In this document: positions 1 to 64,000 of the stretch, one piece after another
Layout: every line of letters starts with the position of its first letter
How positions within the stretch are numbered: the first letter of the stretch is position 1
DNA from: an uncultured Cohaesibacter sp.
GTDB taxonomy: Bacteria > Pseudomonadota > Alphaproteobacteria > Rhizobiales > Cohaesibacteraceae
Assembly (NCBI RefSeq): GCF_963677725.1
Contig: NZ_OY782507.1
Location: 2,728,001-2,792,000 of the forward strand
Length of the DNA stretch: 64,000 nt
Direction: 5' to 3'
Translations under genes and position numbers: made by a program
Notes under the pieces: generated by a model
What the model was told of the DNA's origin: nothing
Database searches by the model: none
What the model saw: only the letters and a program-made list of their open reading frames with translations

Positions 1-1
1 C

Positions 2-379
2 AACGCTTATAGCAAGCTCGATGAGGCCTCCTGCATGACATTGGTGGCCAATGAGCAAGAAGGTTGGAGCCAGCAGGTCTGCAAGGGCTATGACGGCATC
101 GCCGTCTTTGTCTCGGAAGGCGATTTGCGGATGTCCCTCTCCTATCGCAATCAGAAAGCCGGTGATCGTTATTTCACTTTCGGCAATTTCAACCGGGTGG
201 GAGACACCATGGAATGGCGGCTGCAGGATGAGGGCGGGGTCAAGGCACCGTTTGCGACCATCCTGCGCTGGTATGTGTCGGTAGAACAGCCACGCGAAGA
301 GCAAGCTCTCGTGATTACCAAGATCGAAGAGAATGATTATTGCATTGCCGGTTTTGTCGGAGGCAACGGCAGAGCCTGA
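2..379 (+). CDS. Hypothetical protein, 5' end outside the window
   Basis: The reading frame is open from the left edge and ends with TGA at 377-379, so only the C-terminal 125 residues are seen. A methionine at 35 lies inside the frame and need not be the start. The fragment is soluble-looking, contains three cysteines and has no membrane segment. I do not recognise a family. The composition (many aromatic residues in short beta-like stretches, for example DRYFTFGNFN) suggests a compact secreted or periplasmic beta protein, but the signal peptide would lie outside the window. It converges on the UbiH-type gene on the other strand, with about 150 bp between them. Confidence 0.6.
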   Translation, partial: NAYSKLDEASCMTLVANEQEGWSQQVCKGYDGIAVFVSEGDLRMSLSYRNQKAGDRYFTFGNFNRVGDTMEWRLQDEGGVKAPFATILRWYVSVEQPREEQALVITKIEENDYCIAGFVGGNGRA

Positions 380-532
380 TGCCAATCAACTGGCGCGTGA
401 TGTCGCTGACAGCGTTGTGCCGGGCTTTGCCTGTGGCCAAGATCAGCCGCAATGGCATGGCAAAACCGGGCCTTTGGCCATGACCATGGCCCAATCATGA
501 TCATGGTCCAATAAAGCAAATTTGCTACGAAA

Positions 533-1780
533 TCAGAGGGCTTCGCCTTGTAGCAAGCGGGGACGATTGCCCTGATTGCCTGCGGCTTCTTCGATGAAAT
601 AGCGTTTGAGGCCGGGTAGGCGCTCAACCATCCCCAGACCCAGATCGCGTATGTGACGCAGAATATCGCTCTTGTTGGAAAAGAGGCGATTGAGCAGATC
701 GCAGGTCATGCCCATTTGCACCACGTCGAACCGGCGCCAGGTCTGATACCGCTCCAACACATCGAGCGCACCAATATCCTGACCGAGGCGAACCGCTTCA
801 ACCAGCACTTCAGCCAGAGCGGCGACATCCTTGAACCCCAGATTAAGCCCTTGCCCTGCAATGGGGTGAATGCCGTGGGCCGCGTCGCCGATCAGCGCAA
901 AGCGGGGGGCGACATAGGAGCGGGCCAGCGTCATCCCGAGCGGGAAGCCCTTGCGCGGGCCTTTTTCCGTCACAGCACCAAGCTGCTTGCCAAAGCGGCG
1001 CTCCAGTTCCAGTGAAAAGGTGAAATCATCCATCGCCAGCATCCGCTTGGCATCGTCCGTTCGTTCATTCCAGACCAGCGAGGAGCGATTGCCCTTGAGT
1101 GGCAGAATGGCAAAGGGGCCTGCGGGCAGGAAATGCTCGACTGCGCGGCCATTATGGGGGCGCTCATGCTCCACCGTGGTGACGATGCCCATCTGGTCAT
1201 AGTCGAAACGGACGGTCGAGATGCCCGCCAGATCGCGCAAGCGGGAGCGGACCCCATCGGCGGCGATCAGCAGGTGGGTGGACACTTTCTGGCCAGAGGC
1301 AAGAAGGACATGGGTCTGGCTGGTTTCTTCGGTGAAGGAGCTGACGCTGTCCTGTTCGATCAGGGTGACACCCGCTGACTTGGCTGCATCATAAAGGGCG
1401 CCGACCATGGCGCCATTGGGAACCATATAGGCAAAGGGCTCGCCGTCGCCGGTTGCGCCTTCGAATGTGAGAAGTGCCGGGCGGACCACATCCTGCAATT
1501 TGGAATCGGTGACCACCATGTCGCGGATTGGTTCGGCCTCAGGGGCAATCTGATCCCAGACGCCAAGCTGACCCAGCATGCGGGTGGCAGCCGAGGCGAT
1601 GGCAGAGGCGCGCTCATCGGTGCGCATTCGGGCGATGGGCTGCGGCTCGATCACCAGTATCGACAAATCACAGGCCTGACGCAGGGCGAGCGCCAGCGAC
1701 AGGCCAACATAACCACCGCCCGCAATGACCAGATCATAGTTGTCTGAGAGGTGGTTTGGTGCTGATTGTTTATCCGTCAT
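533..1780 (-). CDS. UbiH/UbiF/COQ6-family FAD-dependent hydroxylase (ubiquinone biosynthesis)
   Basis: This is a flavoprotein monooxygenase of about 415 residues of the family that hydroxylates the ubiquinone ring. An N-terminal Rossmann motif (VIAGGGYVGLSLA, about residues 18-30) binds the ADP part of FAD. The second FAD motif GDAAHGIHPIAGQGLN is near residue 298 and is typical of the UbiH/COQ6 group. The C-terminal helix matches the usual family length of about 400. The frame stays open to 1897, but the methionine at 1780 gives the usual N-terminus and is preceded by a weak GGGAT signal. Which ring position is hydroxylated cannot be decided from one sequence. It is divergent from tesB. Confidence 0.88.
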   Translation of the reverse strand: MTDKQSAPNHLSDNYDLVIAGGGYVGLSLALALRQACDLSILVIEPQPIARMRTDERASAIASAATRMLGQLGVWDQIAPEAEPIRDMVVTDSKLQDVVRPALLTFEGATGDGEPFAYMVPNGAMVGALYDAAKSAGVTLIEQDSVSSFTEETSQTHVLLASGQKVSTHLLIAADGVRSRLRDLAGISTVRFDYDQMGIVTTVEHERPHNGRAVEHFLPAGPFAILPLKGNRSSLVWNERTDDAKRMLAMDDFTFSLELERRFGKQLGAVTEKGPRKGFPLGMTLARSYVAPRFALIGDAAHGIHPIAGQGLNLGFKDVAALAEVLVEAVRLGQDIGALDVLERYQTWRRFDVVQMGMTCDLLNRLFSNKSDILRHIRDLGLGMVERLPGLKRYFIEEAAGNQGNRPRLLQGEAL

Positions 1781-2105
1781 GATCTGATCCCGGAGCTGGT
1801 GCCGCATGTCCGACGGGGATGGTTGACCCTTGGTCAACCAAATCAAGGCGTTAGGATTGGCTTCCTGCTGCTTGCCGGACTGTTTGTTTTGTCTCACTCC
1901 CTTATATAGTCAAGAGCGGGCGGAAGATCTGCATAAAGTGTAGGGGATGTGCAATTTTTGTTGGAAAGCCGGTTTGCTTAACGATCAAACTGGGGCAGTG
2001 TTGACGCCCGGAAAACTGATCTTCGCCCTTTGAAGCCCAGCCGAACCAAGACGGCCGATGCGCCGGACCCAATGAATGAAAAGCAAGAAAGAACAGGATC
2101 TGACC
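1781..2105. other. Divergent intergenic region between the hydroxylase and tesB
   Basis: This 325-bp stretch separates two divergent genes and should hold both promoters. A TATATA box on the minus strand at about 1903-1908 is a possible -10 element for the hydroxylase. If it is real, transcription would begin near 1896 and the longer upstream reading of that gene would be unlikely. I see no convincing operator and no RNA gene here. Confidence 0.3.
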
Positions 2106-2969
2106 ATGACCACTGCCATCGACAACCTTCTCTCCATTCTTGATCTTGAGAGGCTTGAGCAGAATCTGTTTCGGGGTCGAAGTCCGCAGGATGGTTGGCA
2201 GCGTGTGTTTGGCGGGCAGGTGATCGGTCAGGCTCTGGTTGCTGCCTCGCAAACGGTGGAAAGCGACCGGGCGGCCCATTCTCTGCATTGCTATTTCATG
2301 CGGCCGGGCGATCCATCGGTGCCGATCATCTATGAAGTGGATACCTTGCGCGACGGGCGGTCCTTTGTCACGCGCCGGGTGCTGGCTATTCAGCATGGCA
2401 AGCCGATCTTTTCCATGTCGGCGAGCTTTCATCGTCATGAAGACGGTCTGGAGCATCAGATCGAAATGCCCGATATTCCGGCGCCTGAAGAGGTGCCGAA
2501 CGAGGCGGACATGATCGAGGCCTATATGCAAGAGGCACCGAAGAATATAAAAGCCTATTTCCGCCGAGAGCGGCCGATCGAACTGCGGCCGGTCAATATG
2601 GAGCATTATACCACCGACAAGAAGATGGAGCCGCTGCAATATGTCTGGGTGCGAACCACCTCACGCCTGCCCGATGATCCATCGATCCATAAATGCGCCT
2701 TGGCCTATGCGTCGGATATGACGCTGCTCGATACGTCGCTTTTCCCGCATGGCAAATCGGTGTTCAACAAGGATGTCAGCCCGGCGAGCCTAGACCACGC
2801 CATGTGGTTTCATTCCGATTTTCGGGCCGATGAATGGTTGCTTTATAGTCAGGACAGTCCATGGACCGGTGGGGCGCGCGGTTTTTCCCGCGGCTCGCTC
2901 TATCGTCGCGATGGCACCTTGGTGGCCAGTGCCTGTCAGGAAGGGCTCATCCGCATTCTGGACCGCTAA
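2106..2969 (+). CDS. tesB: Acyl-CoA thioesterase II
   Basis: This 287-residue double-hotdog thioesterase hydrolyses medium- and long-chain acyl-CoA in the cytoplasm. The N-terminal hotdog carries FGGQVIGQALVAA (about 37-49). The C-terminal half carries AMWFHSDFRADEW, which holds the catalytic Asp region, and the closing GSLYRRDGTLVAS-QEGLIR strand is typical of TesB. The length matches E. coli TesB (286). The start at 2106 has an AGGA signal eight bases upstream; an in-frame ATG at 2076 has none. An intrinsic terminator follows at about 3077. It stands alone, divergent from the ubiquinone hydroxylase. Confidence 0.95.
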   Translation: MTTAIDNLLSILDLERLEQNLFRGRSPQDGWQRVFGGQVIGQALVAASQTVESDRAAHSLHCYFMRPGDPSVPIIYEVDTLRDGRSFVTRRVLAIQHGKPIFSMSASFHRHEDGLEHQIEMPDIPAPEEVPNEADMIEAYMQEAPKNIKAYFRRERPIELRPVNMEHYTTDKKMEPLQYVWVRTTSRLPDDPSIHKCALAYASDMTLLDTSLFPHGKSVFNKDVSPASLDHAMWFHSDFRADEWLLYSQDSPWTGGARGFSRGSLYRRDGTLVASACQEGLIRILDR

Positions 2970-3076
2970 AGCGAACTTGCGATAGCTCTATTGCCTCATG
3001 CTTTGGCAGAGCAAGGTTCTGAAAAGACTCATGCTTCATCATTGCGCATAGATCGAAGCAGAAAATTGATTATTTT

Positions 3077-3108
3077 ATAGGCATAGTTTTTTCTGTGCCT
3101 ATTTTTTT
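3077..3108 (+). terminator. Intrinsic terminator after tesB
   Basis: A 7-bp stem (ATAGGCA 3077-3083, TGCCTAT 3096-3102) is followed directly by seven T residues. It lies about 110 bp after tesB and before the glnK regulatory region. Confidence 0.7.
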
Positions 3109-3123
3109 GTCATTTTTGTCTGA

Positions 3124-3140
3124 TGCACAATTATCGTGCA
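3124..3140 (+). promoter_or_regulatory. NtrC-type enhancer dyad upstream of glnK
   Basis: TGCACAATTATCGTGCA is a 17-bp dyad, TGCAC-N7-GTGCA, matching the established NtrC half-site arrangement. It sits about 70 bp upstream of the -24 element at 3211, a normal place for an enhancer. The role is inferred from sequence and from the downstream glnK-amtB genes. Confidence 0.75.
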
Positions 3141-3210
3141 TGGGTTAATCGCTTGGTAATACTGGTTATTATTGTTGTAAATCAATCATTTACAAATTTC
3201 TTTTTGAAAC

Positions 3211-3226
3211 TGGCACGGCTCTTGAA
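3211..3226 (+). promoter_or_regulatory. Sigma54 (-24/-12) promoter for glnK-amtB
   Basis: TGGCACGGCTCTTGAA matches the RpoN consensus TGGCACR-N4-TTGCW with correct GG to -12 spacing and one mismatch (GA instead of GC at -12). The glnK start is about 93 bp further on. With the NtrC dyad at 3124 it implies nitrogen-limitation control. Confidence 0.75.
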
Positions 3227-3309
3227 AGGAATGGGACAGCAAACGCAAAGCTTCACCCCGATATCCTGACAATTGGGGTGGGCATCTAAAAACCCAAAGA
3301 GGGACATGA

Positions 3310-3657
<348 letters not shown>

Positions 3658-3702
3658 GCTCAAACCCGTTCCAGTAGAAGCGAAAAAATCAAGGACAACA
3701 AA

Positions 3703-5078
3703 ATGTCGAAAGTAACCCTTGCCCTTCTTGTTGGCGCAGCTACCTTCGTTGCGGGCCCTGCCCTTGCACAGGAAGCCGCCGCTCCAGCCGCAGAGACTGC
3801 TGCTGCCGCAGCTCCCGCTTTTGCGACCGCTGCTGATACCGCCTATATCTTCAACACCCTGCTTTTCCTGATCGGTGGCTTCCTCGTGATGTGGATGGCT
3901 GCAGGCTTTGCGATGCTCGAAGCCGGTCTCGTCCGCACCAAGAACGTCTCCATGCAGAGCTTGAAAAACATTGCGCTCTATGCAGTGGCTGGCATCATGT
4001 ACTGGCTGATCGGTTATAACCTGATGTATACCGGCGTTGACGGTGGTTATGTCGGTTCCTTCTCTCTGATCTACGCCTTGGACCCGGTTGGTCTTAAGGG
4101 TGCAGACACCAAGGCTCTGCTTGAAACCGGTTATTCGACCGCGTCGGACTGGTTCTTCCAGATGGTATTCGTGGCAACGGCTGCTTCCATCGTATCCGGT
4201 ACTCTGGCTGAGCGTATCAAACTGTGGCCATTCATGATCTTCGTTGTCGTGCTGACCGGTTTCATCTACCCAATTGCCGGTTCCTGGCAGTGGGGCGGCG
4301 GCTGGTTGTCCGAAATGGGCTTCTCCGACTTTGCCGGTTCGACCCTCGTGCACTCCGTTGGCGGCTGGGCTGCTCTGGCTGGTGCCCTCCTGCTTGGTGC
4401 TCGTAAAGGCAAATATGGCGAATCTGGCCAGGTTAACCCAATGCCTGCTTCAACATTCCGCTTGCGACCCTTGGTACCTTCATCCTGTGGCTCGGTTGGT
4501 TCGGCTTTAACGGCGCGTCCCAGCTTGCCATGGGTACCATCGGGGACGTTTCCGATATCTCCCGTATCTTCGCCAACACCAACATGGCTGCGGCCGCTGG
4601 CGTTGTGTCCGTGATGATCCTGATGCAGATCCTCTACAAGAAGGTCGACGTGACCATGGTTCTCAACGGCGCACTGGCTGGTCTGGTTGCTATTACCGCT
4701 GAACCACTGAACCCAACCATTGCTCAGGCTATCCTGATTGGTGCTATTGGTGGTGCGATCGTTGTCTTCGCAGTTCCTGCGCTCGACAAACTGAAAATCG
4801 ATGACGTTGTCGGTGCGATCCCGGTTCACCTTCTGGCTGGTATCTGGGGCACGCTGATCGTTCCTCTGACCAACTCTGAAACCTCTTATGTCACCCAGCT
4901 GATCGGTGTAGCTTCTTATGGTGCCTTCACTCTGGTTCTCTCCTTCGTCTGCTGGACGATCCTGAAAGTGACCATGGGTATCCGTGTCAGCGAAGAAGAA
5001 GAATATCTCGGCCTCGACAAAACCGAGATTGGTGTGGAAGCTTATCCTGAATTCGGTCAGGGCAGCCAGCGCATGTAA
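3703..5078 (+). pseudogene. amtB: Ammonium transporter amtB with a single-base frameshift
   Basis: The gene encodes an Amt/MEP ammonium channel with a signal peptide (cleavage near ALA-QEA), an alanine-rich periplasmic stretch and the usual eleven membrane helices. Codons run correctly to about residue 249 (VNPMPA, near 4449). One T then appears to be missing where GCT-TTC-AAC (Ala-Phe-Asn) is expected, and the frame ends at 4614. The rest of the protein, from NIPLATLGTF on to the C-terminal QGSQRM, continues in the next frame to 5078. Restoring one base gives about 458 residues, the normal length. No other defect is visible, so this is either a sequencing error or a very recent mutation. AAGGA precedes the start. 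Confidence 0.85.
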
Positions 5079-5148
5079 GAATTCGAGACGGGAGGCTTCG
5101 GTCTCCCTCTCCCTTGAACTATAAACCCAAAAGGGTACCAGAGGGGAC

Positions 5149-5182
5149 AACCCGCCAGATCTCGGATCTGGCGGGTTTCTTC
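5149..5182 (+). terminator. Intrinsic terminator after amtB
   Basis: A perfect 11-bp stem (CCCGCCAGATC 5151-5161, GATCTGGCGGG 5165-5175) with a three-base loop is followed by TTTCTTCTTGTTT. It closes the glnK-amtB operon and separates it from the second amt gene. Confidence 0.9.
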
Positions 5183-5242
5183 TTGTTTGGGATCAAGATG
5201 GTGAGGAGGAAATCGCTTAGAAAAGCATCAAGACGCCATTTT

Positions 5243-5316
5243 TGATTAATTTTTATGCAATTGCCTATGGTGAAAGGCGAAAAAACAGGCATGAGGCAAT
5301 TGCATATTTTTCAATC
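5243..5316. repeat. Long interrupted inverted repeat upstream of the second amt
   Basis: Two 12-bp arms, ATGCAATTGCCT (5255-5266) and AGGCAATTGCAT (5294-5305), are perfect inverted copies. They are extended after a mismatched stretch by outer arms TTTTGATT and AATCAAAA at the same offsets. Each inner arm itself contains the palindrome GCAATTGC. The element lies about 70 bp upstream of a -24/-12 promoter, where an enhancer would be expected, but it does not match the NtrC consensus. The binding protein is unknown. Confidence 0.6.
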
Positions 5317-5374
5317 AAAATTTCGATAATCATAAACCTTTGAATCTATTATATAATATAATTTATCGCCTAAT

Positions 5375-5390
5375 TGGCATGCATTTTGTT
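5375..5390 (+). promoter_or_regulatory. Candidate sigma54 promoter of the second amt gene
   Basis: TGGCATGCATTTTGTT fits the -24/-12 pattern with correct spacing and one mismatch at -12 (GT instead of GC). It lies about 70 bp before the chosen start codon at 5458, leaving room for a short leader with a GGAGG ribosome site. Confidence 0.55.
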
Positions 5391-5457
5391 TACCCAGACG
5401 GAAAATTCAAGAAAAATTGCGCCCTTTTTGGGCACATTGTCTTTGGAGGCAAACTAT

Positions 5458-6681
5458 ATGCAAGGGGCACAAGTTGGAGCGGATGTGTTTTTCGTCCTGC
5501 TCGGGGCAATTCTGGTATTTGCGATGCATTCCGGCTTCGCATTCCTCGAAGTGGGCACGGTTCGCCACAAAAATCAGGTCAATGCACTGGTCAAGATTCT
5601 GGTGGATTTTGCCATATCCACCATCGTCTATTTTTTCTTTGGCTATGCGATTGCCTATGGCACTTCGTTTTTCGTTTCCGCAACAGAGTTGTCTGGCTCG
5701 GTGGGAGGCGTGTTCGACCCTCAAGGCCTGACACTGGTCAAGTTCTTCTTCCTGACCACCTTTGCCGCTGCCATTCCGGCGATCATTTCGGGCGGCATCG
5801 CGGAACGTATGAAATTCGCGCCGCAATGCTTTGCCACCGTTGCGCTGGTCGGCTTTGTCTATCCGTTGTTTGAAGGCGTCATGTGGGGCGGTAATTTCGG
5901 CATCCAGGGCTGGTTTGAGGCCACACTCGGGGCTCAGTTTCATGATTTTGCCGGCTCTATCGTGGTCCACGCGGTGGGAGGCTGGATCGCGCTCGCTGCC
6001 GTCATCCTGCTTGGAGCGCGGATCGGGCGCTATGGCAAGGATGGTCGCCCGCTCGGTATCCCGCCCTCGTCCGTGCCATGGCTGGCTCTGGGGTCTTGGT
6101 TGCTTTGTGTCGGCTGGTTTGGCTTCAACGTGATGACTGCCCAGTCGCTTGAAAGCGTTTCGGGTCTGGTGGCGATGAACAGCCTGATGGCGATGGTTGG
6201 TGGTATCCTGACCGCTCTGGTGGCTGGTCGCAATGATCCGGGCTTCATTCACAACGGCGCGCTGGCGGGCCTTGTTGCGGTTTGCGCCGGGTCCGACATC
6301 ATGCATCCGCTTGGATCCCTGGTGGTTGGTGGGCTGGCTGGTTTGGTCTTTGTCTATGCCTTCAATCTTTGTCAGAACAAGCTCAAGGTGGATGATGTGC
6401 TTGGCGTCTGGCCTTTGCATGGGCTTTGCGGTCTGTGGGGCGGCATTGCGGCAGGCATTTTTGGCAGCACAGCTCTTGGCGGTCTGGGTGGGGTGACATT
6501 CGCATCCCAGTTGGTCGGCTCGCTCATGGGGGCCGGTTATGCTTTTGTTGGCGGCTTTGTGGTCTATGGCATTTTGAAAAGCGTCACGGGCATTCGCTTG
6601 TCACCAGATGATGAGCGGATGGGGGCTGACCTCGCCATTCACAAGATTTCGGCGACGCCGGAAACCGATATCACACGCTAA
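5458..6681 (+). CDS. Second ammonium transporter (Amt family)
   Basis: This 407-residue polytopic Amt/MEP/Rh protein probably conducts ammonium across the inner membrane. It starts MQGAQVGADVFFVLLGAIL, has no clear cleaved signal peptide, and shows the conserved HSGFAFLEVGTVRHKNQVN, HDFAGSIVVHAVGGW and GVWPLHGLCGLWGG segments. The two pore histidines are expected in the HAVGG and LHGLCG segments and are present. It differs clearly from the frameshifted amtB next door and has no glnK of its own. GGAGG at 5445-5449 fixes the start; the frame is open further upstream but overlaps the promoter. It could supply ammonium transport if amtB is truly broken. Confidence 0.9.
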   Translation: MQGAQVGADVFFVLLGAILVFAMHSGFAFLEVGTVRHKNQVNALVKILVDFAISTIVYFFFGYAIAYGTSFFVSATELSGSVGGVFDPQGLTLVKFFFLTTFAAAIPAIISGGIAERMKFAPQCFATVALVGFVYPLFEGVMWGGNFGIQGWFEATLGAQFHDFAGSIVVHAVGGWIALAAVILLGARIGRYGKDGRPLGIPPSSVPWLALGSWLLCVGWFGFNVMTAQSLESVSGLVAMNSLMAMVGGILTALVAGRNDPGFIHNGALAGLVAVCAGSDIMHPLGSLVVGGLAGLVFVYAFNLCQNKLKVDDVLGVWPLHGLCGLWGGIAAGIFGSTALGGLGGVTFASQLVGSLMGAGYAFVGGFVVYGILKSVTGIRLSPDDERMGADLAIHKISATPETDITR

Positions 6682-6713
6682 ATTTGTGATAGAAGACCCG
6701 TTTCCAGAGGGTC

Positions 6714-6757
6714 AATAAAAAGAAGCGGGCACCTTTGGGAAAAGGTGACCCGCTCGC
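6714..6757 (-). terminator. Terminator of the ybbN/Lon-domain/Trm112 operon
   Basis: The hairpin GCGGGCACCTTT (6725-6736) with AAAGGTGACCCGC (6741-6753, one bulged base) is followed on the minus strand by the T-run complementary to AATAAAAAG at 6714-6722. It lies about 60 bp past the Trm112 stop. A weaker GACCC/GGGTC hairpin just to the left may serve the second amt. Confidence 0.65.
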
Positions 6758-6812
6758 TATGTTTTGGAACCCAGATTTGCGTCTGCATTTTTGCTTGCGT
6801 TAGGCTTGGAGC

Positions 6813-7034
6813 CTATTGCTCCAAACTGCGCGCTTCACTGGGCAGCATGATCGGCACACCGAGGCGAATCGGATAGGCGAGCTTGGCCTTGCGGCTGATT
6901 AGCTCCTGTTTCTCGGCATCATATTCCAGAGTGCATTTGGTCAGCGGACAGACAAGCATTTCCAACAGCTTGCGATCTACCATGCCAGTCTGTTCGCTGC
7001 GTTTTTCATTGTTGGTGCTTTCTAAAGTCGGCAT
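6813..7034 (-). CDS. Trm112 family protein (UPF0434)
   Basis: This small protein of 73 residues contains the Trm112-like core [21 protein letters not shown] followed by the [16 protein letters not shown]-type ending of the family, here with [15 protein letters not shown]. In other organisms Trm112 proteins activate methyltransferases; the role of the short bacterial members is unclear. Only two of the zinc-binding cysteines seen in eukaryotic homologues are recognisable (CPLTKC). The start at 7034 has GGAG seven bases upstream, so the further upstream methionine is not needed. It is the last gene of a three-gene leftward operon. Confidence 0.85.
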
Positions 7035-7066
7035 GGTTATTCTCCGCAAGTTCCCCTGTTCGCTGC

Positions 7067-7780
7067 TTATTGCAGGGTTGCAGGGGCGTCGCTCGCATCG
7101 TTGGCCAGATGCATTTCGGTGATGGCGATCAGGGTTTCTGCCCTCAAGGCAAGGCTTTCTGCTTCCAGGAGCGCCTGTTTTTCAGCGATGCCATAAGGGC
7201 TCATCATGGACAGGGAATTGACCAGTATTTCGTTGGATGACTTGCCCACATTGTCCCAGTCGGCTTCCATGTCATTGGCATCGAGAAAGGCGCGGAAAAT
7301 ATCCAGCACACCGTCGCGATTGACCTGATCTTCGCCAAAGCCTTCAATCAGATCTTCGGCATAATCCTCGCAGTCGATCTCGGCCATGCGGAAGGGCAGG
7401 TGGGAGTTGATCTCGGAGACCAGCTGAAAGCGGCATAGACCGGACAGGGTGATCAGCACGCGACCATCCCCGGTTTCGCCAAAGGCTGTGATCCTGCCCA
7501 GACAGCCGATGCGCTGCAAAGGGGATACGGCCTCTTCGCTCGCGTCACTTTCGGTCTCTGATTCTGATTCTGATTCTGTTTCCGAAGGTTTGGGCTGGAT
7601 GATGCCAATGATGCGGTCGTGACGGATGGCATGATCGATCATTGCCAGATAGCGGTCTTCAAAAATATTCAGCGGCATTTGGGTGCGAGGCAGCAGTAAC
7701 GCCTCCTCGAGCGGGAAGAGGGGAATGATGCCGGGAATGTCGCGCGGGCTGTCATAAAGGGCATTTCCTGCTTGTGCCAT
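7067..7780 (-). CDS. Lon N-terminal (substrate-binding) domain protein
   Basis: This 237-residue protein consists of a LON substrate-binding domain without the ATPase or protease parts of Lon. It opens with [20 protein letters not shown] and contains [15 protein letters not shown], both diagnostic of the family. A serine/glutamate-rich insertion ([15 protein letters not shown]) is encoded by short tandem GATTCT-like repeats near 7553-7580 and interrupts the domain. The start at 7780 has AAGGACAG upstream. It follows ybbN and precedes the Trm112 gene, an arrangement common in Rhizobiales. The molecular function is unknown, possibly in protein quality control. Confidence 0.88.
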
Positions 7781-7919
7781 GAGCTGTCCTTTTCGCTTGC
7801 TATAGTCATAGGCGCTTGGTTGCCGGTCCGCATGCATCACCATGCCCGCTCAGGATAAAGCGGGAATGCGGCATTTGTCAGGTCGGCAGAGCATCGAGCT
7901 CTGCCTTGAAGAGCCTCTT

Positions 7920-8933
7920 TTATGAAAAGAGAATTGAGGACAATTGCCGGCGTCCATAAACACTGGCCTTGTCCATCACACCCCAGCTTTCAAAGAATTG
8001 CAGCAGCTGTTTGCGGGCACCATCCTCTTGCCATTCGCGATCCTTCTTGATGATCGTGATGAGCTGATCGACGGCCTCTTGTCTTTTGTTTTTACCGTTC
8101 AAAGCGACCGCTAGATCAAATCGGGCCTGATGATTCTCTGGATCGGCGTCGACTTTTTGCTGCAACTCGCCAATTTCGCCCAGATCGGCGCTCTGTTCGG
8201 CAAGTTCCAGGCGGGCTTTGAGGGCTATAACAGCTTGATCTTTCAGGGCTTCTTCGGGCAGTGACTCAAACACATCGCGGGCGCGGTCCAGCTCATCGAG
8301 CGCAATGAAGCATTTGGCGATGCCGATGACGGCAGGCAGATGATCGCTCGCCTGCTGCAGGATGGCGCCATAAATCTGCAAGGCTTCAGCGGTCTGGCCT
8401 TCTTCAAACAGGGCGTCTGCCTGTTTGCAGGCTTCTTCCAACGGGTCGGCCTGTGGTTCGGTGCCATTCTTATCGATGAAGGCCTTTATCTGGCTTTCCG
8501 GTTGCGCGCCCATAAAGCCATCCACCGGGCGGCCATCCTTGAAGGCCACAACAGCTGGGACGGACTGAATGCCCATCTGGCCGGGAATGGCAGGGTCTTC
8601 ATCGATGTTCAGCTTGACCAGCTTGACCCGGCCCTTGGCTTCGGTGACCGCTTTTTCGAGCACAGGCATCAGCTGCTTGCAAGGGCCGCACCATGGGGCC
8701 CAGAAATCGACAAGGACAGTGGTGGTGCGTGAGGCTTCGATGACATCCTGCATGAAGCTCTGCGTCGTGGTGTCCTTGATCAACGGGCCTTCCGGAGCCT
8801 TTGGTTTGGGCGCAGGCTTTGGCGCTGCTTGCGGGGCCTGGGTGCCAAAGGAGGCACTGACGGAGCCGGAGCCTTGGGACGCATTGAAGCTGGCGGACAT
8901 GCCGCTGCCATAACCGAAGGACTTGTTATTCAT
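7920..8933 (-). CDS. ybbN: Thioredoxin-TPR co-chaperone of the YbbN/CnoX type
   Basis: This 337-residue protein begins with a low-complexity Gly/Ser and Ala/Pro/Lys region (1-50). A thioredoxin domain follows (about 50-160) with the active site WAPWCGPCK and the cis-proline loop QSVPAVVAF. The C-terminal half holds tetratricopeptide-like helical repeats (about 170-337). E. coli CnoX/YbbN has the same domain order and works as a redox-protective holdase for GroEL clients; unlike E. coli YbbN, this protein keeps a full CGPC motif and could act as an oxidoreductase. It leads the operon with the Lon-domain and Trm112 genes. Confidence 0.9.
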   Translation of the reverse strand: MNNKSFGYGSGMSASFNASQGSGSVSASFGTQAPQAAPKPAPKPKAPEGPLIKDTTTQSFMQDVIEASRTTTVLVDFWAPWCGPCKQLMPVLEKAVTEAKGRVKLVKLNIDEDPAIPGQMGIQSVPAVVAFKDGRPVDGFMGAQPESQIKAFIDKNGTEPQADPLEEACKQADALFEEGQTAEALQIYGAILQQASDHLPAVIGIAKCFIALDELDRARDVFESLPEEALKDQAVIALKARLELAEQSADLGEIGELQQKVDADPENHQARFDLAVALNGKNKRQEAVDQLITIIKKDREWQEDGARKQLLQFFESWGVMDKASVYGRRQLSSILFS

Positions 8934-9116
8934 GGATACGGTCCTTTATGTGGGACTGTTGTCATTTGTGTGGGGGCAATGGAACATCGCACGCCCTTGT
9001 TCGGGTCACCGCAGATTTTGCTACAGCGATATGTTCGCCTCAATATGGGTCAGTCGCCACCGCGCTTCAATGCTTCAATGGTGATCGGCTCTCTGCAAGG
9101 GCATTATGGGCGGCTT

Positions 9117-9665
9117 CTAAACAGCTTCGTTTGTTTTTTCCAGTTTGACAATGGTCGGCTCATGGCCGGTTGCTTTGAAAAAGGCCAACAGATCATCGCG
9201 GGCAATGGCCGTGGTGGCGGTATTTTCCAAGGGGTGGAAATTCAGCAAGTCCCATTCGAGCAAGTTGGAATCAAGCACCAGCTGGACCTTGTGGTCCTGA
9301 CGGTCATTGAAAAGCGCGAAAGGCGTGACAGAACCCGGACGAACGCCGAGCATATCCCAAAGCAGATCGGCATTGCCAAAACTGACGCGGCCGCACTCAT
9401 ATTTCCTGTGAAAGCTTTTGAGGTCGACTTCGGTGTCGTTGATGCAGACAACCAGAATCACGTTGCCCTTTTTATCCTTCAAAAACAGGTTCTTGGTGTG
9501 ACCACCGGGCAGATCCTGTTTGATCTTGTAGCTTTCATCGACGGTAAAGACCGCTTCGTGATCATAGGTCGTTGTATCAATCCCAAGAGATGTGATGAAA
9601 TCGAGAAGCTGCTGGCGGGTTGCTGCTTGCGTCTCTGCTTTGTTCTCCGGTTGGCTGTTGGTCAC
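9117..9665 (-). CDS. Prolyl-tRNA editing protein (YbaK/EbsC, ProX-type deacylase)
   Basis: The 182-residue protein has the YbaK/aminoacyl-tRNA deacylase fold. The N-terminal half holds YDHEAVFTVDES, and the signature GGHTKNLFLKDKKGN (about 54-68) includes the conserved lysine of the family. Later it shows RVSFGNADLLWDMLGVRPGSVTPFAL, typical of the free-standing alphaproteobacterial ProX enzymes that hydrolyse mischarged Ala-tRNA(Pro). The protein is cytoplasmic and has no neighbour of related function. The length is normal for the stand-alone form. The choice between Ala-tRNA(Pro) and other mischarged substrates is inferred from the family only. Confidence 0.9.
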   Translation of the reverse strand: MTNSQPENKAETQAATRQQLLDFITSLGIDTTTYDHEAVFTVDESYKIKQDLPGGHTKNLFLKDKKGNVILVVCINDTEVDLKSFHRKYECGRVSFGNADLLWDMLGVRPGSVTPFALFNDRQDHKVQLVLDSNLLEWDLLNFHPLENTATTAIARDDLLAFFKATGHEPTIVKLEKTNEAV

Positions 9666-9945
9666 GGCGGGCCTCTTTTTCGGCTGGTCATTGTATCTTA
9701 CCCAAGGTCTTAGGCATGTTTGGCGGCCCCATCAAGGAAAAGTGCGAAGGATGCTCTGTAGAAATAAGGGGGGCTTTTTGCCCCTTTGTGAAAAAAATGC
9801 ACAGTCAGTGGGAAAAAGTGTTTTTTTGTAATTTCTCTGTTGCATTTGGTCTGCAGGTCGTACATATAAGCATCCGTCGGCGACACGGAGCGTCGCCAGA
9901 CAGCGGCAACTTGTTGCTAACGGTTTGATAAACCGAATAAGTTTC

Positions 9946-10020
9946 GCGGGTGTAGCTCAGGGGTAGAGCACAACCTTGCCAAGGTTGGGGTCGTGGGTTC
10001 GAATCCCATCGCCCGCTCCA
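9946..10020 (+). tRNA. tRNA-Gly (anticodon GCC)
   Basis: A complete cloverleaf can be folded. The 7-bp acceptor stem pairs GCGGGTG with CGCCCGC and one G-T pair. The D arm contains AGCTCAGGGGTAGAGC. The anticodon stem CAACC/GGTTG encloses loop TTGCCAA with anticodon GCC. The T arm GTGGGTTCGAATCCCAT is followed by an encoded CCA. A weak -35/-10 pair (TTGCAT at 9840, CATATA at 9863) lies upstream. Confidence 0.97.
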
Positions 10021-10025
10021 TTTTG

Positions 10026-10057
10026 AAAAGCCTTCGCTGAAAAGCGAAGGCTTTTTT
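10026..10057 (+). terminator. Terminator after tRNA-Gly
   Basis: The 8-bp stem GCCTTCGC (10030-10037) and GCGAAGGC (10044-10051), extended by AAAA/TTTT pairs, ends in a T6 run. It lies six bases after the tRNA CCA end. Confidence 0.9.
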
Positions 10058-10265
10058 CGTTTTGGCTCCCTTTGAGCTCTTTTGTCGCTGTTTCAGTTGG
10101 GCTTTTTCCTCCGCGAGCCTACGCCGCTATGAGTGTCTCTGGCAGGACAATCTGCCTCAGGTCGTTGATCTGGCCGTTGACAAGGCCCCCCGTCCTTCCC
10201 TTAGATCCTTTTGGGCACTGATTTGGCACTGGTGCCCTTTCTATTTGCCTTTAAGGAATCAATTC

Positions 10266-11432
10266 ATGTCTCACTCCCTCGCCCCGTTCCAATTTTTGAC
10301 CGCTTGCGATCTTCGCTTCGGGCGTGGGGTTACGCATGCCGCGCTTGATGAGCTTGCCGGGCTTGGGGGGCGTCTGTTGCTGGTGCAAGGGCGCGATGGA
10401 TCGCGGGCCGATTGGTTGGCAGATGCCTTGAAAGAGCGGGGGGCGGTGGTCTGTCGTTTTTCGGTGGAGCGGGAGCCTGACTTGCCAATGATCGAGGCGG
10501 GGCTTGACGTCGCCCGCGATGCCTGCGTGGAGGCGGTTGTCGCCCTTGGGGGTGGTGCCGTGATTGATGCGGGCAAGGCGCTGGCCGGTCTCATTCCCTC
10601 GACGCGCCCGATCATGGATCATTTGGAAGTGGTGGGGCGCGGATTGCCGCTTGAGGCACGGCCTTTGCCATTTGCGGCCCTGCCGACCACGGCGGGGACC
10701 GGGGCGGAGGTGACCAAGAATGCGGTGATTGCAGTGCCCGATGCCAAGCGCAAGGTGAGCCTTCGCGACCGCCACATGCTGCCGGATCTGGCGATTGTCG
10801 ACCCGTCACTGACCGATCATTTGCCCAAGCCAATCACCCTGGCGAGCGGTCTGGATGCGGTAACCCAGGTGATTGAGCCTTATTTGTCCTGCAAAGCCAA
10901 TCGTTTGACCGATGCGCTCTGTCGCGATGCGATTCCGCAAGGGGTGCGCGCGCTGGTGTCATTGATGGAAGTGGAAAGTGAGGCTGCGCGGGATGATTTG
11001 GCCTGGACGAGCCTTTGTGGTGGTCTGGCGCTGGCCAATGCGGGCCTTGGTGCCGTGCATGGCTTTGCCGGAGTGCTGGGCGGCGTGACGGGGGCTGCCC
11101 ATGGTGCCATTTGCGGCGCATTGCTGCCCCATGTGCTTGAGGCCAATGAAGCGGCCTTGAAGGCATTGTCGGGCAAGGAAGAAGGGCTTGCGCGGATCGC
11201 CGCTGTGCGGGGCTGGATTGGGGATGCTTTGGATTGCGGTGCAGACGAGGCCTTTGACTGTCTGGCTAGCTGGTCGCGGGCGCAAGGTCTGCCCGGTTTG
11301 GGCATGCTCGGGCTTAACGAGGCGATGATCGGCGATATTGCCGAGCAATCGCGGATATCCTCCTCCATGAAGGGCAATCCGGTGGACCTTGATAGCGATG
11401 TGCTCGGAGCGATTCTGAGGCGTGCAATGTGA
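10266..11432 (+). CDS. Iron-containing alcohol dehydrogenase family protein
   Basis: This 388-residue cytoplasmic oxidoreductase belongs to the group III, metal-dependent alcohol dehydrogenases. The nucleotide-binding region shows ALGGGAVIDAGKALAG (about 94-109) and PFAALPTTAGTGAEVTKNAV (about 136-155). The metal site appears as VHGFAGVLGGVTGAAHGAICGA, with the histidines spaced as in the family. The start at 10266 is preceded by AAGGA; the frame is open back to 10062, but that region follows the tRNA terminator and is unlikely to be translated. Substrate cannot be deduced; maleylacetate reductase-like and butanol dehydrogenase-like enzymes share these motifs. It converges with the dctPQM operon. 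Confidence 0.9.
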   Translation: MSHSLAPFQFLTACDLRFGRGVTHAALDELAGLGGRLLLVQGRDGSRADWLADALKERGAVVCRFSVEREPDLPMIEAGLDVARDACVEAVVALGGGAVIDAGKALAGLIPSTRPIMDHLEVVGRGLPLEARPLPFAALPTTAGTGAEVTKNAVIAVPDAKRKVSLRDRHMLPDLAIVDPSLTDHLPKPITLASGLDAVTQVIEPYLSCKANRLTDALCRDAIPQGVRALVSLMEVESEAARDDLAWTSLCGGLALANAGLGAVHGFAGVLGGVTGAAHGAICGALLPHVLEANEAALKALSGKEEGLARIAAVRGWIGDALDCGADEAFDCLASWSRAQGLPGLGMLGLNEAMIGDIAEQSRISSSMKGNPVDLDSDVLGAILRRAM

Positions 11433-11450
11433 GCTTCTGCTCTTTTGCAT

Positions 11451-11479
11451 AAAAAAGCGGCCCCTTATGAGGGGGCCGC
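11451..11479 (-). terminator. Terminator of the dctPQM operon
   Basis: The 8-bp GC stem GCGGCCCC (11457-11464) and GGGGCCGC (11472-11479) is followed on the minus strand by six T residues (AAAAAA at 11451-11456). It lies about 30 bp after the dctM stop. Confidence 0.85.
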
Positions 11480-11507
11480 AAGTTTGTCTTGGAGGTAATT
11501 CTTGTTC

Positions 11508-12782
11508 CTATTTGAACAGGTTAGGCAAAGTGGTTGAAATGGCCGGGGTCATGGTGATGAAGATCAGAGCCGCCATAAGGGACAGCAGATAGGGCATGGT
11601 TGCCTTCATGACCTTTTCAAGCGGCACCTTGGTGATGGCACTGGCGACGAATAGGTCGAGACCAACCGGTGGGGTGATGCAGCCGATGGCAAGGTTCATG
11701 ACCATGACAACACCGAAATGGATCGGGTCGATGCCCATGGTGATGGCGACCGGCAGGAAGATCGGGGTGAGAATCACCACCGCTGCGGACGCATTCACCA
11801 AGGTGCCAAGCACCAGCAGCAACACGTTCATGATCAAGAGGAACAGCACCGGAGACGAGGTGAAATCGGTCACGGCCTGGCCGACCATGTGCGGGATCTG
11901 CAGGTTGGTCATCAGCCAGCCAAAGATCTTGGAGGCACCCACAAGGAACATGATCAGCGTGGTGCCGATCACGGCCTTGAAGATGATCTGCGGGAAATCC
12001 TTGAGGCTCAGCTCACGATAGACGAACAGGCCGATAACGATGCCATAGACCGCTGCAACAGCGGCGGCTTCAGTTGGCGTGAAGATACCGGAATAAATGC
12101 CGCCGATGATGATGACCGGGGTCATCAGCGCCCAGAAGGCATCTTTTACGGCTTTGGCCAGTTTCACGCATGAGAAGTTGCCTTCGGGTGGGATTTTGTT
12201 TTTCTTGGCAAGATACCAGCCCATGGCGCACATGACGCCACCCATGATCAGGCCCGGCAGGACACCGGCCATGAAGAGGTCACCAATCGAGACGTTTGCA
12301 ATGACGCCATAGACCACGAAGGTGATGGAAGGAGGGATCACGATGCCAACGGTACCGGCGGCTGCGACGATGCCGGTGGCCATTTCGCGTTTGTAGCCCT
12401 TCTGCTCCATTTCGTTGACCATGGTGGAGCCGATGGCTGCGGTGGTGGCGGCAGACGAGCCGGAAATGGCGGCAAAGAACATGCCGGCAACGGCAACGGC
12501 CTGTGCCAGACCACCGGTGAAGGAGCCGACCATGGCCTGGGCGACATTGACCAGACGGGAGGTCACACCACCAGCCGACATGAAGGCTCCTGCCAGCATG
12601 AAGAATGGCACGGCCATGAAGGAGAAGGAATCAATGCCGGAGAAGAGGTTGTTGACGATCAGGACCTGAGGCAGATCCATATAGACGAACAGCACCAGAG
12701 AGACCGACAGGGCCAGCGCATAAGCCACCGGAACACCGATCAGTGCCATAGCGATAAAGGCGAGAATGAGGACGGTTTCCAT
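11508..12782 (-). CDS. dctM: TRAP dicarboxylate transporter large permease DctM
   Basis: The 424-residue integral membrane protein is the large, ion-coupled subunit of a TRAP transporter, with about twelve membrane segments. Family hallmarks are FMLAGAFMSAGGVTSRLV, AAISGSSAATTAAIGSTMV, GIVIPPSITFVVYG and AIGCITPPVGLDLFVAS. It follows dctQ by six bases. With DctP and DctQ it forms a sodium-driven uptake system in the inner membrane. Control by DctB/DctD, encoded close by, supports C4-dicarboxylates such as succinate, malate and fumarate as substrates; the permease itself does not reveal specificity. Confidence 0.93.
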   Translation of the reverse strand: METVLILAFIAMALIGVPVAYALALSVSLVLFVYMDLPQVLIVNNLFSGIDSFSFMAVPFFMLAGAFMSAGGVTSRLVNVAQAMVGSFTGGLAQAVAVAGMFFAAISGSSAATTAAIGSTMVNEMEQKGYKREMATGIVAAAGTVGIVIPPSITFVVYGVIANVSIGDLFMAGVLPGLIMGGVMCAMGWYLAKKNKIPPEGNFSCVKLAKAVKDAFWALMTPVIIIGGIYSGIFTPTEAAAVAAVYGIVIGLFVYRELSLKDFPQIIFKAVIGTTLIMFLVGASKIFGWLMTNLQIPHMVGQAVTDFTSSPVLFLLIMNVLLLVLGTLVNASAAVVILTPIFLPVAITMGIDPIHFGVVMVMNLAIGCITPPVGLDLFVASAITKVPLEKVMKATMPYLLSLMAALIFITMTPAISTTLPNLFK

Positions 12783-12788
12783 AGGGGC

Positions 12789-13280
12789 TTATCCTTCTGC
12801 TTGCTCGGAATTGCCGAGCGACTTGAAGATCTTCACAGTGTCCTTGATGTGATACATCAGCATCAGGACGCCAGACACTGGCATGATGGCATAGACATAG
12901 CTCATGGGCAGGCCAAGACCAGGAGAGGTCTGGAATGTCATGGTCTCGGTCATTTTCCAGCCCTGTACGATCAGCAGCAGGATGAAGACATAGCCACATG
13001 CATTGATGAAGAGATTGAGCAAGAAGCCCGGTTTGGTGCCGTTCAGGATGCGCGGCAGCAGCTCCACGGCCAGATGGCCGTCTTCGCCCATGATCAGGGC
13101 AGATCCCAGGAAGACCACCCAGACAAAGAGGAAGCGTGCCAGCTCTTCTGACCATTCAAAGGAAAAGCCGAAAATGTAACGGGTGATGACCTGCATGAAG
13201 ATGATTGCCAGCATGACAATCATGGCGGTCACCGAAATTCCGTAGAGCAGTTTTCGCAGGGACTTGAAAATGATATCCAT
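12789..13280 (-). CDS. dctQ: TRAP transporter small permease DctQ
   Basis: This 163-residue protein has four predicted membrane segments and the DctQ signature FSFEWSEELARFLFVWVVFLG near residues 35-55. It contacts DctM and probably helps dock the DctP-substrate complex. It is separated from dctM by six bases, and from dctP by an unusually long 414-bp spacer containing hairpins. The C-terminus is cytoplasmic and acidic. Confidence 0.92.
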   Translation of the reverse strand: MDIIFKSLRKLLYGISVTAMIVMLAIIFMQVITRYIFGFSFEWSEELARFLFVWVVFLGSALIMGEDGHLAVELLPRILNGTKPGFLLNLFINACGYVFILLLIVQGWKMTETMTFQTSPGLGLPMSYVYAIMPVSGVLMLMYHIKDTVKIFKSLGNSEQAEG

Positions 13281-13694
13281 CGCCTAAGACCTTCTGAGGC
13301 ACTCTCAGGCCGGATTGCCATGCCCGAACTGTGCCATGTGCCATATTGTTGATGGGACCACATGCCGTGGCCCGGTTCTGCTCATCCCGCAGGAAGGGGC
13401 TTGAGCCTGTCTGTTGTTGTCTGGTCCGGATCCGGTTGGGATCCTCATCAGACCGTGCCCGACTGTCGTCCCCAGGCGCATGAAGCGGTGTGGTGCGACT
13501 TGGTATTTGGTGACTGGATTGGCAAGAGCGTTGCGTGTTCCGGTGGCCTTTGCGGGCTTTTGGTGCGTGGCATGCACCATAGCGACCAGGACGGCTCTCG
13601 ATTGGCTTCACGCCCCGTCAGACCCCGTGGGTAGGGGAGGTTTAGGGGAAGAGACGGGGCGTAAAACTCTTTTAGGATCAATAAGATGGAGGTC
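13281..13694 (-). other. Long dctP-dctQ spacer with hairpins
   Basis: This 414-bp region within the dctPQM operon has no supportable gene on either strand. It holds a 10-bp inverted repeat ACGCCCCGTC (13610-13619) and GACGGGGCGT (13653-13662) just after dctP, and a TGGTGC/GCACCA hairpin at about 13561-13579. Neither has a terminal T-run in the leftward direction. Such structures could stabilise the dctP message or reduce read-through, giving more binding protein than permease. This role is inferred. Confidence 0.45.
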
Positions 13695-14675
13695 TTATTT
13701 GGCGCGCAAAGCGTTGATCTTGTCGATATTTTCCTGACCGACGGTTTTTGCGAACATTTCGATCACAGGAGCAGTTGCTTCTGCAAATTTGGAACGATCA
13801 ACTTCGATCACTTCCATTTTGCCAGTAGCCTTGATCTGATCCCAGTATTCGTTGTCCTGCTCTTCGGAGATCTGACGCTGCCAAGCGATGGCTTCTTTTG
13901 CAGCTTCTTCGATGATTTTCTTCTGCTCATCATTCAGCTTGCCCCAAGAAATCATGGACATGACCATTGGTTCTGGAGAATAAGCGTGCGCGGTTTTGGA
14001 AGCGTATTTCTGAACTTCGAAGAAGCGCTTGGTGAAGATGTGAGCGGATGGGTTTTCCTGACCGTCAACGGTGCCCTGCTGCATGGCAGAGTAGAGTTCG
14101 CTGAAGGCCATCGGGGTTGGGGAGGCGCCAAGAGACTTCATCATTTCAACGAAGATCTTGTTGGTCATGACGCGCATTTTCAGGTCAGCCAGATCTGCAG
14201 GGGTCTTGATCGGATGGGTGTTGTTGGTCATGTGGCGGATGCCGTTTTCCATGTAGCCCAACAGTTTGATACCGCGACCTTCAAGGGATTTGCCCAGTTC
14301 CATGCCGACGCTATCGAGAGATTTGTAAGCGTGCTGACGATCTTCGAACAGGAATGGCAAATCGAAGATGGAGATTTGTGGCTGGAACTGACCCAGAACG
14401 GCCGTGCCGACCAGTGCCATGTCAACAGCACCGAAAACCATGCCTTCAATCAGGTCTTTCTGACCACCAAGCTGGGAGCTTGGGAAGACTTTGATTTCGA
14501 TTTTGCCGTCGCTTTTTTCTTTGACCAGCTCGGCAAATTTGTTAGCGCCCTTCCCGTATGGGTGGGACGGAACAGCAATGTGGCCGAGTTTGAGGGTGAC
14601 ATCAGCAGCCCATGCTGGCACTGCCATAGCAGCTGCCACGAGACCGGCACCGAGAATACTTGCAAGACGGTTCAT
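13695..14675 (-). CDS. dctP: TRAP C4-dicarboxylate-binding protein DctP
   Basis: The 326-residue periplasmic receptor begins with a signal peptide ending AWAADVTLK. The body matches DctP: LKLGHIAVPSHPYGKGANKF, GGQKDLIEGMVFGAVDMALV, KMRVMTNKIFVEMMKSLGA (with the arginine that usually binds the ligand carboxylate) and MQQGTVDGQENPSAHIFTKRFFEVQKY. The length is standard. It is the first gene of dctPQM and is expected to be transcribed from the sigma54 promoter at 14852-14867, about 180 bp upstream. The nearby dctD and dctB genes indicate C4-dicarboxylate induction. Confidence 0.94.
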   Translation of the reverse strand: MNRLASILGAGLVAAAMAVPAWAADVTLKLGHIAVPSHPYGKGANKFAELVKEKSDGKIEIKVFPSSQLGGQKDLIEGMVFGAVDMALVGTAVLGQFQPQISIFDLPFLFEDRQHAYKSLDSVGMELGKSLEGRGIKLLGYMENGIRHMTNNTHPIKTPADLADLKMRVMTNKIFVEMMKSLGASPTPMAFSELYSAMQQGTVDGQENPSAHIFTKRFFEVQKYASKTAHAYSPEPMVMSMISWGKLNDEQKKIIEEAAKEAIAWQRQISEEQDNEYWDQIKATGKMEVIEVDRSKFAEATAPVIEMFAKTVGQENIDKINALRAK

Positions 14676-14851
14676 AATAACCTCCCTAACTTGCTAATTT
14701 CTGATTTGGTCGAGGCGGTGTATCGATACAACAGCCCTGACCAACGAAATGGCTGCAAACCATTTGGCGATTTGCAGAAGTTCCAAGGGAACGCGGCTGG
14801 CGAATGTGACAATCCGCACAAAGGGCGTCCCATAATGGATGCCCTTTTGAT

Positions 14852-14867
14852 AGCAAGGCCCGTGCCA
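14852..14867 (-). promoter_or_regulatory. Sigma54 promoter of dctPQM
   Basis: On the minus strand the sequence reads TGGCACGGGCCTTGCT, an exact match to TGGCACR-N4-TTGCW. It points at dctP, whose start is about 180 bp away. The neighbouring response regulator DctD is a sigma54 activator, so the pairing is coherent. Confidence 0.9.
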
Positions 14868-15086
14868 AGGGTGCCGGACCTCGCCTTTAGGATAAGAGGG
14901 GATGTTATTTCAGAATTTGAACCTATCTGTTCATTTGCAGAAATATTGTGTGTTTTCAATCATCAGGCAGCAATTCTGCGGATTGGGATGAGGCAAGGTG
15001 ACGCGCAAACAGTGGGTTTGAGCGCCTTTTGGAGGGCTCAACCGGCGTAATGATGGCAATCCTTTTGCAACGTGGTAGGAAAAGTT

Positions 15087-15134
15087 GTGCGGATTTCCAG
15101 ACAAGGGGTATGGTACTTGTCTGGACGGTCGCAC
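15087..15134. promoter_or_regulatory. Symmetric 48-bp dyad in the dctP/dctD divergent region
   Basis: GTGCG-N5-CCAGACAAG-N10-CTTGTCTGG-N5-CGCAC is perfectly symmetric: the inner 9-bp arms (15097-15105, 15116-15124) and outer 5-bp arms (15087-15091, 15130-15134) share one centre at 15110/15111. It lies about 220 bp behind the dctP sigma54 promoter and about 245 bp before dctD. It could be the DctD enhancer or the site of another dimeric regulator. Confidence 0.6.
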
Positions 15135-15377
15135 AGATTCTTTGGCATATGCGGATCAAGGGACCGGAAGGCGGGGAGGGGCAAACAAGTTTTCATGCTC
15201 TGGGCGACATGCATCAAAGCGTCAGAGACATGACTTGTCCTAAAGATCCAGCGAGGATCATTGGGAGCCTGTATAAAGAGTATGAAATGATCCGGAGTGG
15301 CGACATCTGTTGCCGCGATCGGGTCGGCAGGCACAGAAAGGACGCAGCAAGCCAGCGGCTGCGGCACAGTGTGACAG

Positions 15378-16718
15378 ATGGATATTGCCATTATCTATGT
15401 TGAAGACGACAAGAGCGTTCAGTTTGCCTATCAGCAATCGATGAAGATGGCTGGTTTCACCGTGCAGCCGGTCGGCACTGCGGAAGCTGGCCTTGAACTG
15501 GTGAAAAAGAATCGTGAAGTGATTGTCGTTTCCGATATCCGTTTGCCGGGCATGTCGGGCATCGAATTGATGCATCAGGTGCTGAAAATCGATGAAGACA
15601 TACCGATTGTTCTGGTCACTGGCCATGGAGATGTGGAGATGGCGGTCAATGCCATCAAGCATGGCGCCTATGATTTCATTGAAAAGCCGTGCAGCAGCGA
15701 ACGCCTGACCGAGGTGCTTAAACGCGCGATCGAGAAAAGACGGTTGGTGCTGGAAAATCAACAGCTGCGGTTGGCACAAAAGACCCGCAAGGGGCCGACC
15801 ATGATTGGTCAGAGCAAGGCCATGCAGCAGATCCGTGAAACCCTGCTGAATATTTCCGATACCAATGCGGATGTTCTGATTCAGGGTGAAACCGGCACGG
15901 GCAAGGAAGTGGTTGCCAATTGCATCCATATGTGGAGCAGCCGGCGCGATGGTCATTTCGTGCCTCTCAATTGCGCCTCTTTTCCCGATACTTTGTTTGA
16001 AAGCGAGATGTTTGGTCACGAGGCCGGGGCCTTTACCGGCGCTTCCAAGAAGCGCATTGGCAAGATCGAACATGCCAATCAGGGCACCTTGTTTCTCGAT
16101 GAGATCGAGAGCATGCCGCTTGATATTCAGGCGAAGTTTCTGCGTGTGCTGCAAGAGCGCAGTGTCGAGCGGTTGGGTGACAACAAGATTATTCCCGTTG
16201 ATTGCCGGGTGGTTGCGGCGACCAAGGAGAATCTGTTCGATCTCAGCCAGCAGAAGGAATTCCGCCTTGATCTTTATTATCGGCTCAATGTCGTTACCAT
16301 CGACCTGCCGCCTTTAAGGGACCGGCGCGAGGATATTCCCGAGCTGTTCTATTATTTTGCCAGCGAGGCAGCGCAACATTATAACCGCCCCGTGCCCGAC
16401 ATTCAGCCAGAGCTCTTGATCTGGCTGCAAACGCAGGATTGGCCGGGCAACGTTCGGGAGTTGAAGCATACCGCTGATCGTTATGTGCTGGGATTGTTTG
16501 CACCCGATATCGACGGGGTCGTTCTGAGCGATGATCATCGGATGGGCTTGTCGGAGTCTCTTGATGCTTTTGAGAAGAAGATGATCGAAGGAGCCTTGCG
16601 GCAGCATCGGGGTCATGTGGGTTCGGCGGCCAAGCAACTGCTTTTGCCGCGCAAAACCCTTTATGACAAGCTCAACCGTCATGGCATTCAGCCAGAAGAC
16701 TTTCGTACAGCGGAATAG
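15378..16718 (+). CDS. dctD: C4-dicarboxylate response regulator DctD (sigma54 activator)
   Basis: This 446-residue NtrC-type regulator has a receiver domain (1-120) with phospho-acceptor Asp53 in SDIRLPGMSG. The central AAA+ domain (about 143-370) has Walker A GETGTGKE, the sigma54-contacting loop GAFTGA and Walker B GTLFLDEIE. A C-terminal Fis-type helix-turn-helix follows (HVGSAAKQLLLPRKTLYDKL). It activates sigma54 promoters, presumably dctP at 14852. It is divergent from dctP and converges on dctB, which is unusual because dctB and dctD are more often co-directional. The start at 15378 has only a weak ribosome site. Confidence 0.93.
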   Translation: MDIAIIYVEDDKSVQFAYQQSMKMAGFTVQPVGTAEAGLELVKKNREVIVVSDIRLPGMSGIELMHQVLKIDEDIPIVLVTGHGDVEMAVNAIKHGAYDFIEKPCSSERLTEVLKRAIEKRRLVLENQQLRLAQKTRKGPTMIGQSKAMQQIRETLLNISDTNADVLIQGETGTGKEVVANCIHMWSSRRDGHFVPLNCASFPDTLFESEMFGHEAGAFTGASKKRIGKIEHANQGTLFLDEIESMPLDIQAKFLRVLQERSVERLGDNKIIPVDCRVVAATKENLFDLSQQKEFRLDLYYRLNVVTIDLPPLRDRREDIPELFYYFASEAAQHYNRPVPDIQPELLIWLQTQDWPGNVRELKHTADRYVLGLFAPDIDGVVLSDDHRMGLSESLDAFEKKMIEGALRQHRGHVGSAAKQLLLPRKTLYDKLNRHGIQPEDFRTAE

Positions 16719-16750
16719 CGGAATAAATGCATCGGATCGCTTGCGCGGGC

Positions 16751-18478
16751 TCAGATATGCTTGGGGAAGAGGTCTTCCAAGGCGCGGTCATCTTCGGCGC
16801 TGTTGCCCTTGCGCGTGCCGTCCTTCCATTCAGTCCAGATCAGGGTGAACTCGGCCCCGCCTTCTGGGTGATTGCCGACCGTGATTGAGCCGTCGGAATT
16901 TTCCAGAATACCCTTGACGATGGCCAGTCCAAGACCGGTGCCGCTTTTCTTGGTGGTATAGAAGGATTCATAGATTTTTGAGGGATCCGGGATGCCCGGA
17001 CCGTTGTCGCGCAGTTTGACAACGACCTTCCCGTCGCGAAGGGCAATGGAAATGGCAATCTTCTTGTTGTTCTGATCGGCCATTGCTTCAAGGGCATTGG
17101 TGATCAGGTTGGAGAATATCTGCCCCAGACCGATTTCGTTACAGGGCACCTCAATGTCGGCTTGGGTCGTGTGGAACTGTAACTGGACATCCTGTTTCTT
17201 CAAGGTGGCCTGAAACAGATGCAGAGAGGTGTGGGCCGCTTCGACGATGTTGGCGTGACCGCGCGGCACCCTGTGGCGGCTGGCAAAGGATTTGAGCTGG
17301 GATATCTGTTGCTTCAATCGCTCGATATGGGAGGAGACCAGCATCAGATTGTCGTCGACATCCTTGTACATCTTGCGCTCAAGCAGCAACCGGGAATTAT
17401 CAAGCAGCATATAGATGGCTGACAGGGGCTGGTTAAAGTCATGGGCCACTTCGGTGGCCATCTGGCCAATGGCTGCAAGCTTGGAATTTTCGGTCAATTG
17501 GGTGCGCAGTTTCTGGATGCTGCGCTTGTATTTGTTGCGGATGTTGCGATAGAGGAAAACGACGCTGAGATAGATCAGTATGGTGATGACGGCGACCAGC
17601 AAGAGTGACTGATAGATCGGCCGGGCGGGCTGGATCGAATGAATGGTCCAGCCAAATTCGACGATTTCCTCTTGCAGGGCGAAGGTCGACGGGAACAGGC
17701 ACGAATAGACCCGATCCTTGTAAACGGTGATCGCGCCGAACCGATAGCAGCGCTTGCGGGCGATGGGACTATTGGACGCCTTGGACGGCGGGAGCGACTG
17801 ATCCAGAAGACCGACCGTGTGCGGGGCCTTCTGACCGAAGCTTTTGTGTTTCCAGTTCTCGTTGGAGCTAAGAAAAATCGTGCCATCGACATCGGAGACC
17901 AGAATATCATCCGGGCCAGCACGCCAGACTTTTTCCAATTCGGACAGATTGACCTCGACCGCCACCACGCCGATGATATTACCGTTCTTTTTCAAGCCGT
18001 AGGAGAGAAAGAAACCCGGTGTTGTCGATGACAGGCCAACACCGTAGAATTGTCCCAGGCGCCCCGCCATCGCATCCTTGAAATAGGGCCGGAAGCTCAG
18101 TTTCTTGCCGATATAGCTGTCTTTGCGATGCCAGTTGCTTGCAGCGATAACTGTGCCCGTTTTGTCCAGCACATTGATTGCCGACACGTTGGTTGCATAT
18201 TTGATCTGCTGGAGGAAAAATCCGCTTTCCACCGGATCAAATTTGTCACTGAGCATTTCCAGAATTCGGTCATTTTGCGACAGGAGGAAAGGCAGGAATT
18301 TGTAGCGGGCGACCTCTGTCTCGAGACTGGTGCGGTACATGTTGAGCAACAGCTCGCTGGCGGCGATCTTGTTTTTGGTTTCGGTCAGGAAGGGATTGGA
18401 GACCATCAGCAAAATGACCGACACCAACAGCCCATGCATCAACCAGCTTATGAGGCGTGACAGAAATCGACCAATCAT
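16751..18478 (-). CDS. dctB: C4-dicarboxylate sensor histidine kinase DctB
   Basis: This membrane sensor kinase of about 575 residues starts with a hydrophobic segment (ISWLMHGLLVSVILLMVS). A large periplasmic double-Cache/PAS region follows (GTVIAASNWHRKDSYIGKKLSFRPYFKDA and GFFLSYGLKKNGNIIGVVAVEV), then a second membrane span near residue 300. The dimerisation domain carries AHDFNQPLSAIYMLLDNSR with the phospho-acceptor His, and the catalytic domain carries the N box (NLITNALEAM) and the G boxes (DNGPGIPD, GTGLGLAIVKG). The frame is open to 18574; 18478 has a GGAAG signal, while 18490 and 18574 have none. It converges with dctD across 32 bp. Confidence 0.9.
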   Translation of the reverse strand: MIGRFLSRLISWLMHGLLVSVILLMVSNPFLTETKNKIAASELLLNMYRTSLETEVARYKFLPFLLSQNDRILEMLSDKFDPVESGFFLQQIKYATNVSAINVLDKTGTVIAASNWHRKDSYIGKKLSFRPYFKDAMAGRLGQFYGVGLSSTTPGFFLSYGLKKNGNIIGVVAVEVNLSELEKVWRAGPDDILVSDVDGTIFLSSNENWKHKSFGQKAPHTVGLLDQSLPPSKASNSPIARKRCYRFGAITVYKDRVYSCLFPSTFALQEEIVEFGWTIHSIQPARPIYQSLLLVAVITILIYLSVVFLYRNIRNKYKRSIQKLRTQLTENSKLAAIGQMATEVAHDFNQPLSAIYMLLDNSRLLLERKMYKDVDDNLMLVSSHIERLKQQISQLKSFASRHRVPRGHANIVEAAHTSLHLFQATLKKQDVQLQFHTTQADIEVPCNEIGLGQIFSNLITNALEAMADQNNKKIAISIALRDGKVVVKLRDNGPGIPDPSKIYESFYTTKKSGTGLGLAIVKGILENSDGSITVGNHPEGGAEFTLIWTEWKDGTRKGNSAEDDRALEDLFPKHI

Positions 18479-18720
18479 CGCGTCTTCCATATCCAGGATT
18501 AGGGGACTTTTGTTCTGTCCCGGTTGGCGGCCAGCTTGCCAAGCCTCTTCTTGCGCTGCTTTGGCGTGGATCATTCAGCAGCAGAAAATTCAAGTGCCAG
18601 TTCTGCCCTTTTAACATGCTCTTTTGACTTTGGGTCGTTTGCAAGGGCTTTGACATCATTAATCCTTCTCTAAGGGCAATGCGATAGAAGGGAAAGGGTG
18701 TGTTTTGATGAAGTTGAGCA

Positions 18721-20274
18721 ATGACAGACTATTCCGCATTTCAGCCCTGGCAGGGTGCTTCTCTTACAGAGAGCAGCCAGCGTCTGCTTGATCCTGCATC
18801 AAGTCTGTCGATGCGCGTCCTTTATACGGTGCTGGTGTTCGTGTTGGCGATTGTTGTCACGGCCTTGCCGGTGGCAACCCACTTTGTCAGCATGCCACTG
18901 GCGATCGTCGGCCAGATCGCCCTTGCCAGCATGGTTGCGGTCTATTTGACACCGGCTGCGCCATTTGTGGTGCTCTTTACGCTGATCTTTCAGAATTTCT
19001 TTGTCTCGCTCTTTTCCGATTTTCTGACCACTGCCAACGATTACAATTTCGTCCGTGGCTATAATTTTCTGACGATGATTATTGTCTGGCTTTGGCTGTT
19101 TGGACGCTATGCTCTGACATGGCGGGATCATGATCGCGAGACCAACCGGATCATGGGCGTGGGCTTCATTGCCTTTTGCCTGATCGGCTTTTATTTGATC
19201 ATCGGCATGGCGAAGAATCCCACCGGCGCGGTGATTTATCTGCGTAATATCATTGCACCTTTCGCGTTGTTTCAGACCTTTTTTCTGGTCAGCCTCAAAA
19301 GCCCGACCCGGCTGGGTGATCATTTCGTTGCGCTGACCGGCATCATTGTCGGGCTGGGTCTGATCGAAGCGATTGACCGGCCTCTCTGGATGGATCTTAC
19401 CAATGGCTGGACATTGTGGGCCTTTGGCACCACGCAGGATCGGCTCAATCTGGTATGGGACGCGGTGGTTGCCCGACAGGGCATCGTGATGACGGACATT
19501 TTCGATTCCATGCGGGTGCATTTTCTCAATACGCCGCTGTTGGGGGATAATGGCTTTACCATTTTGCGGATGAGCGGGCCGAACAACCACGCCATTTCCT
19601 ACTCCTATCTTCTGTCTCTGCTGTCTTTGGTGATGATCTTCACCGGTCGTCCCTGGTGGTTTGTTTTTCTGTTTCCGTTGATGCTGTTATCGAGCGCCAA
19701 GGGTGCGCTGATTATGGTGTTGCTGGCCTGCTGCGCAGCCTTTGCGCGCTGGATGTTCGGGGCGATGGTTGCCATGGCCTCTTTGCTGCTGGTGCTGGTT
19801 GTTTACTTTTTGCTCGGGGTCAAGGTTGGGCTTGATATTGGCGACTTCCATGTGCTTGGCTTCATGGGGGGCGTGCATGACTTTCTCTCCAATCCGTTTG
19901 GTCGCGGCCTTGGAGACGGGGGTAACTTCACCACCGATTTCAGCAAGCTTGACTGGCCTGCCTATCAAGCAGCCGGGCGGACGCCTTTTGCTATTGAAAG
20001 TGCGGTCGGGGTGTTGATGCGGCAAATGGGCATTGCCGGATTTTTGCTGATGGGATGCTATGGCTGGGTGGCCGCGCAGACCTACAAGCTGTCGCTTCAG
20101 TCGCGCGTCATGCTGCATTCGGTGCTCAGCTTCTGCCTGATGATCATTCTGGTGAATGGGGTCTTTCAGGAGGAGGCTTTGTTTGCGCCAATGGCATTGG
20201 GTGCGATCATGGCGCTGAATGGTCATGTTCTGGGCAACTGGCTGCGGGCCGGGGATGTGGCCTCGACAACCTAG
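18721..20274 (+). CDS. Polytopic membrane protein, O-antigen ligase/polymerase-like
   Basis: The 517-residue protein has about ten to twelve membrane segments, with a central soluble loop (about 215-290) and a second loop around 385-440. The overall shape, with a large periplasmic loop late in the sequence, resembles Wzy/WaaL-type polysaccharide polymerases and ligases, but no clear short motif proves this. It stands alone; no glycosyltransferase or polysaccharide export genes surround it, so an orphan polymerase for exopolysaccharide is only a possibility. It is divergent from dctB and converges on the YihW-like regulator. The start has a GAG-containing weak ribosome site. Confidence 0.65.
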   Translation: MTDYSAFQPWQGASLTESSQRLLDPASSLSMRVLYTVLVFVLAIVVTALPVATHFVSMPLAIVGQIALASMVAVYLTPAAPFVVLFTLIFQNFFVSLFSDFLTTANDYNFVRGYNFLTMIIVWLWLFGRYALTWRDHDRETNRIMGVGFIAFCLIGFYLIIGMAKNPTGAVIYLRNIIAPFALFQTFFLVSLKSPTRLGDHFVALTGIIVGLGLIEAIDRPLWMDLTNGWTLWAFGTTQDRLNLVWDAVVARQGIVMTDIFDSMRVHFLNTPLLGDNGFTILRMSGPNNHAISYSYLLSLLSLVMIFTGRPWWFVFLFPLMLLSSAKGALIMVLLACCAAFARWMFGAMVAMASLLLVLVVYFLLGVKVGLDIGDFHVLGFMGGVHDFLSNPFGRGLGDGGNFTTDFSKLDWPAYQAAGRTPFAIESAVGVLMRQMGIAGFLLMGCYGWVAAQTYKLSLQSRVMLHSVLSFCLMIILVNGVFQEEALFAPMALGAIMALNGHVLGNWLRAGDVASTT

Positions 20275-20295
20275 GCCCGCTCTTATCAATCCATC

Positions 20296-21069
20296 CTAGA
20301 CGACAAACAGCTTTGCCCCATGCTGGTCGAGCTGCATCTTGATGTCAGAGGGAGGATTGGCATCGGTGAACAGGGCCGAGATGGAGCGAATATGACCAAG
20401 CTCCACCGTTGCGGTGGTGTTGAATTTGGTGGAATCGGCTGCAATGAAAATGTTACGGGCGGTTTTCATCATGTTCTGGACCATGATGACCTCATTGAAT
20501 TCATAATCAAGCAGCGTGCCGTCCGCATCGATGGACCCACAACTGGCGACGAGATAATCAACCCGGAAATGATTGATGAAGTCCAAAGCCGTCGAGCCAA
20601 TGATGCCGCCATTTGTGCTGCGCAATTTGCCGCCGGGCACCATCACGTTGAAGTCCTGCTTCTGATAGAGCACATTGGCGACCCGCATGCTGTTGGTGAT
20701 GACCTGAAGGCCGGAATGCTGCAGCAGGTGGCGGGCGATGATTTCGGTGGTGGTACCGATGGCCAGAAAGACCGAGCTATTGTCCGGTATCTGGGCGACC
20801 AAAGCCTTGGCGATGGCTTCCTTTTCTTCTGTCTCGGAGACCTGTCTGACGGCATAGTCGAGATTGACCACCGAGGAATTTCGCGCAGCCCCGCCGTGAT
20901 GGCGAATCAGCAGCTTCTGATCACTGAGTTTCTTGATGTCGCGGCGGATGGTCTGGGCAGACACATCCAGCAGCTCGGTCAGTTCTTCAACGCTCACATA
21001 GCCCTTGTCGTTGACTTCCTTGAGCAGGCTGTCGTGGCGAGGGTTGCCTACAATGACGGCATTTGGCAT
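20296..21069 (-). CDS. yihW: DeoR-family regulator of sulfoquinovose genes (YihW/CsqR-like)
   Basis: The 257-residue repressor-type protein has an N-terminal helix-turn-helix (GNPRHDSLLKEVNDKGYVSV and SAQTIRRDIKKLSDQKLLIRH, about 8-62). A DeoR sensor domain follows (IGTTTEI, VMVPGGKLRSTNGGIIG, VASCGSIDADG). The opening GNPRHD, the RHHGGA segment and the effector domain resemble E. coli YihW (CsqR), which controls sulfoquinovose genes. It lies 77 bp after the kinase gene on the same strand and is probably cotranscribed with it. The effector in E. coli is a sulfoquinovose-derived sugar; here that is inferred. Candidate operators are the TTCGAAAT octamers at 22255-22368. Confidence 0.85.
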   Translation of the reverse strand: MPNAVIVGNPRHDSLLKEVNDKGYVSVEELTELLDVSAQTIRRDIKKLSDQKLLIRHHGGAARNSSVVNLDYAVRQVSETEEKEAIAKALVAQIPDNSSVFLAIGTTTEIIARHLLQHSGLQVITNSMRVANVLYQKQDFNVMVPGGKLRSTNGGIIGSTALDFINHFRVDYLVASCGSIDADGTLLDYEFNEVIMVQNMMKTARNIFIAADSTKFNTTATVELGHIRSISALFTDANPPSDIKMQLDQHGAKLFVV

Positions 21070-21146
21070 GGGTCTTTGGCCTTCTCTTTCATCCAGATCC
21101 GTGTTGCCTGACCCGGCTGGAATTGAAACCGGGGCGGGCAGGGCGA

Positions 21147-22040
21147 TCAGCCGTTGGCGGCAAGAAAGGCCTCAATGGTGGCAAGATCGGGGACGCCATC
21201 GCGCCCGCCCAGTCGCGTGCATTTGAGGGCAGCAACTGCGCTGGCAAAGGCGACAATGTCCTTTATTGCCATGCCTTTGGCGAGCGCAAAGGCAAAGGCG
21301 CCATGAAAGACATCGCCCGCACCGGTGGTGTCTTTCACATCGACCTTAAAACCGGGTTGATGGTGGAGCGTGTCTCCCTCCAGCCAATAGCAGCCTTGCG
21401 ATCCAACGGTGACATAGACCTTACCATTTGTTTTCGTTTGGGCAACGCGCAATCCGTCTATCGGGTCATCAAGTTGTGAGAATTTCGCCAAACCCGGTTC
21501 GGAAAATGCCACATGGTCGGCCAATGCTACCAGATCAGTAATGTCTTGGGGGGTGATGTCTGCGTCAAGAACACTTTGTTTTTGCAATTGTTTGGCTTGC
21601 TCCAGGGCGTGTTTCGCTCCTGCTGGCCAGCGCACATCACAAAGGATGGATTCATACTGCGCGAAATTGATCTCTTTGAGCCACTCCGCATCACGGTCGA
21701 GCGTTGCATCCTGATAATTGATAATCATTCTCTCGCCTTCGTCATCGACCAAAATGGCAGAAAAAGACGATTTAGCCTCTTTTATAGCGCGAATATGGCG
21801 GGTGCCGACCCCATACTGGCTTAATTCGCGGATCATGGAGGCTGCGACATCATCATTCCCAACCCGGCCAATATAATCGACCGCCATGCCCAGCTTGGCG
21901 ATGGCAACCGCTGCGGTGGCTGCAGGCCCGCCGCCGACTTCGAAATAGTCACGGGCGACATATTTGCCGCCGGTTTTAGGCAAGTGATCGACCCGGAAAA
22001 TCCGATCAAGGACGGTGATTCCAACGCATGCGACGGTCAT
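21147..22040 (-). CDS. yihV: 6-deoxy-6-sulfofructose kinase (YihV-like, PfkB family)
   Basis: The 297-residue ribokinase-fold enzyme should phosphorylate sulfofructose at C1 using ATP. Family motifs are GGGPAATAAVAIAKLG near 37-52 and the C-terminal DTTGAGDVFHGAFAFAL, which holds the catalytic Asp. Beyond general PfkB features, it closely follows E. coli YihV: ACVGITVLDRI, TGGKYVARDYFEVGGGP, ADITPQDITDLVALADH and AALKCTRLGGRDGVPD. This supports sulfofructose rather than ribose or fructose as substrate. It is divergent from the YihU-like reductase and followed by the YihW-like regulator. The start has only a weak ribosome site (AGAG). Confidence 0.9.
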   Translation of the reverse strand: MTVACVGITVLDRIFRVDHLPKTGGKYVARDYFEVGGGPAATAAVAIAKLGMAVDYIGRVGNDDVAASMIRELSQYGVGTRHIRAIKEAKSSFSAILVDDEGERMIINYQDATLDRDAEWLKEINFAQYESILCDVRWPAGAKHALEQAKQLQKQSVLDADITPQDITDLVALADHVAFSEPGLAKFSQLDDPIDGLRVAQTKTNGKVYVTVGSQGCYWLEGDTLHHQPGFKVDVKDTTGAGDVFHGAFAFALAKGMAIKDIVAFASAVAALKCTRLGGRDGVPDLATIEAFLAANG

Positions 22041-22222
22041 GAGAGGCTCTTTGATGGCTGGTGTTGGCGATTTTCGCTCATTCTTTCTGCCATATGATCA
22101 GCCCAGTGACAGGGGATCAATCACAGAATGGATGGTGCGATGATGGGTGTGTTTGCGATCAAAGTCCATGATCGGAGCCAACGCCCTGTGGGCCGCCGGG
22201 ACCGGTTTTTGGTGACCGCTTC

Positions 22223-22368
22223 TAGTGATAAATACCTATAATTGTTGCCTTTCATTCGAAATTATCACCAAAAACACTCATAAAACAACCAAATTGTGTT
22301 GTATTTGTTCGAAATATCGTGCAGATGTTGGATAACGATCAAAAATGCTCAATATGAGGTTTCGAAAT
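22223..22368. promoter_or_regulatory. Divergent control region with three evenly spaced TTCGAAAT octamers
   Basis: Within the 326-bp divergent spacer, TTCGAAAT occurs at 22255-22262, 22308-22315 and 22361-22368. Each copy is exactly 53 bp from the next, about five helical turns. The third copy overlaps the reductase start codon. Equal spacing suggests cooperative or looping repression, most simply by the YihW-like DeoR protein. A TAGTGATAAATACCTATAAT stretch (22223-22242) resembles one upstream of the isomerase gene at about 34655-34674. Confidence 0.55.
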
Positions 22369-23260
22369 GGCAACAGTCGGATTCATCGGTCTTGGTCAAA
22401 TGGGCGCTGCGATGGCAGCCAATCTGATCAAGGGGGGACATGACCTCAATCTATATGACATCAACTCCGATGCCGTCGCGGCGCTGGCTGCAAAGGGTGG
22501 CAAGGCCTGTGATACTGTCGCAGCGGTTGCTGAAGGCGCCGACTTTGTCATCACCATGTTGCCAAACGGTGCGCTGGTGCGCTCTGTCTTGTTGGGTGAG
22601 GGAGGGGTTGTCGCTGCGCTGAAGAAAGACGCGCTGGTGATCGACATGTCAACCATTCACCCGCTTGAAACCGATAGCCTGATTGCCGATCTTGCGGCCA
22701 AAGGCATCGAGATGATGGAAGCGCCGGTCGGGCGGACGTCGGATCATGCCATTGCAGGCACCTTGTTGATCCTTGCTGGTGGCACCAAGACCCAGATTGA
22801 GCGGGCGCAGCCCTTGTTTGACCTGATGGGGTCGGAAACCGTCGATGCGGGTGGGCCGGGCAAAGGGATCCGCGTCAAGATCATCAACAATTACATGAGC
22901 ATTGCCCTTAATGCCCTGTCGGCGGAAGCCATTGCGCTGGCCGAGAAGATCGGTCTTGATTTCGACACCGCGATGGCGGTGATGAGCGGCACGCCTGCGG
23001 GCAAGGGGCATTTCACCACCAGTTGGCCAAACAAGGTGCTCAAGGGCGATTTGTCGCCTGCCTTCATGATCGATCTGGCACACAAGGATCTTGGCATTGC
23101 GCTTGATCTGGCCAATCAGGTCGGGGTGCCGATGCCGATGGGGGCAGCTTCCCGTGAACTTTACAATCTGAGCCGGATTGCTGGTCGCGGGCGTCAGGAC
23201 TGGACCGCCTTGCTTGAGCAATTGCGCGATCTGTCGGATATGCCGACCAAAGCGAAGTAA
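22367..23260 (+). CDS. yihU: 3-sulfolactaldehyde reductase (YihU-like)
   Basis: This 297-residue member of the beta-hydroxyacid dehydrogenase family should reduce sulfolactaldehyde to 2,3-dihydroxypropanesulfonate with NADH. It has the N-terminal Rossmann motif [15 protein letters not shown], the substrate motif DMSTIHP, and the catalytic lysine in [16 protein letters not shown] (about 171). Stretches such as [30 protein letters not shown] and [14 protein letters not shown] match E. coli YihU very closely, separating it from 3-hydroxyisobutyrate or tartronate semialdehyde enzymes. GAGG seven bases upstream fixes the start. It opens a rightward series with the mutarotase and exporter genes. 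Confidence 0.93.
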
Positions 23261-23281
23261 GTCTCAGTTGGGAGGATTATC

Positions 23282-24337
23282 ATGAAAGTGCAAGTCGAAA
23301 CCTATGGCGAGGTGGATGGCCAGGCGGTCGATCTCATCACCTTGAGCAATGACAATGGTATGGTGGTGCGTGTCACCAATTATGGCTGCATTGTCACCTC
23401 GATTGAAGTGCCGGACCGGGACGGGGCTGTGGCCGATGTGGTGTTGGGCTATGAGTCTTTGGACAAATATCTTGGCGGACATCCTTTCTTCGGTGCAGTC
23501 GCCGGGCGGTTCGCCAACCGGATCGAGGATGGTCGTTTCTCGATTGATTGTCGCCGTTATCAGCTGGAAACCAACGAGCCGCCGACCGTGCAGCATTTGC
23601 ATGGGGGCTCGAAGGGGTTCGACAAATATGTCTGGGGCTATGATCTGGAAGAGCGAGACGATGCGGTGATGATCCATCTGCATCGGGTGTCGCCGGACGG
23701 GGAAAGTGGCTATCCGGGCAGCTTGCTGGTGACCCATACGATTGGTCTGACGGAGTCCAATGCGCTGCATTATGACTTCCGGGCGGTGAGTGACAAGCCA
23801 ACCATCGTCAATCTGGTAAATCACAGCTACTACAATCTAGCAGGTCACGATAGTGGCTCGGTGGCGGAACATGAATTGACCCTGTTTGCGGATTTCTACA
23901 CTCCGGTGGCCGAGACAATGATCCCGACCGGGGAAGTGCGCGCAGTGGCCGACAGCGCAATGGACTTTCGTGCACCGGTGCGGATCGGCGACCGGATGGA
24001 AGGGGTCGAGGACGGCGGCTTTGACTTCAACTTCATACTGCATGGCAAACAGAAGCATGGCGAGTATCGGCTGGCGGCCGACCTTTATGATCCGTCCAGT
24101 GGGCGCTTCATGAAGGTGATGACCACCCAGCCAGCGATCCAGTTCTATAACGGCTTTAAATTATCGAACAAACCGTGGTTCGGACGCAATGGTTGCAAAT
24201 ATGAAGCCTTTGGCGGGCTTTGCCTTGAAACCCAAGGCTATCCCGATGCACCCAACAAGCCCCATTTCCCAAGCGCCGTGTTGAGGCCGGGTGATGTCTA
24301 TCAGCATCGCACCATTCATCAGTTTGGCACGCGCTAG
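23282..24337 (+). CDS. Aldose 1-epimerase (candidate sulfoquinovose mutarotase)
   Basis: The 351-residue galactose-mutarotase-fold protein interconverts anomers of a sugar. It shows AGRFANRIEDGRF (about 77-89), the catalytic histidine segments TVQHLHGG and NLVNHSYYNLAGH, and a C-terminal GGLCLETQGYPDAPN containing the catalytic glutamate. Sequence overall is closer to GalM than to E. coli YihR, so specificity is inferred from position: it lies 21 bp after the sulfolactaldehyde reductase and has GGAGGA before the start. Mutarotation is useful after the retaining glycosidase releases alpha-sulfoquinovose, because the isomerase may need a different anomer. Confidence 0.88.
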   Translation: MKVQVETYGEVDGQAVDLITLSNDNGMVVRVTNYGCIVTSIEVPDRDGAVADVVLGYESLDKYLGGHPFFGAVAGRFANRIEDGRFSIDCRRYQLETNEPPTVQHLHGGSKGFDKYVWGYDLEERDDAVMIHLHRVSPDGESGYPGSLLVTHTIGLTESNALHYDFRAVSDKPTIVNLVNHSYYNLAGHDSGSVAEHELTLFADFYTPVAETMIPTGEVRAVADSAMDFRAPVRIGDRMEGVEDGGFDFNFILHGKQKHGEYRLAADLYDPSSGRFMKVMTTQPAIQFYNGFKLSNKPWFGRNGCKYEAFGGLCLETQGYPDAPNKPHFPSAVLRPGDVYQHRTIHQFGTR

Positions 24338-24400
24338 ACTTAGACCGTTCAATGGGCCGGGGGCGACGATCCCGGCCCTGTTACCGCAGGCAATGTCATC

Positions 24401-25141
24401 ATGATGGAAATTCTCATCGTCTCGGCGATCATCACGCTGGGCAGCTTCACTCAAGGCCTGACGGGCTTTGGACTGGCTTTGGTCAGTGTGCCGCTTCTCT
24501 CCATGGCGGTGGATGTGAAAGCTGCTGTGCCAATTGCCGGTATTTTCGGATGGCTGGTGACCTTTCCGCTGGTCTGGAAAATGCGGCACCATGTGCAGTG
24601 GCGCGTCGGGTTGATCCTGTTTGCTGGGTCCTTGCCGGGGTCGTTTCTGGGGGCGGATCTGCTCAAAAGGTTGCCCGCCGAAGCGATCCTGATCACGATG
24701 GGCTGCGTTCTGATCTTGTCGAGCCTTTATTCGCTGTTTGCCAAGGCGCCCCTCTTTTCAAAGGCTTCCGCCCCGCTGACGGTCGGGACGGGGTTCTTTT
24801 CCGGTGCCTTGGGGGCGAGTGTTGGCGAGCCGGGGCCGCCGGTCATTGCCTATACATCGATGCAGCCATGGACTGCGGATCAGACCAAATCGACGCTGGT
24901 CTTTTTCTTCATGCTGCAAATGGTTGGTGCGATTGCCGGTTTCTGGAGCAAGGGACTGTTGACCGCTTACGTGGTCGAACGAGTGCTTTATGCCATGCCC
25001 GCTTTTCTGGTGGGGATGAGTGTGGGCATGTTTGCCTATCACCTGCTGCATAAATTCAAGATCAACTATCACGGCATCATTCACACTCTGCTGCTGATCA
25101 TCGGTGTTATGTTGGTGATTAAGAATGTCCATATTTGGTAG
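24401..25141 (+). CDS. TauE/SafE-family membrane protein, candidate organosulfonate exporter
   Basis: The 246-residue protein has seven or eight membrane segments and the two-fold TauE/SafE pattern: GSFTQGLTGFGLALVSVPLLS in the first half and VGTGFFSGALGASVGEPGPPVIAY in the second. The family exports sulfite, sulfoacetate or related anions. It is third in the rightward series after the reductase and mutarotase. The most economical role is export of dihydroxypropanesulfonate or another C3-sulfonate product, in place of E. coli YihP, but this is inference. Two start codons (24401, 24404) are possible, with a weak ribosome site. Confidence 0.85.
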   Translation: MMEILIVSAIITLGSFTQGLTGFGLALVSVPLLSMAVDVKAAVPIAGIFGWLVTFPLVWKMRHHVQWRVGLILFAGSLPGSFLGADLLKRLPAEAILITMGCVLILSSLYSLFAKAPLFSKASAPLTVGTGFFSGALGASVGEPGPPVIAYTSMQPWTADQTKSTLVFFFMLQMVGAIAGFWSKGLLTAYVVERVLYAMPAFLVGMSVGMFAYHLLHKFKINYHGIIHTLLLIIGVMLVIKNVHIW

Positions 25142-25413
25142 ATTTTCTCGAAAATATGTGCAGAAATGTTGCTAAACGCTCATGGTATTCTCTTTTGCCT
25201 TTCGAAAAAGATCATCGTTCTCTATACTGTAATCAAGAAAACAACAATCAGCTTTGGGCAGCATCGGGCTGGCCCGATATTCTATCTGGCAGTTTTGCCA
25301 CTGGTGATGCGCTGAGACGTGCATCAGCTCGCTATCTCAAAATCACTCTGACCGTCGTGTTTGTGCACGCTCTGTGCGCTGCCTGATCCAGAGCCCAAAA
25401 TCGAGGATAAACA

Positions 25414-26277
25414 ATGGCTTATATATCCGGTAAGACTCTCCTAGATCGTGCATGGAAAGAGGGATACGCCATCGGCGCTTTCAGCGTGCATAATGCGGAA
25501 ACGACGCGCGCTATCCTCAAGGCAGCAGAGGAAGAAAAAGCCCCTATCCTTGTGATGATCGGTCAGAAAGTGATCAACACGATGGGCCTTGAAGAAATGA
25601 AGGCGATGGTTGATGCCTTCATGGCCAATCACACGGTGCCGGTGGCCATTCATATCGATCACAGCCGTCAGTTTGAACAGACAATGGCCGCGGCCCGCGC
25701 TGGCTTCCAATCGCTGATGTTTGACGGCTCCGGGTATGACTTTGATGAAAATGTCCGTATCACCAAGGCGGTGGCCGATGTGGCCCATGCTTTGGGCATT
25801 GGCTGTGAAGGTGAAATTGGCAAAATCGGTGGCGTGGAAGACGACATTGATGTCGATGAAGCTGACGCGATGATCACCACGGTCGATGAAGCGCAGGAAT
25901 TTTCCAGTCGCACCGGCCTTGATTATCTGGCCATTTCCATGGGCACGGCGCATGGCATCTATACTTGTGAACCCAAGCTGGCCTTTGACCGCATTGGTGA
26001 AATCAAGGAAATCGTCCAGAAGCCGCTTGTCATGCATGGGGGCTCGGGGGTGCCGGATGAGCAAGTTCAGCGGGCCATTTCCCTTGGTATTGCCAAAATC
26101 AATGTCGATACCGAATTGCGCCAGTCCTTCACGCTGGGGGTTCAGGACTATTGGAAAGAAAATCCGAAAGATTTCGTTCTGGCCGATTCTCTGGGTGCCG
26201 GAGAGCTGACCATGAAGGAAAAAGTCAAAGAAAAGATCCGTTTGTTCGGTTCCAGCGGCAAGGCCTCCGATTTCTGA
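25414..26277 (+). CDS. Class II ketose-bisphosphate aldolase, candidate sulfofructose-1-phosphate aldolase
   Basis: The 287-residue zinc aldolase shows the metal and catalytic segments of the class II family: VAIHIDHSRQFEQT (His and catalytic Asp), EGEIGKIGG, SMGTAHGIY and VMHGGSGVPDEQV, and the phosphate-binding KINVDTELR. The predicted reaction is cleavage of sulfofructose 1-phosphate to DHAP and 3-sulfolactaldehyde. E. coli uses YihT, a class I aldolase, so this is a non-homologous replacement. Context supports the role, since no other aldolase lies in the island; an ordinary fructose- or tagatose-bisphosphate aldolase cannot be excluded. GAGGAT precedes the start, and the 272-bp upstream gap (with TCGAAAA elements near 25148 and 25203) suggests its own promoter. 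Confidence 0.85.
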   Translation: MAYISGKTLLDRAWKEGYAIGAFSVHNAETTRAILKAAEEEKAPILVMIGQKVINTMGLEEMKAMVDAFMANHTVPVAIHIDHSRQFEQTMAAARAGFQSLMFDGSGYDFDENVRITKAVADVAHALGIGCEGEIGKIGGVEDDIDVDEADAMITTVDEAQEFSSRTGLDYLAISMGTAHGIYTCEPKLAFDRIGEIKEIVQKPLVMHGGSGVPDEQVQRAISLGIAKINVDTELRQSFTLGVQDYWKENPKDFVLADSLGAGELTMKEKVKEKIRLFGSSGKASDF

Positions 26278-26309
26278 TCGTGTCCTCCCTAGAATTGGTT
26301 TTGCCGTCA

Positions 26310-26336
26310 GCCCCGGTCCTTGTGACCGGGGTTTTT
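26310..26336 (+). terminator. Terminator after the aldolase
   Basis: The 8-bp stem CCCCGGTC (26311-26318) and GACCGGGG (26324-26331) with loop CTTGT is followed by TTTTT. It ends the rightward sulfoquinovose genes about 33 bp after the aldolase stop. Confidence 0.85.
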
Positions 26337-26497
26337 GGTTTCTGCACTCGATCGCAGCCATTGGCTATGCGTTTTTCAGGCAGGAGAGTGTCACAATTTT
26401 GGGCTTTCGATTCCATTCTGTTTGGGACTATTCTAATCCTTCCTCCTCATAGGGCTGCTGTTTGTCGCCCATCTTCCGTTTCAGGAACCATAATCTG

Positions 26498-27889
26498 ATG
26501 GATTTTGCGCGCTTCTCTGATCGCCTGTTTGGCTGGATCATTGTCTTTGTCATTCTGCTTCAGGCCATTTTTGAATGGACTGGGGTGAAGTGGGTTTTTC
26601 TTCCCCTGCTTGCCAGTCTTCTTATCATTGTCATCATCATGGCGTTCAGAGCCAGCAAGAGTGGTTTTGTTTTTCTCTGTGTCTGTCTGGTGCTGACTGT
26701 CGCGTTGGTCTTCAAAAATGATGATTGGCAGGCCATTCTGTCGGCATCGGTGTTCAAGACCGGCTTTCTTGTTTCTTTCTTTTCTGCCTTGACGATCCTG
26801 CGCAATGCGGCCTCTACATCGCCCGCGATGGGCAAATCCGGCGCCTTTCTGGCTGCCCAGCCTCCGGGGCGTCGCTATATTTCGTTGTCTTTCGGCACGC
26901 AGATCTTTGCCTTGTTGCTTAATTTCGGGGCTATCCAGTTGCTTGGTGCTCTGGCGCTTACCAGTGCCAAGAGCGAACCGGATGAAAGGGTCCGCGCCAT
27001 ACGATCCCGCCGGATGCTGCTTGCCATTCAGCGTGGCTTTGTTTCTTCTCTGACCTGGTCGCCGATGGCTTTCTCGACCGCTATGGCGGTGGCGACCATT
27101 CCAGGCATCAGCTGGATGGGCATTGCCATGCCGGGGCTGGTCAGTTCAAGCCTGTTGCTCGGCACCGGCTGGGCGATGGATACGATCTTCAAGCCAAGAT
27201 CGTCAGGCAGTGCAAGGCCGCGGCCTGCTTCCCAGTTGCACTGGACGGTTTTGTTGCCGCTGCTGGCTTTGCTGGTGATCATTCTGGTGCCGGTCTTGAG
27301 CATTGAGCTGCTGTTTGGAATCCGCATCGTCGGCATCGTGCTGGTGGTGGTTCCGATCCTGTCGATCATCTGGCTGCTGATCCAGAAGAAGGACGCATTC
27401 GTTGTTGGCAGAGGTCTCATCAGCTATGTGCATAATGAGGTACCTGCCTTCCGCTCGGATCTGCTGTTGCTGATGAGTGCAGGCTATATTGGTGTGATTG
27501 GATCGGCGCTGCTGGTGCCCATCATGGCTGAAGCGGGGATTGATCTCACTGTCATTCCGGGCTGGCTGTTGCTCATTTCTCTGGTCTGGATCATGCCGGT
27601 CTTGGGGCAGATCGGATCGAACCCTATTCTCAGCCTGTCGCTGGTCGCTCCCATGCTGCCCGATGCTGCGGCTTATGGTCTTGATCCTCGCGCGCTTGGC
27701 GTGGCCTTGTTGTGTGGATGGTCGCTGACAGGTCTCACATCGCCCTTTACCGCTACCAACATGATGATTGGCCGGTTTGGTGGCATCCCCACCGTGGATG
27801 TCGGACGCGTCTGGAACCGCTCTTTCTTTTTTGTTGCGGTGACGTTGCTCTGTCTGTGGTCGCTGATCTTTGGCTATTGGATTGTATGA
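26498..27889 (+). CDS. Polytopic membrane protein, unknown transporter
   Basis: The 463-residue protein has about eleven to twelve membrane segments and a short cytoplasmic stretch near 140-165 (PDERVRAIRSRRMLLAIQRG). The repeated, loop-containing layout, with SSLTWSPMAFSTAMAV and GLTSPFTATNMMIGRFGG as two related re-entrant-like segments, recalls the ion transporter superfamily of anion and dicarboxylate carriers, but I do not recognise a defined family. It is encoded between the aldolase terminator and the sulfoquinovosidase terminator, so it is its own transcription unit inside the island. It could export C3-sulfonate or import another anion. The methionine at 26498 fits better than the upstream TTG. 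Confidence 0.6.
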   Translation: MDFARFSDRLFGWIIVFVILLQAIFEWTGVKWVFLPLLASLLIIVIIMAFRASKSGFVFLCVCLVLTVALVFKNDDWQAILSASVFKTGFLVSFFSALTILRNAASTSPAMGKSGAFLAAQPPGRRYISLSFGTQIFALLLNFGAIQLLGALALTSAKSEPDERVRAIRSRRMLLAIQRGFVSSLTWSPMAFSTAMAVATIPGISWMGIAMPGLVSSSLLLGTGWAMDTIFKPRSSGSARPRPASQLHWTVLLPLLALLVIILVPVLSIELLFGIRIVGIVLVVVPILSIIWLLIQKKDAFVVGRGLISYVHNEVPAFRSDLLLLMSAGYIGVIGSALLVPIMAEAGIDLTVIPGWLLLISLVWIMPVLGQIGSNPILSLSLVAPMLPDAAAYGLDPRALGVALLCGWSLTGLTSPFTATNMMIGRFGGIPTVDVGRVWNRSFFFVAVTLLCLWSLIFGYWIV

Positions 27890-27916
27890 AACCAGTCCAA
27901 TGTCGCTTCCCATAGC

Positions 27917-27955
27917 AAAAAGCCCTGCGGGACTGATGATCCCGCAGGGCTTTTT
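27917..27955. terminator. Bidirectional terminator between the permease and sulfoquinovosidase genes
   Basis: A perfect 16-bp stem, AAAAAGCCCTGCGGGA (27917-27932) and TCCCGCAGGGCTTTTT (27940-27955), has A/T tracts on both sides. It serves both convergent genes. Confidence 0.92.
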
Positions 27956-27979
27956 ATTGGCGGTCAAGTCTTGATGACA

Positions 27980-30001
27980 TCATGCCACGTCGTTGGCGAT
28001 GTCCGGGATCTTGTTGAACAGAACCGCGTCGGCGCTGCTGGCGCGGTAGAAGACTGCAGGCTGCCCAAGCGGAGCGTCAACTTCGACCCAGCCGCCCTCA
28101 TAATGATCATTGGTCCATATATGAATCCATTGATCAGGGGGCAGATAGAGTTTGCGTGTGGTGGCCCCTTTCTCATAAACCGGGGCAACGAGGCAATCGC
28201 GGCCAAACAGATATTGATACATGACCTCATAAGCCTCGGCATCGTCCTCATAATGGACGAAAAGCGGTCGCTGGACGGGCATGCCCGTAAGGGTGTTTTC
28301 CTTCAGAGCCGCTTTGATATAGGGTTTCAAGTGGGTGAAGATCCGGGTCATGACAGCCAGATGGGCAAGTGTCTCACTGTCGCTGTCAAATTGGTGGTTG
28401 TCTGCCGGGCGGTTGCCCTCGTGGCTGCGCATGATCGGGGTGAAGGCAGCCATTTCTGTCCAGCGCATGAACAATTCGCGGTCGCGTTTCATGCCGTGCA
28501 ACGTGGTATAGCCGCCAATGTCGGAATGGTGAATGCCGTTGCCGAGCAGGCCTGAGGATAGTGCCCCATTGACGACGGACGGGATGCCGTCATCGATGTT
28601 CCAGTTGACGCATTGATCACCACCCCAAAGGGCATGGCAATAACGCTGGATGCCGGTATAGCCCGCGCGCATGAAAAACAGGATATCGTCGGTCTTGCCT
28701 GCTTCCTCGATGGCGTCATGGTTGATCTTGGCCCAACGGGTCGGCCAGTTGTTGTGTTCGATTTCGGCGGAGACCCCGTTTGACAGGGCGCAGTCGGTGG
28801 GCAGGTATTCGCCAAAGTCGGCCATCCAGCCTGACAGACCAAAGTCGATCATGTTGGTCTTGATGACGCCCTTGTACCACTCACAGGCATCTGGATTGGT
28901 GAAGTCGACAACACCGCAATAAAACTCACCAAAATCCACCACATATTTGCTGCCATCCTCACGGGTGGCGAGATAGCCCTTGGCTTGGGCCTCGCGATAG
29001 AGTGGGAAATCCTCCAGCACATACGGATTGATATAGCCAAGGAAGCGGATGCCATCCTTTTTGAGCGCGTGGATTTCGGTGTCAAGGCCGGGATAGAGGT
29101 AGGGGTTCCATTGCCAGTCCCATTGCAGGCGCTTGCCGAAGCTGGTCATCTTGATGCCCTGCCAATCCTGACACCAGACGCCGGATACCTTGACGCCAGC
29201 GGCGCGTGCGCGTTTGATCTTCTCAATGGTGATGTCAGTGCCGCCCTGAATGCCAAGAATGATGCCGTCAAGCACCCAGTCGGGCAGTTCTGGCTGAGTG
29301 CCGAAGACACCGGTTATGCTGCGAATGAGAGCGGGGAAACTGTCTGCGGCATCAAAGAGCAGATAGTCCGGGATGTTCCAGCTTTGCAATTCGTGGAAGT
29401 CTTCGGCCCGGAAGTCAAAATCCGCATAGGCGGTGGTTTCCAGATGGACGAAATATTTCTCTGACGAGACAAAGGTCGGCTGTGGATAGTTGGTGTTGTA
29501 ATAGTCGCCGCCCGCGCGGTCCTTCACGTCTGCCTGCCATGTGACATAGGTGTTCTTGTTGCGACCAACGCCGGGCTCGGATGTCCAGAGCGGGAAAGTA
29601 TGGCCGCGCAGATTGAGATAGGTGAGTTGCTCGCCGCAGCCATAGATTTTTTCGTCCGCACCCGCTGGCAGGCGCAGCCAAAAGCGGTTGAAATTGCCTT
29701 TGGCATCCTTGAAGGAGATTTTCAGGCGGCCTTCAGCGGTTTCCTCGGCCAACAGCGTGATGACTGGCTCATGGGCAAGGATGAACTGGATCCGGATCGC
29801 ACCATCCTGCTCTTCGATCACGAAATGGCGCATGGCGATGCGCTCTATCACATAATCGGAAATATCGAAATTGCCGCGATACATGTCAAAGGTCGGATCG
29901 CCTTCGCCAAGATAAAGAGCGGGGGTCTCCAGACTGTGGCGCAGCAAAGCCTTGCCTTTGTGGGAGAGAAGAAAGCCGGTTTCTGATCGATCGAGTTTCA
30001 T
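27980..30001 (-). CDS. yihQ: Sulfoquinovosidase (GH31, YihQ-like)
   Basis: The 673-residue GH31 glycosidase is close in length to E. coli YihQ (678) and follows it throughout: DMYRGNF, IYGCGEQLTYLNLRG, PLWTSEPGVGRNK, TYVTWQADVKDRAGGDYY. It carries the nucleophile Asp in GWMADFGEYLPTD (near residue 395) and the acid/base Asp in WGGDQCVNW. The sulfonate-binding residues known in E. coli YihQ (Arg301, Trp304 and Tyr508) have counterparts here in MTSFGKRLQW and HHSDIGGYTTL. It releases sulfoquinovose from sulfoquinovosyl glycerol and related glycosides. No signal peptide is visible, so glycosides must enter the cytoplasm first. It is last in a leftward series after the TRAP genes. Confidence 0.95.
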   Translation of the reverse strand: MKLDRSETGFLLSHKGKALLRHSLETPALYLGEGDPTFDMYRGNFDISDYVIERIAMRHFVIEEQDGAIRIQFILAHEPVITLLAEETAEGRLKISFKDAKGNFNRFWLRLPAGADEKIYGCGEQLTYLNLRGHTFPLWTSEPGVGRNKNTYVTWQADVKDRAGGDYYNTNYPQPTFVSSEKYFVHLETTAYADFDFRAEDFHELQSWNIPDYLLFDAADSFPALIRSITGVFGTQPELPDWVLDGIILGIQGGTDITIEKIKRARAAGVKVSGVWCQDWQGIKMTSFGKRLQWDWQWNPYLYPGLDTEIHALKKDGIRFLGYINPYVLEDFPLYREAQAKGYLATREDGSKYVVDFGEFYCGVVDFTNPDACEWYKGVIKTNMIDFGLSGWMADFGEYLPTDCALSNGVSAEIEHNNWPTRWAKINHDAIEEAGKTDDILFFMRAGYTGIQRYCHALWGGDQCVNWNIDDGIPSVVNGALSSGLLGNGIHHSDIGGYTTLHGMKRDRELFMRWTEMAAFTPIMRSHEGNRPADNHQFDSDSETLAHLAVMTRIFTHLKPYIKAALKENTLTGMPVQRPLFVHYEDDAEAYEVMYQYLFGRDCLVAPVYEKGATTRKLYLPPDQWIHIWTNDHYEGGWVEVDAPLGQPAVFYRASSADAVLFNKIPDIANDVA

Positions 30002-30078
30002 GGGACTGGATCCACTGCAGGAGCATTGGGGACGCCGCGGTTGGACGGGATGGGCCGTTCCTTGCCGGGGGCGTTGTG

Positions 30079-30103
30079 AAAAGGGGGCGGTTGAACCGCC
30101 CCC
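30079..30103 (-). terminator. Hairpin between the TRAP receptor and sulfoquinovosidase genes
   Basis: GGGGGCGG and CCGCCCCC (about 30083-30102) form a stable stem. On the minus strand it is followed by TTTTC from GAAAA. It probably gives partial termination or protects the receptor mRNA 3' end, reducing expression of the downstream glycosidase. Confidence 0.5.
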
Positions 30104-30126
30104 TGATCTCTTTGCTTGCGCGAAGC

Positions 30127-31179
30127 TTATTTGGATGCGGCTTCGAAGTCTGCGTCGAGCTTGGCTTCGCAGGCCTTGATTTCTTTCTCGAAGCGGTCAA
30201 GCCATGCCTTGCCTTCGTCGCCCGCGCTGGCCAGATAGAAATCTTTCACCGGAGCAGTTGCTTCCTGGAAGGCTTTCTTTTCGGCAGCATTTGGGGTGTA
30301 GATGGTGCCGCCAGCCTTGCGGAAGGTTTCGTAGGCGTCGAATTCTTTCCATTTCGGATAGACGCGTAGGAACTGGTTCTGAGCGGCAACCCCATCAATG
30401 ATGACGCGTTTCAGCTCATCGGGGAAGCTTTCGAAACGGTCATTGTTCATCACCCAGACGCCGCCCATATAGGCATGACCGTCAAGCACCAGATAATTGA
30501 GGCTCTCCTCGAATTTCATGGTGGTGATATCGACGATGCCGTTTTTGGTGCCGTCAACAACGCCGGTGGACAGGGCAGTGTAAACTTCCGGCCATGCGAT
30601 CGGGGTTGGGGCGCCACCAAGGGCCTTGACCAATTCCTGCTGGATCGGTGCAGGCACGGTGCGGATTTTCAGGCCAGCCACGTCGGCAGGGGATTTGATC
30701 TGCTTGTTGGTGGTGGCAAAGTTGCGCCAGCCGCCAGAGTTGGAGACCATCATCAGACGGACATTTTGCGTCGCGTCGAGCACATTTTTGCGAATGTCGG
30801 CGAGGAAGTCTTCATTGTCATAGACGCATTCAGCAACACGGTCATCGCGCAGCAGGTAAGGCAGGTCAAAGCCACCGGCAGGAGCCCAGAAGTTGGCCAA
30901 TTCGGCGATTGTGGTCTGGAAATAGTCAAAAATGCCGGACTGAACGCCGGAGAGACATTCGCGGGCATTGCCGCACAGCTGGCCGCCGGGGAAGATTTCC
31001 ACTTCGATGGCACCATTGGAGTGGTTTTCGACAAAGTTCTTGAAGACCAGCAAGGACTGATGGTTGTAGCTGTCCGTGTTGGACACATGGGGCACGGTGA
31101 GCTTGTATTCAGCAGCCTGTGCGGTCCCGGCCATGAAGCCGGCGGCGAGAAGCGCAAGACCCAGTTTCTTAAGTTTCAT
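30127..31179 (-). CDS. TRAP substrate-binding protein (DctP family), sulfoquinovose island
   Basis: The 350-residue periplasmic receptor has a signal peptide MKLKKLGLALLAAGFMAGTA-QA and the DctP layout: VEIFPGGQLCGNARECLSGVQ, GLKIRTVPAPIQQELVKALG (ligand arginine) and ALSTGVVDGTKNGIVDITTMKF. It differs from the DctP at 13695 and has four or so cysteines (CGNAREC, AECVYD, KACEA), so a disulfide is possible. The start at 31179 has GGAGGTAAAG upstream. It lies with DctM, DctQ, the isomerase and the sulfoquinovosidase on one strand. I infer that it binds sulfoquinovose or a sulfoquinovosyl glycoside; the sulfonate could take the place of the usual carboxylate on the conserved arginine. Confidence 0.88.
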   Translation of the reverse strand: MKLKKLGLALLAAGFMAGTAQAAEYKLTVPHVSNTDSYNHQSLLVFKNFVENHSNGAIEVEIFPGGQLCGNARECLSGVQSGIFDYFQTTIAELANFWAPAGGFDLPYLLRDDRVAECVYDNEDFLADIRKNVLDATQNVRLMMVSNSGGWRNFATTNKQIKSPADVAGLKIRTVPAPIQQELVKALGGAPTPIAWPEVYTALSTGVVDGTKNGIVDITTMKFEESLNYLVLDGHAYMGGVWVMNNDRFESFPDELKRVIIDGVAAQNQFLRVYPKWKEFDAYETFRKAGGTIYTPNAAEKKAFQEATAPVKDFYLASAGDEGKAWLDRFEKEIKACEAKLDADFEAASK

Positions 31180-31253
31180 CTTTACCTCCAATGGTAAAAT
31201 CACGCTGGCGTTGAGCGTTGGTTGACGCCAGCCTCCTCCAGGATTTCCGCGCC

Positions 31254-32543
31254 CTACATCATGCCCAGCAGCTTGGGCAGGCCAATAACGAGGGACGGGA
31301 AGAACGAAATCAGAAAGATCACCAGGAATTCTGCGAGCAAGAACGGAATGATCGCTCTGGAGATCTTCTGAAGCGGTACACCGGACACGCCGGAAGCGAC
31401 GAACAGGACAAGGCCCATGGGCGGGGTTGCCAGTCCGATGGAAAGGTTGACCACCATGACGACGCCGAAATGGACCGGATCGACGCCAACGGCTGTCATG
31501 ATCGGTGCAAGAATCGGAGCGAAGATCAGAATGGCCGGTCCCGCATCGATGAACATGCCAACGATGAACAGGAAAATATTCATGATGAAGAACAGGATCA
31601 GTGGATCCTTGGTGATCGAATAAAAGAAGCTGGTAATGACCTTGGCAATGCCTGACAGGGAGATGGCGGAGGCAAAGCCACTGGCTGCGGCGACGATGAT
31701 CAGGATTGCGGCCGCATTGATGGCAATGCGCACGAACATCGGGAAGACGTCCTTGAGCTTGAGCAGGCGCATGATGAAGATCGACAGCACGAAGGCATAG
31801 AACACGGCGATGGCGGCCGCTTCGGTCGGCGTGAAAATGCCACCATAGATGCCGCCCAGAATGATGACCGGGGTCAGCAGCGGCAGGATGGCCGCCTTGA
31901 AGGCTGCGGAGCGTTCCGGGCGGGAGGCCCGTTCGAATTGCTCAACGGCAGGGTATTTCTTGATCTGCCAGCGATTGACCAGCATCAGCGCAAAGCAGAG
32001 GATCAGGCCCGGCACGATGCCGGACATGAACATCGCCGCAACCGACGTGTTCATCACGAAAGCGTAGATCAGCATGATGCCGCTTGGCGGGATGATGGTG
32101 CCCAGAACCGTCGCTGCCGCCGTAATGGCCGCCGCATAGGTGCGGTCATATTTATAGCGCTCCATTTCCGGGATCATCATGTTGCCAATGGCCGAGGTGG
32201 CGGCAACCGAAGACCCGGTCAGGGCGCCGAACAGAGTGGCCGCGATGATCACCACATGGCCAAGACCGCCGCGAAAATGCTGCACCATGGTCTGGGAGAA
32301 AGTGATGATGCGGGTGGTGATGCCACCATTGACCATGAATTCGCCCGCCAGCATGAAGAAAGGCAGGGCGAGCAGCAGGAACACGTCCAGACCAGCATAA
32401 AGACGCTGGTAGAGCATGTTCATGAACAACACTTTGTCGGCCTGGAACAGGGCGATGGCCGGGGACAGACCGAGCGCGAACAGAACCGGTAGACCGATCA
32501 ACAGGAAGGCCAGAAAATAGACCGCAAAGATAGGGGAGACCAT
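31254..32543 (-). CDS. TRAP transporter large permease (DctM family), sulfoquinovose island
   Basis: The 429-residue permease has about twelve membrane segments and the family hallmarks FFMLAGEFMVNGGITTRIIT, GALTGSSVAATSAIGNMMI, GTIIPPSGIMLIYA and SIGLATPPMGLVLFVASG. It lies between the small permease (30 bp upstream) and the receptor gene (75 bp downstream). The gene order isomerase-dctQ-dctM-dctP-sulfoquinovosidase ties this transporter to sulfoquinovose use. The residues that contact substrate cannot be read from the permease sequence. Confidence 0.9.
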   Translation of the reverse strand: MVSPIFAVYFLAFLLIGLPVLFALGLSPAIALFQADKVLFMNMLYQRLYAGLDVFLLLALPFFMLAGEFMVNGGITTRIITFSQTMVQHFRGGLGHVVIIAATLFGALTGSSVAATSAIGNMMIPEMERYKYDRTYAAAITAAATVLGTIIPPSGIMLIYAFVMNTSVAAMFMSGIVPGLILCFALMLVNRWQIKKYPAVEQFERASRPERSAAFKAAILPLLTPVIILGGIYGGIFTPTEAAAIAVFYAFVLSIFIMRLLKLKDVFPMFVRIAINAAAILIIVAAASGFASAISLSGIAKVITSFFYSITKDPLILFFIMNIFLFIVGMFIDAGPAILIFAPILAPIMTAVGVDPVHFGVVMVVNLSIGLATPPMGLVLFVASGVSGVPLQKISRAIIPFLLAEFLVIFLISFFPSLVIGLPKLLGMM

Positions 32544-32572
32544 GATGTTCGTCCTTTAGCTTTCTGGATCAA

Positions 32573-33097
32573 TCAAGCCTGTGGCTGTTGGTCGGCGGGT
32601 TTGAAATGAAGGAACAGGCGCAGCTCTGTCACGATTTTCTGCAAAGCAGACAAGAGGGTTATGGCCATCAGCAAAGGCGGAGCGATATAGATGACATTCA
32701 TGGTGATGGGCAGGCTGTCGGCGCGGCTCGAACCACGGGCGAAGAAGTCATAGCCAAACTTGATCCAGATAAGAAAGGTGAGGATCGCAAGGCAATGGAT
32801 GAGGATCATCAGCAGATGCTTGACCCGCGTGTTGTCCAAAGCATCAAGCAGGAAGGTCATGGCAATATTCTTGTCCTGCAGATAGATGATCGGCAGGCAG
32901 AGATAGACCATATAGATCATCAGGAAGCGGGAGGCTTCGTCGGTCCAGCTAAGGGGGGTGTTGAGAACATAGCGGAACAGGATCTGCAGCAGCACAATGA
33001 CGGTCATGATGACCAGCATCGACCCGCCAATCCAGCTGCCCAGTTTGCCGATGGGGCTGTTGATCCTGTTAAGACCCTTTTCGAGCGCTGCAAGCAT
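32573..33097 (-). CDS. TRAP transporter small permease (DctQ family), sulfoquinovose island
   Basis: The 174-residue protein has four membrane segments and the DctQ-type signature TPLSWTDEASRFLMIYMVYLCL. It follows the isomerase gene by 83 bp and precedes dctM by 30 bp, with AAGGGAT before the start. With the adjacent subunits it should complete an inner-membrane TRAP system driven by a sodium gradient. Confidence 0.9.
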   Translation of the reverse strand: MLAALEKGLNRINSPIGKLGSWIGGSMLVIMTVIVLLQILFRYVLNTPLSWTDEASRFLMIYMVYLCLPIIYLQDKNIAMTFLLDALDNTRVKHLLMILIHCLAILTFLIWIKFGYDFFARGSSRADSLPITMNVIYIAPPLLMAITLLSALQKIVTELRLFLHFKPADQQPQA

Positions 33098-33179
33098 TGT
33101 GCTATCCCTTTTTCAAGCATGCCGTGTGACTTTGGCGGATGGGCGGTAAGCCGCCCGTCCGAAGGCTTTGCCCTGTTGG

Positions 33180-34526
33180 TCAGGTCAATTCGACGACCTC
33201 GATGCCAAGGCGCTTGGCAATGGCACGCATGATCGGGCGATGGTCGCCATAGGTGAGTGCCGTGTGGTGCTCCAGACCCTCATTGATCATCCGGTCAAGG
33301 AAAGTCTTGACCGGTACATCCGGTCTGGCGGTGCCGGCGGTTCCGGAAAAGGCAAGGGGCGCCTTGATCATCTCGGCTCCGGCGAGGATCAGCCGCAGCT
33401 TGCCGTGGCCTTGGGAGAAACGCGCCATGGTGATGCGGCCCGGTTTGAGGGCGAATTCGGAGAGAAGCGGCATTTTGCGGTTGGAATGGATGGCGCCCTG
33501 AATGGTCTGATCTTTGTCAGCCATGTCAATGGGAGCCTGTCCGCAATGCCAGAAGACGATGGTGTCATCCTCGGTGTTGACGTCGACCAGATCGGTGTTG
33601 AAGACCGAGTTGCCAGAGGCTTGTTGCAGGGTGAGGGAGGTGACGACCCCCATCATGTCCGCTTCGCAACCTGCCGGGGTGTGGTCTTCATTGAGCAGAG
33701 CCAGCGCTCCGCAGGCCGCGCAGCCATATTCGATGAAAAAGTCCGGCCAACAACGCACTGCAACGCCTTTATAGCCTTTCTCGTCGGCTTCCGTGCGCAG
33801 CTTGGAGTAGATCTTGAGGGTCTTGCGGGTGGCCTCCTGGTCCAGCTCGCCCAGATTGGGGAACTGGGCCTTGCGGCGTTCATAGGGTGCGTCCGCGACT
33901 TCGTCAGGCAAATCTTTGACTTCATTGATGAAATCGCTGATGCCGATGCGGTCGACATCAATGCCAAATCGGCAATGAAGCTCCTGCTCATTGAAGTTGC
34001 AGGCATCAAATCCATCAGGATGCTCCCCGACCAGCTTCAGCTTGGCACCCTGCAATTCGTGGACGATGGCGCCTGCCTTGGCCAACAGGGCAATGTCCTC
34101 GATGGCTTTGGGGTTGTCAGCGTCTGCGTGGATATAATCAATGGTCAGGTCGTTGCGGCTCAAGGCATGGCTCGCGAGATTAACCCCGCAGAAGGAATTG
34201 AGCCGTAAGCGTCCGCCGGTCCGTGCTTCGGGAAAGGACCACATCACCAGTGGTGCACCGATCTGCTTGCCCAGTTCAACGGTCATGGTTGCGTCGGTAA
34301 AGGTCACCTGCAAGAGGAGCAGCATGTCGAGCTTTTGCGCTTTGAGCGCGGGCAGGGCATCGAGGACTGCGTCGGCATCAAACAGAAGCTCCGGTTTGCC
34401 GATGAGATCGGCATCGAGGCTTTCAAGGGATGCCCAGGCTTTGGCCAGAATCTCTTGCGCAAAGGGCACGTCGAAGGTTGGTCGGCCCAGTGCGACGACA
34501 CCGATGCATGGTCTTTCTGCGGACAT
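33180..34526 (-). CDS. L-fucose/L-arabinose isomerase-fold protein, candidate sulfoquinovose isomerase
   Basis: The 448-residue protein belongs to the fucose/arabinose isomerase superfamily. The N-terminal domains carry CIGVVALGRPTFDV and LLLLQVTFTDATM. The C-terminal part carries VRCWPDFFIEYGCAACGALALL, PAGCEADMMGVVTSL and IVFWHCGQAPIDM, typical of the family's metal-dependent active site. An aldose-ketose isomerase is needed to turn sulfoquinovose into sulfofructose, and no YihS-like enzyme is in the window, so this is the best candidate. It heads the leftward TRAP-sulfoquinovosidase series. The start at 34526 has GGAGGAA upstream; the frame is open to 34625. Family membership is clear, substrate is inferred. 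Confidence 0.8.
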   Translation of the reverse strand: MSAERPCIGVVALGRPTFDVPFAQEILAKAWASLESLDADLIGKPELLFDADAVLDALPALKAQKLDMLLLLQVTFTDATMTVELGKQIGAPLVMWSFPEARTGGRLRLNSFCGVNLASHALSRNDLTIDYIHADADNPKAIEDIALLAKAGAIVHELQGAKLKLVGEHPDGFDACNFNEQELHCRFGIDVDRIGISDFINEVKDLPDEVADAPYERRKAQFPNLGELDQEATRKTLKIYSKLRTEADEKGYKGVAVRCWPDFFIEYGCAACGALALLNEDHTPAGCEADMMGVVTSLTLQQASGNSVFNTDLVDVNTEDDTIVFWHCGQAPIDMADKDQTIQGAIHSNRKMPLLSEFALKPGRITMARFSQGHGKLRLILAGAEMIKAPLAFSGTAGTARPDVPVKTFLDRMINEGLEHHTALTYGDHRPIMRAIAKRLGIEVVELT

Positions 34527-35159
34527 AGGGTTCCTCCACAATCCCGGCAGGCCACTATGAGAGGCCAGATGGTCAGGCACCTCCCAATGCGCATAGACCT
34601 GCCAAGCGGTTTCTGTCAGAGGCAACAGTACGGCGATAAACGATCATAGACTATCAGTAAAAATACTTATAAATGGTCATTTCTCACAAAAAATGTCATA
34701 ATAATTCCATGAAACAAACATGAAGTGACAATTACGCTCAAAAGCTGTTGTTTTTTGGAATTGCTGATTGACGCGCAAATCGGGTGGAATTGAAGGCCGG
34801 GTGAAGCGCAGTTTTGACGGTTAGATGGATATGGCGAGCGTTGTGAAAAATCACAATTATACCGCTATTTCATGGAGATAAGAGAAGCCTGCTGCCGTGA
34901 GTGAACAGAAAAGCCTTATTTGCTGTTTCGTATGGCATCACATATCAGGCCTGAGATGATGGACAGAAAGCGATAAATTCGGAGCACCAAGCGTGGAGAA
35001 GTCCCCTCAGAGATCGATCTAGCCGTGCTCTGGCTGATTGCCGCCGTTTCGTTTTGATCGTTTTGTGACAAATAGCGTTGGTGGACGGAAGGGTGGCTTG
35101 TCCCGCATTTTGTTTGCGTGCAGGTCTCGTTACTGGGGACATGTTGTTTTCCTGGTCGA
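34527..35159 (-). other. Long upstream region of the isomerase-TRAP-sulfoquinovosidase genes
   Basis: This 633-bp AT-rich stretch has no convincing gene. Its left part holds CAGTAAAAATACTTATAAAT (34655-34674), which resembles the sequence before the kinase at 22223-22242. Both lie upstream of leftward genes, so this may be a shared promoter or operator element. The right part lies after the GH13 gene and shows no clear terminator. A short 65-codon frame at 34945-35142 looks random. Confidence 0.35.
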
Positions 35160-36635
35160 TCAGGAAGTCTTCGGAGCGATCACCAAAATGCCTTCTTCAC
35201 CCTTGGTGGTGTGATGGATATGCGCCTTGAGGGCAGCAAAATCGACACTCAGGCTGGCGCTGGCCTCATCATGCTTCCAGCTCAGGACCAGTTTTGACGG
35301 CTCGGGCTGGTCCAGTGAGAAGGTGCCATCAAAGGCCGGGTGGTCATTGCGGAAGCGGATCAGCTCTATCAAAGCGCGGACCATCGGGCTGTCCATGGCG
35401 TGAACCACTTCGCCTTCGGCAAAATAATGGCGATTGATATCGCGGCCAACCTTGGTACGGGCGAGCAAGTCCATGTCGTTTTCGGACCCGAGCAGCCCCA
35501 CATAATAAACTTGCGGGATGCCGGGAGCGAAGAATTGCACGGCGCGGGCGATCAGATAGTCTTGATCGCGTCGGCCAAGGGCATCGAAATAGGTGGAATT
35601 CACCTGATAGAGATCGAGATTGGACGCAGCCGCGCCGGTGGCCTTGCGTGATGTGCCGCCGGTGCGTTCATGCATGGTCTCAACCAGCTGATCAATGGCA
35701 TGGGGTTCAAGCAGACCGGGGCGACCGTCGGACGCTTCGCCGACATCAATCACGCCGATGCCGTCATGGGTGTCGAGCACGGTCAACGCATTGCGCGGGC
35801 TGACTTCGAGCCAGTTTGCAAGCGGATTGGCCTCACCGGTAAAGAGCGCGTGGAGCAAGAGGGGTGGCAAGGCAAAGTCATAGACTCGGTCGACCTTCTG
35901 GGCGATGGCGATCTGATCCTGATAATAGCTATGGATCTCGACCAAAACTTCCATGCCGCGTGCCTTGGCCTTGCTGGTCAAGGCTTCAAGGAAATCATAG
36001 GTCTCAGGGATCATGAAGCAACTGGTGCCCGGCTTCTTGATGGCATATCCCGCTGCATCGAGCCGGATGGCGGTGATGCCGGACGCAGCGAATGTGTCGA
36101 GGATCTGCTCAAGATAGGCCGCGCCTTTTGCACTATGGACATCAATGTCGATTTGATTGGCCGTAAAGGTGGTCCAGATCAGCCGCTTCGTGCCGTCCTT
36201 CAAGGTTACATAGGTAAAGGGCAGGCCGGGGCGGGGGCGATAGATCGCCATCAGGTCCTGTTCGGTGGCCCCTTCGGGAAAGACTGAGGCGTAACTGAGA
36301 AACAGCTCCGCATAGTCGGAGGCATTGCCCTTCTCGATGAAATCCTGAAAGGCTGCCCCTTCTGCCGAAACGTGATTGACGATCAGGTCGGCCATGATGT
36401 CGTGGCTCCGGGACAGTTGGCGGACATCGTCCCAGGTGCCAAGTCGCGGGTCAACGATTGTATGATCCTTGGGGTCAAAGCCGGCATCAGCGCCGTCATA
36501 GGGGTCGAAGAAAGGCAATAGATGCACTGTGCCGAACAAACCTGCCAAGGGACCATTGAGGAGATTGTCGAGGTCAGCGACCCCGCCACCGCTCAGGCGA
36601 TCCACATACGTAATGAGCTGCAGTTTGTTTTTCAT
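35160..36635 (-). CDS. GH13 sucrose phosphorylase-family protein
   Basis: The 491-residue enzyme has the subfamily 18 layout. It opens KNKLQLITYVDRLSGG, has the (beta/alpha)8 nucleophile strand ITAIRLDAAGYAIKKPGTSC and acid/base segment VLVEIHSYYQ. The transition-state Asp lies in LDTHDGIGVIDVG, a hallmark of sucrose phosphorylases. Such enzymes phosphorolyse sucrose, sucrose 6-phosphate, glucosylglycerol or glucosylglycerate. The exact acceptor cannot be fixed from sequence. There is no signal peptide, so it acts on an internal alpha-glucoside. It may be unrelated to the island on its left. The start at 36635 has GAGGG upstream. Confidence 0.85.
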   Translation of the reverse strand: MKNKLQLITYVDRLSGGGVADLDNLLNGPLAGLFGTVHLLPFFDPYDGADAGFDPKDHTIVDPRLGTWDDVRQLSRSHDIMADLIVNHVSAEGAAFQDFIEKGNASDYAELFLSYASVFPEGATEQDLMAIYRPRPGLPFTYVTLKDGTKRLIWTTFTANQIDIDVHSAKGAAYLEQILDTFAASGITAIRLDAAGYAIKKPGTSCFMIPETYDFLEALTSKAKARGMEVLVEIHSYYQDQIAIAQKVDRVYDFALPPLLLHALFTGEANPLANWLEVSPRNALTVLDTHDGIGVIDVGEASDGRPGLLEPHAIDQLVETMHERTGGTSRKATGAAASNLDLYQVNSTYFDALGRRDQDYLIARAVQFFAPGIPQVYYVGLLGSENDMDLLARTKVGRDINRHYFAEGEVVHAMDSPMVRALIELIRFRNDHPAFDGTFSLDQPEPSKLVLSWKHDEASASLSVDFAALKAHIHHTTKGEEGILVIAPKTS

Positions 36636-36844
36636 GATGGTGCCCTCACCCTCAAGCGAGCCGCTCTGGCCTTGATAGGGGGCTGTTGCGGCCATGCGTC
36701 ATGGGTCTGATCGATAAGGAAGTAGCGTTTGCGGCTCGGACGCCGTTAAGAATGGACCATATGCTGCATTGGTCTGATGGATCAAGCCCTCTGGCGAGGC
36801 CTGTCCCAACGGGATTGATCATGGGGAGGCGGGGTGAGCGCGCG

Positions 36845-37660
36845 CTATTTGTGTTGCATCGCCGACATGATGATCTTGAAAATCTTGACCGGTGGGAAGG
36901 GATAGTCGATCGTCCGGCCAATGCCCATGTCGACCAGAGCCTTTTTCAGCTCGGAATCCACTTTGTCGTCGCACAAAAGGACCATCATGCCGCGACCATG
37001 GCTTCTGGGGGCATTGAGCAGGCCGGACAGATAGAAATGCACCACCTTGCTATAGAGCAGGAAGCAAAGGTCATTTTGCTCTACAGCATCCTTGCGCTTT
37101 GAAAGATGCTCTTCCTGAATGAATTCGACCATACAGCCCACTTCTTTCAGGCCCTGCTCAATCGGAGCGATGTAGGAATGGGATTTGGCCACCAGCGCGA
37201 CAGACAAGGGCGCCTGATCGCTTTGTTTTTCCTTGAGCGCATTGTAGATGCGCTTGAGGCGTTCGTCATTGGTGTTGCGGAATCTATACACCTGATCCAG
37301 GCGGGCTTTCACGGTGGCATGCAGTAGATCATAATCGATGGGTTTGGTGAGATAGTCGTCGGCGCCCATCCGCTTGCCAGCAAGAATGTCTTCGCGGGTT
37401 GCCTTGGCCGTGAGAAAAATGAACGGCACCTCATTATGTTGTGGCAGGCGTTCGCGCACGAGCTTGAGCGTGGTCAGTCCATCGATCAGCGGCATCATGA
37501 TGTCGCAGAGAACGAGGTCGACGGTTTCATGCTTGAGGATTTCAATGGCTTCCTTGCCATTGTGGGCCTTCAAGGTCTCATAGCCCTCTTCCTGCATTTC
37601 TTCTACAATATCATCAAGCAGTAATGCTTCGTCTTCGACGCACAAAATTCTCGCCGTCAT
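36845..37660 (-). CDS. Response regulator with C-terminal domain of unknown function
   Basis: The 271-residue protein has an N-terminal receiver domain (1-125) with acidic residues near 9-11, phospho-acceptor Asp53 (LCDIMMPLIDG) and the conserved Lys in DYLTKPIDYD. The remaining 140 residues have no helix-turn-helix or enzyme motif I recognise and may be a degenerate second receiver-like domain (SVALVAKSHSYIAPIEQGLKEVG and later MVLLCDDKVDSE). It therefore may work by protein contact rather than by binding DNA. It follows the PAS histidine kinase by 12 bp and surely forms a two-component pair with it. Confidence 0.85.
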   Translation of the reverse strand: MTARILCVEDEALLLDDIVEEMQEEGYETLKAHNGKEAIEILKHETVDLVLCDIMMPLIDGLTTLKLVRERLPQHNEVPFIFLTAKATREDILAGKRMGADDYLTKPIDYDLLHATVKARLDQVYRFRNTNDERLKRIYNALKEKQSDQAPLSVALVAKSHSYIAPIEQGLKEVGCMVEFIQEEHLSKRKDAVEQNDLCFLLYSKVVHFYLSGLLNAPRSHGRGMMVLLCDDKVDSELKKALVDMGIGRTIDYPFPPVKIFKIIMSAMQHK

Positions 37661-37672
37661 TGTGTTTCTCCG

Positions 37673-39253
37673 TCAGGATACGGCCCGGGCCGGGACTGTG
37701 TCTTCTTCTTGTTCATCGATAGCCAGTTTGGCAGGCAGGAAAATCGTGAAGCAGGAGCCAACGCCGACCTCTGAGGCGACCTCGATATGACCGCCATGCT
37801 CTTTGAGGGCCATCTGTGCAAAATTGAGGCCGATGCCGGTGCCTGCAATGCCGCTGGAGGTTGAGGCGCGGAAATATTTTTTGAAGATCTTGGACATTTC
37901 CGCTTTTGGAATGCCAACGCCTTGATCCTCAACGCGGATTTTCAAATAGCGCTCAGTGCGTTCACCGGTCACCTTGATTGGAGCCTGTGGTTCGGAATAT
38001 TTGATGGCATTGGAGAGGATGTTGCTGACGCATTGATCGAGTAGATTCTGGTCGAATTGAGCGAATTGCGGTAGGGCATCAAGGTCCCAGACAATGTTGC
38101 AATCCTCACCCATCTCCCGATGGGACATGCACAATTTCTCCAACGCACCCCTGAATGGCTGTCGCTTGGGATCGGCCTTCATGCCGGTGATTTCATCGGT
38201 CGAGAAATCCATGAAGCGGTTGATCAGATATTGCATGCGTTGCACGGAGTCGCGGATATTGCCAATCCGTTCGCGTAAACGGTCATCCGGCATCTGCCCG
38301 ATCTTGCGCTGAATACGCTGGGCGTTGCTGTCGATGATGGCGAGCGGGGTCTTGAATTCGTGGGAGGCCATCGAGACGAATTCGCGCTGGGTTTCCGAGA
38401 GCGTGATTTCCTTTTGCAGCAGTTTGACCAGTTGGTTGGTATGGTCTTGCAGCTTGATGGTCTGATCCTTGTAGACCGAGACATCGGAAAAGATCGCAAT
38501 GCGCCCGCCATTGACCGTGGGTGAATGGTTGATGCGGTACCAATTGTCGTCATGCAGCTTGTGCTCACTGCTGAAATACAGGTTCGCTGCATCGTCCTCG
38601 GGGCGCGGCGCATCGGGTAGGCTGAAGCCTTCGATTCTGTCGATGTGGGAATGGTGCAAAAGATGACGGCGCAGGGAAGGGTAGAGATCCTGCATGCGTT
38701 TGTTGGCCAACACCAGATGATCATTTTCGTCAAAGACGATCAGGCCATCATTGATCGCATCCATGGCATTGACCAGAAGATCACGGTGATAATTGACTTC
38801 ATCAAGGCTATGCTCAAGCTTTATTTCCAGCTCATACTGTGTGGCTTCAAGATTGGCCTCATAGGTGCGCTGATCGGTAACATCGCTATAGATGGTGACG
38901 AAGCCAGACTGTCCCAGCGGGGTTCGCTGCATGCGGATGATGCGCCCGTCCGGTTGTTCGCGTTCCATATCGGTGGCTTTTAAATTCCACGCAGATTCAA
39001 GCACTTCTTTGACCAGCATTTCCGGGTCACCGGGGCCATAGACGCCCCGATCGGCAAGATAGCGCATTATATATTCAAGGGACGGATTTTCCTTGATGAC
39101 ATCGGCGCTCAATCCAAGCATATGGCAGGCGGCCTTGTTGATGAACAAGACTTCCATCGAGCTGCTGACCAGCGACATACCTTGATGGGACGATTCCATC
39201 AGAAAGGTGAGCAGGTGTTTTTCCAGATCTCTATCACCGATATAATATGCCAT
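37673..39253 (-). CDS. PAS-domain sensor histidine kinase
   Basis: This cytoplasmic kinase of about 526 residues lacks membrane segments. It has two PAS-like sensor regions (about 20-135, SMEVLFINKAACHMLGLSAD, and 160-270, NDGLIVFDENDHLVLANKRM) joined by a coiled coil. The dimerisation domain follows with the H box SMASHEFKTPLAIIDSNAQ, then the ATPase domain with VSNILSNAIKYS, DQGVGIPK and GTGIGLNFAQ. It probably senses an internal signal. The start is uncertain among 39268, 39256 and 39253; a GGAG signal fits 39253. The partner regulator follows by 12 bp. Confidence 0.88.
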   Translation of the reverse strand: MAYYIGDRDLEKHLLTFLMESSHQGMSLVSSSMEVLFINKAACHMLGLSADVIKENPSLEYIMRYLADRGVYGPGDPEMLVKEVLESAWNLKATDMEREQPDGRIIRMQRTPLGQSGFVTIYSDVTDQRTYEANLEATQYELEIKLEHSLDEVNYHRDLLVNAMDAINDGLIVFDENDHLVLANKRMQDLYPSLRRHLLHHSHIDRIEGFSLPDAPRPEDDAANLYFSSEHKLHDDNWYRINHSPTVNGGRIAIFSDVSVYKDQTIKLQDHTNQLVKLLQKEITLSETQREFVSMASHEFKTPLAIIDSNAQRIQRKIGQMPDDRLRERIGNIRDSVQRMQYLINRFMDFSTDEITGMKADPKRQPFRGALEKLCMSHREMGEDCNIVWDLDALPQFAQFDQNLLDQCVSNILSNAIKYSEPQAPIKVTGERTERYLKIRVEDQGVGIPKAEMSKIFKKYFRASTSSGIAGTGIGLNFAQMALKEHGGHIEVASEVGVGSCFTIFLPAKLAIDEQEEDTVPARAVS

Positions 39254-39515
39254 CATTTTCTCCGTCATGTGCGGAGTAAAGTTATAAGAAAATAATTAAA
39301 GAAGTCGAAAGTCAAATGGTAAAGATAGAGTGCTTTTTGGGGCAAAAAGTATGATATTCAAACGGTTTGTCTTTGGTGAAGCTCCACGCTTTTCCAAACA
39401 CAACTTGCCCCTGTTGCGGCGATGCTTTAGCAGGGCTAGATTGGGACGCAATAATCCTGATCGAGTGAGCCTCTCACGCTCAGGCTATGACCACCACAAA
39501 GCGGGGCTGACCAGC

Positions 39516-39998
39516 ATGGCGCATGGCATCCAATCCATTCTGTTTGTCTGTTTGGGCAATATTTGTCGCTCTCCTTTGGCCGAAGGGGTGATGCGCCACA
39601 AGCTGCGCGAGGCGGGGCTGGAGCGTCAGGTTCGGCTTGATAGTTGTGGCACCGGGCCATGGCATGTGGGCAACCCGCCGGATCGCCGCTCAGTCGGCAT
39701 TGCCAGACAGCATGGGGTGGAGATGGACGATTTGCGGGCGCGCAAGGTGAGTCGGCAGGATTTTTACGATTTTGAGCTGATCCTGGCGATGGATCAGGAC
39801 AATCTGGCGGATCTCAAGGCCATTCAACCCAGCGACGGGATCGCAGAGCTGGCACTCTATCTGGATTATTGTGGGGTTGCTGACGATCTGGGATTTGATG
39901 AGGTGCCCGACCCCTATTTCGGCGGGGATCGCGGCTTTGAGGCGGTTTATCGCATGATTGACCGGGCGAGCGAGGGGCTCGTCGCCCGCTGTCGATGA
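39516..39998 (+). CDS. Low-molecular-weight protein tyrosine phosphatase
   Basis: The 160-residue enzyme carries the P-loop FVCLGNICRSP, with catalytic Cys12 and Arg18 (C-X5-R), and the general acid Asp in VPDPYFGG near 130, the arrangement of LMW-PTP. It dephosphorylates phosphotyrosine or small phosphate esters; bacterial members are often linked to exopolysaccharide kinases, but none is visible nearby. The start at 39516 gives the normal family length of about 155 to 160. It is divergent from the PAS kinase and converges on the RNA phosphodiesterase. Confidence 0.9.
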   Translation: MAHGIQSILFVCLGNICRSPLAEGVMRHKLREAGLERQVRLDSCGTGPWHVGNPPDRRSVGIARQHGVEMDDLRARKVSRQDFYDFELILAMDQDNLADLKAIQPSDGIAELALYLDYCGVADDLGFDEVPDPYFGGDRGFEAVYRMIDRASEGLVARCR

Positions 39999-40017
39999 GC
40001 TTCCAGCTTTCAAGGTC

Positions 40018-40557
40018 TTACAAGAGGTCGAAGGTTTCCTCGATCACATAGGGGCCGCCGCCGATGCTGTCCTTGGCGGAATAAAGCACGAAGCGCGGCA
40101 CACTGAATTGTTCGGTGCGGAAATCACCTCGCATTGCCAGATAATTGGCCACGTCTATCGCTTCGGCATTTTTGTTCAGTCGGGCGAGGGTGACATGAGG
40201 CGTATAGTCATGCTTGTCAGGCTTCAGGCCGATCTTGTTCATCCGCCGTTCCAGCTCACGGTGGAGCAGATAGAGATCTTCATTATTCTGCACCGCTGCA
40301 AAGACCGAATGGGGCTTTTTTGATCCAAAGGCGCCAAAGCCGCGCAGGGCGAGATCGAATTCGGGAAATTGAATCTGGGACATCTGGAAGACAATTTCAT
40401 TGGCAAGCGCATAGTCAACATCGCCCATGAAACGCAGTGTGATGTGATAGTTGGACTGATCCACCCAGCGGGCACCATAGAGGCCACCCTTTTGCAAAGA
40501 CAGCAGAGTGCTGATCGAAGGGGGGATTTCCAAACCGGCAAACAAGCGTGGCATCAT
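40018..40557 (-). CDS. thpR: RNA 2',3'-cyclic phosphodiesterase (ThpR)
   Basis: The 179-residue protein has the 2H phosphoesterase fold with two H-x-T motifs, YHITLRFMG (about 41-49) and PHVTLARLN (about 128-136), as in bacterial ThpR, formerly called 2'-5' RNA ligase. It opens cyclic phosphates on RNA ends; the physiological role is unclear. The start at 40557 (tandem ATG) has GGGAG upstream and gives the usual length. It converges with the phosphatase gene across 20 bp. Confidence 0.9.
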   Translation of the reverse strand: MMPRLFAGLEIPPSISTLLSLQKGGLYGARWVDQSNYHITLRFMGDVDYALANEIVFQMSQIQFPEFDLALRGFGAFGSKKPHSVFAAVQNNEDLYLLHRELERRMNKIGLKPDKHDYTPHVTLARLNKNAEAIDVANYLAMRGDFRTEQFSVPRFVLYSAKDSIGGGPYVIEETFDLL

Positions 40558-40765
40558 TTCGCTCCCGTGCTGGATGTGGGGGCACGACGTCTGTGTCGGC
40601 GTGACCGGAAGGCAGTGTTCCAGATGAAAAGATCGGCACATAAGCGTTTGATAGTCTGATGCAAATGTCGGTCGAATCACTTCAGATCTGTCACGCGATG
40701 AGAATAACGCAAAATATGTGACGCTGCCGTAAAAGCGTGTTTTCCCATGTGCGGCAGTGGAGAAA

Positions 40766-40802
40766 AGAAAAAGGCCGCCTCACTTCAGAGGGGCGGCCCT
40801 TG
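40766..40802 (-). terminator. Terminator of the tas-type reductase
   Basis: The 7-bp stem GGCCGCC/GGCGGCC (40773-40779, 40792-40798) is followed on the minus strand by TTTTTCTTTTC. It lies about 30 bp after the reductase stop. Confidence 0.75.
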
Positions 40803-40828
40803 GCTGTTTTTGGCGCTTTTATGCCCGC

Positions 40829-41881
40829 TTACGGGCAAGGATTGGCGTGAACCATATGGACCGCATTGATGGCGTCTTCCATCTCTTCGCTCACCACCAT
40901 GTCGTGGGCTGCAATATCGGTCTTGAGCTGATCAAGGGTGGTTGCGCCAAGGATGGTCGAGGTGACAAAGGGGCGCGAGGTGGCAAAGGCGATGGACAAT
41001 TGCGCGATGTCGACATTGAAGTCCTCGGCCACTTTGAGATAGCCGCGAATGGCTGGCTCAGAGCCCGGTGTCGTGTAGCGTTGCTGGCGATCAAACAGGG
41101 TTGTTCGCGCACCGTGAGGACGTTTGCCATCGAGATATTTGCCAGTGATAAAGCCCTGTCCGAGCACCGAATATGGCAGCAGGCCGATATTCTCGCGCAT
41201 GGCGATTTCGGCCATATTCACCTCGAAGGTGCGGTTTAACAGGTTATAGGCATTCTGAACCGAGACGACCCGCGGGCCGTTGCCGGCTTCGGCCTCAGTC
41301 ACAAAACGCATGGTGCCCCAGCCGCTTTCGTTGGACAGGCCCAAATGGCGGATTTTGCCCGCCTTGACCAGATCATTCATCACATCGAGAATTTCGGCGA
41401 TGGAATTTTCGTCTTCTGCCGGGTCCGGATGGGCATATACAATCGGGTTGGCGCCGAACTGGGTGACGTTCCGGTCCGGCCAATGGATCTGGTAGAGGTC
41501 GATATAGTCGGTTTTGAGCCGCTTCAGACTTGCATTGACGGCTTCGTTGATCTGGTCGCGGTTCAGTTGGCCTGAGGAGCCATCTTCGCGGAACCAGGTC
41601 ATGCCGCTGCGACCAATGACTTTGGAGGCGATAACGATTTCGTCGCGGTTGCCCTTTTCGTGCATCCAGTTGCCGATAATTTCTTCGGTTCTGCCCTGGG
41701 TTTCAGGTTTTGGCGGAATGGCATAGAGCTCTGCGGTGTCAAAGAAGTTGATGCCATTTTCCGTGGCATAATCCATTTGTTCGAAGCCTTCGGCCTGGGT
41801 GTTTTGTTCTCCCCAGGTCATGGTGCCAAGGCACAGACAACTGACGTCAAGGTCGGTGCGACCAAGTTTTCTCATTTCCAT
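40829..41881 (-). CDS. tas: Tas-type aldo/keto reductase
   Basis: This NADPH-dependent reductase of about 350 residues has the AKR barrel. It shows LGTMTWGEQNTQAEGFEQMD, the catalytic region FFDTAELYAIPPKPETQG (Asp, Tyr), and the Lys-containing EIVIASKVIG. KTDYIDLYQIHWPDRN and TSTILGATTLDQLKTDI further match E. coli Tas. The Tas start context is MRKLGRTDLDVS; candidate starts are 41893, 41881 and 41875, and the ribosome site is weak for all. It is monocistronic, with a terminator after it. The physiological substrate is unknown in E. coli too. Confidence 0.9.
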   Translation of the reverse strand: MEMRKLGRTDLDVSCLCLGTMTWGEQNTQAEGFEQMDYATENGINFFDTAELYAIPPKPETQGRTEEIIGNWMHEKGNRDEIVIASKVIGRSGMTWFREDGSSGQLNRDQINEAVNASLKRLKTDYIDLYQIHWPDRNVTQFGANPIVYAHPDPAEDENSIAEILDVMNDLVKAGKIRHLGLSNESGWGTMRFVTEAEAGNGPRVVSVQNAYNLLNRTFEVNMAEIAMRENIGLLPYSVLGQGFITGKYLDGKRPHGARTTLFDRQQRYTTPGSEPAIRGYLKVAEDFNVDIAQLSIAFATSRPFVTSTILGATTLDQLKTDIAAHDMVVSEEMEDAINAVHMVHANPCP

Positions 41882-42026
41882 AAAGGCATCCAATTCATAT
41901 TCTGGCGAACAGGTCCGAGCCTGTCGGACCGCTAACGGTGTGGTGTCTGTCCCGCGAAATCAGGTGGGGGTGGTGCGGGACATGAAACTCTTGCATTCGG
42001 GAGATCAGAGCGTGTTGTTGGCCTGA

Positions 42027-42746
42027 TCAGTTCAGGTCTTTTACTATGTCCATGATGAAAGGCGCAACATTGCTGACGATGATTTCAATGCCTTGGGGAT
42101 TGGGGTGGATGCCGTCAGCAAGGTTGAGAGAGGGATCTCCGGCAACGCCTTCAAGGAAAAAGGGCAACAAAGGAACGCTCATCTCTTTGGCGAGGGCAAG
42201 ATAGATTGCATCAAAGGAAGAGACAAAGCTCTGGCCCATATTGGGTGGAGCTTTCATGCCCATCAGGGCAACCTTGGCGCCTTTGGCGCGGAATTTTTCG
42301 ATCATCGCGGCAAGGTTGGCCTTTGTTTTGTCAACGGGCAGGCCCTGAAGCGCATCATTGGCACCCAGCTCCAGTATCACGAGATCGACATTGTCCGGGG
42401 TCGACCAGTCAAGGCGCGACAGGCCGTTGGCGCTGGTGTCGCCCGACACCGCCGCATTGATCACCTCGACCGCCAAGCCCTTTTTTGTCAGGCTTTTTTG
42501 CAACTGATCTGTGAACCCCTTGCCTGAGGGTAATTGATAACCGGCGGAAAGGCTGTCTCCGAAAACCAGAATGCGCACCGGTTCTGCTGCATGCAGGCGC
42601 GTAAGGCTGGCAAAAAACAAAATCAGGAGCAAGCTGAATGCGAGCGTCAACCGTATAAGAGGGGTCAGGTTCGCTGATGCTGCTTTTGCCCGAGGTCTCA
42701 GAGGGGCTTGGTGGCGGGGTCTCAAAGGCTTTGGTGCTTGGGGCAT
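42027..42746 (-). CDS. SGNH/GDSL arylesterase (TesA-like)
   Basis: The 239-residue hydrolase carries the block I motif VFGDSLSAGYQLP with the catalytic Ser, the block III motif ELGANDAL and block V DGIHPNPQGIE with Asp and His. It begins with a long basic region and a hydrophobic segment ending LTRLHAAEP, so it is probably exported to the periplasm like TesA. Esters or lysophospholipids are typical substrates. It is divergent from a YbbA/YbbP-like ABC pair, an association also seen in E. coli, where tesA is divergent from ybbA. The start at 42746 gives an unusually long N-terminal region. Confidence 0.9.
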   Translation of the reverse strand: MPQAPKPLRPRHQAPLRPRAKAASANLTPLIRLTLAFSLLLILFFASLTRLHAAEPVRILVFGDSLSAGYQLPSGKGFTDQLQKSLTKKGLAVEVINAAVSGDTSANGLSRLDWSTPDNVDLVILELGANDALQGLPVDKTKANLAAMIEKFRAKGAKVALMGMKAPPNMGQSFVSSFDAIYLALAKEMSVPLLPFFLEGVAGDPSLNLADGIHPNPQGIEIIVSNVAPFIMDIVKDLN

Positions 42747-42873
42747 GAATGATCTCGTCCGGTGGCAAAGGCGTGTTTGTTGAATCTCACTGTCGGCTTC
42801 CCATATAAGGGAAACTATTTTGTTTACGTAGCTGTCCTGCGCGACAGATCAAGGCTTGCCCTTAATATAGGAT

Positions 42874-43680
42874 ATGATCAACGTGACTTCATCCTCTGCT
42901 GTTGCCCTTAGTGACCGTCCTTCCGTCTCCCCCTCACAGTCTGGTCTGGATCCTGTCATCATTTCCCTGCATGACGTGTTTCTCAGTCTGGGGTCGGGTC
43001 ATTCACGGGTCGATATCCTGCGCGGAATCGAGCTTGATATTGCACGCGGCCAATCGGTTGGGCTTGTGGGACCGTCTGGGTCGGGCAAATCGACCCTGTT
43101 GATGGTGATGGCGGGGCTGGAACAGGCCGATCGGGGCAAGGTGCTGGTGGATGGCAGTGACATGTCGGCGATGGATGAAGACACGCTGGCGCGCTTTCGC
43201 GGAGCGGAAATCGGCATCATTTTTCAGTCTTTTCATTTGGTTCCAACCATGACAGCGCTCGAGAACACTGCCATTCCGCTGGAATTGGCCGGGCGAAGCG
43301 ATGCCTATGATGTGGCCAAAGCCGAACTGGAAGCCGTTGGTCTTGGGTCGCGGATCCATCATTACCCGGCGGAAATGTCAGGTGGCGAGCAGCAAAGGGT
43401 GGCGATTGCCCGGGCGCTTGCACCGCGGCCAGCAATCCTGATCGCCGACGAACCGACGGGCAATCTCGATGCCGAGACCGGCAAGGAAATTTCCGATCTG
43501 ATGTTCCGACTGCATAAAGAGCGGGGCATGACTTTGATGCTGGTGACCCATGATCCCAATCTGGCGGATCGCTGCGAGCGGGTGGTGCGGTTGAAGTCTG
43601 GCCAGCTGGTCGAAGACGAGCAAGAGAATGCCACTGCAGCAGCAGAAAGCCAGGGAGCCGGGAATGGATCAGATGGTTGA
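42874..43680 (+). CDS. ybbA: ABC transporter ATP-binding protein (YbbA-like)
   Basis: The 268-residue ATPase is of the MacB/LolD/YbbA type. It carries Walker A VGPSGSGKSTLL (about 66-77), Q-loop FQSFHLVP, signature MSGGEQQRVAIARAL, Walker B ILIADEPTGNLD and the H-loop LVTHD. The N-terminal 30 residues are an extra Ser/Pro-rich tail. It overlaps the permease gene by 17 bp, so the two subunits are coupled. It is divergent from the TesA-like esterase, with both promoters in the 127-bp gap. Confidence 0.93.
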   Translation: MINVTSSSAVALSDRPSVSPSQSGLDPVIISLHDVFLSLGSGHSRVDILRGIELDIARGQSVGLVGPSGSGKSTLLMVMAGLEQADRGKVLVDGSDMSAMDEDTLARFRGAEIGIIFQSFHLVPTMTALENTAIPLELAGRSDAYDVAKAELEAVGLGSRIHHYPAEMSGGEQQRVAIARALAPRPAILIADEPTGNLDAETGKEISDLMFRLHKERGMTLMLVTHDPNLADRCERVVRLKSGQLVEDEQENATAAAESQGAGNGSDG

Positions 43681-46273
43681 CAAGACCGCTTCGGCAGATG
43701 CCCGGCATGGTGCCTTTGTCACCCCACCGCGCAGCATGATGGCGTGGATCAAGCTTGCCTTTCGTTTTGCCTTTCGCGAAATGCGCGGAGGGCTTTCCGG
43801 ATTTTATATTTTTCTTGCCTGTATTGCCCTCGGGGTGGCGGCTATCGGGGCGGTTGGTTCAGCCTCGCGTACGCTGACCGGTGGCCTTGAAGAGCAGGGG
43901 CGCGTGATTTTGGGGGGTGATCTGTCCCTGTCGGCGATCCATACCCGGGTCAATGATGAGCAGCGGGCCTTTCTTGGTCAATTTGGCCGCTTTGGCGAAG
44001 TGGCCACCTTGCGAGCGATGGCCAGCAGGGAAGATAAATCCGAGCAGATGCTGGTCGAGATCAAGGCGGTGGATGATGCCTATCCGATGGTTGGCACGCT
44101 GGAAACCGCCCAAGGCAAGGGGCTGGCGAAGGATCAATTGCTGGTGGATCCGCTGCTGCTTAATCGCCTCGGTCTCAAGGTTGGTGATCCGCTGATGGTC
44201 GGCGTCAAGCGCTTTATCATTGCTGATGTGATCACCACCGAACCGGATGCGCTGGCCACCGGGCTGGCGCTCGGGCCGCGTCTGTTAATGTCGCTTGAAG
44301 ATCTGAGTGAGACCGATTTGGTTCAGCCCGGCGCGATTGTTCGCTGGACGGGCCGGGTGGCGATGGATGGCTCACCGGATCTTTCCCAGATTGAAGCGGT
44401 CATCGAGCAAATCAAGCAAGCCTATCCGGACAATGGCTGGCGCATCCAGTCGCGCGCCAATGCCGCGCGGGGCCTCAAGCGCAATATCGACCGGTTTGCC
44501 TCATTCCTTGTCTTGGTGGGACTGGCGTCGCTGATCACCGGGGGTGTTGGCATTGCCAACGCTGTGCATGCCTTCATCCAGTCGCGGCAAAATACCATTG
44601 CCAGTTATAAATGCCTTGGTGCGCCGGGATGGTTGATTGTTGCCATCTATCTGGCGCAAATTCTAATGATTGCGATGCTGGGCATTGCCATCGGTTTAGG
44701 GATTGCCGCGCTTGTTCCCTTTGGCATGGCATTGGTGGTGCCGGACAATCTGCCGCTCTCCTCGGCCTTGTGGCACCCGCAGGAGCTGGGGCTTGCGGCT
44801 CTGTTCGGGCTGTTGGCAGCGTTGCTTTTCTCCATCCGACCTTTGCTCCGGGCGCGTTCCATTCCGGCAACGGCTCTCTTTCGCGATCAGATCGCCCCGG
44901 TGCGTTATCATGCCAGTCGGGTGGATTGGCTGATTTCGCTGGCGCTTGGGGCCTTGCTGGTTGGGCTGGTGCTGGCGACGGCGAAAGTGACCATGGTGGC
45001 GGTCGGCTTTCTGGTCGGGATGGTGATTGTCTTTGCGCTGCTGCGGCTGATTGCCTTTGCCATCATGCAAGGGGCCAAGCGCCTGCCGCGTATCCGTCGG
45101 GTGGTGCCGCGTCTGGCAATTGCCAATTTGCATCGGCCCGGTGCGCTGACCCCGTCGGTGGCTTTGTCGCTCGGGCTTGGTCTGAGTTTGCTGGTCACCT
45201 TGGTGCTGATTGATCTCAATTTGCAGAACCAACTGACCGGCAATTTGCAGGAAAAAGCGCCGAATTTCTTTTTCGTCAATATCCAGAATAACGAAGTTGA
45301 ACGCTTTGAAGCGCGGCTTGATGCCCTTGCTCCCAATGGTGAGCGCGAGCGGGTGCCGATGTTGCGAGGGCGTTTGACCGAGCTGAAAGGCATTCCGGCA
45401 AGCGACTATGACGCGCCGGACGGAGCCCGCTGGGTGTTGCGTGGTGATCGCGGCATTACCTATTCTGCGGATCTGCCGGAAAATTCCGTCCTGATGGAAG
45501 GCCAATGGTGGCCGAAGAATTATTCCGGCAAGCCACTGGTGTCATTCGATTATGAGTTGGCCAATGAATTGGGTCTGGCAATTGGTGACAGTCTGTCGGT
45601 CAATGTGCTGGGGCGGACGATCACGGCCGAAATCAGCAATTTGCGGCAGGTGGAATGGCAGTCGATGGCGATCAATTTCGTGATGGTCTTCTCGCCCAAT
45701 ACTTTTGCTGGTGCCCCCCATGCCCATTTGGCAACCCTGTCTCTGGATCCGGCAAGCGCAAGATCGCCGCAAGCCATTCGCACGCAGGAAGCGGATGTGA
45801 TGAAGGCGGTGATCAGGGACTTCCCCACCGTGACGACGGTGCGGGTTGGCGAGGCGCTTGACCGGGTCAACGATCTGGTGCGACAATTGGCGTGGGGCAT
45901 GCGAGCGGCCTCTTCGTTGGCGATCCTTGCCTCGATACTGGTGCTGGCTGGCGCTTTGGCGGCGGGGCAGCGGGAGCGAATATATGATGCAGTGATCCTC
46001 AAGACCCTTGGGGCCAGTCGTCGGCAGGTCTTGTCGGCCTATAGCCTTGAATATGGTTTGTTGGGTCTGGTCACGGCTCTGTTTGCTCTTGGCATCGGCC
46101 ATGGGGCCGCCTATCTGGTTTTGACCCAGGTGATGGATATGCCTTTCGTGTGGCAGCCGGTGGCAGCCCTGGTCGCAGTGTTGCTGGCAATGACGGCGAC
46201 GGTGGTGCTGGGTCTCATTGGCACATGGTCAAGCCTGAACAAGAAACCTGCGCGCGTACTCAGGAATGGTTAA
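43664..46273 (+). CDS. ybbP: FtsX/YbbP-like ABC transporter permease
   Basis: The 869-residue permease has the duplicated FtsX layout. A first membrane segment near residue 40 precedes a large periplasmic domain, a four-helix block (about 280-500), a second periplasmic domain (about 510-730) and three final helices. The C-terminal helix block contains VILKTLGASRRQVLSAYSLEYG, the FtsX-family hallmark. In E. coli the YbbA/YbbP system has no confirmed substrate; lipid or envelope export with the neighbouring esterase is a reasonable guess. The start at 43664 has GGGAG upstream; the frame is open to 43628. Confidence 0.9.
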   Translation: MDQMVDKTASADARHGAFVTPPRSMMAWIKLAFRFAFREMRGGLSGFYIFLACIALGVAAIGAVGSASRTLTGGLEEQGRVILGGDLSLSAIHTRVNDEQRAFLGQFGRFGEVATLRAMASREDKSEQMLVEIKAVDDAYPMVGTLETAQGKGLAKDQLLVDPLLLNRLGLKVGDPLMVGVKRFIIADVITTEPDALATGLALGPRLLMSLEDLSETDLVQPGAIVRWTGRVAMDGSPDLSQIEAVIEQIKQAYPDNGWRIQSRANAARGLKRNIDRFASFLVLVGLASLITGGVGIANAVHAFIQSRQNTIASYKCLGAPGWLIVAIYLAQILMIAMLGIAIGLGIAALVPFGMALVVPDNLPLSSALWHPQELGLAALFGLLAALLFSIRPLLRARSIPATALFRDQIAPVRYHASRVDWLISLALGALLVGLVLATAKVTMVAVGFLVGMVIVFALLRLIAFAIMQGAKRLPRIRRVVPRLAIANLHRPGALTPSVALSLGLGLSLLVTLVLIDLNLQNQLTGNLQEKAPNFFFVNIQNNEVERFEARLDALAPNGERERVPMLRGRLTELKGIPASDYDAPDGARWVLRGDRGITYSADLPENSVLMEGQWWPKNYSGKPLVSFDYELANELGLAIGDSLSVNVLGRTITAEISNLRQVEWQSMAINFVMVFSPNTFAGAPHAHLATLSLDPASARSPQAIRTQEADVMKAVIRDFPTVTTVRVGEALDRVNDLVRQLAWGMRAASSLAILASILVLAGALAAGQRERIYDAVILKTLGASRRQVLSAYSLEYGLLGLVTALFALGIGHGAAYLVLTQVMDMPFVWQPVAALVAVLLAMTATVVLGLIGTWSSLNKKPARVLRNG

Positions 46274-46531
46274 GAAAAGATTGTTTTTTGCAGGGTATCA
46301 CGTGTTTTTCAGACATTTCTCTGGCAAGTTGCGAGGATGGCATTAAATTCTCGTAACCTTAGGACCTGAATCGCAGGCTGGTTCGAAAAAGGGCTTGAGC
46401 TTGATGCCAAAGGCTACCATATAATGTACATACGTCGTTTTAAGGAACGAAGATGGCTTCGCTCGTCCCATTGTCGGTAGACCCGACGAGCCGCCAGACC
46501 GTGATAACTTTCGAGTTTTTGAGGAGAAACC

Positions 46532-47287
46532 ATGTCGAATGATTTCCGTCAGGGCGCACATCTGAGCGGCCGTGCCGCCGAGATGGCTCAGATTGATCAG
46601 GGCCTGCGCAGCTACATGCTCAAGGTCTACAATTATATGGCCATTGCACTGGGTGTGACTGGCCTGTTGGCTTATGTTACCTATTCGATGGCCTTTGGTG
46701 TCGTCGATGGCAAGGTAGTTGGCTATACCCAGCTGGGTGCCACCCTGTTTGCCAGCCCGCTGAAGTGGGTCATCATGTTCGCGCCATTTGCATTGGTGAT
46801 GTTCCTGAGCTTCCGCATTCAGAAAATGAGCGCAGGCACGGCCCAGATGGTCTTTTGGGGCTATGCGGCCCTGATGGGCATTTCGCTGGCTTCGATCTTT
46901 GCGGTCTTCACCGCCCAGTCCATCACCCAGGTCTTCTTCATTACCGCAGCGTCCTTTGCTGGTCTTAGCCTGTATGGTTACACCACCACCAAGAGCCTGT
47001 CCGGTATGGGTAGCTTCCTGATGATGGGTCTGATCGGCATCGTGATCGCGTCGATCGTCAATATCTTCCTTGGCTCCAACGCTCTTCAGTTTGCCATTTC
47101 TGTGATTGGCGTTCTGGTCTTTGCTGGCCTGACCGCTTATGACACCCAGCAGATCAAGGAAATGTATTTTGAAGGCGACAGCGCTGATACTGCAGGCAAG
47201 AAAGCCATTATGGGCGCTCTGCGCCTCTATCTGGACTTCATCAACCTGTTCCTGATGCTGCTGCAGCTGTTCGGCAACCGCGAATAG
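46532..47287 (+). CDS. Bax inhibitor-1/YccA family membrane protein
   Basis: The 251-residue protein has a short polar N-terminus and seven membrane segments, ending in the hydrophilic LYLDFINLFLMLLQLFGNRE typical of the BI-1 family. Calcium-leak and stress roles are known for some members (BsYetJ); the E. coli YccA relative inhibits FtsH. The start has TTGAGGAGAAACC upstream, a strong ribosome site. It stands alone with a 258-bp upstream gap that holds no clear motif, and a terminator follows. Confidence 0.9.
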   Translation: MSNDFRQGAHLSGRAAEMAQIDQGLRSYMLKVYNYMAIALGVTGLLAYVTYSMAFGVVDGKVVGYTQLGATLFASPLKWVIMFAPFALVMFLSFRIQKMSAGTAQMVFWGYAALMGISLASIFAVFTAQSITQVFFITAASFAGLSLYGYTTTKSLSGMGSFLMMGLIGIVIASIVNIFLGSNALQFAISVIGVLVFAGLTAYDTQQIKEMYFEGDSADTAGKKAIMGALRLYLDFINLFLMLLQLFGNRE

Positions 47288-47312
47288 TCTTGATACCAGC
47301 TTGAAGAATATG

Positions 47313-47341
47313 AAAGCCGCTCCATTCGGGGCGGCTTTTTC
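47313..47341 (+). terminator. Terminator after the BI-1 gene
   Basis: The stem AAAGCCGC (47313-47320) and GCGGCTTT (47331-47338) with a ten-base loop ends in T5. It lies 25 bp after the stop. Confidence 0.85.
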
Positions 47342-47420
47342 TTTGGCTATGCGCCTATTCTTCGCATTTCCCGGGGTATGAGCGGATTGAATGCTATGGG
47401 TCAGCCTGAGAGGCGACCGG

Positions 47421-47909
47421 TCACTTTTCTACCAGTTTCATCAGTTTTTGATTGAGCAAGGCAAGGATCGGGCGGAGATCGTGGCCACGTTTGAGGATTT
47501 GGCCCTGTTGGGAAACCAGCACAAAGGCCCCTTGCTTGCGGGCCAGTTTGGGATGTTTCTCGATGCGATAAAGCGGCATTTCGCTGGTGCGCCGAAAGAT
47601 GGAGAAAATTGCCCTGTCCTTCAGGGTGTCGATGGCGTAATCGCGCATTTCTCCGGCGGCGACCATGCGGCCATAGACATTCAGGATCGCCATCAATTCC
47701 ACCCGGTTGAAGCAAATTTGCGGCGGGGTTGATGGTGCCATCTGGGAATGGCCAATGACGGTGGCGGGCCTGTCTGGCGCCGTTCCTCTCACGCTTTCAT
47801 CACTGTTATCGAGCAATCGATTCTCCTTGTCTGTCAGCGGCCTTACATCATGGGTCCGTCCCTGTTCAGTCTGGTCTCTACATATAGGGTCTGATGGGTG
47901 TGTTTTCAT
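47421..47909 (-). CDS. DUF2794 domain protein
   Basis: The 162-residue protein has a polar, unstructured N-terminus (about 1-60), then the DUF2794 core: ICFNRVELMAILNVYGRMVAAGEMRDYAID, followed by FSIFRRTSEMPLYRIEKHPKL and QGAFVLVSQQGQILKRGHDL. This family is largely confined to alphaproteobacteria and its function is unknown. The start at 47909 has GAGG upstream, while 47936 has none. It converges with the BI-1 gene. Confidence 0.85.
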   Translation of the reverse strand: MKTHPSDPICRDQTEQGRTHDVRPLTDKENRLLDNSDESVRGTAPDRPATVIGHSQMAPSTPPQICFNRVELMAILNVYGRMVAAGEMRDYAIDTLKDRAIFSIFRRTSEMPLYRIEKHPKLARKQGAFVLVSQQGQILKRGHDLRPILALLNQKLMKLVEK

Positions 47910-48094
47910 GATCGCCTCAAACAGGCGGCTTGGCAAGGGGCTGGGATCTGGAGCCGGGTTCTCAGGTTTGGTTCTGGGGACGGTTTCGGGGCAGGATTGA
48001 AAGATTACAGAATATTCATAGTCAATTGATTTTTCTGACTAAAATCACAAAATTGCCTTATTTCGGCCCTTGGAAGACCATCACTCTCACCCAA

Positions 48095-48318
48095 TATAAT
48101 AACTGTTGTCACGCGGTGGTTTTTGAATGCTCGCCTCTGCCCCCTTTGATGAGCATTTGAAAAAGTCCGTCTGTGTTTTACTGGTCCGACCAAAGCCGGG
48201 AAAATACCAGCAGCATCGGGCTCGGTCAGCTTGTCAGGAAATTGGCTGATCACTCCATCCGCGCTTCAACATCCCAACAGCTCCTTATCGGGGTGCCTCA
48301 CGGCATCCCGTTTTTTTT
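48095..48318 (+). ncRNA. Candidate small RNA upstream of htpG (or long htpG leader)
   Basis: A TATAAT box (48095-48100) is preceded by TTGGAA at 48070, with a longish 19-bp spacer. A strong terminator lies about 210 bp later: stem CGGGGTGCC (48289-48297) and GGCATCCCG (48302-48310) with one G-U pair, then T8. Between them are no plausible gene but several hairpins (AATGCTC with GAGCATT, TCAGC with GCTGA). The gap between DUF2794 and htpG is otherwise empty. I cannot match it to 6S, SRP or tmRNA. An RNA of roughly 210 bases starting near 48107 is inferred. Confidence 0.35.
48289..48318 (+). terminator. Orphan intrinsic terminator between DUF2794 and htpG
   Basis: A 9-bp stem (48289-48297 with 48302-48310, one G-U pair) with a four-base loop runs straight into T8. 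There is no coding gene upstream on this strand closer than the BI-1 gene, which has its own terminator, so it may end a small RNA. Confidence 0.8.
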
Positions 48319-48505
48319 GTGTCTATTGCGGCCTTGTCCCATCTTGAAAGCCTTGGTCGGGGTTGCTAGATGCTCTGTCAAACTCCTCACTGAATGCCGA
48401 GCCATGGCGGTCTTGTCGGGATTGGCATCGAGTGACTTGAGGTGCGTGAATGATGACCGGGCCATTGCTGGCCCGAATTGATTGGAAAACAGGAAGGATC
48501 TGACC

Positions 48506-50437
48506 ATGTCTGACCAAGACACCCAGACAGAAACAGCAACAGAGACCCATTCCTTTGAGGCCGAGGTCTCCCGTTTGCTTCATCTGATGGTTCATGCGGT
48601 TTATTCCAACAAGGAAATTTTTCTGCGTGAGCTGATTTCAAATGCGGCGGATGCATGCGAGAAACTACGCCATGAAGCACTGACCAACAGTGATCTGACC
48701 AAGGATGACCCGGATTTCAAGATCACGTTGTCATCGGATGGTGAAGCGGGCACGCTGACTGTTGCCGATAACGGCATCGGCATGAGCAAGGCGGAGCTGA
48801 TCGACAATCTGGGCACCATTGCCCGCTCTGGCACCCGCGCCTTTCTCGATCAGTTGGCCAGTGGCGACGATGGGTCGGCGCTGATCGGCCAGTTCGGGAT
48901 TGGCTTCTATTCCGCCTTCATGGTGGCTGACAAGGTGGAGGTCGTCTCCCGTCGGGCCGGTGAAACAGAAGCCTGGCGCTGGATTTCCGACGGGGAAGGA
49001 TCCTATGAGATTGCTCCTGCCAATGAGGATGAGGCTCTGCCGCGCGGCACCAAGATCGTTCTTCACCTCAAGGAGGACGAGAAGAGCCTTGCCGATGCGG
49101 TGTCGATCCGCCGGATTGTGAGAGACTATTCCTCCCACGTACCCGTGCCGATCCGTTTGATGCGGATTGATGATGAAAGCAAGGCGCTGGAAGAGGAAGA
49201 GCTGACTGACGGGTCTGCACTCTGGACCAAGGCGAAGTCGGATATCACCGACGAGCAATATAAAGAATTCTATCAATATAGCTCTGGTCAGTTCGATGAT
49301 CCGGCCCTGACGATCCATTACCGCGCCGAGGGGCGCACCGAATATAATGTGCTGGCCTTCGTGCCTGAGCATAAACCGTTTGATCTGTTCGATCCGAACC
49401 GCAAGGGCCGCATCAAGCTCTATGTTCGCCGGGTCTTTATCACCGATGATGCGGAAATCCTGCCAGCCTATTTGCGTTTTGTGCGCGGCATTGTCGACAG
49501 CGAGGATATTCCGCTCAACATTTCGCGCGAGATGCTTCAGGACAATCCGATCCTCACTGCCATTTCCAAGGGCGTGACCAATCGCGTGCTGTCCGAGCTT
49601 GAAAAGTTGGCCAAGAAAGATGCAGAAAAATTTGCCTCGCTCTGGCAGGCCTTTGGCGCAGTGATCAAGGAAGGGCTTTATGAAGATCCCGAGCGTCGCG
49701 ATCAGCTGTTCAAGCTGGTCCGCTTTGATACCACCAAGGGCGAGAGCCGCACGCTGGCCGACTATATCGAAGGGCTGAAAGAGAACCAGACTGCGATCTA
49801 TTATGCTCTTGGCGACAGCAAGGAGGCCATTCTGGCCAGTCCGCAGCTCGAAGGGTATCAGGCGCGCGATGTGGAAGTTCTGTTGCTGAGCGACGCGGTC
49901 GATGCCTTCTGGGTGCAGACTGCGCTGGGCTATGAAGGCAAGGGCTTCAAGTCGATCTCGCAAGGGGCCGAGGATCTTGATGCCATCGCCAAGCCAGCCA
50001 AGGAAGGCGAGCAGGACGACAAGAAAAATGAAGAGGAAGAGGCCAAGGACAAGGGCGCTGTTGCGGCTCTGGTGTCCTTCGTCAAGGAGACGCTTGGGGA
50101 GGCCGTGTCCGATGTGCGGGTTTCTTCTCGTCTGGCCACCAGCCCGGTCTGTATTGTTGCGCCTGACTTTGGCCCGGACCGTCGCTTTGAGAAGTTGATG
50201 CGCGGCCAGCAAGGGGCGCAACCGGGTCTGCAGCCGATCCTTGAGGTCAATCCCGATCACGGGTTGATCCTCTCTCTGGCAAAACAGCTGGAAGCCGCCT
50301 CTGACAAGGCCACACTGACGGATGGGGCGCATTTGCTGCTTGATCAGGCCCTGATCCTTGACGGAGAGCATCCGGCCAATCCGGCGGACTTTGCCCAGCG
50401 TTTGTCGAATGTGATGCTGGCGGGTCTGAAGGGCTGA
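48506..50437 (+). CDS. htpG: Hsp90-family chaperone HtpG
   Basis: The 643-residue chaperone has the N-terminal GHKL ATPase (about 10-230): EIFLRELISNAADACEKL, DNGIGMSKAELIDNLGTIA, GTRAFLDQ and GQFGIGFYSAFMVAD. The middle domain carries NVLAFVPEHKPFDLFD and GIVDSEDIPLNISREMLQ with the catalytic-loop arginine. It keeps the acidic linker near the start of the C-terminal domain (EGEQDDKKNEEEEAKDKGA). It is a cytoplasmic homodimer that folds stress-damaged proteins. AGGAAGGA precedes the start. A weak RpoH-like element (CTTGAGG at 48436, GGCCATTG at 48460) may give heat control. Confidence 0.96.
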   Translation: MSDQDTQTETATETHSFEAEVSRLLHLMVHAVYSNKEIFLRELISNAADACEKLRHEALTNSDLTKDDPDFKITLSSDGEAGTLTVADNGIGMSKAELIDNLGTIARSGTRAFLDQLASGDDGSALIGQFGIGFYSAFMVADKVEVVSRRAGETEAWRWISDGEGSYEIAPANEDEALPRGTKIVLHLKEDEKSLADAVSIRRIVRDYSSHVPVPIRLMRIDDESKALEEEELTDGSALWTKAKSDITDEQYKEFYQYSSGQFDDPALTIHYRAEGRTEYNVLAFVPEHKPFDLFDPNRKGRIKLYVRRVFITDDAEILPAYLRFVRGIVDSEDIPLNISREMLQDNPILTAISKGVTNRVLSELEKLAKKDAEKFASLWQAFGAVIKEGLYEDPERRDQLFKLVRFDTTKGESRTLADYIEGLKENQTAIYYALGDSKEAILASPQLEGYQARDVEVLLLSDAVDAFWVQTALGYEGKGFKSISQGAEDLDAIAKPAKEGEQDDKKNEEEEAKDKGAVAALVSFVKETLGEAVSDVRVSSRLATSPVCIVAPDFGPDRRFEKLMRGQQGAQPGLQPILEVNPDHGLILSLAKQLEAASDKATLTDGAHLLLDQALILDGEHPANPADFAQRLSNVMLAGLKG

Positions 50438-50468
50438 CCAGACGATTGCTGCTCATGGAAATGATCTT

Positions 50469-50504
50469 TAAAACCGCGCAGGGCTCTGCCTTGTGCGGTT
50501 TTTG
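50469..50504 (+). terminator. Terminator after htpG
   Basis: AAAACCGC (50470-50477) and GCGGTTTT (50495-50502) form a stem with an internally paired, GC-rich loop, and the T-run follows directly. It lies 33 bp after the htpG stop. Confidence 0.75.
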
Positions 50505-50694
50505 TTGTATTTATGCCAATTTGCGGCGCTTCGGGAGGGAGCTTTGCATTGTTTGGGGTGGTAATTTGCCGCGCTTTTCGCCATATAGGGGACTACTCAG
50601 CCGCCGAACGTGCGTAGCTTTTGTCGGCTTGACAATTTGACATCCTCTCACACCCCTGACGGCACGCATAACCAATCAAGGAACGGCTCAAACT

Positions 50695-51594
50695 ATGGCC
50701 ACTCGTCTGCAGTTTCTGAAAATGAACGGTCTTGGCAACGCATTCATCGTGATTGATGCGCGAAAGACCAAGCCCCACTTGGGGCGGGAAGCTGTGCGTG
50801 CGCTTGCCGATCCGGCAACCGGCCCGGGCTGTGATCAGTTCATCACGCTGGAAAATTCCCCCGAAGGGGCAGATGTCTTCATGCGCATTCACAATGCGGA
50901 TGGCGGTGAGGTGGAAGCCTGTGGCAATGCCACCCGGTGTGTTGGCCGCTTGCTGATGAAAGAGACGGGTAAAGCGCAGGTTGCGGTTCAGACCGTTGTT
51001 GGCCATTTGCTGGCCCACGGGGCCGGTGCGCCAGACATGGTCACCGTCGATATGGGTGTGCCGAAATTTGGCTGGCAGGATATTCCACTGGCAGAGCCGT
51101 TTGAGGATACCCGCGCAATTGAGCTGCAGGTCGGACCGATCGATGCACCGGTTCTGCATTCCCCGTCTGTGGTCAATGTGGGCAATCCTCATGCGATCTT
51201 CTGGGTCGACAGGGACGTTGAAAGCTATGGCCTGGAGCGGGTCGGCCCGTTGCTCGAAAATCACATGATTTTCCCCGAAAGGGCCAATATTTCGCTGGCG
51301 CAGGTGCATGACCGCGGCGCGCTGACGCTGAAGGTCTGGGAGCGCGGCGTCGGGCTGACCGATGCCTGTGGCACGGCAGCGTGTGCGGCCGGGGTTGCTG
51401 CCTATCGCAATCGGCTGACCGACCGCAAGGTTCTGGTGCATTTGCCCGGTGGCGATCTGACCATCGAATGGCGCGAAGCAGACGATCACATCCTGATGAC
51501 CGGCAGCACGGAGCTTGAATATGTCGGGGAGATCAATCTTGATGATCTGAGCTGGCACGAGCTGGATGCGGATGCGCAGGAGTTTGCCGGATGA
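50695..51594 (+). CDS. dapF: Diaminopimelate epimerase
   Basis: The 299-residue enzyme interconverts LL- and meso-diaminopimelate for lysine and peptidoglycan synthesis. The two catalytic cysteines are present in [12 protein letters not shown] (near residue 80) and [13 protein letters not shown] (near 225), and the start [15 protein letters not shown] is typical. The stop overlaps the mtaB start by four bases (ATGA), so dapF, mtaB, ftsY and yciB probably form one transcript. The length matches the alphaproteobacterial form. Confidence 0.96.
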
Positions 51595-52847
51595 GCATCA
51601 AGGTTTTGACCTTCGGGTGCCGCCTCAACAGCTACGAATCCGAAGTGATGAAGCAGCAGGCAAGCGAAGCGGGGCTCGACAATGCCATTTTGGTCAATAC
51701 CTGCGCGGTGACCAATGAGGCGGTGCGTCAGGCGCGTCAACAGATCCGCCGTGCCAAGCGCGACAATCCCAACGCCCGGATTATCGTAACCGGTTGTGCT
51801 GCACAGACTGAGAGCGAACGCTTTGCCTCAATGGATGAGGTGGATCTGGTGCTGGGCAACGACGATAAATTGAAGTCGGAAAGCTACCTCTCGGTGCCCG
51901 ATTTCGGTGTGCCGATGGCCGAGAAGATCCGGGTCAATGACATTATGAGCGTGCGGGAAACCGCGCTTCATTTGATTGACGGGCTGGAAGGGCGCGCCCG
52001 CGCCTTCGTCCAGATTCAGAATGGCTGCGATCACCGCTGTACCTTCTGCATCATTCCCTTTGGCCGTGGCAACAGCCGCTCGGTTGCAATGGGACCGGTG
52101 GTTGATCAGATCGCCAAGCTGGTCGATAACGGCTATCGTGAAGTGGTTCTGACCGGGGTTGATATCACATCCTATGGGGCTGATCTGCCCGGGGAGCCAA
52201 AGCTGGGCTCGCTGGTCAAATCGATCCTCAAGCATGTGCCTTCGCTGGAGCGCTTGCGGATTTCGTCGATCGACTCGGTTGAGGCCGATCCGGATCTGAT
52301 GGACTGCATCGCCAATGAAGCGCGGCTCATGCCGCATTTGCATCTGTCCTTGCAGTCGGGTGACAATATGATCCTCAAGCGCATGAAGCGTCGTCATGAC
52401 AGGGATCATTCGATTGCTTTCTGCAAGGAGGTGCGGGCCCTGCGGCCTGATATGGTGTTCGGGGCGGATATCATTGTCGGCTTTCCAACCGAAACCGAAG
52501 ACATGTTCCAGCGCAGCCTTGATATTGTCGAGGAATGCGATCTGACGCATTTGCATGTCTTTCCTTTTTCGGCTCGACCCGGTACACCTGCAGCGCGGAT
52601 GCCTGCGGTCAAGGGACCTGTGATCCGCGAGCGGGCGCAGCGCCTGCGCGAGGCGGGCGAAGCCGCTCTTAAGCGGCATTTGCAGGGCCAGATCGGGCGG
52701 GATGTGCAGTTGCTGGTCGAGCGCAATGGTTTGGCCCGCACCGAGCAATTTACCCTGACCGAGATCGATTTTGGCGAGCCGGGGGATATCGTTCCTGCCC
52801 GGATCGCAGATGCGACCCATCGCCATTTGCTGGCTGTCGGGATTTGA
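51591..52847 (+). CDS. mtaB: tRNA t6A37 methylthiotransferase MtaB
   Basis: The 418-residue radical-SAM enzyme adds a methylthio group to t6A at position 37 of tRNA. The N-terminal UPF0004 domain has three cysteines ([28 protein letters not shown]) for the auxiliary iron-sulfur cluster. The radical-SAM cluster motif is [17 protein letters not shown] (CxxxCxxC, near 150), followed by [12 protein letters not shown]. The TRAM domain is at the C-terminus. MtaB is preferred over MiaB or RimO because the protein is short and has the GCRLN start. The dapF neighbour is conserved in Rhizobiales. Confidence 0.9.
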
Positions 52848-52903
52848 AGATGTGATGGCCCGGTCTGATGGCTGGAGTCTGAAGTGACAAAAGGAGTGGG
52901 AGC

Positions 52904-54340
52904 ATGGCCAAACAAGGAAAACTTTCGCGTTTTCTGTTCGGGTCTTATGACAAGGCCCCAGATGCGACCCCTGAGGAAGCGACCTCTAAGGATGAGGCCC
53001 CAAATGCGGCCCCCGATGATGAGGCTGCAAAGGATGCTGCCGCAGAACAGGCCCCCGAAGCATCTGATAAACCGGACGCGCCTGAGGTGGATAAGGACGA
53101 TGAGGCTGTTCCTTTTGAGGCCCCGACTGGTGAGGGTGCCGTCGAAGTGCCAGATGAAGCCTCAGATGAAGCCTCAGATGAAGCCCCAGATGATGCACCG
53201 GCAGAGGCTTCTGTTGATGGTCCTGTACTGGCGCCCGATGTTGAGACGGTTGAAGCGGACAGTGTCCCAGAAACCGATGTCCCACAGACGGATGCTCCGG
53301 ATCCTGTTGTTCCAGATCTCGTTGTTGCAGATCCCGCCATTGAAGCGCCGATTGTTGCCGAGGCGATCGCAACGCAGCCAGAGACACTGGAGCCAGAAAT
53401 ATCGGAACCAGAGAAGAAGTTGTCCTGGTTTGAGCGCCTTAAGCAGGGTCTGTCCCGCTCGTCAGGGGCACTTGGGGAAGGGATCAGCGCCATTTTCACC
53501 AAGCGCAAGCTTGATGATGATACGTTGCAGGATCTTGAAGACATCCTCATTCAGGCCGACCTTGGGGTTGAAACCGCGATGGCGATTACCGATCGCCTGT
53601 CTGACGGTCGCTACAACAAGGAAGTGAGTGACCAAGAGGTGAAAACCATTCTGGCCGACGAGGTGGAAGCTGTCTTGCGCCCGGTTGCCCAGCCTTTGGT
53701 TGTCACCAAGCCTGAAAGCGGCCCGCATGTGATCCTGATGATTGGCGTGAATGGTGCAGGCAAGACCACGACCATTGGCAAGCTGGCGCAAAAGCTCGGA
53801 GATGAAGGCAAGAAGGTCATGCTGGCAGCTGGCGATACGTTCCGTGCTGCAGCCATTGACCAGCTGAAGGTCTGGGGTGAGCGCACCGGCTGTCCTGTCA
53901 TCGCCCGCGATGTGGGATCGGATGCGGCGGGCCTTGCCTATGACGCGATGCAGGAAGCCAAGGCAGCTGACATGGATGTGTTGATGATCGACACCGCCGG
54001 ACGCTTGCAGAACCGCACCGAGCTTATGGATGAGCTGCAGAAAATTGTCCGGGTGATCAAGAAGCATGACGAGCAGGCCCCGCATTCGGTGCTGCTGGTG
54101 CTTGATGCGACCACCGGGCAAAATGCACTCAATCAGGTGGAAGTCTTCAAGAAAATGGCAGGCGTGACCGGTCTTGTCATGACCAAACTGGATGGCACCG
54201 CACGTGGTGGTATTCTGGTGGCCATTTCTGCCAAGCATAAGGTGCCGGTGCATTTTATCGGTATCGGTGAGCGGGTTGAAGATCTCGAGCCATTTGAAAG
54301 CGGTGACTTTGCACGAGTCATTGCCGGTCTTGCGGGCTAA
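52904..54340 (+). CDS. ftsY: Signal recognition particle receptor FtsY
   Basis: The 478-residue SRP receptor has an acidic, Ala/Glu/Asp/Pro-rich N-terminal region (about 10-155), which is long for FtsY and built partly from tandem 12-bp repeats at 53151-53186. The N domain follows ([20 protein letters not shown]). The GTPase G domain has P-loop [20 protein letters not shown] and [10 protein letters not shown], with the insertion [10 protein letters not shown]-type segment (here [15 protein letters not shown]). It brings SRP-ribosome complexes to the Sec translocon at the inner membrane. The gene is followed by yciB. Confidence 0.96.
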
Positions 54341-54410
54341 TCGGGCTGTGTGAGAGAGACCGAAGGGCGACAAAAGAAATCCAAACAAGCCAAGTGAGCG
54401 AATAAGATAT

Positions 54411-55052
54411 ATGGATCAGTCAAACAAACCAGAAAGCAACCCGCCATCCAAACAGGCCGAGAGCGGTCAGCTGTTGAAGCTGGCGCTGGAGCTTGGGCCA
54501 CTGATCGTGTTCTTCTTTGCCAATGCGCGCGGTGAGGCGATTGCCAATTGGATGGGGATCGGCATGAAGCCAATCTTCCTTGCTACGGCTGCCTTCATGG
54601 TTGCGACGATCCTGTCGCTGGCGGTTTCTCGGGTGAAATTTGGCAAACTGCCGGTGATGCCAATGGTGTCCGGAGTGGTTGTGTTTGTCTTTGGCGGGCT
54701 GACGCTCTATTTGCAGGACGATACCTTCATCAAGATGAAGCCGACCATCGTCAATACCTTGTTTGGCACGGCGCTGCTGGTTGGGCTGCTGTTTGGCAAA
54801 AGCTTGCTTGGCTATGTGTTTGACTCTGTTTTCCAGCTGAATGAAGAAGGCTGGCGCATCCTGACCCGTCGCTGGGGGGTGTTCTTCTTCTTTCTGGCGA
54901 TTGTCAATGAAGTGGTCTGGCGCAATTTTTCGACAGACATGTGGGTCAATTTCAAGGTCTTCGGGGTGATGCCGATCACGATGATTTTCGGGGCCTTCCA
55001 GATGCCCTTGCTGACCCGCTATGCGCCAGAGGAAAGCAAGCAGCAATCCTGA
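54411..55052 (+). CDS. yciB: Inner membrane-spanning protein YciB (septation protein A)
   Basis: The 213-residue protein has five or six membrane segments and the YciB/IspZ hallmarks: [57 protein letters not shown] and [16 protein letters not shown]. It is linked to envelope and division-related complexes in E. coli and Shigella, but its chemistry is unknown. It follows ftsY by 70 bp and is closed by a terminator. Confidence 0.93.
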
Positions 55053-55077
55053 CGCACAGTATCATTGCCTACCAATG

Positions 55078-55106
55078 AAAAAAGGGCCCTTTGCGGGCCC
55101 TTTTGT
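55078..55106. terminator. Bidirectional terminator between yciB and ccmG
   Basis: AAAAGGGCCC (55080-55089) and GGGCCCTTTT (55095-55104) form a 10-bp stem with loop TTTGC. A-rich and T-rich flanks allow termination from both sides. Confidence 0.9.
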
Positions 55107-55142
55107 GTGTGATGCGGTGCATCATATCGCGATCATTGGAGA

Positions 55143-55790
55143 TCATTTTTCGGCCAGAATGGCTTCGAGTTTCGGCATGAAACTCTCGCTCAGCGAGCGC
55201 GGTGTCAGAGCGCCAATATGCTTGTGCCGGATGATGCCCTTGCGGTCGACAATGAAGGTTTCCGGTGCGCCATAGACGCCCCAGTCAATGCCGGTGCGGC
55301 CGGAAACATCCATGCCAACGGCGTCGAACGGATTGCCATGATTGCCGAGGAAACGGGCGGAGTTGGCCGGTTCGTCCTTATAGGCCAGACCCACAAGCTC
55401 GAAGCGTTTGTCCTTGGTCATTTGCAGCAGGATCGGATGTTCGTCGCGGCAGGTCGGGCACCAGGATGCCCAGACATTGACAACCGAGACCTTGCCCTTG
55501 AGATCTGCTGTCTTGAAGCCCGGAAGTGCGCCTTGATCCGGACGGACGATGCCAAATTTTGCGTCCAGAGCCGGCAGGTCAAAGGTTGGGGCAGGCTTGT
55601 TGATCAGCACCGAGGGGACTTCGTTGGGATTGTTGCCAAATTTCATCTGGTAGGCGAAGAGGCCTGCCATGCCGACAAAAATGATCAGCGGCAGCAGGAT
55701 CAACAGATTGATACCGCCTTTTTTAGGCGCCTCCTGATCCGTGTCGTCTGAAGGGTCGGCGTCATTGATAGTGTCTGGTTTATCGCTCAT
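55143..55790 (-). CDS. ccmG: Cytochrome c maturation thiol-disulfide protein CcmG (DsbE)
   Basis: The 215-residue protein has a cytoplasmic acidic tail, one N-terminal membrane anchor (INLLILLPLIIFVGMAGLFAY) and a periplasmic thioredoxin domain. The active site is WASWCPTCRDEHP and the family GVYGAPETFIVDRKG segment is present. It reduces apocytochrome c or CcmH for haem attachment. It follows ccmD by 18 bp and is the last gene of the visible ccm operon. No ccmE, ccmF or ccmH is in the window, so these must lie elsewhere. Confidence 0.94.
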   Translation of the reverse strand: MSDKPDTINDADPSDDTDQEAPKKGGINLLILLPLIIFVGMAGLFAYQMKFGNNPNEVPSVLINKPAPTFDLPALDAKFGIVRPDQGALPGFKTADLKGKVSVVNVWASWCPTCRDEHPILLQMTKDKRFELVGLAYKDEPANSARFLGNHGNPFDAVGMDVSGRTGIDWGVYGAPETFIVDRKGIIRHKHIGALTPRSLSESFMPKLEAILAEK

Positions 55791-55808
55791 GGCTGTCGTC
55801 TTGATCGC

Positions 55809-55991
55809 TTAATGGGAGGAAGAAGGGGATGCGCGGCGGGCTGAGCGGCGCTTGATGCCGCGTGCTTCCAGCTCGGCCAGAGCCTTGGCCTGCGTGCGGC
55901 CATCGATGATGACCCAGAGGATCAGCAGGGCGATGGTGGCGAGGGTGACGCCATAGGAGGCGATGATGAAACCTGCATAATTGCCAAACAT
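55809..55991 (-). CDS. ccmD: Haem exporter protein CcmD
   Basis: This small protein of 60 residues has one membrane segment (ASYGVTLATIALLILWVI) followed by a basic tail (KRRSARRAS), the standard CcmD layout. It links CcmC to the CcmAB ABC transporter and helps release holo-CcmE. Its methionine at 55991 fits the family start (MFGNYAGFI). It lies between ccmC and ccmG. A longer frame upstream is open but overlaps ccmC. Confidence 0.9.
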   Translation of the reverse strand: MFGNYAGFIIASYGVTLATIALLILWVIIDGRTQAKALAELEARGIKRRSARRASPSSSH

Positions 55992-56010
55992 GCTGTCTGT
56001 CTCCTGCTTC

Positions 56011-56832
56011 CTAGTTGGACGGTGCGGGATTTTGCCCCGCTGGGGTGGCACGCGAGGCGGCGACCGCACCATTGCCTGAGGCGACGGCGCGGGCGGCCTG
56101 CATTTGCATGGTGCGAATGCGGCGGCGCAGGATTTCATTTTTCATTGCCTTGAAGTGCAAGGCGGTGAAAAGCAGGGTAAAGGCCAAGGCCATCACCAAA
56201 AGCGGGATCAGGATCGAGACGTGAATTTTGGGTCCGTCAAGGGTCAATACGCTGGCGGGCTGGTGCAGAGTGCTCCACCAGTCAACCGAGAATTTGATGA
56301 TCGGGATATTGATGAAGCCGACCAGCGTCAGAATGGCTGCGGCCTTGCCCGCCCGGATTGGGTCGTCAATGGTGCGCCAGAGTGCCATCAGCCCCAGATA
56401 GATGATCAGCAGAACCAGCATTGAGGTGAGGCGGGCATCCCAGACCCACCAGGTGCCCCACATGGGTTTGCCCCAGAGGCTACCGGTGATGAGCGAGAGA
56501 AAGGTGAAGGCTGCGCCCAAGGGGCCTGCGGCCTTGGCCGAGACGTCGGCAAGCGGGTGCTTCCAGACCAAGGTGCCCAAGGAGGCGATGGTCATCACCA
56601 TATAGGCGAACATGGCCAGCCAGGCCGCGGGCACATGGATGAACATGATCTTGACCGTTGCACCTTGCTGATAATCATCCGGTGCGTAGAAAAAGGTCAG
56701 ATAGAGACCCGCAGCGAAAGCCACGACCGTCAGGATGATGAGCGGCGTCATGATCTTGTCGAGGATCGACAAGAAACGTGTCGGATTTGCCAGATCCCAA
56801 ATGCTGAAGGGCTTCTTCTGCGTCATTGTCAT
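56011..56832 (-). CDS. ccmC: Haem exporter protein CcmC
   Basis: The 273-residue protein has six membrane segments and the tryptophan-rich haem-handling motif WGKPMWGTWWVWDARL. The haem-ligating histidines occur in the segments MFIHVPAAWLAMF and WWSTLHQPASVL. It delivers haem to CcmE. The N-terminal 30 residues and the C-terminal alanine-rich tail are longer than in E. coli CcmC. A 276-bp gap lies between it and ccmB, whereas ccmB and ccmA overlap. The start may be 56832 or 56826. Confidence 0.94.
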   Translation of the reverse strand: MTMTQKKPFSIWDLANPTRFLSILDKIMTPLIILTVVAFAAGLYLTFFYAPDDYQQGATVKIMFIHVPAAWLAMFAYMVMTIASLGTLVWKHPLADVSAKAAGPLGAAFTFLSLITGSLWGKPMWGTWWVWDARLTSMLVLLIIYLGLMALWRTIDDPIRAGKAAAILTLVGFINIPIIKFSVDWWSTLHQPASVLTLDGPKIHVSILIPLLVMALAFTLLFTALHFKAMKNEILRRRIRTMQMQAARAVASGNGAVAASRATPAGQNPAPSN

Positions 56833-57108
56833 GCCTGATTCCTGCGTTCAAACCTGCTGCAAGCCATGTGCGGATCACAGGATCCGTGTCTGCGTGTCAC
56901 CCCTGCAATCGGGTGTTTGGAGTGCGTCACTGCGGCTTGTGGCTTGCTCTCCCTTTGCCCGGCCAATGGTCGGTTGGTCGAGATTGATCGATGATTATGG
57001 CGGAAGCTTGCTTTCCGCCTTGACCAATATCATGTGTCTGGCCACTGGCGGATTACGATTTCGTAAGAAAGGCGCACGGGGTGCGATTCCTTTGGCTAAT
57101 CTATTTGG

Positions 57109-57777
57109 TCATTCCTGCGCATTCCGCAAGGCCGCCGCCGCCGCAATCGGGCCGACAACCAGTGACATAAGCGACAAGGCGCATAGAATGTAGAAGGGTG
57201 TGTCAAACGGCGCCGGATCGGTGACCGCGCCGACCGATGCGCTGACACCGAATATAAGGATCGGGATGGTCAGCGGCAGAATCAGAATCGACAAAAGCAG
57301 GCCGCCGCGGCGCAAAATGACTGTCAGTGCCGCCCCGATTGCCCCGATCAGGGTGAGGGCCGGGGTGCCGACCAGCAAGGTGGCGGTGACCGCCGCGATG
57401 CCAATGGGCTCCAGATTGAGAAACAGCGACAGGAGCGGGGTTGCCAGCACCAGGGGCAGGCCGGTGGCGATCCATTGGGCGGCGCATTTGACCAGCACCA
57501 TCAGTTCGAGCGGATGGTCGCCCAGCAGCAACAGATCAAGCGAGCCATCTTCCTGATCGGCCTGAAACAGGCGATCCAGTCCCAACAGAGTGGCGAGTAA
57601 GGCGCCGATCCACAGAATGGCAGGGCCCAGCCGTCCCAGGAGGTTGAGGTCCGGGCCGACAGCAAAGGGGAAGACGGTGACCACGATGAGGAAAAACAGC
57701 ACCCCCATCAAGGCCCCGCCGCCAATGCGCACCGACAGTCTCAATTCACGCACAAAGAGGGCTCCCATCGCGCTCAT
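57109..57777 (-). CDS. ccmB: Haem ABC exporter permease CcmB
   Basis: The 222-residue protein has six membrane segments and the CcmB-type opening LFVRELRLSVRIGGG and middle DGSLDLLLLGDHPLELMVLVK. With CcmA it forms an ATP-driven complex that releases haem-loaded CcmE. It overlaps the ccmA stop by four bases, so the two are coupled. The C-terminus follows the expected length of about 220. Confidence 0.92.
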   Translation of the reverse strand: MSAMGALFVRELRLSVRIGGGALMGVLFFLIVVTVFPFAVGPDLNLLGRLGPAILWIGALLATLLGLDRLFQADQEDGSLDLLLLGDHPLELMVLVKCAAQWIATGLPLVLATPLLSLFLNLEPIGIAAVTATLLVGTPALTLIGAIGAALTVILRRGGLLLSILILPLTIPILIFGVSASVGAVTDPAPFDTPFYILCALSLMSLVVGPIAAAAALRNAQE

Positions 57778-58439
57778 GCCTCGATCTCCTCATGTGTGTC
57801 GCTGTCGTCAGTGAATTCATCTTTCAGATCATCGGCCTGATTGCGGTCCAGATGGAGGCGATCCGGATTGAGCAGGCCCAGTGGCGCGTGGGTGGCGGCA
57901 ATGATCAGCCCGCCTTCGGCCAGATGATCGGCCATCAATTCTTCAAGCTTGCGTTCAGAGGCGATATCAAGGGCTGAGGTCGGCTCATCAAGCAGCCACA
58001 AAGGCCTGTGGCAGACCAGAAGGCGCGACAGCGACAGGCGACGGCGCTGACCGGCGGAGAGGTAAGCGGCTGGCATGTCCATCAGATCGGCAAGATCGAC
58101 CAGCTCGAGCGCGTCAAAGGCGCTGCGGGTGGCATGGCCATAATAAGCCTGCCAAAAATCGAGATTTTCCTTGAGCGTGAAGGCGGGTTTGATGGCATCG
58201 GTATGGCCGAAATAATGGGCTTGTTGACCGACCGCTATCTCTCCGTCGCCACCTTCCAGATGCATGCCGCCCATATGGGCGCGCACCAGACCGGCCAACG
58301 TGCGCAGCAGGGAGGATTTGCCAATGCCATTGGGGCCGGTGACCACAAGCGCCTTGCCGCCCTCCAGCGTGAAGCTGACATTCTCCAGCACCGGACGTCC
58401 GCCCCGGATGCATCCCAGCCCGTCCACGATCAATCGCAT
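57774..58439 (-). CDS. ccmA: Haem ABC exporter ATPase CcmA
   Basis: The 221-residue ATPase carries Walker A VTGPNGIGKSSLLR (about 33-46), signature YLSAGQRRRLSLSRLL, and Walker B PLWLLDEPTSALD. The tail contains a short acidic extension. It heads the ccmABCDG series, which is leftward. The 387-bp upstream region to the GNAT gene should hold the operon promoter. Confidence 0.94.
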   Translation of the reverse strand: MRLIVDGLGCIRGGRPVLENVSFTLEGGKALVVTGPNGIGKSSLLRTLAGLVRAHMGGMHLEGGDGEIAVGQQAHYFGHTDAIKPAFTLKENLDFWQAYYGHATRSAFDALELVDLADLMDMPAAYLSAGQRRRLSLSRLLVCHRPLWLLDEPTSALDIASERKLEELMADHLAEGGLIIAATHAPLGLLNPDRLHLDRNQADDLKDEFTDDSDTHEEIEA

Positions 58440-58826
58440 GATGGTCCCTCGATTATCGACCTCGCTTTGAAGGTCTCTTTTCTTTCATCCCTAAAGATAG
58501 GACATGTCGTCGCCTTGATTTTCATCATATGGACGAAAAGAAGCGGATCGGAAAGGAAAAAAGCGGACCCAAGGACACTTCGTTCGGTTTTCATTGCTTT
58601 GCCTGTTCTTGTCGGGACTGGCTGATTGGTGTATTTGTCTTGGCAGGAAAAAACAGCATCAGGAGTTTTGATGTCCCGGTAACAGGTTGAAGCCAGATTG
58701 GCTTTCAGATGATCCATCTCATGGGCAGATCTCTGCATGTGGATGCGGTCAGGCTTCCGACAATTCTGTTTTGCCAACGGCGCCTGCAAACAGGCGACCG
58801 CATGGCATTTTATTGGGATATTCAAC
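58440..58826. other. Divergent region between ccmA and the GNAT gene
   Basis: This 387-bp stretch has no supportable gene; an open frame on the minus strand that crosses into ccmA has odd, Cys/His-rich composition and is rejected. Both divergent promoters should be here, but I see no clear consensus element. Confidence 0.3.
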
Positions 58827-59261
58827 ATGATCCGACTTTACAAAGATCAGGATACTGAAGCCGTCATTGCCTTGTGGCGCGCGGCCAGTGACTTGGCGCA
58901 CCCCTTCTTATCAAAGCAATTCCAAGACCGGGCCGAGATTCTGACCCGCGACATCTACCTCAAAATGGCCGAGACGTGGGTCTATGAGGTGGACGGTGCG
59001 GTCGTTGGCTTTATCGGTCTGCTTGAAATGGAACAGATATGGCATATTGGCGGGCTGTTTGTCCGGCCGGATTGGCATGGGCACGGCGTTGGCCGGGCGC
59101 TGGTTGATCACGCGGCCACGCTCAAGGGGCCGCTCTCGGTCGATGTCTTTGTCGACAATGCCATCGGTAGGGGTTTTTACAAAGCTTATGGTTTTACGGG
59201 GGACGAGCGCCATATCGATCCCCATTCCGGCTTTGAGCTGCTAAGGCTCACTGTGGGCTAA
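58827..59261 (+). CDS. GNAT-family N-acetyltransferase
   Basis: The 144-residue enzyme has the GNAT fold. It opens MIRLYKDQDTEAVIALWR. The acetyl-CoA loop is VRPDWHGHGVGRALVDHA (R/Q-x-x-G-x-G/A pattern), followed by SVDVFVDNAIGRGFYKAYGF. Members acetylate small amines or protein N-termini; the sequence resembles the YiaC/ElaA-like cluster with no fixed substrate. The start at 58827 gives a typical N-terminus; an upstream start would add residues of no recognisable type. A terminator follows. Confidence 0.85.
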   Translation: MIRLYKDQDTEAVIALWRAASDLAHPFLSKQFQDRAEILTRDIYLKMAETWVYEVDGAVVGFIGLLEMEQIWHIGGLFVRPDWHGHGVGRALVDHAATLKGPLSVDVFVDNAIGRGFYKAYGFTGDERHIDPHSGFELLRLTVG

Positions 59262-59278
59262 CGCACGCTGAAATCGAT

Positions 59279-59310
59279 AAACCCGGCCTCAGGGAGAGCC
59301 GGGTTTATTT
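59279..59310 (+). terminator. Terminator after the GNAT gene
   Basis: AAACCCGGC (59279-59287) and GCCGGGTTT (59298-59306) make a 9-bp stem; TTTATTT follows. Confidence 0.85.
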
Positions 59311-59378
59311 GCTTGCCTTACCCGCTTCTTGTCTGCAACACTGGGCCAAACCCACCTGTTTGCCGTGAGGCCTTTTCC

Positions 59379-60227
59379 ATGACCAGAGCTGCCCCTTCCG
59401 ACGCTGAAATGCGCCGGGCTGTGAAGCCCGTGATCTGTTATCCGACGGACACCTTGCCCAAGCCAGACATGGCGCTTTATGCCAAGGCCCGCGAGGGGGC
59501 GACAAAAGTAGCCGAGGTGATCATCCCGCCGCGCGAAGCGGCCGCGATTGAAGTGCCGGCTGGGCATTTCTTGCGCACGGTCTCGATTGAAGGGCCGCAG
59601 GTCGGCGATCTCAATCTGTTCAACAGCGCCGATTTGAGTGAGCGTCTTTTTACCGGCAAGACCCGTGCTCTTCACGGCACCCATGTAACGATTGGTGACC
59701 AACTCTGGTCGAACCTGCCCTATCTGCGCGCCCTCGCTACGGTGGTTGAAGATACGCTCAATTGGTATGGCATCGATGACTATGGCGGCTCGGTGCATGA
59801 CGTGATCGGGACGCGCTGTGATCCCTATACGGGCAAGCTCCTTGGTGGCACGGATTATCACCATTGTTGCCATTCGAACCTGACCCGCGCTCTGGCGGAT
59901 GCGCGGGCGCTGTCGCTCAAGGAGGCAGAGCGCCATGTGCATGATGTGCTTAATGTCTTCATGTGTACCGGCTTTACCCGCGATACGGGGCAATATTTCA
60001 TGAAGGCAAGTCCGGTGCGCCCCGGAGATTATCTGGAATTGTTTGCCGAAATTGATTTGCTGGCCGTGCAGAGCGCCTGTCCGGGTGGGGATTGTTCAGC
60101 CGTGCATTCAAGCGATGCTGCGCACTGTTATCCATTGAAGATGGAAGTCTACAAACCCCGTGACGGGGCGCTTGAGGGTTGGACCTCACCTGCCCTCAAC
60201 GCTTATGATCGCAGTCACGGGCGATAA
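59379..60227 (+). CDS. DUF1989 / urea carboxylase-associated family protein
   Basis: The 282-residue protein contains the DUF1989 core: IEVPAGHFLRTVSIEGPQVGDLNLFN, then TDYHHCCHSNLTRAL and FMKASPVRPGDYLELFAEIDLL. The late Cys-rich segment CPGGDCS is also typical. Members often accompany urea carboxylase, but no urea gene is nearby, so the role is open. The protein is cytoplasmic. The start at 59379 has GAGG upstream and gives the family length; the frame is open to 59313 without a ribosome site. Confidence 0.88.
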   Translation: MTRAAPSDAEMRRAVKPVICYPTDTLPKPDMALYAKAREGATKVAEVIIPPREAAAIEVPAGHFLRTVSIEGPQVGDLNLFNSADLSERLFTGKTRALHGTHVTIGDQLWSNLPYLRALATVVEDTLNWYGIDDYGGSVHDVIGTRCDPYTGKLLGGTDYHHCCHSNLTRALADARALSLKEAERHVHDVLNVFMCTGFTRDTGQYFMKASPVRPGDYLELFAEIDLLAVQSACPGGDCSAVHSSDAAHCYPLKMEVYKPRDGALEGWTSPALNAYDRSHGR

Positions 60228-60235
60228 GGGGGCGC

Positions 60236-60670
60236 CTAAAAAAGCGCAACGAGCGTCGCGCCTATGGCGATGAAGCCAACGCCGAGCCATCCTCCCACAG
60301 AGAGCTGTTCACCAAGGAAGAGCGCTCCGAAGATGGCGACGAGCACAACGCTCATTTTGTCTATGGGGGCAACCTGAGAGGCTTGCCCGATCTTGAGTGC
60401 CCGGAAATAGCAGATCCATGATGCGCCTGTTGCCAGACCAGAGAGGATCAGAAAGAGGGTTGATTTTGTTGATAGGCTCGAAAAGCTTTCCCAGCCTCCG
60501 GTGGCGCTGAGCATGATTGCGAGGGCCAGAAGAATCACAATTGTTCGCACAAAGGTGGCGAAATCTGACCCGATACCGGATACGCCTACTTTGGCAAAAA
60601 TGGCAGTCAATGCAGCAAAGCAGGCCGAAAGAATGGCCCAGAACTGCCAGGAAAACATCATATTTCTCAT
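60236..60670 (-). CDS. EamA-type small membrane transporter
   Basis: The 144-residue protein has four or five membrane segments and a single EamA domain: WAILSACFAALTAIFAKVGV, then LFLILSGLATGASWICYFRALKIGQASQVAPIDK, then ALFLGEQLSVGGWLGVGFI. Full-length drug/metabolite transporters have two such domains; this one has one and may work as a dimer. The start at 60670 has AGAGGAAACA upstream. It converges on the DUF1989 gene and is divergent from the YghZ-type reductase. Confidence 0.88.
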   Translation of the reverse strand: MRNMMFSWQFWAILSACFAALTAIFAKVGVSGIGSDFATFVRTIVILLALAIMLSATGGWESFSSLSTKSTLFLILSGLATGASWICYFRALKIGQASQVAPIDKMSVVLVAIFGALFLGEQLSVGGWLGVGFIAIGATLVALF

Positions 60671-60800
60671 TGTTTCCTCTTGCTTGCTGGAGTGCGAACT
60701 GCTTCGAAATTGAGAGACTGGAATTTTGTGAGCTCTTGGGTGCTTTGACAAGCGCCAATCTGCTAGGGTCGCAATGAATATGAACGTTAAAGGTATCACT

Positions 60801-61829
60801 ATGACATATATTGCATCGGACACCCGTTATGACAGCATGCTTTATCGTCGTTGCGGCAAGTCGGGGCTGAAGCTGTCGGCGATTTCGCTGGGCCTGTGGC
60901 ATAATTTCGGCCATGACACGCCGCATCAGACCAAGCGGGCCATTTGTCAGAAGGCCTTTGATCTGGGTATCACCCATTTCGACCTTGCCAACAATTATGG
61001 CCCTCCCTTTGGCAGCGCAGAGGAAGCCTTTGGCGAGATCATGCGCACTGATTTCCAGCACCATCGCGATGAGCTGATCATTTCTTCCAAAGCCGGGTAC
61101 GACATGTGGCCGGGGCCTTATGGGGAATGGGGCAGCCGGAAATATCTCATCGCGTCTTGTGACCAGTCCCTGAAGCGGATGGGGCTTGATTATGTCGATA
61201 TATTCTATTCCCACCGCTTTGACCCCGATACGCCCCTTGAAGAAACCATGGGCGCACTCGACAGCATCGTGCGGCAGGGCAAGGCGCTTTATGTGGGGAT
61301 TTCGTCCTACAACTCCCAGCGCACGCGCGAAGCCGTTGCTATCCTCAAAGAGCTTGGCACACCGTGCCTCATTCATCAACCAAGCTATAACATGCTCAAT
61401 CGCTGGGTTGAGACCGATGGCCTCAAAGACACGCTCAATGAGCTGGGGGTTGGCTCGATTGCCTTCACGCCGCTGGCGCAGGGCATGCTGACCAACAAAT
61501 ATCTCAATGGCGTGCCTGAGGATTCCCGCGCGGTGCAGGGCAAGTCTTTGAACCCGAACTTCCTGACCGAGGATGCGATTGCCAATCTCAACAAACTCAA
61601 TGAGATTGCCGGGCGCCGTGGCCAGACTTTGGCGCAAATGGCGATTGCGTGGGTTCTGCGTGATGGTGGCATCACCACCGCTCTGATTGGGGCGTCGCGC
61701 CCTGAGCAGGTGGAGGATTGCGTTGGTGCGATCAACAATCTCGACTTCAGCTCCGAGGAACTGGCTGAAATTGATCGCTATGCCCGCGAGGAAGACATCA
61801 ATCTCTGGGCGCGTTCAGCCGAGCTTTGA
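60801..61829 (+). CDS. yghZ: YghZ-type aldo/keto reductase (L-glyceraldehyde 3-phosphate reductase)
   Basis: The 342-residue AKR barrel resembles E. coli YghZ (Gpr), which reduces L-glyceraldehyde 3-phosphate and methylglyoxal with NADPH. Conserved stretches are LYRRCGKSGLKLSAISLGLW, FDLGITHFDLANNYGPP with the catalytic Asp and Tyr, IISSKAGYDMWPGPYG (catalytic Lys) and SLKRMGLDYVDIFYSHRFD. It probably protects against toxic aldehydes. The start at 60801 has AAAGG upstream. Confidence 0.92.
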   Translation: MTYIASDTRYDSMLYRRCGKSGLKLSAISLGLWHNFGHDTPHQTKRAICQKAFDLGITHFDLANNYGPPFGSAEEAFGEIMRTDFQHHRDELIISSKAGYDMWPGPYGEWGSRKYLIASCDQSLKRMGLDYVDIFYSHRFDPDTPLEETMGALDSIVRQGKALYVGISSYNSQRTREAVAILKELGTPCLIHQPSYNMLNRWVETDGLKDTLNELGVGSIAFTPLAQGMLTNKYLNGVPEDSRAVQGKSLNPNFLTEDAIANLNKLNEIAGRRGQTLAQMAIAWVLRDGGITTALIGASRPEQVEDCVGAINNLDFSSEELAEIDRYAREEDINLWARSAEL

Positions 61830-61849
61830 GTGCCAAGACACGAAAAGAC

Positions 61850-61877
61850 AAAGCGGGCCAGATGGCCCGCTTTTTTG
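61850..61877. terminator. Terminator between yghZ and the SDH assembly factor gene
   Basis: AGCGGGCC (61852-61859) and GGCCCGCT (61864-61871) with loop AGAT lead into T6. The AAA flank gives weaker function on the other strand for the convergent gene. Confidence 0.85.
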
Positions 61878-61894
61878 TTGGCTGAATGGGTGGT

Positions 61895-62221
61895 TTAAAA
61901 ATCGATGGTGCGGCCACCAATTTCATAATCCTCATAGCGGGATGGGTCGAGCCCACCACGGCCTCCATATTCCTTCGGGCGCTCGGCGCTTTCCTTCAAG
62001 GCATCGCGCTCCTTGCGGCGTTCTTCCGCCTCCAGCAGGGCCCGTTGGGCTGCGGGGGGCAGGTCCTCGAAAGAGCGGCGGGGTTCGGCGGCTTTTTCGG
62101 CGGCGACCTGTGACGGCTGTTTGATCTCTACCGCCTGACGAAACTGGACAACATTGTCATCCTGCTTGGCCTTGGTTTCTTTTGCTTGTTCTGGCGGGGT
62201 GTTTGACGGATCACGTGTCAT
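61895..62221 (-). CDS. DUF1674 / succinate dehydrogenase assembly factor 4-like protein
   Basis: The 108-residue protein has a polar, Lys/Glu-rich N-terminus and the conserved C-terminus GGRGGLDPSRYEDYEIGGRTIDF, where GLDPSRYEDYEIGGR is the family signature seen in mitochondrial SDHAF4. SDHAF4 binds the flavinylated SdhA subunit during assembly. The start at 62221 has AAGGACCCAGC upstream. It is divergent from htpX. Confidence 0.88.
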   Translation of the reverse strand: MTRDPSNTPPEQAKETKAKQDDNVVQFRQAVEIKQPSQVAAEKAAEPRRSFEDLPPAAQRALLEAEERRKERDALKESAERPKEYGGRGGLDPSRYEDYEIGGRTIDF

Positions 62222-62247
62222 GCTGGGTCCTTGGCGGTCCTGTTTGA

Positions 62248-62277
62248 CTTGAAATATTGGTATCTGCTCTACCATAT
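62248..62277 (+). promoter_or_regulatory. RpoH-type heat-shock promoter of htpX
   Basis: CTTGAAA (62248-62254), a 15-bp spacer and TACCATAT (62270-62277) match the sigma32 pattern CTTGAAA-N13-17-CCCCATNT in all of the first seven and six of the last eight positions. It lies about 90 bp upstream of htpX, a heat-shock protease gene. Confidence 0.65.
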
Positions 62278-62368
62278 AGGATAAGTGCCCATGATCCAAA
62301 TGGTCGAAAGGCACTTTTTCGCGCGCTGTTGGCAGCGATCAACACCTGACAAGAGGATGAGAGAGCAG

Positions 62369-63382
62369 ATGAATTTCTTCCGTACCGCTTTGTTGCTGGC
62401 CGGTATGACGGGCCTGTTCATGGCCATCGGCTATATGCTCGGTGGCTCGGGGGGCATGATGATTGCCTTCGTCATTGCACTCGGCATGAATGTTTTCAGC
62501 TATTGGAATTCAGACAAGATGGTTCTGCGGATGCATAATGCGGTCGAAGTCGACGCCCGCACTGCACCGGAATATTACGAGATTGTTGAAAAACTGGCTG
62601 CCGAAGCCCAGTTGCCGATGCCAAAAGTCTATGTGATCGAAAGCGAGCAGCCCAACGCCTTTGCCACAGGGCGCAATCCGCAGAATGCTGCGGTGGCCGC
62701 CTCGTCCGGTCTGCTCAACCGTCTGTCCTATGAAGAGGTGGCGGGCGTGATGGCCCACGAGCTGGCCCATATCAAGAATTACGACATCCTGACCATGACG
62801 GTCACCGCGACGCTGGCCGGTGCGATCTCGATGCTGGCCAACTTTGCCTTTTTCTTTGGCGGCAGTCGTGATGAGAATGGCAACTCGAACATTTTTGCGA
62901 CGCTTGCTTTGATGATCCTTGCGCCGCTTGCGGCCTCTGTCGTGCAGATGGCGATCAGCCGGACGCGGGAATATGAGGCGGATAAGATGGGCGCGCAGAT
63001 TTGTGGACAGCCTATGTGGCTGGCATCCGCCTTGGCCAAGATTGCCAATGCGGCGGGGCGCGAGGTGAATTATACCGCTGAGGCAAATCCCTCAACCGCC
63101 CATATGTTCATCATCAATCCGCTGTCGGGGCAGAAGATGGACAATCTCTTCTCGACCCACCCCGATACGCAGAACCGCATCGATGCCTTGCAGGCGTTGC
63201 AGACGGAATGGTATGGCGGCGATGGTCCGTTGAAGGTTTCCACTGGCGGCTCGCTTGGTGCCAATCAGCGCCGCAATCAGATGCGGAGTGGCGCCGGGCA
63301 GGAGGATGACGGGCCATGGGGTCGTGGTCGTGGGTCGTCGCGCTCAAGCGACCGTGATGAGCCGGAAGGGCCTTGGGGCTGA
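62369..63382 (+). CDS. htpX: Heat-shock membrane zinc protease HtpX
   Basis: The 337-residue protease has two N-terminal membrane segments ([20 protein letters not shown] and [17 protein letters not shown]). A cytoplasmic metalloprotease domain with HEXXH in [11 protein letters not shown] (near 132) follows, then two later membrane segments ([11 protein letters not shown] and [17 protein letters not shown]) and the glutamate in [11 protein letters not shown] that completes the zinc site. The C-terminal tail is Gly/Arg/Ser-rich. It removes misfolded membrane proteins. The start at 62369 has GAGAG upstream. Confidence 0.95.
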
Positions 63383-63521
63383 TCTCCTGGCTCGATCAAC
63401 ACTGGTTTTCCAACGGCAGGGCTTTCGGGGTGTCTCGGAGGCCCTTTTGTTTTTCTGCGTGCCTTGAATGTTGGGTGCGGGAGGTTTGTGATCGTGCGTC
63501 CAATGCGTGTATGCACAGGTT

Positions 63522-63536
63522 TTAACCCTTTGTTAA
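63522..63536 (+). promoter_or_regulatory. CtrA-type site 1 upstream of the PilZ gene
   Basis: TTAACCCTTTGTTAA is a full CtrA site (TTAA-N7-TTAA), followed by C as in the best sites. It is about 110 bp upstream of the PilZ gene start. Confidence 0.65.
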
Positions 63537-63565
63537 CCGCATTTGGCAAACTGCGCTGCAATATC

Positions 63566-63580
63566 TTAATACTTTGTTAA
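63566..63580 (+). promoter_or_regulatory. CtrA-type site 2 upstream of the PilZ gene
   Basis: TTAATACTTTGTTAA is a second full TTAA-N7-TTAA site, beginning 44 bp after the first and sharing the CTTTG core. Two sites close together point to cell-cycle control. Confidence 0.65.
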
Positions 63581-63630
63581 TGTACAACCATAGAATGCAA
63601 TCAGGTTGGCATTGTCCAAAGGAGCGTGTT

Positions 63631-63954
63631 GTGACCCTTCATCTTGAGAACCGGACGAGCAGGCGGCGGCGTGTTCTGAAGGGCGGGAAGATTTTTTATA
63701 ACAATTTTTGCTTCAGTGCTGACTGCGTCATTCGCAATCAGGGTGCCGATGGCATGATGCTGTCGGTTTCAAGCGCGCTTCAATTGCCTGAAAATTTTGC
63801 GATTTTCAGTCGCAAGGACGGTAAGTTGGCCTCGGCACGGATGATCTGGCGGCGGGGGGATCGGCTTGGTATAAAGCTGACATCAGATATGGAAGAGGTG
63901 TGGGATTCGAACCGTCCTCATATTCGCCAGATGTCGACCATGATCACCCATTAA
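63631..63954 (+). CDS. PilZ-domain protein
   Basis: This small protein of 107 residues begins VTLHLENRTSRRRRVLKGG. The RRRRVLKGG stretch and the later SARMIWRRGDRLGIKLTS fit the PilZ fold, which binds cyclic di-GMP through an N-terminal RxxxR. The second motif (D/N-x-S-x-x-G) is not clear, as seen in some degenerate alphaproteobacterial members, so ligand binding is doubtful. GTG at 63631 is the best start because AAAGGAG precedes it; an upstream ATG lacks a ribosome site. Two CtrA-type sites lie upstream. Confidence 0.75.
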   Translation: MTLHLENRTSRRRRVLKGGKIFYNNFCFSADCVIRNQGADGMMLSVSSALQLPENFAIFSRKDGKLASARMIWRRGDRLGIKLTSDMEEVWDSNRPHIRQMSTMITH

Positions 63955-63962
63955 AGGGGGCG

Positions 63963-64000
63963 ATGAGCATGGCATATTTGATTGATTTGGGCTTTCACGA
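63963..64000 (+). CDS. Start of a further gene, cut by the window edge
   Basis: An ATG nine bases after the PilZ stop, following AAAGGGGG, opens MSMAYLIDLGFH and runs off the right edge. Only about twelve residues are seen, so no function can be given. It may be cotranscribed with the PilZ gene. Confidence 0.35.
   Translation, partial: MSMAYLIDLGFH

Follow-up and report, generated by a model that had tools for sequence, protein, structure and literature searches.

Sulfoquinovose (SQ) is the sulfur sugar of plants and algae, and the 64,000-nucleotide stretch of Cohaesibacter DNA analysed here (the window) raises the question of whether its genes at positions 20296–34526 form a complete route for using this sugar, and by what means the sugar would enter the cell. 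Such a route is of interest as SQ is named among the most abundant organosulfur compounds in PMC12890257. Our analysis makes it likely that the locus is a hybrid sulfo-EMP (EMP1/EMP2) SQ utilisation island with its own uptake system and with dihydroxypropanesulfonate (DHPS) as product.

The initial annotation had recognized YihW-, YihV-, YihU- and YihQ-like proteins, and all four are found in place: the CsqR/YihW-type DeoR-family regulator (20296–21069, minus strand; PF08220 and PF00455), the YihV-type sulfofructose kinase of the PfkB family (21147–22040, minus), the YihU-type sulfolactaldehyde reductase (22367–23260, plus) and the GH31 sulfoquinovosidase YihQ (27980–30001, minus) match their E. 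coli K-12 counterparts over nearly the full length in blastp, with 54%, 60%, 67% and 54% identity, respectively. In contrast, E. coli YihS, YihT, YihO, YihP and YihR gave no match at E 1e-3, either by blastp against the 12 island proteins or by tblastn against the window, in searches where the CsqR, YihV, YihU and YihQ queries all matched. YihT, YihS and YihO were also unmatched across the whole 4.63-Mb genome (searches run without a positive control), and the absence of YihP and YihR refers to the window and its 12 island proteins. Lacking YihS, YihT, YihO and YihP, as had been reported, the cluster is not a canonical E. coli yih cluster, and the replacements proposed for them are borne out at the family level by a class II aldolase (PF01116), a protein modelled with an arabinose/fucose isomerase fold, a TRAP transporter and a TauE/SafE permease (PF01925).

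The kinase had as its best PDB match the sulfofructose kinase 7ag6 (E 1e-109) and retains the positions of YihV N109 and R138, and the reductase scored 480 bits against the sulfolactaldehyde reductase profile NF012005 (cut-off 348) and retains the positions of YihU R123, K171, N174 and S178. Phylogeny of these two proteins had been put forward as one way to disprove the sulfoglycolytic reading, which withstands that check, though not strongly: quick trees place the kinase and the reductase alongside YihV and YihU, respectively, at moderate support (SH-aLRT 86 and 84). Four genomes of the same genus are missing from the kinase tree and lack YihV in our presence table because an ORF-overlap filter removed it; tblastn finds the gene in all four. 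YihQ scored 986 bits against its NCBIfam profile (cut-off 553), shows no signal peptide by eye and retains seven of the seven positions checked, a catalytic Asp pair and Q-Q-R-W-Y, which we take to be, in E. coli numbering, the diagnostic residues of sulfoquinovosidases. The gene set also includes a GalM-family aldose-1-epimerase (23282–24337, plus; PF01263), missing from the earlier gene list, which occupies a matching place in relatives. It probably takes the part of YihR as SQ mutarotase, with no blastp match to E. coli YihR.

The aldolase (25414–26277, plus), whose best PDB relatives are 8q57 and 8q58, falls with the aldolases of hybrid clusters in a clade separate from KbaY/GatY (SH-aLRT 97) and is predicted to be a sulfofructose-1-phosphate aldolase of the SqiA type. 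The isomerase gene (33180–34526, minus) starts at the ATG at 34526 as earlier given, and its product scored 289 bits against NF048012 ("sulfoquinovose isomerase SftI"), under a cut-off of 700 that delimits the SftI equivalog and not the SqvD proteins of published hybrids. As no sequence relative was found in the PDB at E 0.01, a fold model was made with AF2 (pLDDT 87.6), which has the L-arabinose/L-fucose isomerase fold with FucI-like metal ligands. We assign the protein to the SqvD type and predict it to be an SQ/sulfofructose isomerase, although a common fold is no proof of the reaction.

Several described systems resemble this arrangement. The sulfo-EMP2 cluster of Bacillus (Alkalicoccus) urumqiensis, as presented in PMC9594981, shares the SqvD (PF02952) and SqiA (PF01116) families but uses the kinase SqiK (PF00365), whereas the window kinase is of the PfkB type (PF00294); with no PF00365 SqiK, the window cluster is not a strict sulfo-EMP2 cluster either. 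Hybrid clusters with SqvD and SqiA are reported from Yersiniaceae, Hafnia and Serratia fonticola in the sections of PMC9594981 and PMC10991401 that deal with them, where csqR neighbourhoods mixing yih and sulfo-EMP2 genes are also noted for Alphaproteobacteria, and growth on SQ with formation of DHPS is described for a Vibrio whose sulfo-EMP cluster includes SqiA (PMC13372026). The closest comparison is a locus of Serratia microhaemolytica (L033), which likewise encodes CsqR, YihV, YihU, SqiA, a GalM-type mutarotase, SqvD and YihQ, its SqvD and SqiA being 63% and 67% identical to those of the window. They differ in transport, the outstanding feature of the island: where the window encodes TRAP and TauE, the 21 kb examined of the Serratia locus lack both and carry YihO and YihP. 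The suggestion that the whole combination might be undescribed thus holds in part: the enzyme hybrid, with SqvD and SqiA in place of YihS and YihT, is already published, and for uptake of a sulfosugar by a TRAP importer no description was found in the literature searched, a body of work that leaves outside its scope a key Roseobacter SQ study which might name a TRAP. In the available text of PMC12421959, PMC11659671, PMC12133307, PMC6278857 and PMC11968277, "TRAP" either names a trap column or ion trap or is used as a verb; a putative sulfolactate importer in PMC10507020 is a TRAP, and the SQ importers named in the corresponding part of PMC12421959 are ABC systems. The annotation of E. coli YihO names it a putative SQ transporter.

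The route that we infer, with all its reactions, the substrate of the TRAP, the cargo of TauE and the regulatory control, would begin with import of SQ, and probably also of sulfoquinovosyl glycerol, by the TRAP system DctP/Q/M. Cytoplasmic YihQ would release SQ, the GalM-type protein would speed up the exchange of anomers, the SqvD-type metal isomerase would convert SQ into sulfofructose, and YihV would phosphorylate the latter at C1. Cleavage by SqiA would then give DHAP and sulfolactaldehyde, which YihU would reduce to dihydroxypropanesulfonate for export by TauE/SafE, with CsqR controlling the divergent units.

The TRAP system is complete, consisting of the solute-binding protein DctP (30127–31179, minus, ATG at 31179; PF03480; signal peptide present by eye), the large membrane subunit DctM (31254–32543, minus; PF06808, 360 bits) and the small membrane subunit DctQ (32573–33097, minus; PF04290, 86 bits). 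The genes lie between those of the SQ isomerase and the sulfoquinovosidase in a probable operon SqvD-DctQ-DctM-DctP-YihQ, with SqvD first and gaps of 82, 29, 74 and 125 bases, and they have the same place in Pseudovibrio. The source genome encodes 27 TRAP binding proteins, and neighbourhood within a single genome therefore means little. In a DctP tree, 22 SqvD-linked DctPs formed one clade against 26 paralogues from the source genome (support 100/100), and in an enlarged tree the window DctP fell into a clade of 29 members (98/95), 27 of which adjoin genes for SqvD or an SQ monooxygenase, belonging to three pathway types. Among alphaproteobacteria sampled across the class by DctP search alone, SqvD or the SQ monooxygenase was present in 11 of 11 other in-clade genomes vs none of five out-of-clade genomes. 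Five alphaproteobacterial sulfo-SMO clusters carry a TRAP from the same DctP clade, although their enzymes, unlike those proposed for the window, cut the C-S bond; the monooxygenase of one genome (G429) had 7olf as its best PDB match, with 710 bits. Within its 17.5-kb stretch, the in-clade genome G408 has an aldehyde dehydrogenase at 35% but no sulfosugar pathway gene; the SQ monooxygenase is encoded elsewhere in it. Conversely, three of 11 testable type-2 loci (G345, G741, G048) have SqvD but not this TRAP in the stretch examined, as does a more distant pair of loci, G260, which has ABC-type genes, and G645.

An alternative is that the enzymes degrade SQ while the TRAP imports another solute, such as a carboxylate, with SQ entering through a transporter encoded elsewhere. 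Carboxylates are the usual ligands of TRAP binding proteins, of which this genome has its 27, and the best solved relatives of the window DctP, sialic acid and isethionate binders among them, reach only 120–130 bits. The isethionate binder 8t9t and the sialic acid binder 4mmp belong to the same DctP family, and their LKIR/LKLR arginine aligns with the window protein, yet by score and alignment, on which this likeness is judged, they stand at only 121 and 124 bits. An AF2 model of DctP from an alignment of 7 sequences (pLDDT 46.8) was too poor for the pocket to be considered. The position of the TRAP within the probable operon, kept in Pseudovibrio, the tracking of three sulfosugar pathway types by the DctP clade, and the lack of a YihO match in the genome (in the search without positive control) all speak against such a division of labour, which we regard as improbable. 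Sulfosugar uptake by the TRAP is well supported by association, and DctPQM is probably a sulfosugar importer judging from its sequence relationships. We lean towards the broader view that it represents a dedicated, undescribed alphaproteobacterial family of binding-protein-dependent, ion-driven sulfosugar TRAPs that may feed three pathways, namely the hybrid sulfo-EMP pathway with SqiA, a second sulfo-EMP pathway with a LacD-like aldolase, of which one cluster continues towards sulfopyruvate, and the SQ monooxygenase pathway. If so, sulfosugar uptake could be traced in alphaproteobacterial genomes and metagenomes with this family as a marker gene, and DctP would offer a directly testable binding protein.

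The TRAP clade is also linked to the type-2 clusters, which encode a class I LacD-like aldolase and whose exact sulfosugar is uncertain. As these relatives use an aldolase of the LacD (tagatose-bisphosphate) type, and since the relevant part of PMC12421959 weighs a role in sulfofucose use for a kinase and an aldolase of PF00294 and PF01791, a pair that was not induced there, the window island might serve another 6-sulfosugar such as sulfofucose. This is very unlikely given that the window GH31 retains all seven YihQ positions, whereas four type-2 GH31 proteins have lost between three and all five of the sulfonate-site positions, and that its kinase, reductase and aldolase fall into the YihV, YihU and SqiA groups.

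The search for the same gene order, suggested at the outset, located the island in 10 of 18 genomes of the genus and, as a compact 11-gene block, at two Pseudovibrio loci; the loci of Pseudovibrio exalbescens stop at a contig edge, leaving half of the island out of view. Neighbour counts exclude G043 (5.8-kb contig) and G291 (3.2-kb contig), and the locus L087 (G648, SqvD 29%) was left out of the annotated loci. Because other species of the genus, as well as Pseudovibrio, carry the same block, the island is not a chance assembly, and a decayed or unused remnant is hardly credible, as all of its reading frames are open and its conserved genes are 68–99% identical, in the same order, in nine other same-genus islands. 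The conserved block also includes a candidate for product release: of the 14 window-type islands, 12 have sequence covering the stretch of the TauE/SafE gene (24401–25141, plus), and all 12 carry the gene, whose product is a probable exporter of the C3-sulfonate.

Regulation may be exerted by CsqR, whose gene adjoins the kinase gene in nine of 10 same-genus islands and was not found in the 14-kb island stretch of the remaining one (G003). When the k-mers of three promoter regions were compared across 12 genomes, the window included, words resembling AACGATCA exceeded shuffles that ignore the kinship of the genomes compared. The derived motif CGMTCAWA occurs twice in the divergent promoter region between kinase and reductase genes (22041–22366; boxes at 22156–22163 and 22336–22343) and three times in the promoter region of the SqvD-TRAP-YihQ operon (34527–35159; boxes at 34641, 34735 and 35053), and not in the aldolase promoter of the window. 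These five boxes compare with 0.17 expected in the 959 intergenic bases from which, among others, the motif was derived, and the 14 matches across the whole window are not unusual (11.3 expected). Since these very regions, taken from related genomes, had supplied the motif, its reading as a candidate CsqR operator is only suggestive.

Between the aldolase and YihQ genes lies a gene for a polytopic protein (26462–27889, plus) without any Pfam match, even at E 1. The initial annotation had counted it as a functional part, which we reject: of the 18 same-genus genomes, 14 have the gene, four of these without a close isomerase, and in eight of 10 island genomes its place is outside the island. Genes for a LysR regulator and for a transporter of SBF-like type lie between SqiA and YihQ in G004 and G001, with an additional MFS gene in G001 (Pfam assignments made on the G004 copies of the former two and the G001 copy of the latter).

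The island at window positions 20296–34526 comprises twelve genes, and its initial annotation as a sulfoquinovose (SQ) gene set was borne out. Pfam and NCBIfam assigned a DeoR-type regulator, a PfkB kinase, a sulfolactaldehyde 3-reductase, an aldose-1-epimerase, a TauE/SafE protein, a class II aldolase (SqiA, 25414–26277), a GH31 enzyme, a TRAP binding protein (DctP) and an isomerase with a fucose-isomerase C-terminal domain (SqvD, 33180–34526); a separate family search confirmed DctM and DctQ, and the polytopic protein received no family from Pfam or NCBIfam. Identity to the E. coli K-12 yih counterparts is 54% for the regulator, 60% for the kinase, 67% for the reductase and 54% for the glycosidase. 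The claimed absence of YihT, YihS, YihO and YihP also held within the window, where the K-12 YihS, YihT, YihR, YihO and YihP proteins found no match. SqvD, DctQ, DctM, DctP and YihQ are co-directional with intergenic gaps of 82, 29, 74 and 125 bases, which places the TRAP genes inside a probable operon, between the SQ isomerase and the sulfoquinovosidase. What lies between SqiA and YihQ varies: the polytopic gene at 26462–27889 in the window, and a LysR gene and SBF-like transporter (plus an MFS gene) at two loci from other genomes of the genus (L036, L091). Adjoining the island promoter, 35160–36695 encodes a protein of the alpha-amylase family that, on a weak C-terminal match, may be a sucrose phosphorylase.

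The suggestion that the enzyme combination was undescribed did not hold, as SqvD and SqiA hybrids are in print. Published papers report sulfo-EMP2 and a Yersiniaceae hybrid with both enzymes (PMC9594981), the same hybrid in Hafnia and Serratia alongside mixed csqR neighbourhoods in Alphaproteobacteria (PMC10991401), hybrids in Proteobacteria and Actinobacteria (PMC12890257), and a Vibrio with SqiA that grew on SQ and released dihydroxypropanesulfonate (DHPS) (PMC13372026). The enzyme set belongs to this known hybrid kind, and the distinctive part is the transporter, which yields a testable claim: a sulfosugar TRAP family. In PMC12421959, SQ uptake is linked to ABC transporters. Searches of the partly accessible literature for sulfoquinovose with TRAP turned up no SQ TRAP transporter, which falls short of proving novelty. 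Serratia microhaemolytica shares the window's enzyme types, yet its locus has YihO and YihP and lacks both TRAP and TauE. The window is most simply read as the published hybrid enzyme set after an exchange of transporters.

The source genome is a single contig of 4.63 Mb. Nine of the 17 further genomes of the genus encode the isomerase at 79–93% identity (10/18 counting the source), and in them it is surrounded by the remaining island genes save CsqR in G003, where no match lay beside the kinase within the 14-kb stretch. Two Pseudovibrio loci encode CsqR, YihV, YihU, GalM, TauE, SqiA, SqvD, DctQ, DctM, DctP and YihQ in one compact block; in that of P. denitrificans JCM 12308, the YihU, GalM, SqvD and YihQ matches each fall in two pieces, and these four split frames may be draft sequencing errors. 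No paper pairing sulfoquinovose with Cohaesibacter or Pseudovibrio was found in the literature searched.

The source genome encodes 27 PF03480 binding proteins, of which chance would place about 0.12 within 10 kb of a given position, so neighbourhood alone is weak evidence. One further TRAP binding protein lies at window 13746–14588, near a sigma-54 response regulator, a Cache-domain histidine kinase and, by eye, a DctM-like gene (all within 11508–18574). In a first tree, 22 DctPs adjoining SqvD genes formed one clade (support 100/100) against 26 source-genome paralogues. Because these 22 had been selected by SqvD neighbourhood, 385 genomes of the class were searched with DctP as sole query (E 1e-45), giving 17 matches including the source genome. 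Five of the other 16 lie in SQ-monooxygenase clusters (G253, G370, G311, G429, G350), four adjoin SqvD (G433, G216, G320, G122), one has only a distant YihV-like kinase and a LacD-like aldolase as neighbours (G401), five have none of these markers nearby (G408, G463, G440, G111, G230), and one is on a 3.2-kb contig (G291). The G429 monooxygenase has PDB 7olf, which we take to be an SQ monooxygenase, as top match (710 bits); the Gfo/Idh/MocA protein of G429 matches 8zn9 and 8qc3, presumably GH188 sulfoquinovosidases. An SqgA-like Gfo/Idh/MocA protein accompanies a DctP of the window's clade in monooxygenase clusters L140, L141, L143, L145 and L146.

An enlarged tree, retaining 6 of the 26 paralogues, resolved a clade of 29 DctPs (98/95): 14 from islands of the window's type, eight from clusters of a second type described below, five monooxygenase-linked, and those of G408 and G291, whose genomes encode the monooxygenase elsewhere (83% and 77%). 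The DctPs of G463, G401, G440, G111 and G230 fell outside; these genomes and the source lack the monooxygenase at E 1e-60, and the five are not among the seven genomes of the class draw with SqvD at E 1e-40. SqvD or the monooxygenase thus occurs in 11/11 sampled in-clade genomes (source excluded) versus 0/5 out-of-clade (one-sided Fisher 2e-4, post hoc and uncorrected for relatedness). However, SqvD occurs without the window's TRAP clade in the stretch examined at 3 of 11 testable second-type loci (G345, G741, G048), as well as at two more distant loci, G260 (ABC-type genes) and G645.

By eye, YihQ has no signal peptide; SQ glycosides would accordingly be cleaved within the cell, and both SQ and sulfoquinovosyl glycerol would then enter through the TRAP transporter. 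TauE is present in 12/12 window-type islands whose relevant stretch was covered and absent where YihP occurs, which makes it, judging from gene content, a likely DHPS exporter.

The second cluster type, from other alphaproteobacteria (L081, L082, L083, L043, L045, L047, L048, L079), combines an SqvD-like isomerase, a LacD/YihT-like class I aldolase, a YihV-like kinase and the window's TRAP clade. Its GH31 proteins (L043:7319–9439; genes of L045, L079, L080) have lost three to five of five YihQ sulfonate-site positions, and that of L043 scores highest as an alpha-xylosidase. L081 additionally encodes an SSADH-type dehydrogenase, a 2-hydroxyacid dehydrogenase and sulfopyruvate decarboxylase alpha (160 bits, cut-off 148), which suggests a route continuing to sulfoacetaldehyde. 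The G260 locus, from a 1.6-Mb genome, has in place of TRAP what looks by eye like an ABC sugar transporter; its other genes encode an SqvD-like isomerase, an SqgA-like protein, a YihV-like kinase and sulfopyruvate decarboxylase-like halves. Zymomonas mobilis plasmid pZZM402 encodes SqiA (64% identity to the window), a GalM-type protein (50%) and SqvD (58%) with a Gfo/Idh/MocA protein, a TonB receptor, MFS genes and an aldehyde dehydrogenase, and no sugar kinase is among the genes listed for the stretch shown. On a Candidatus Chlorohelix allophototropha plasmid, an SqvD-like isomerase (32%) adjoins a PFK-type kinase, an aldehyde dehydrogenase and a nitrite/sulfite reductase.
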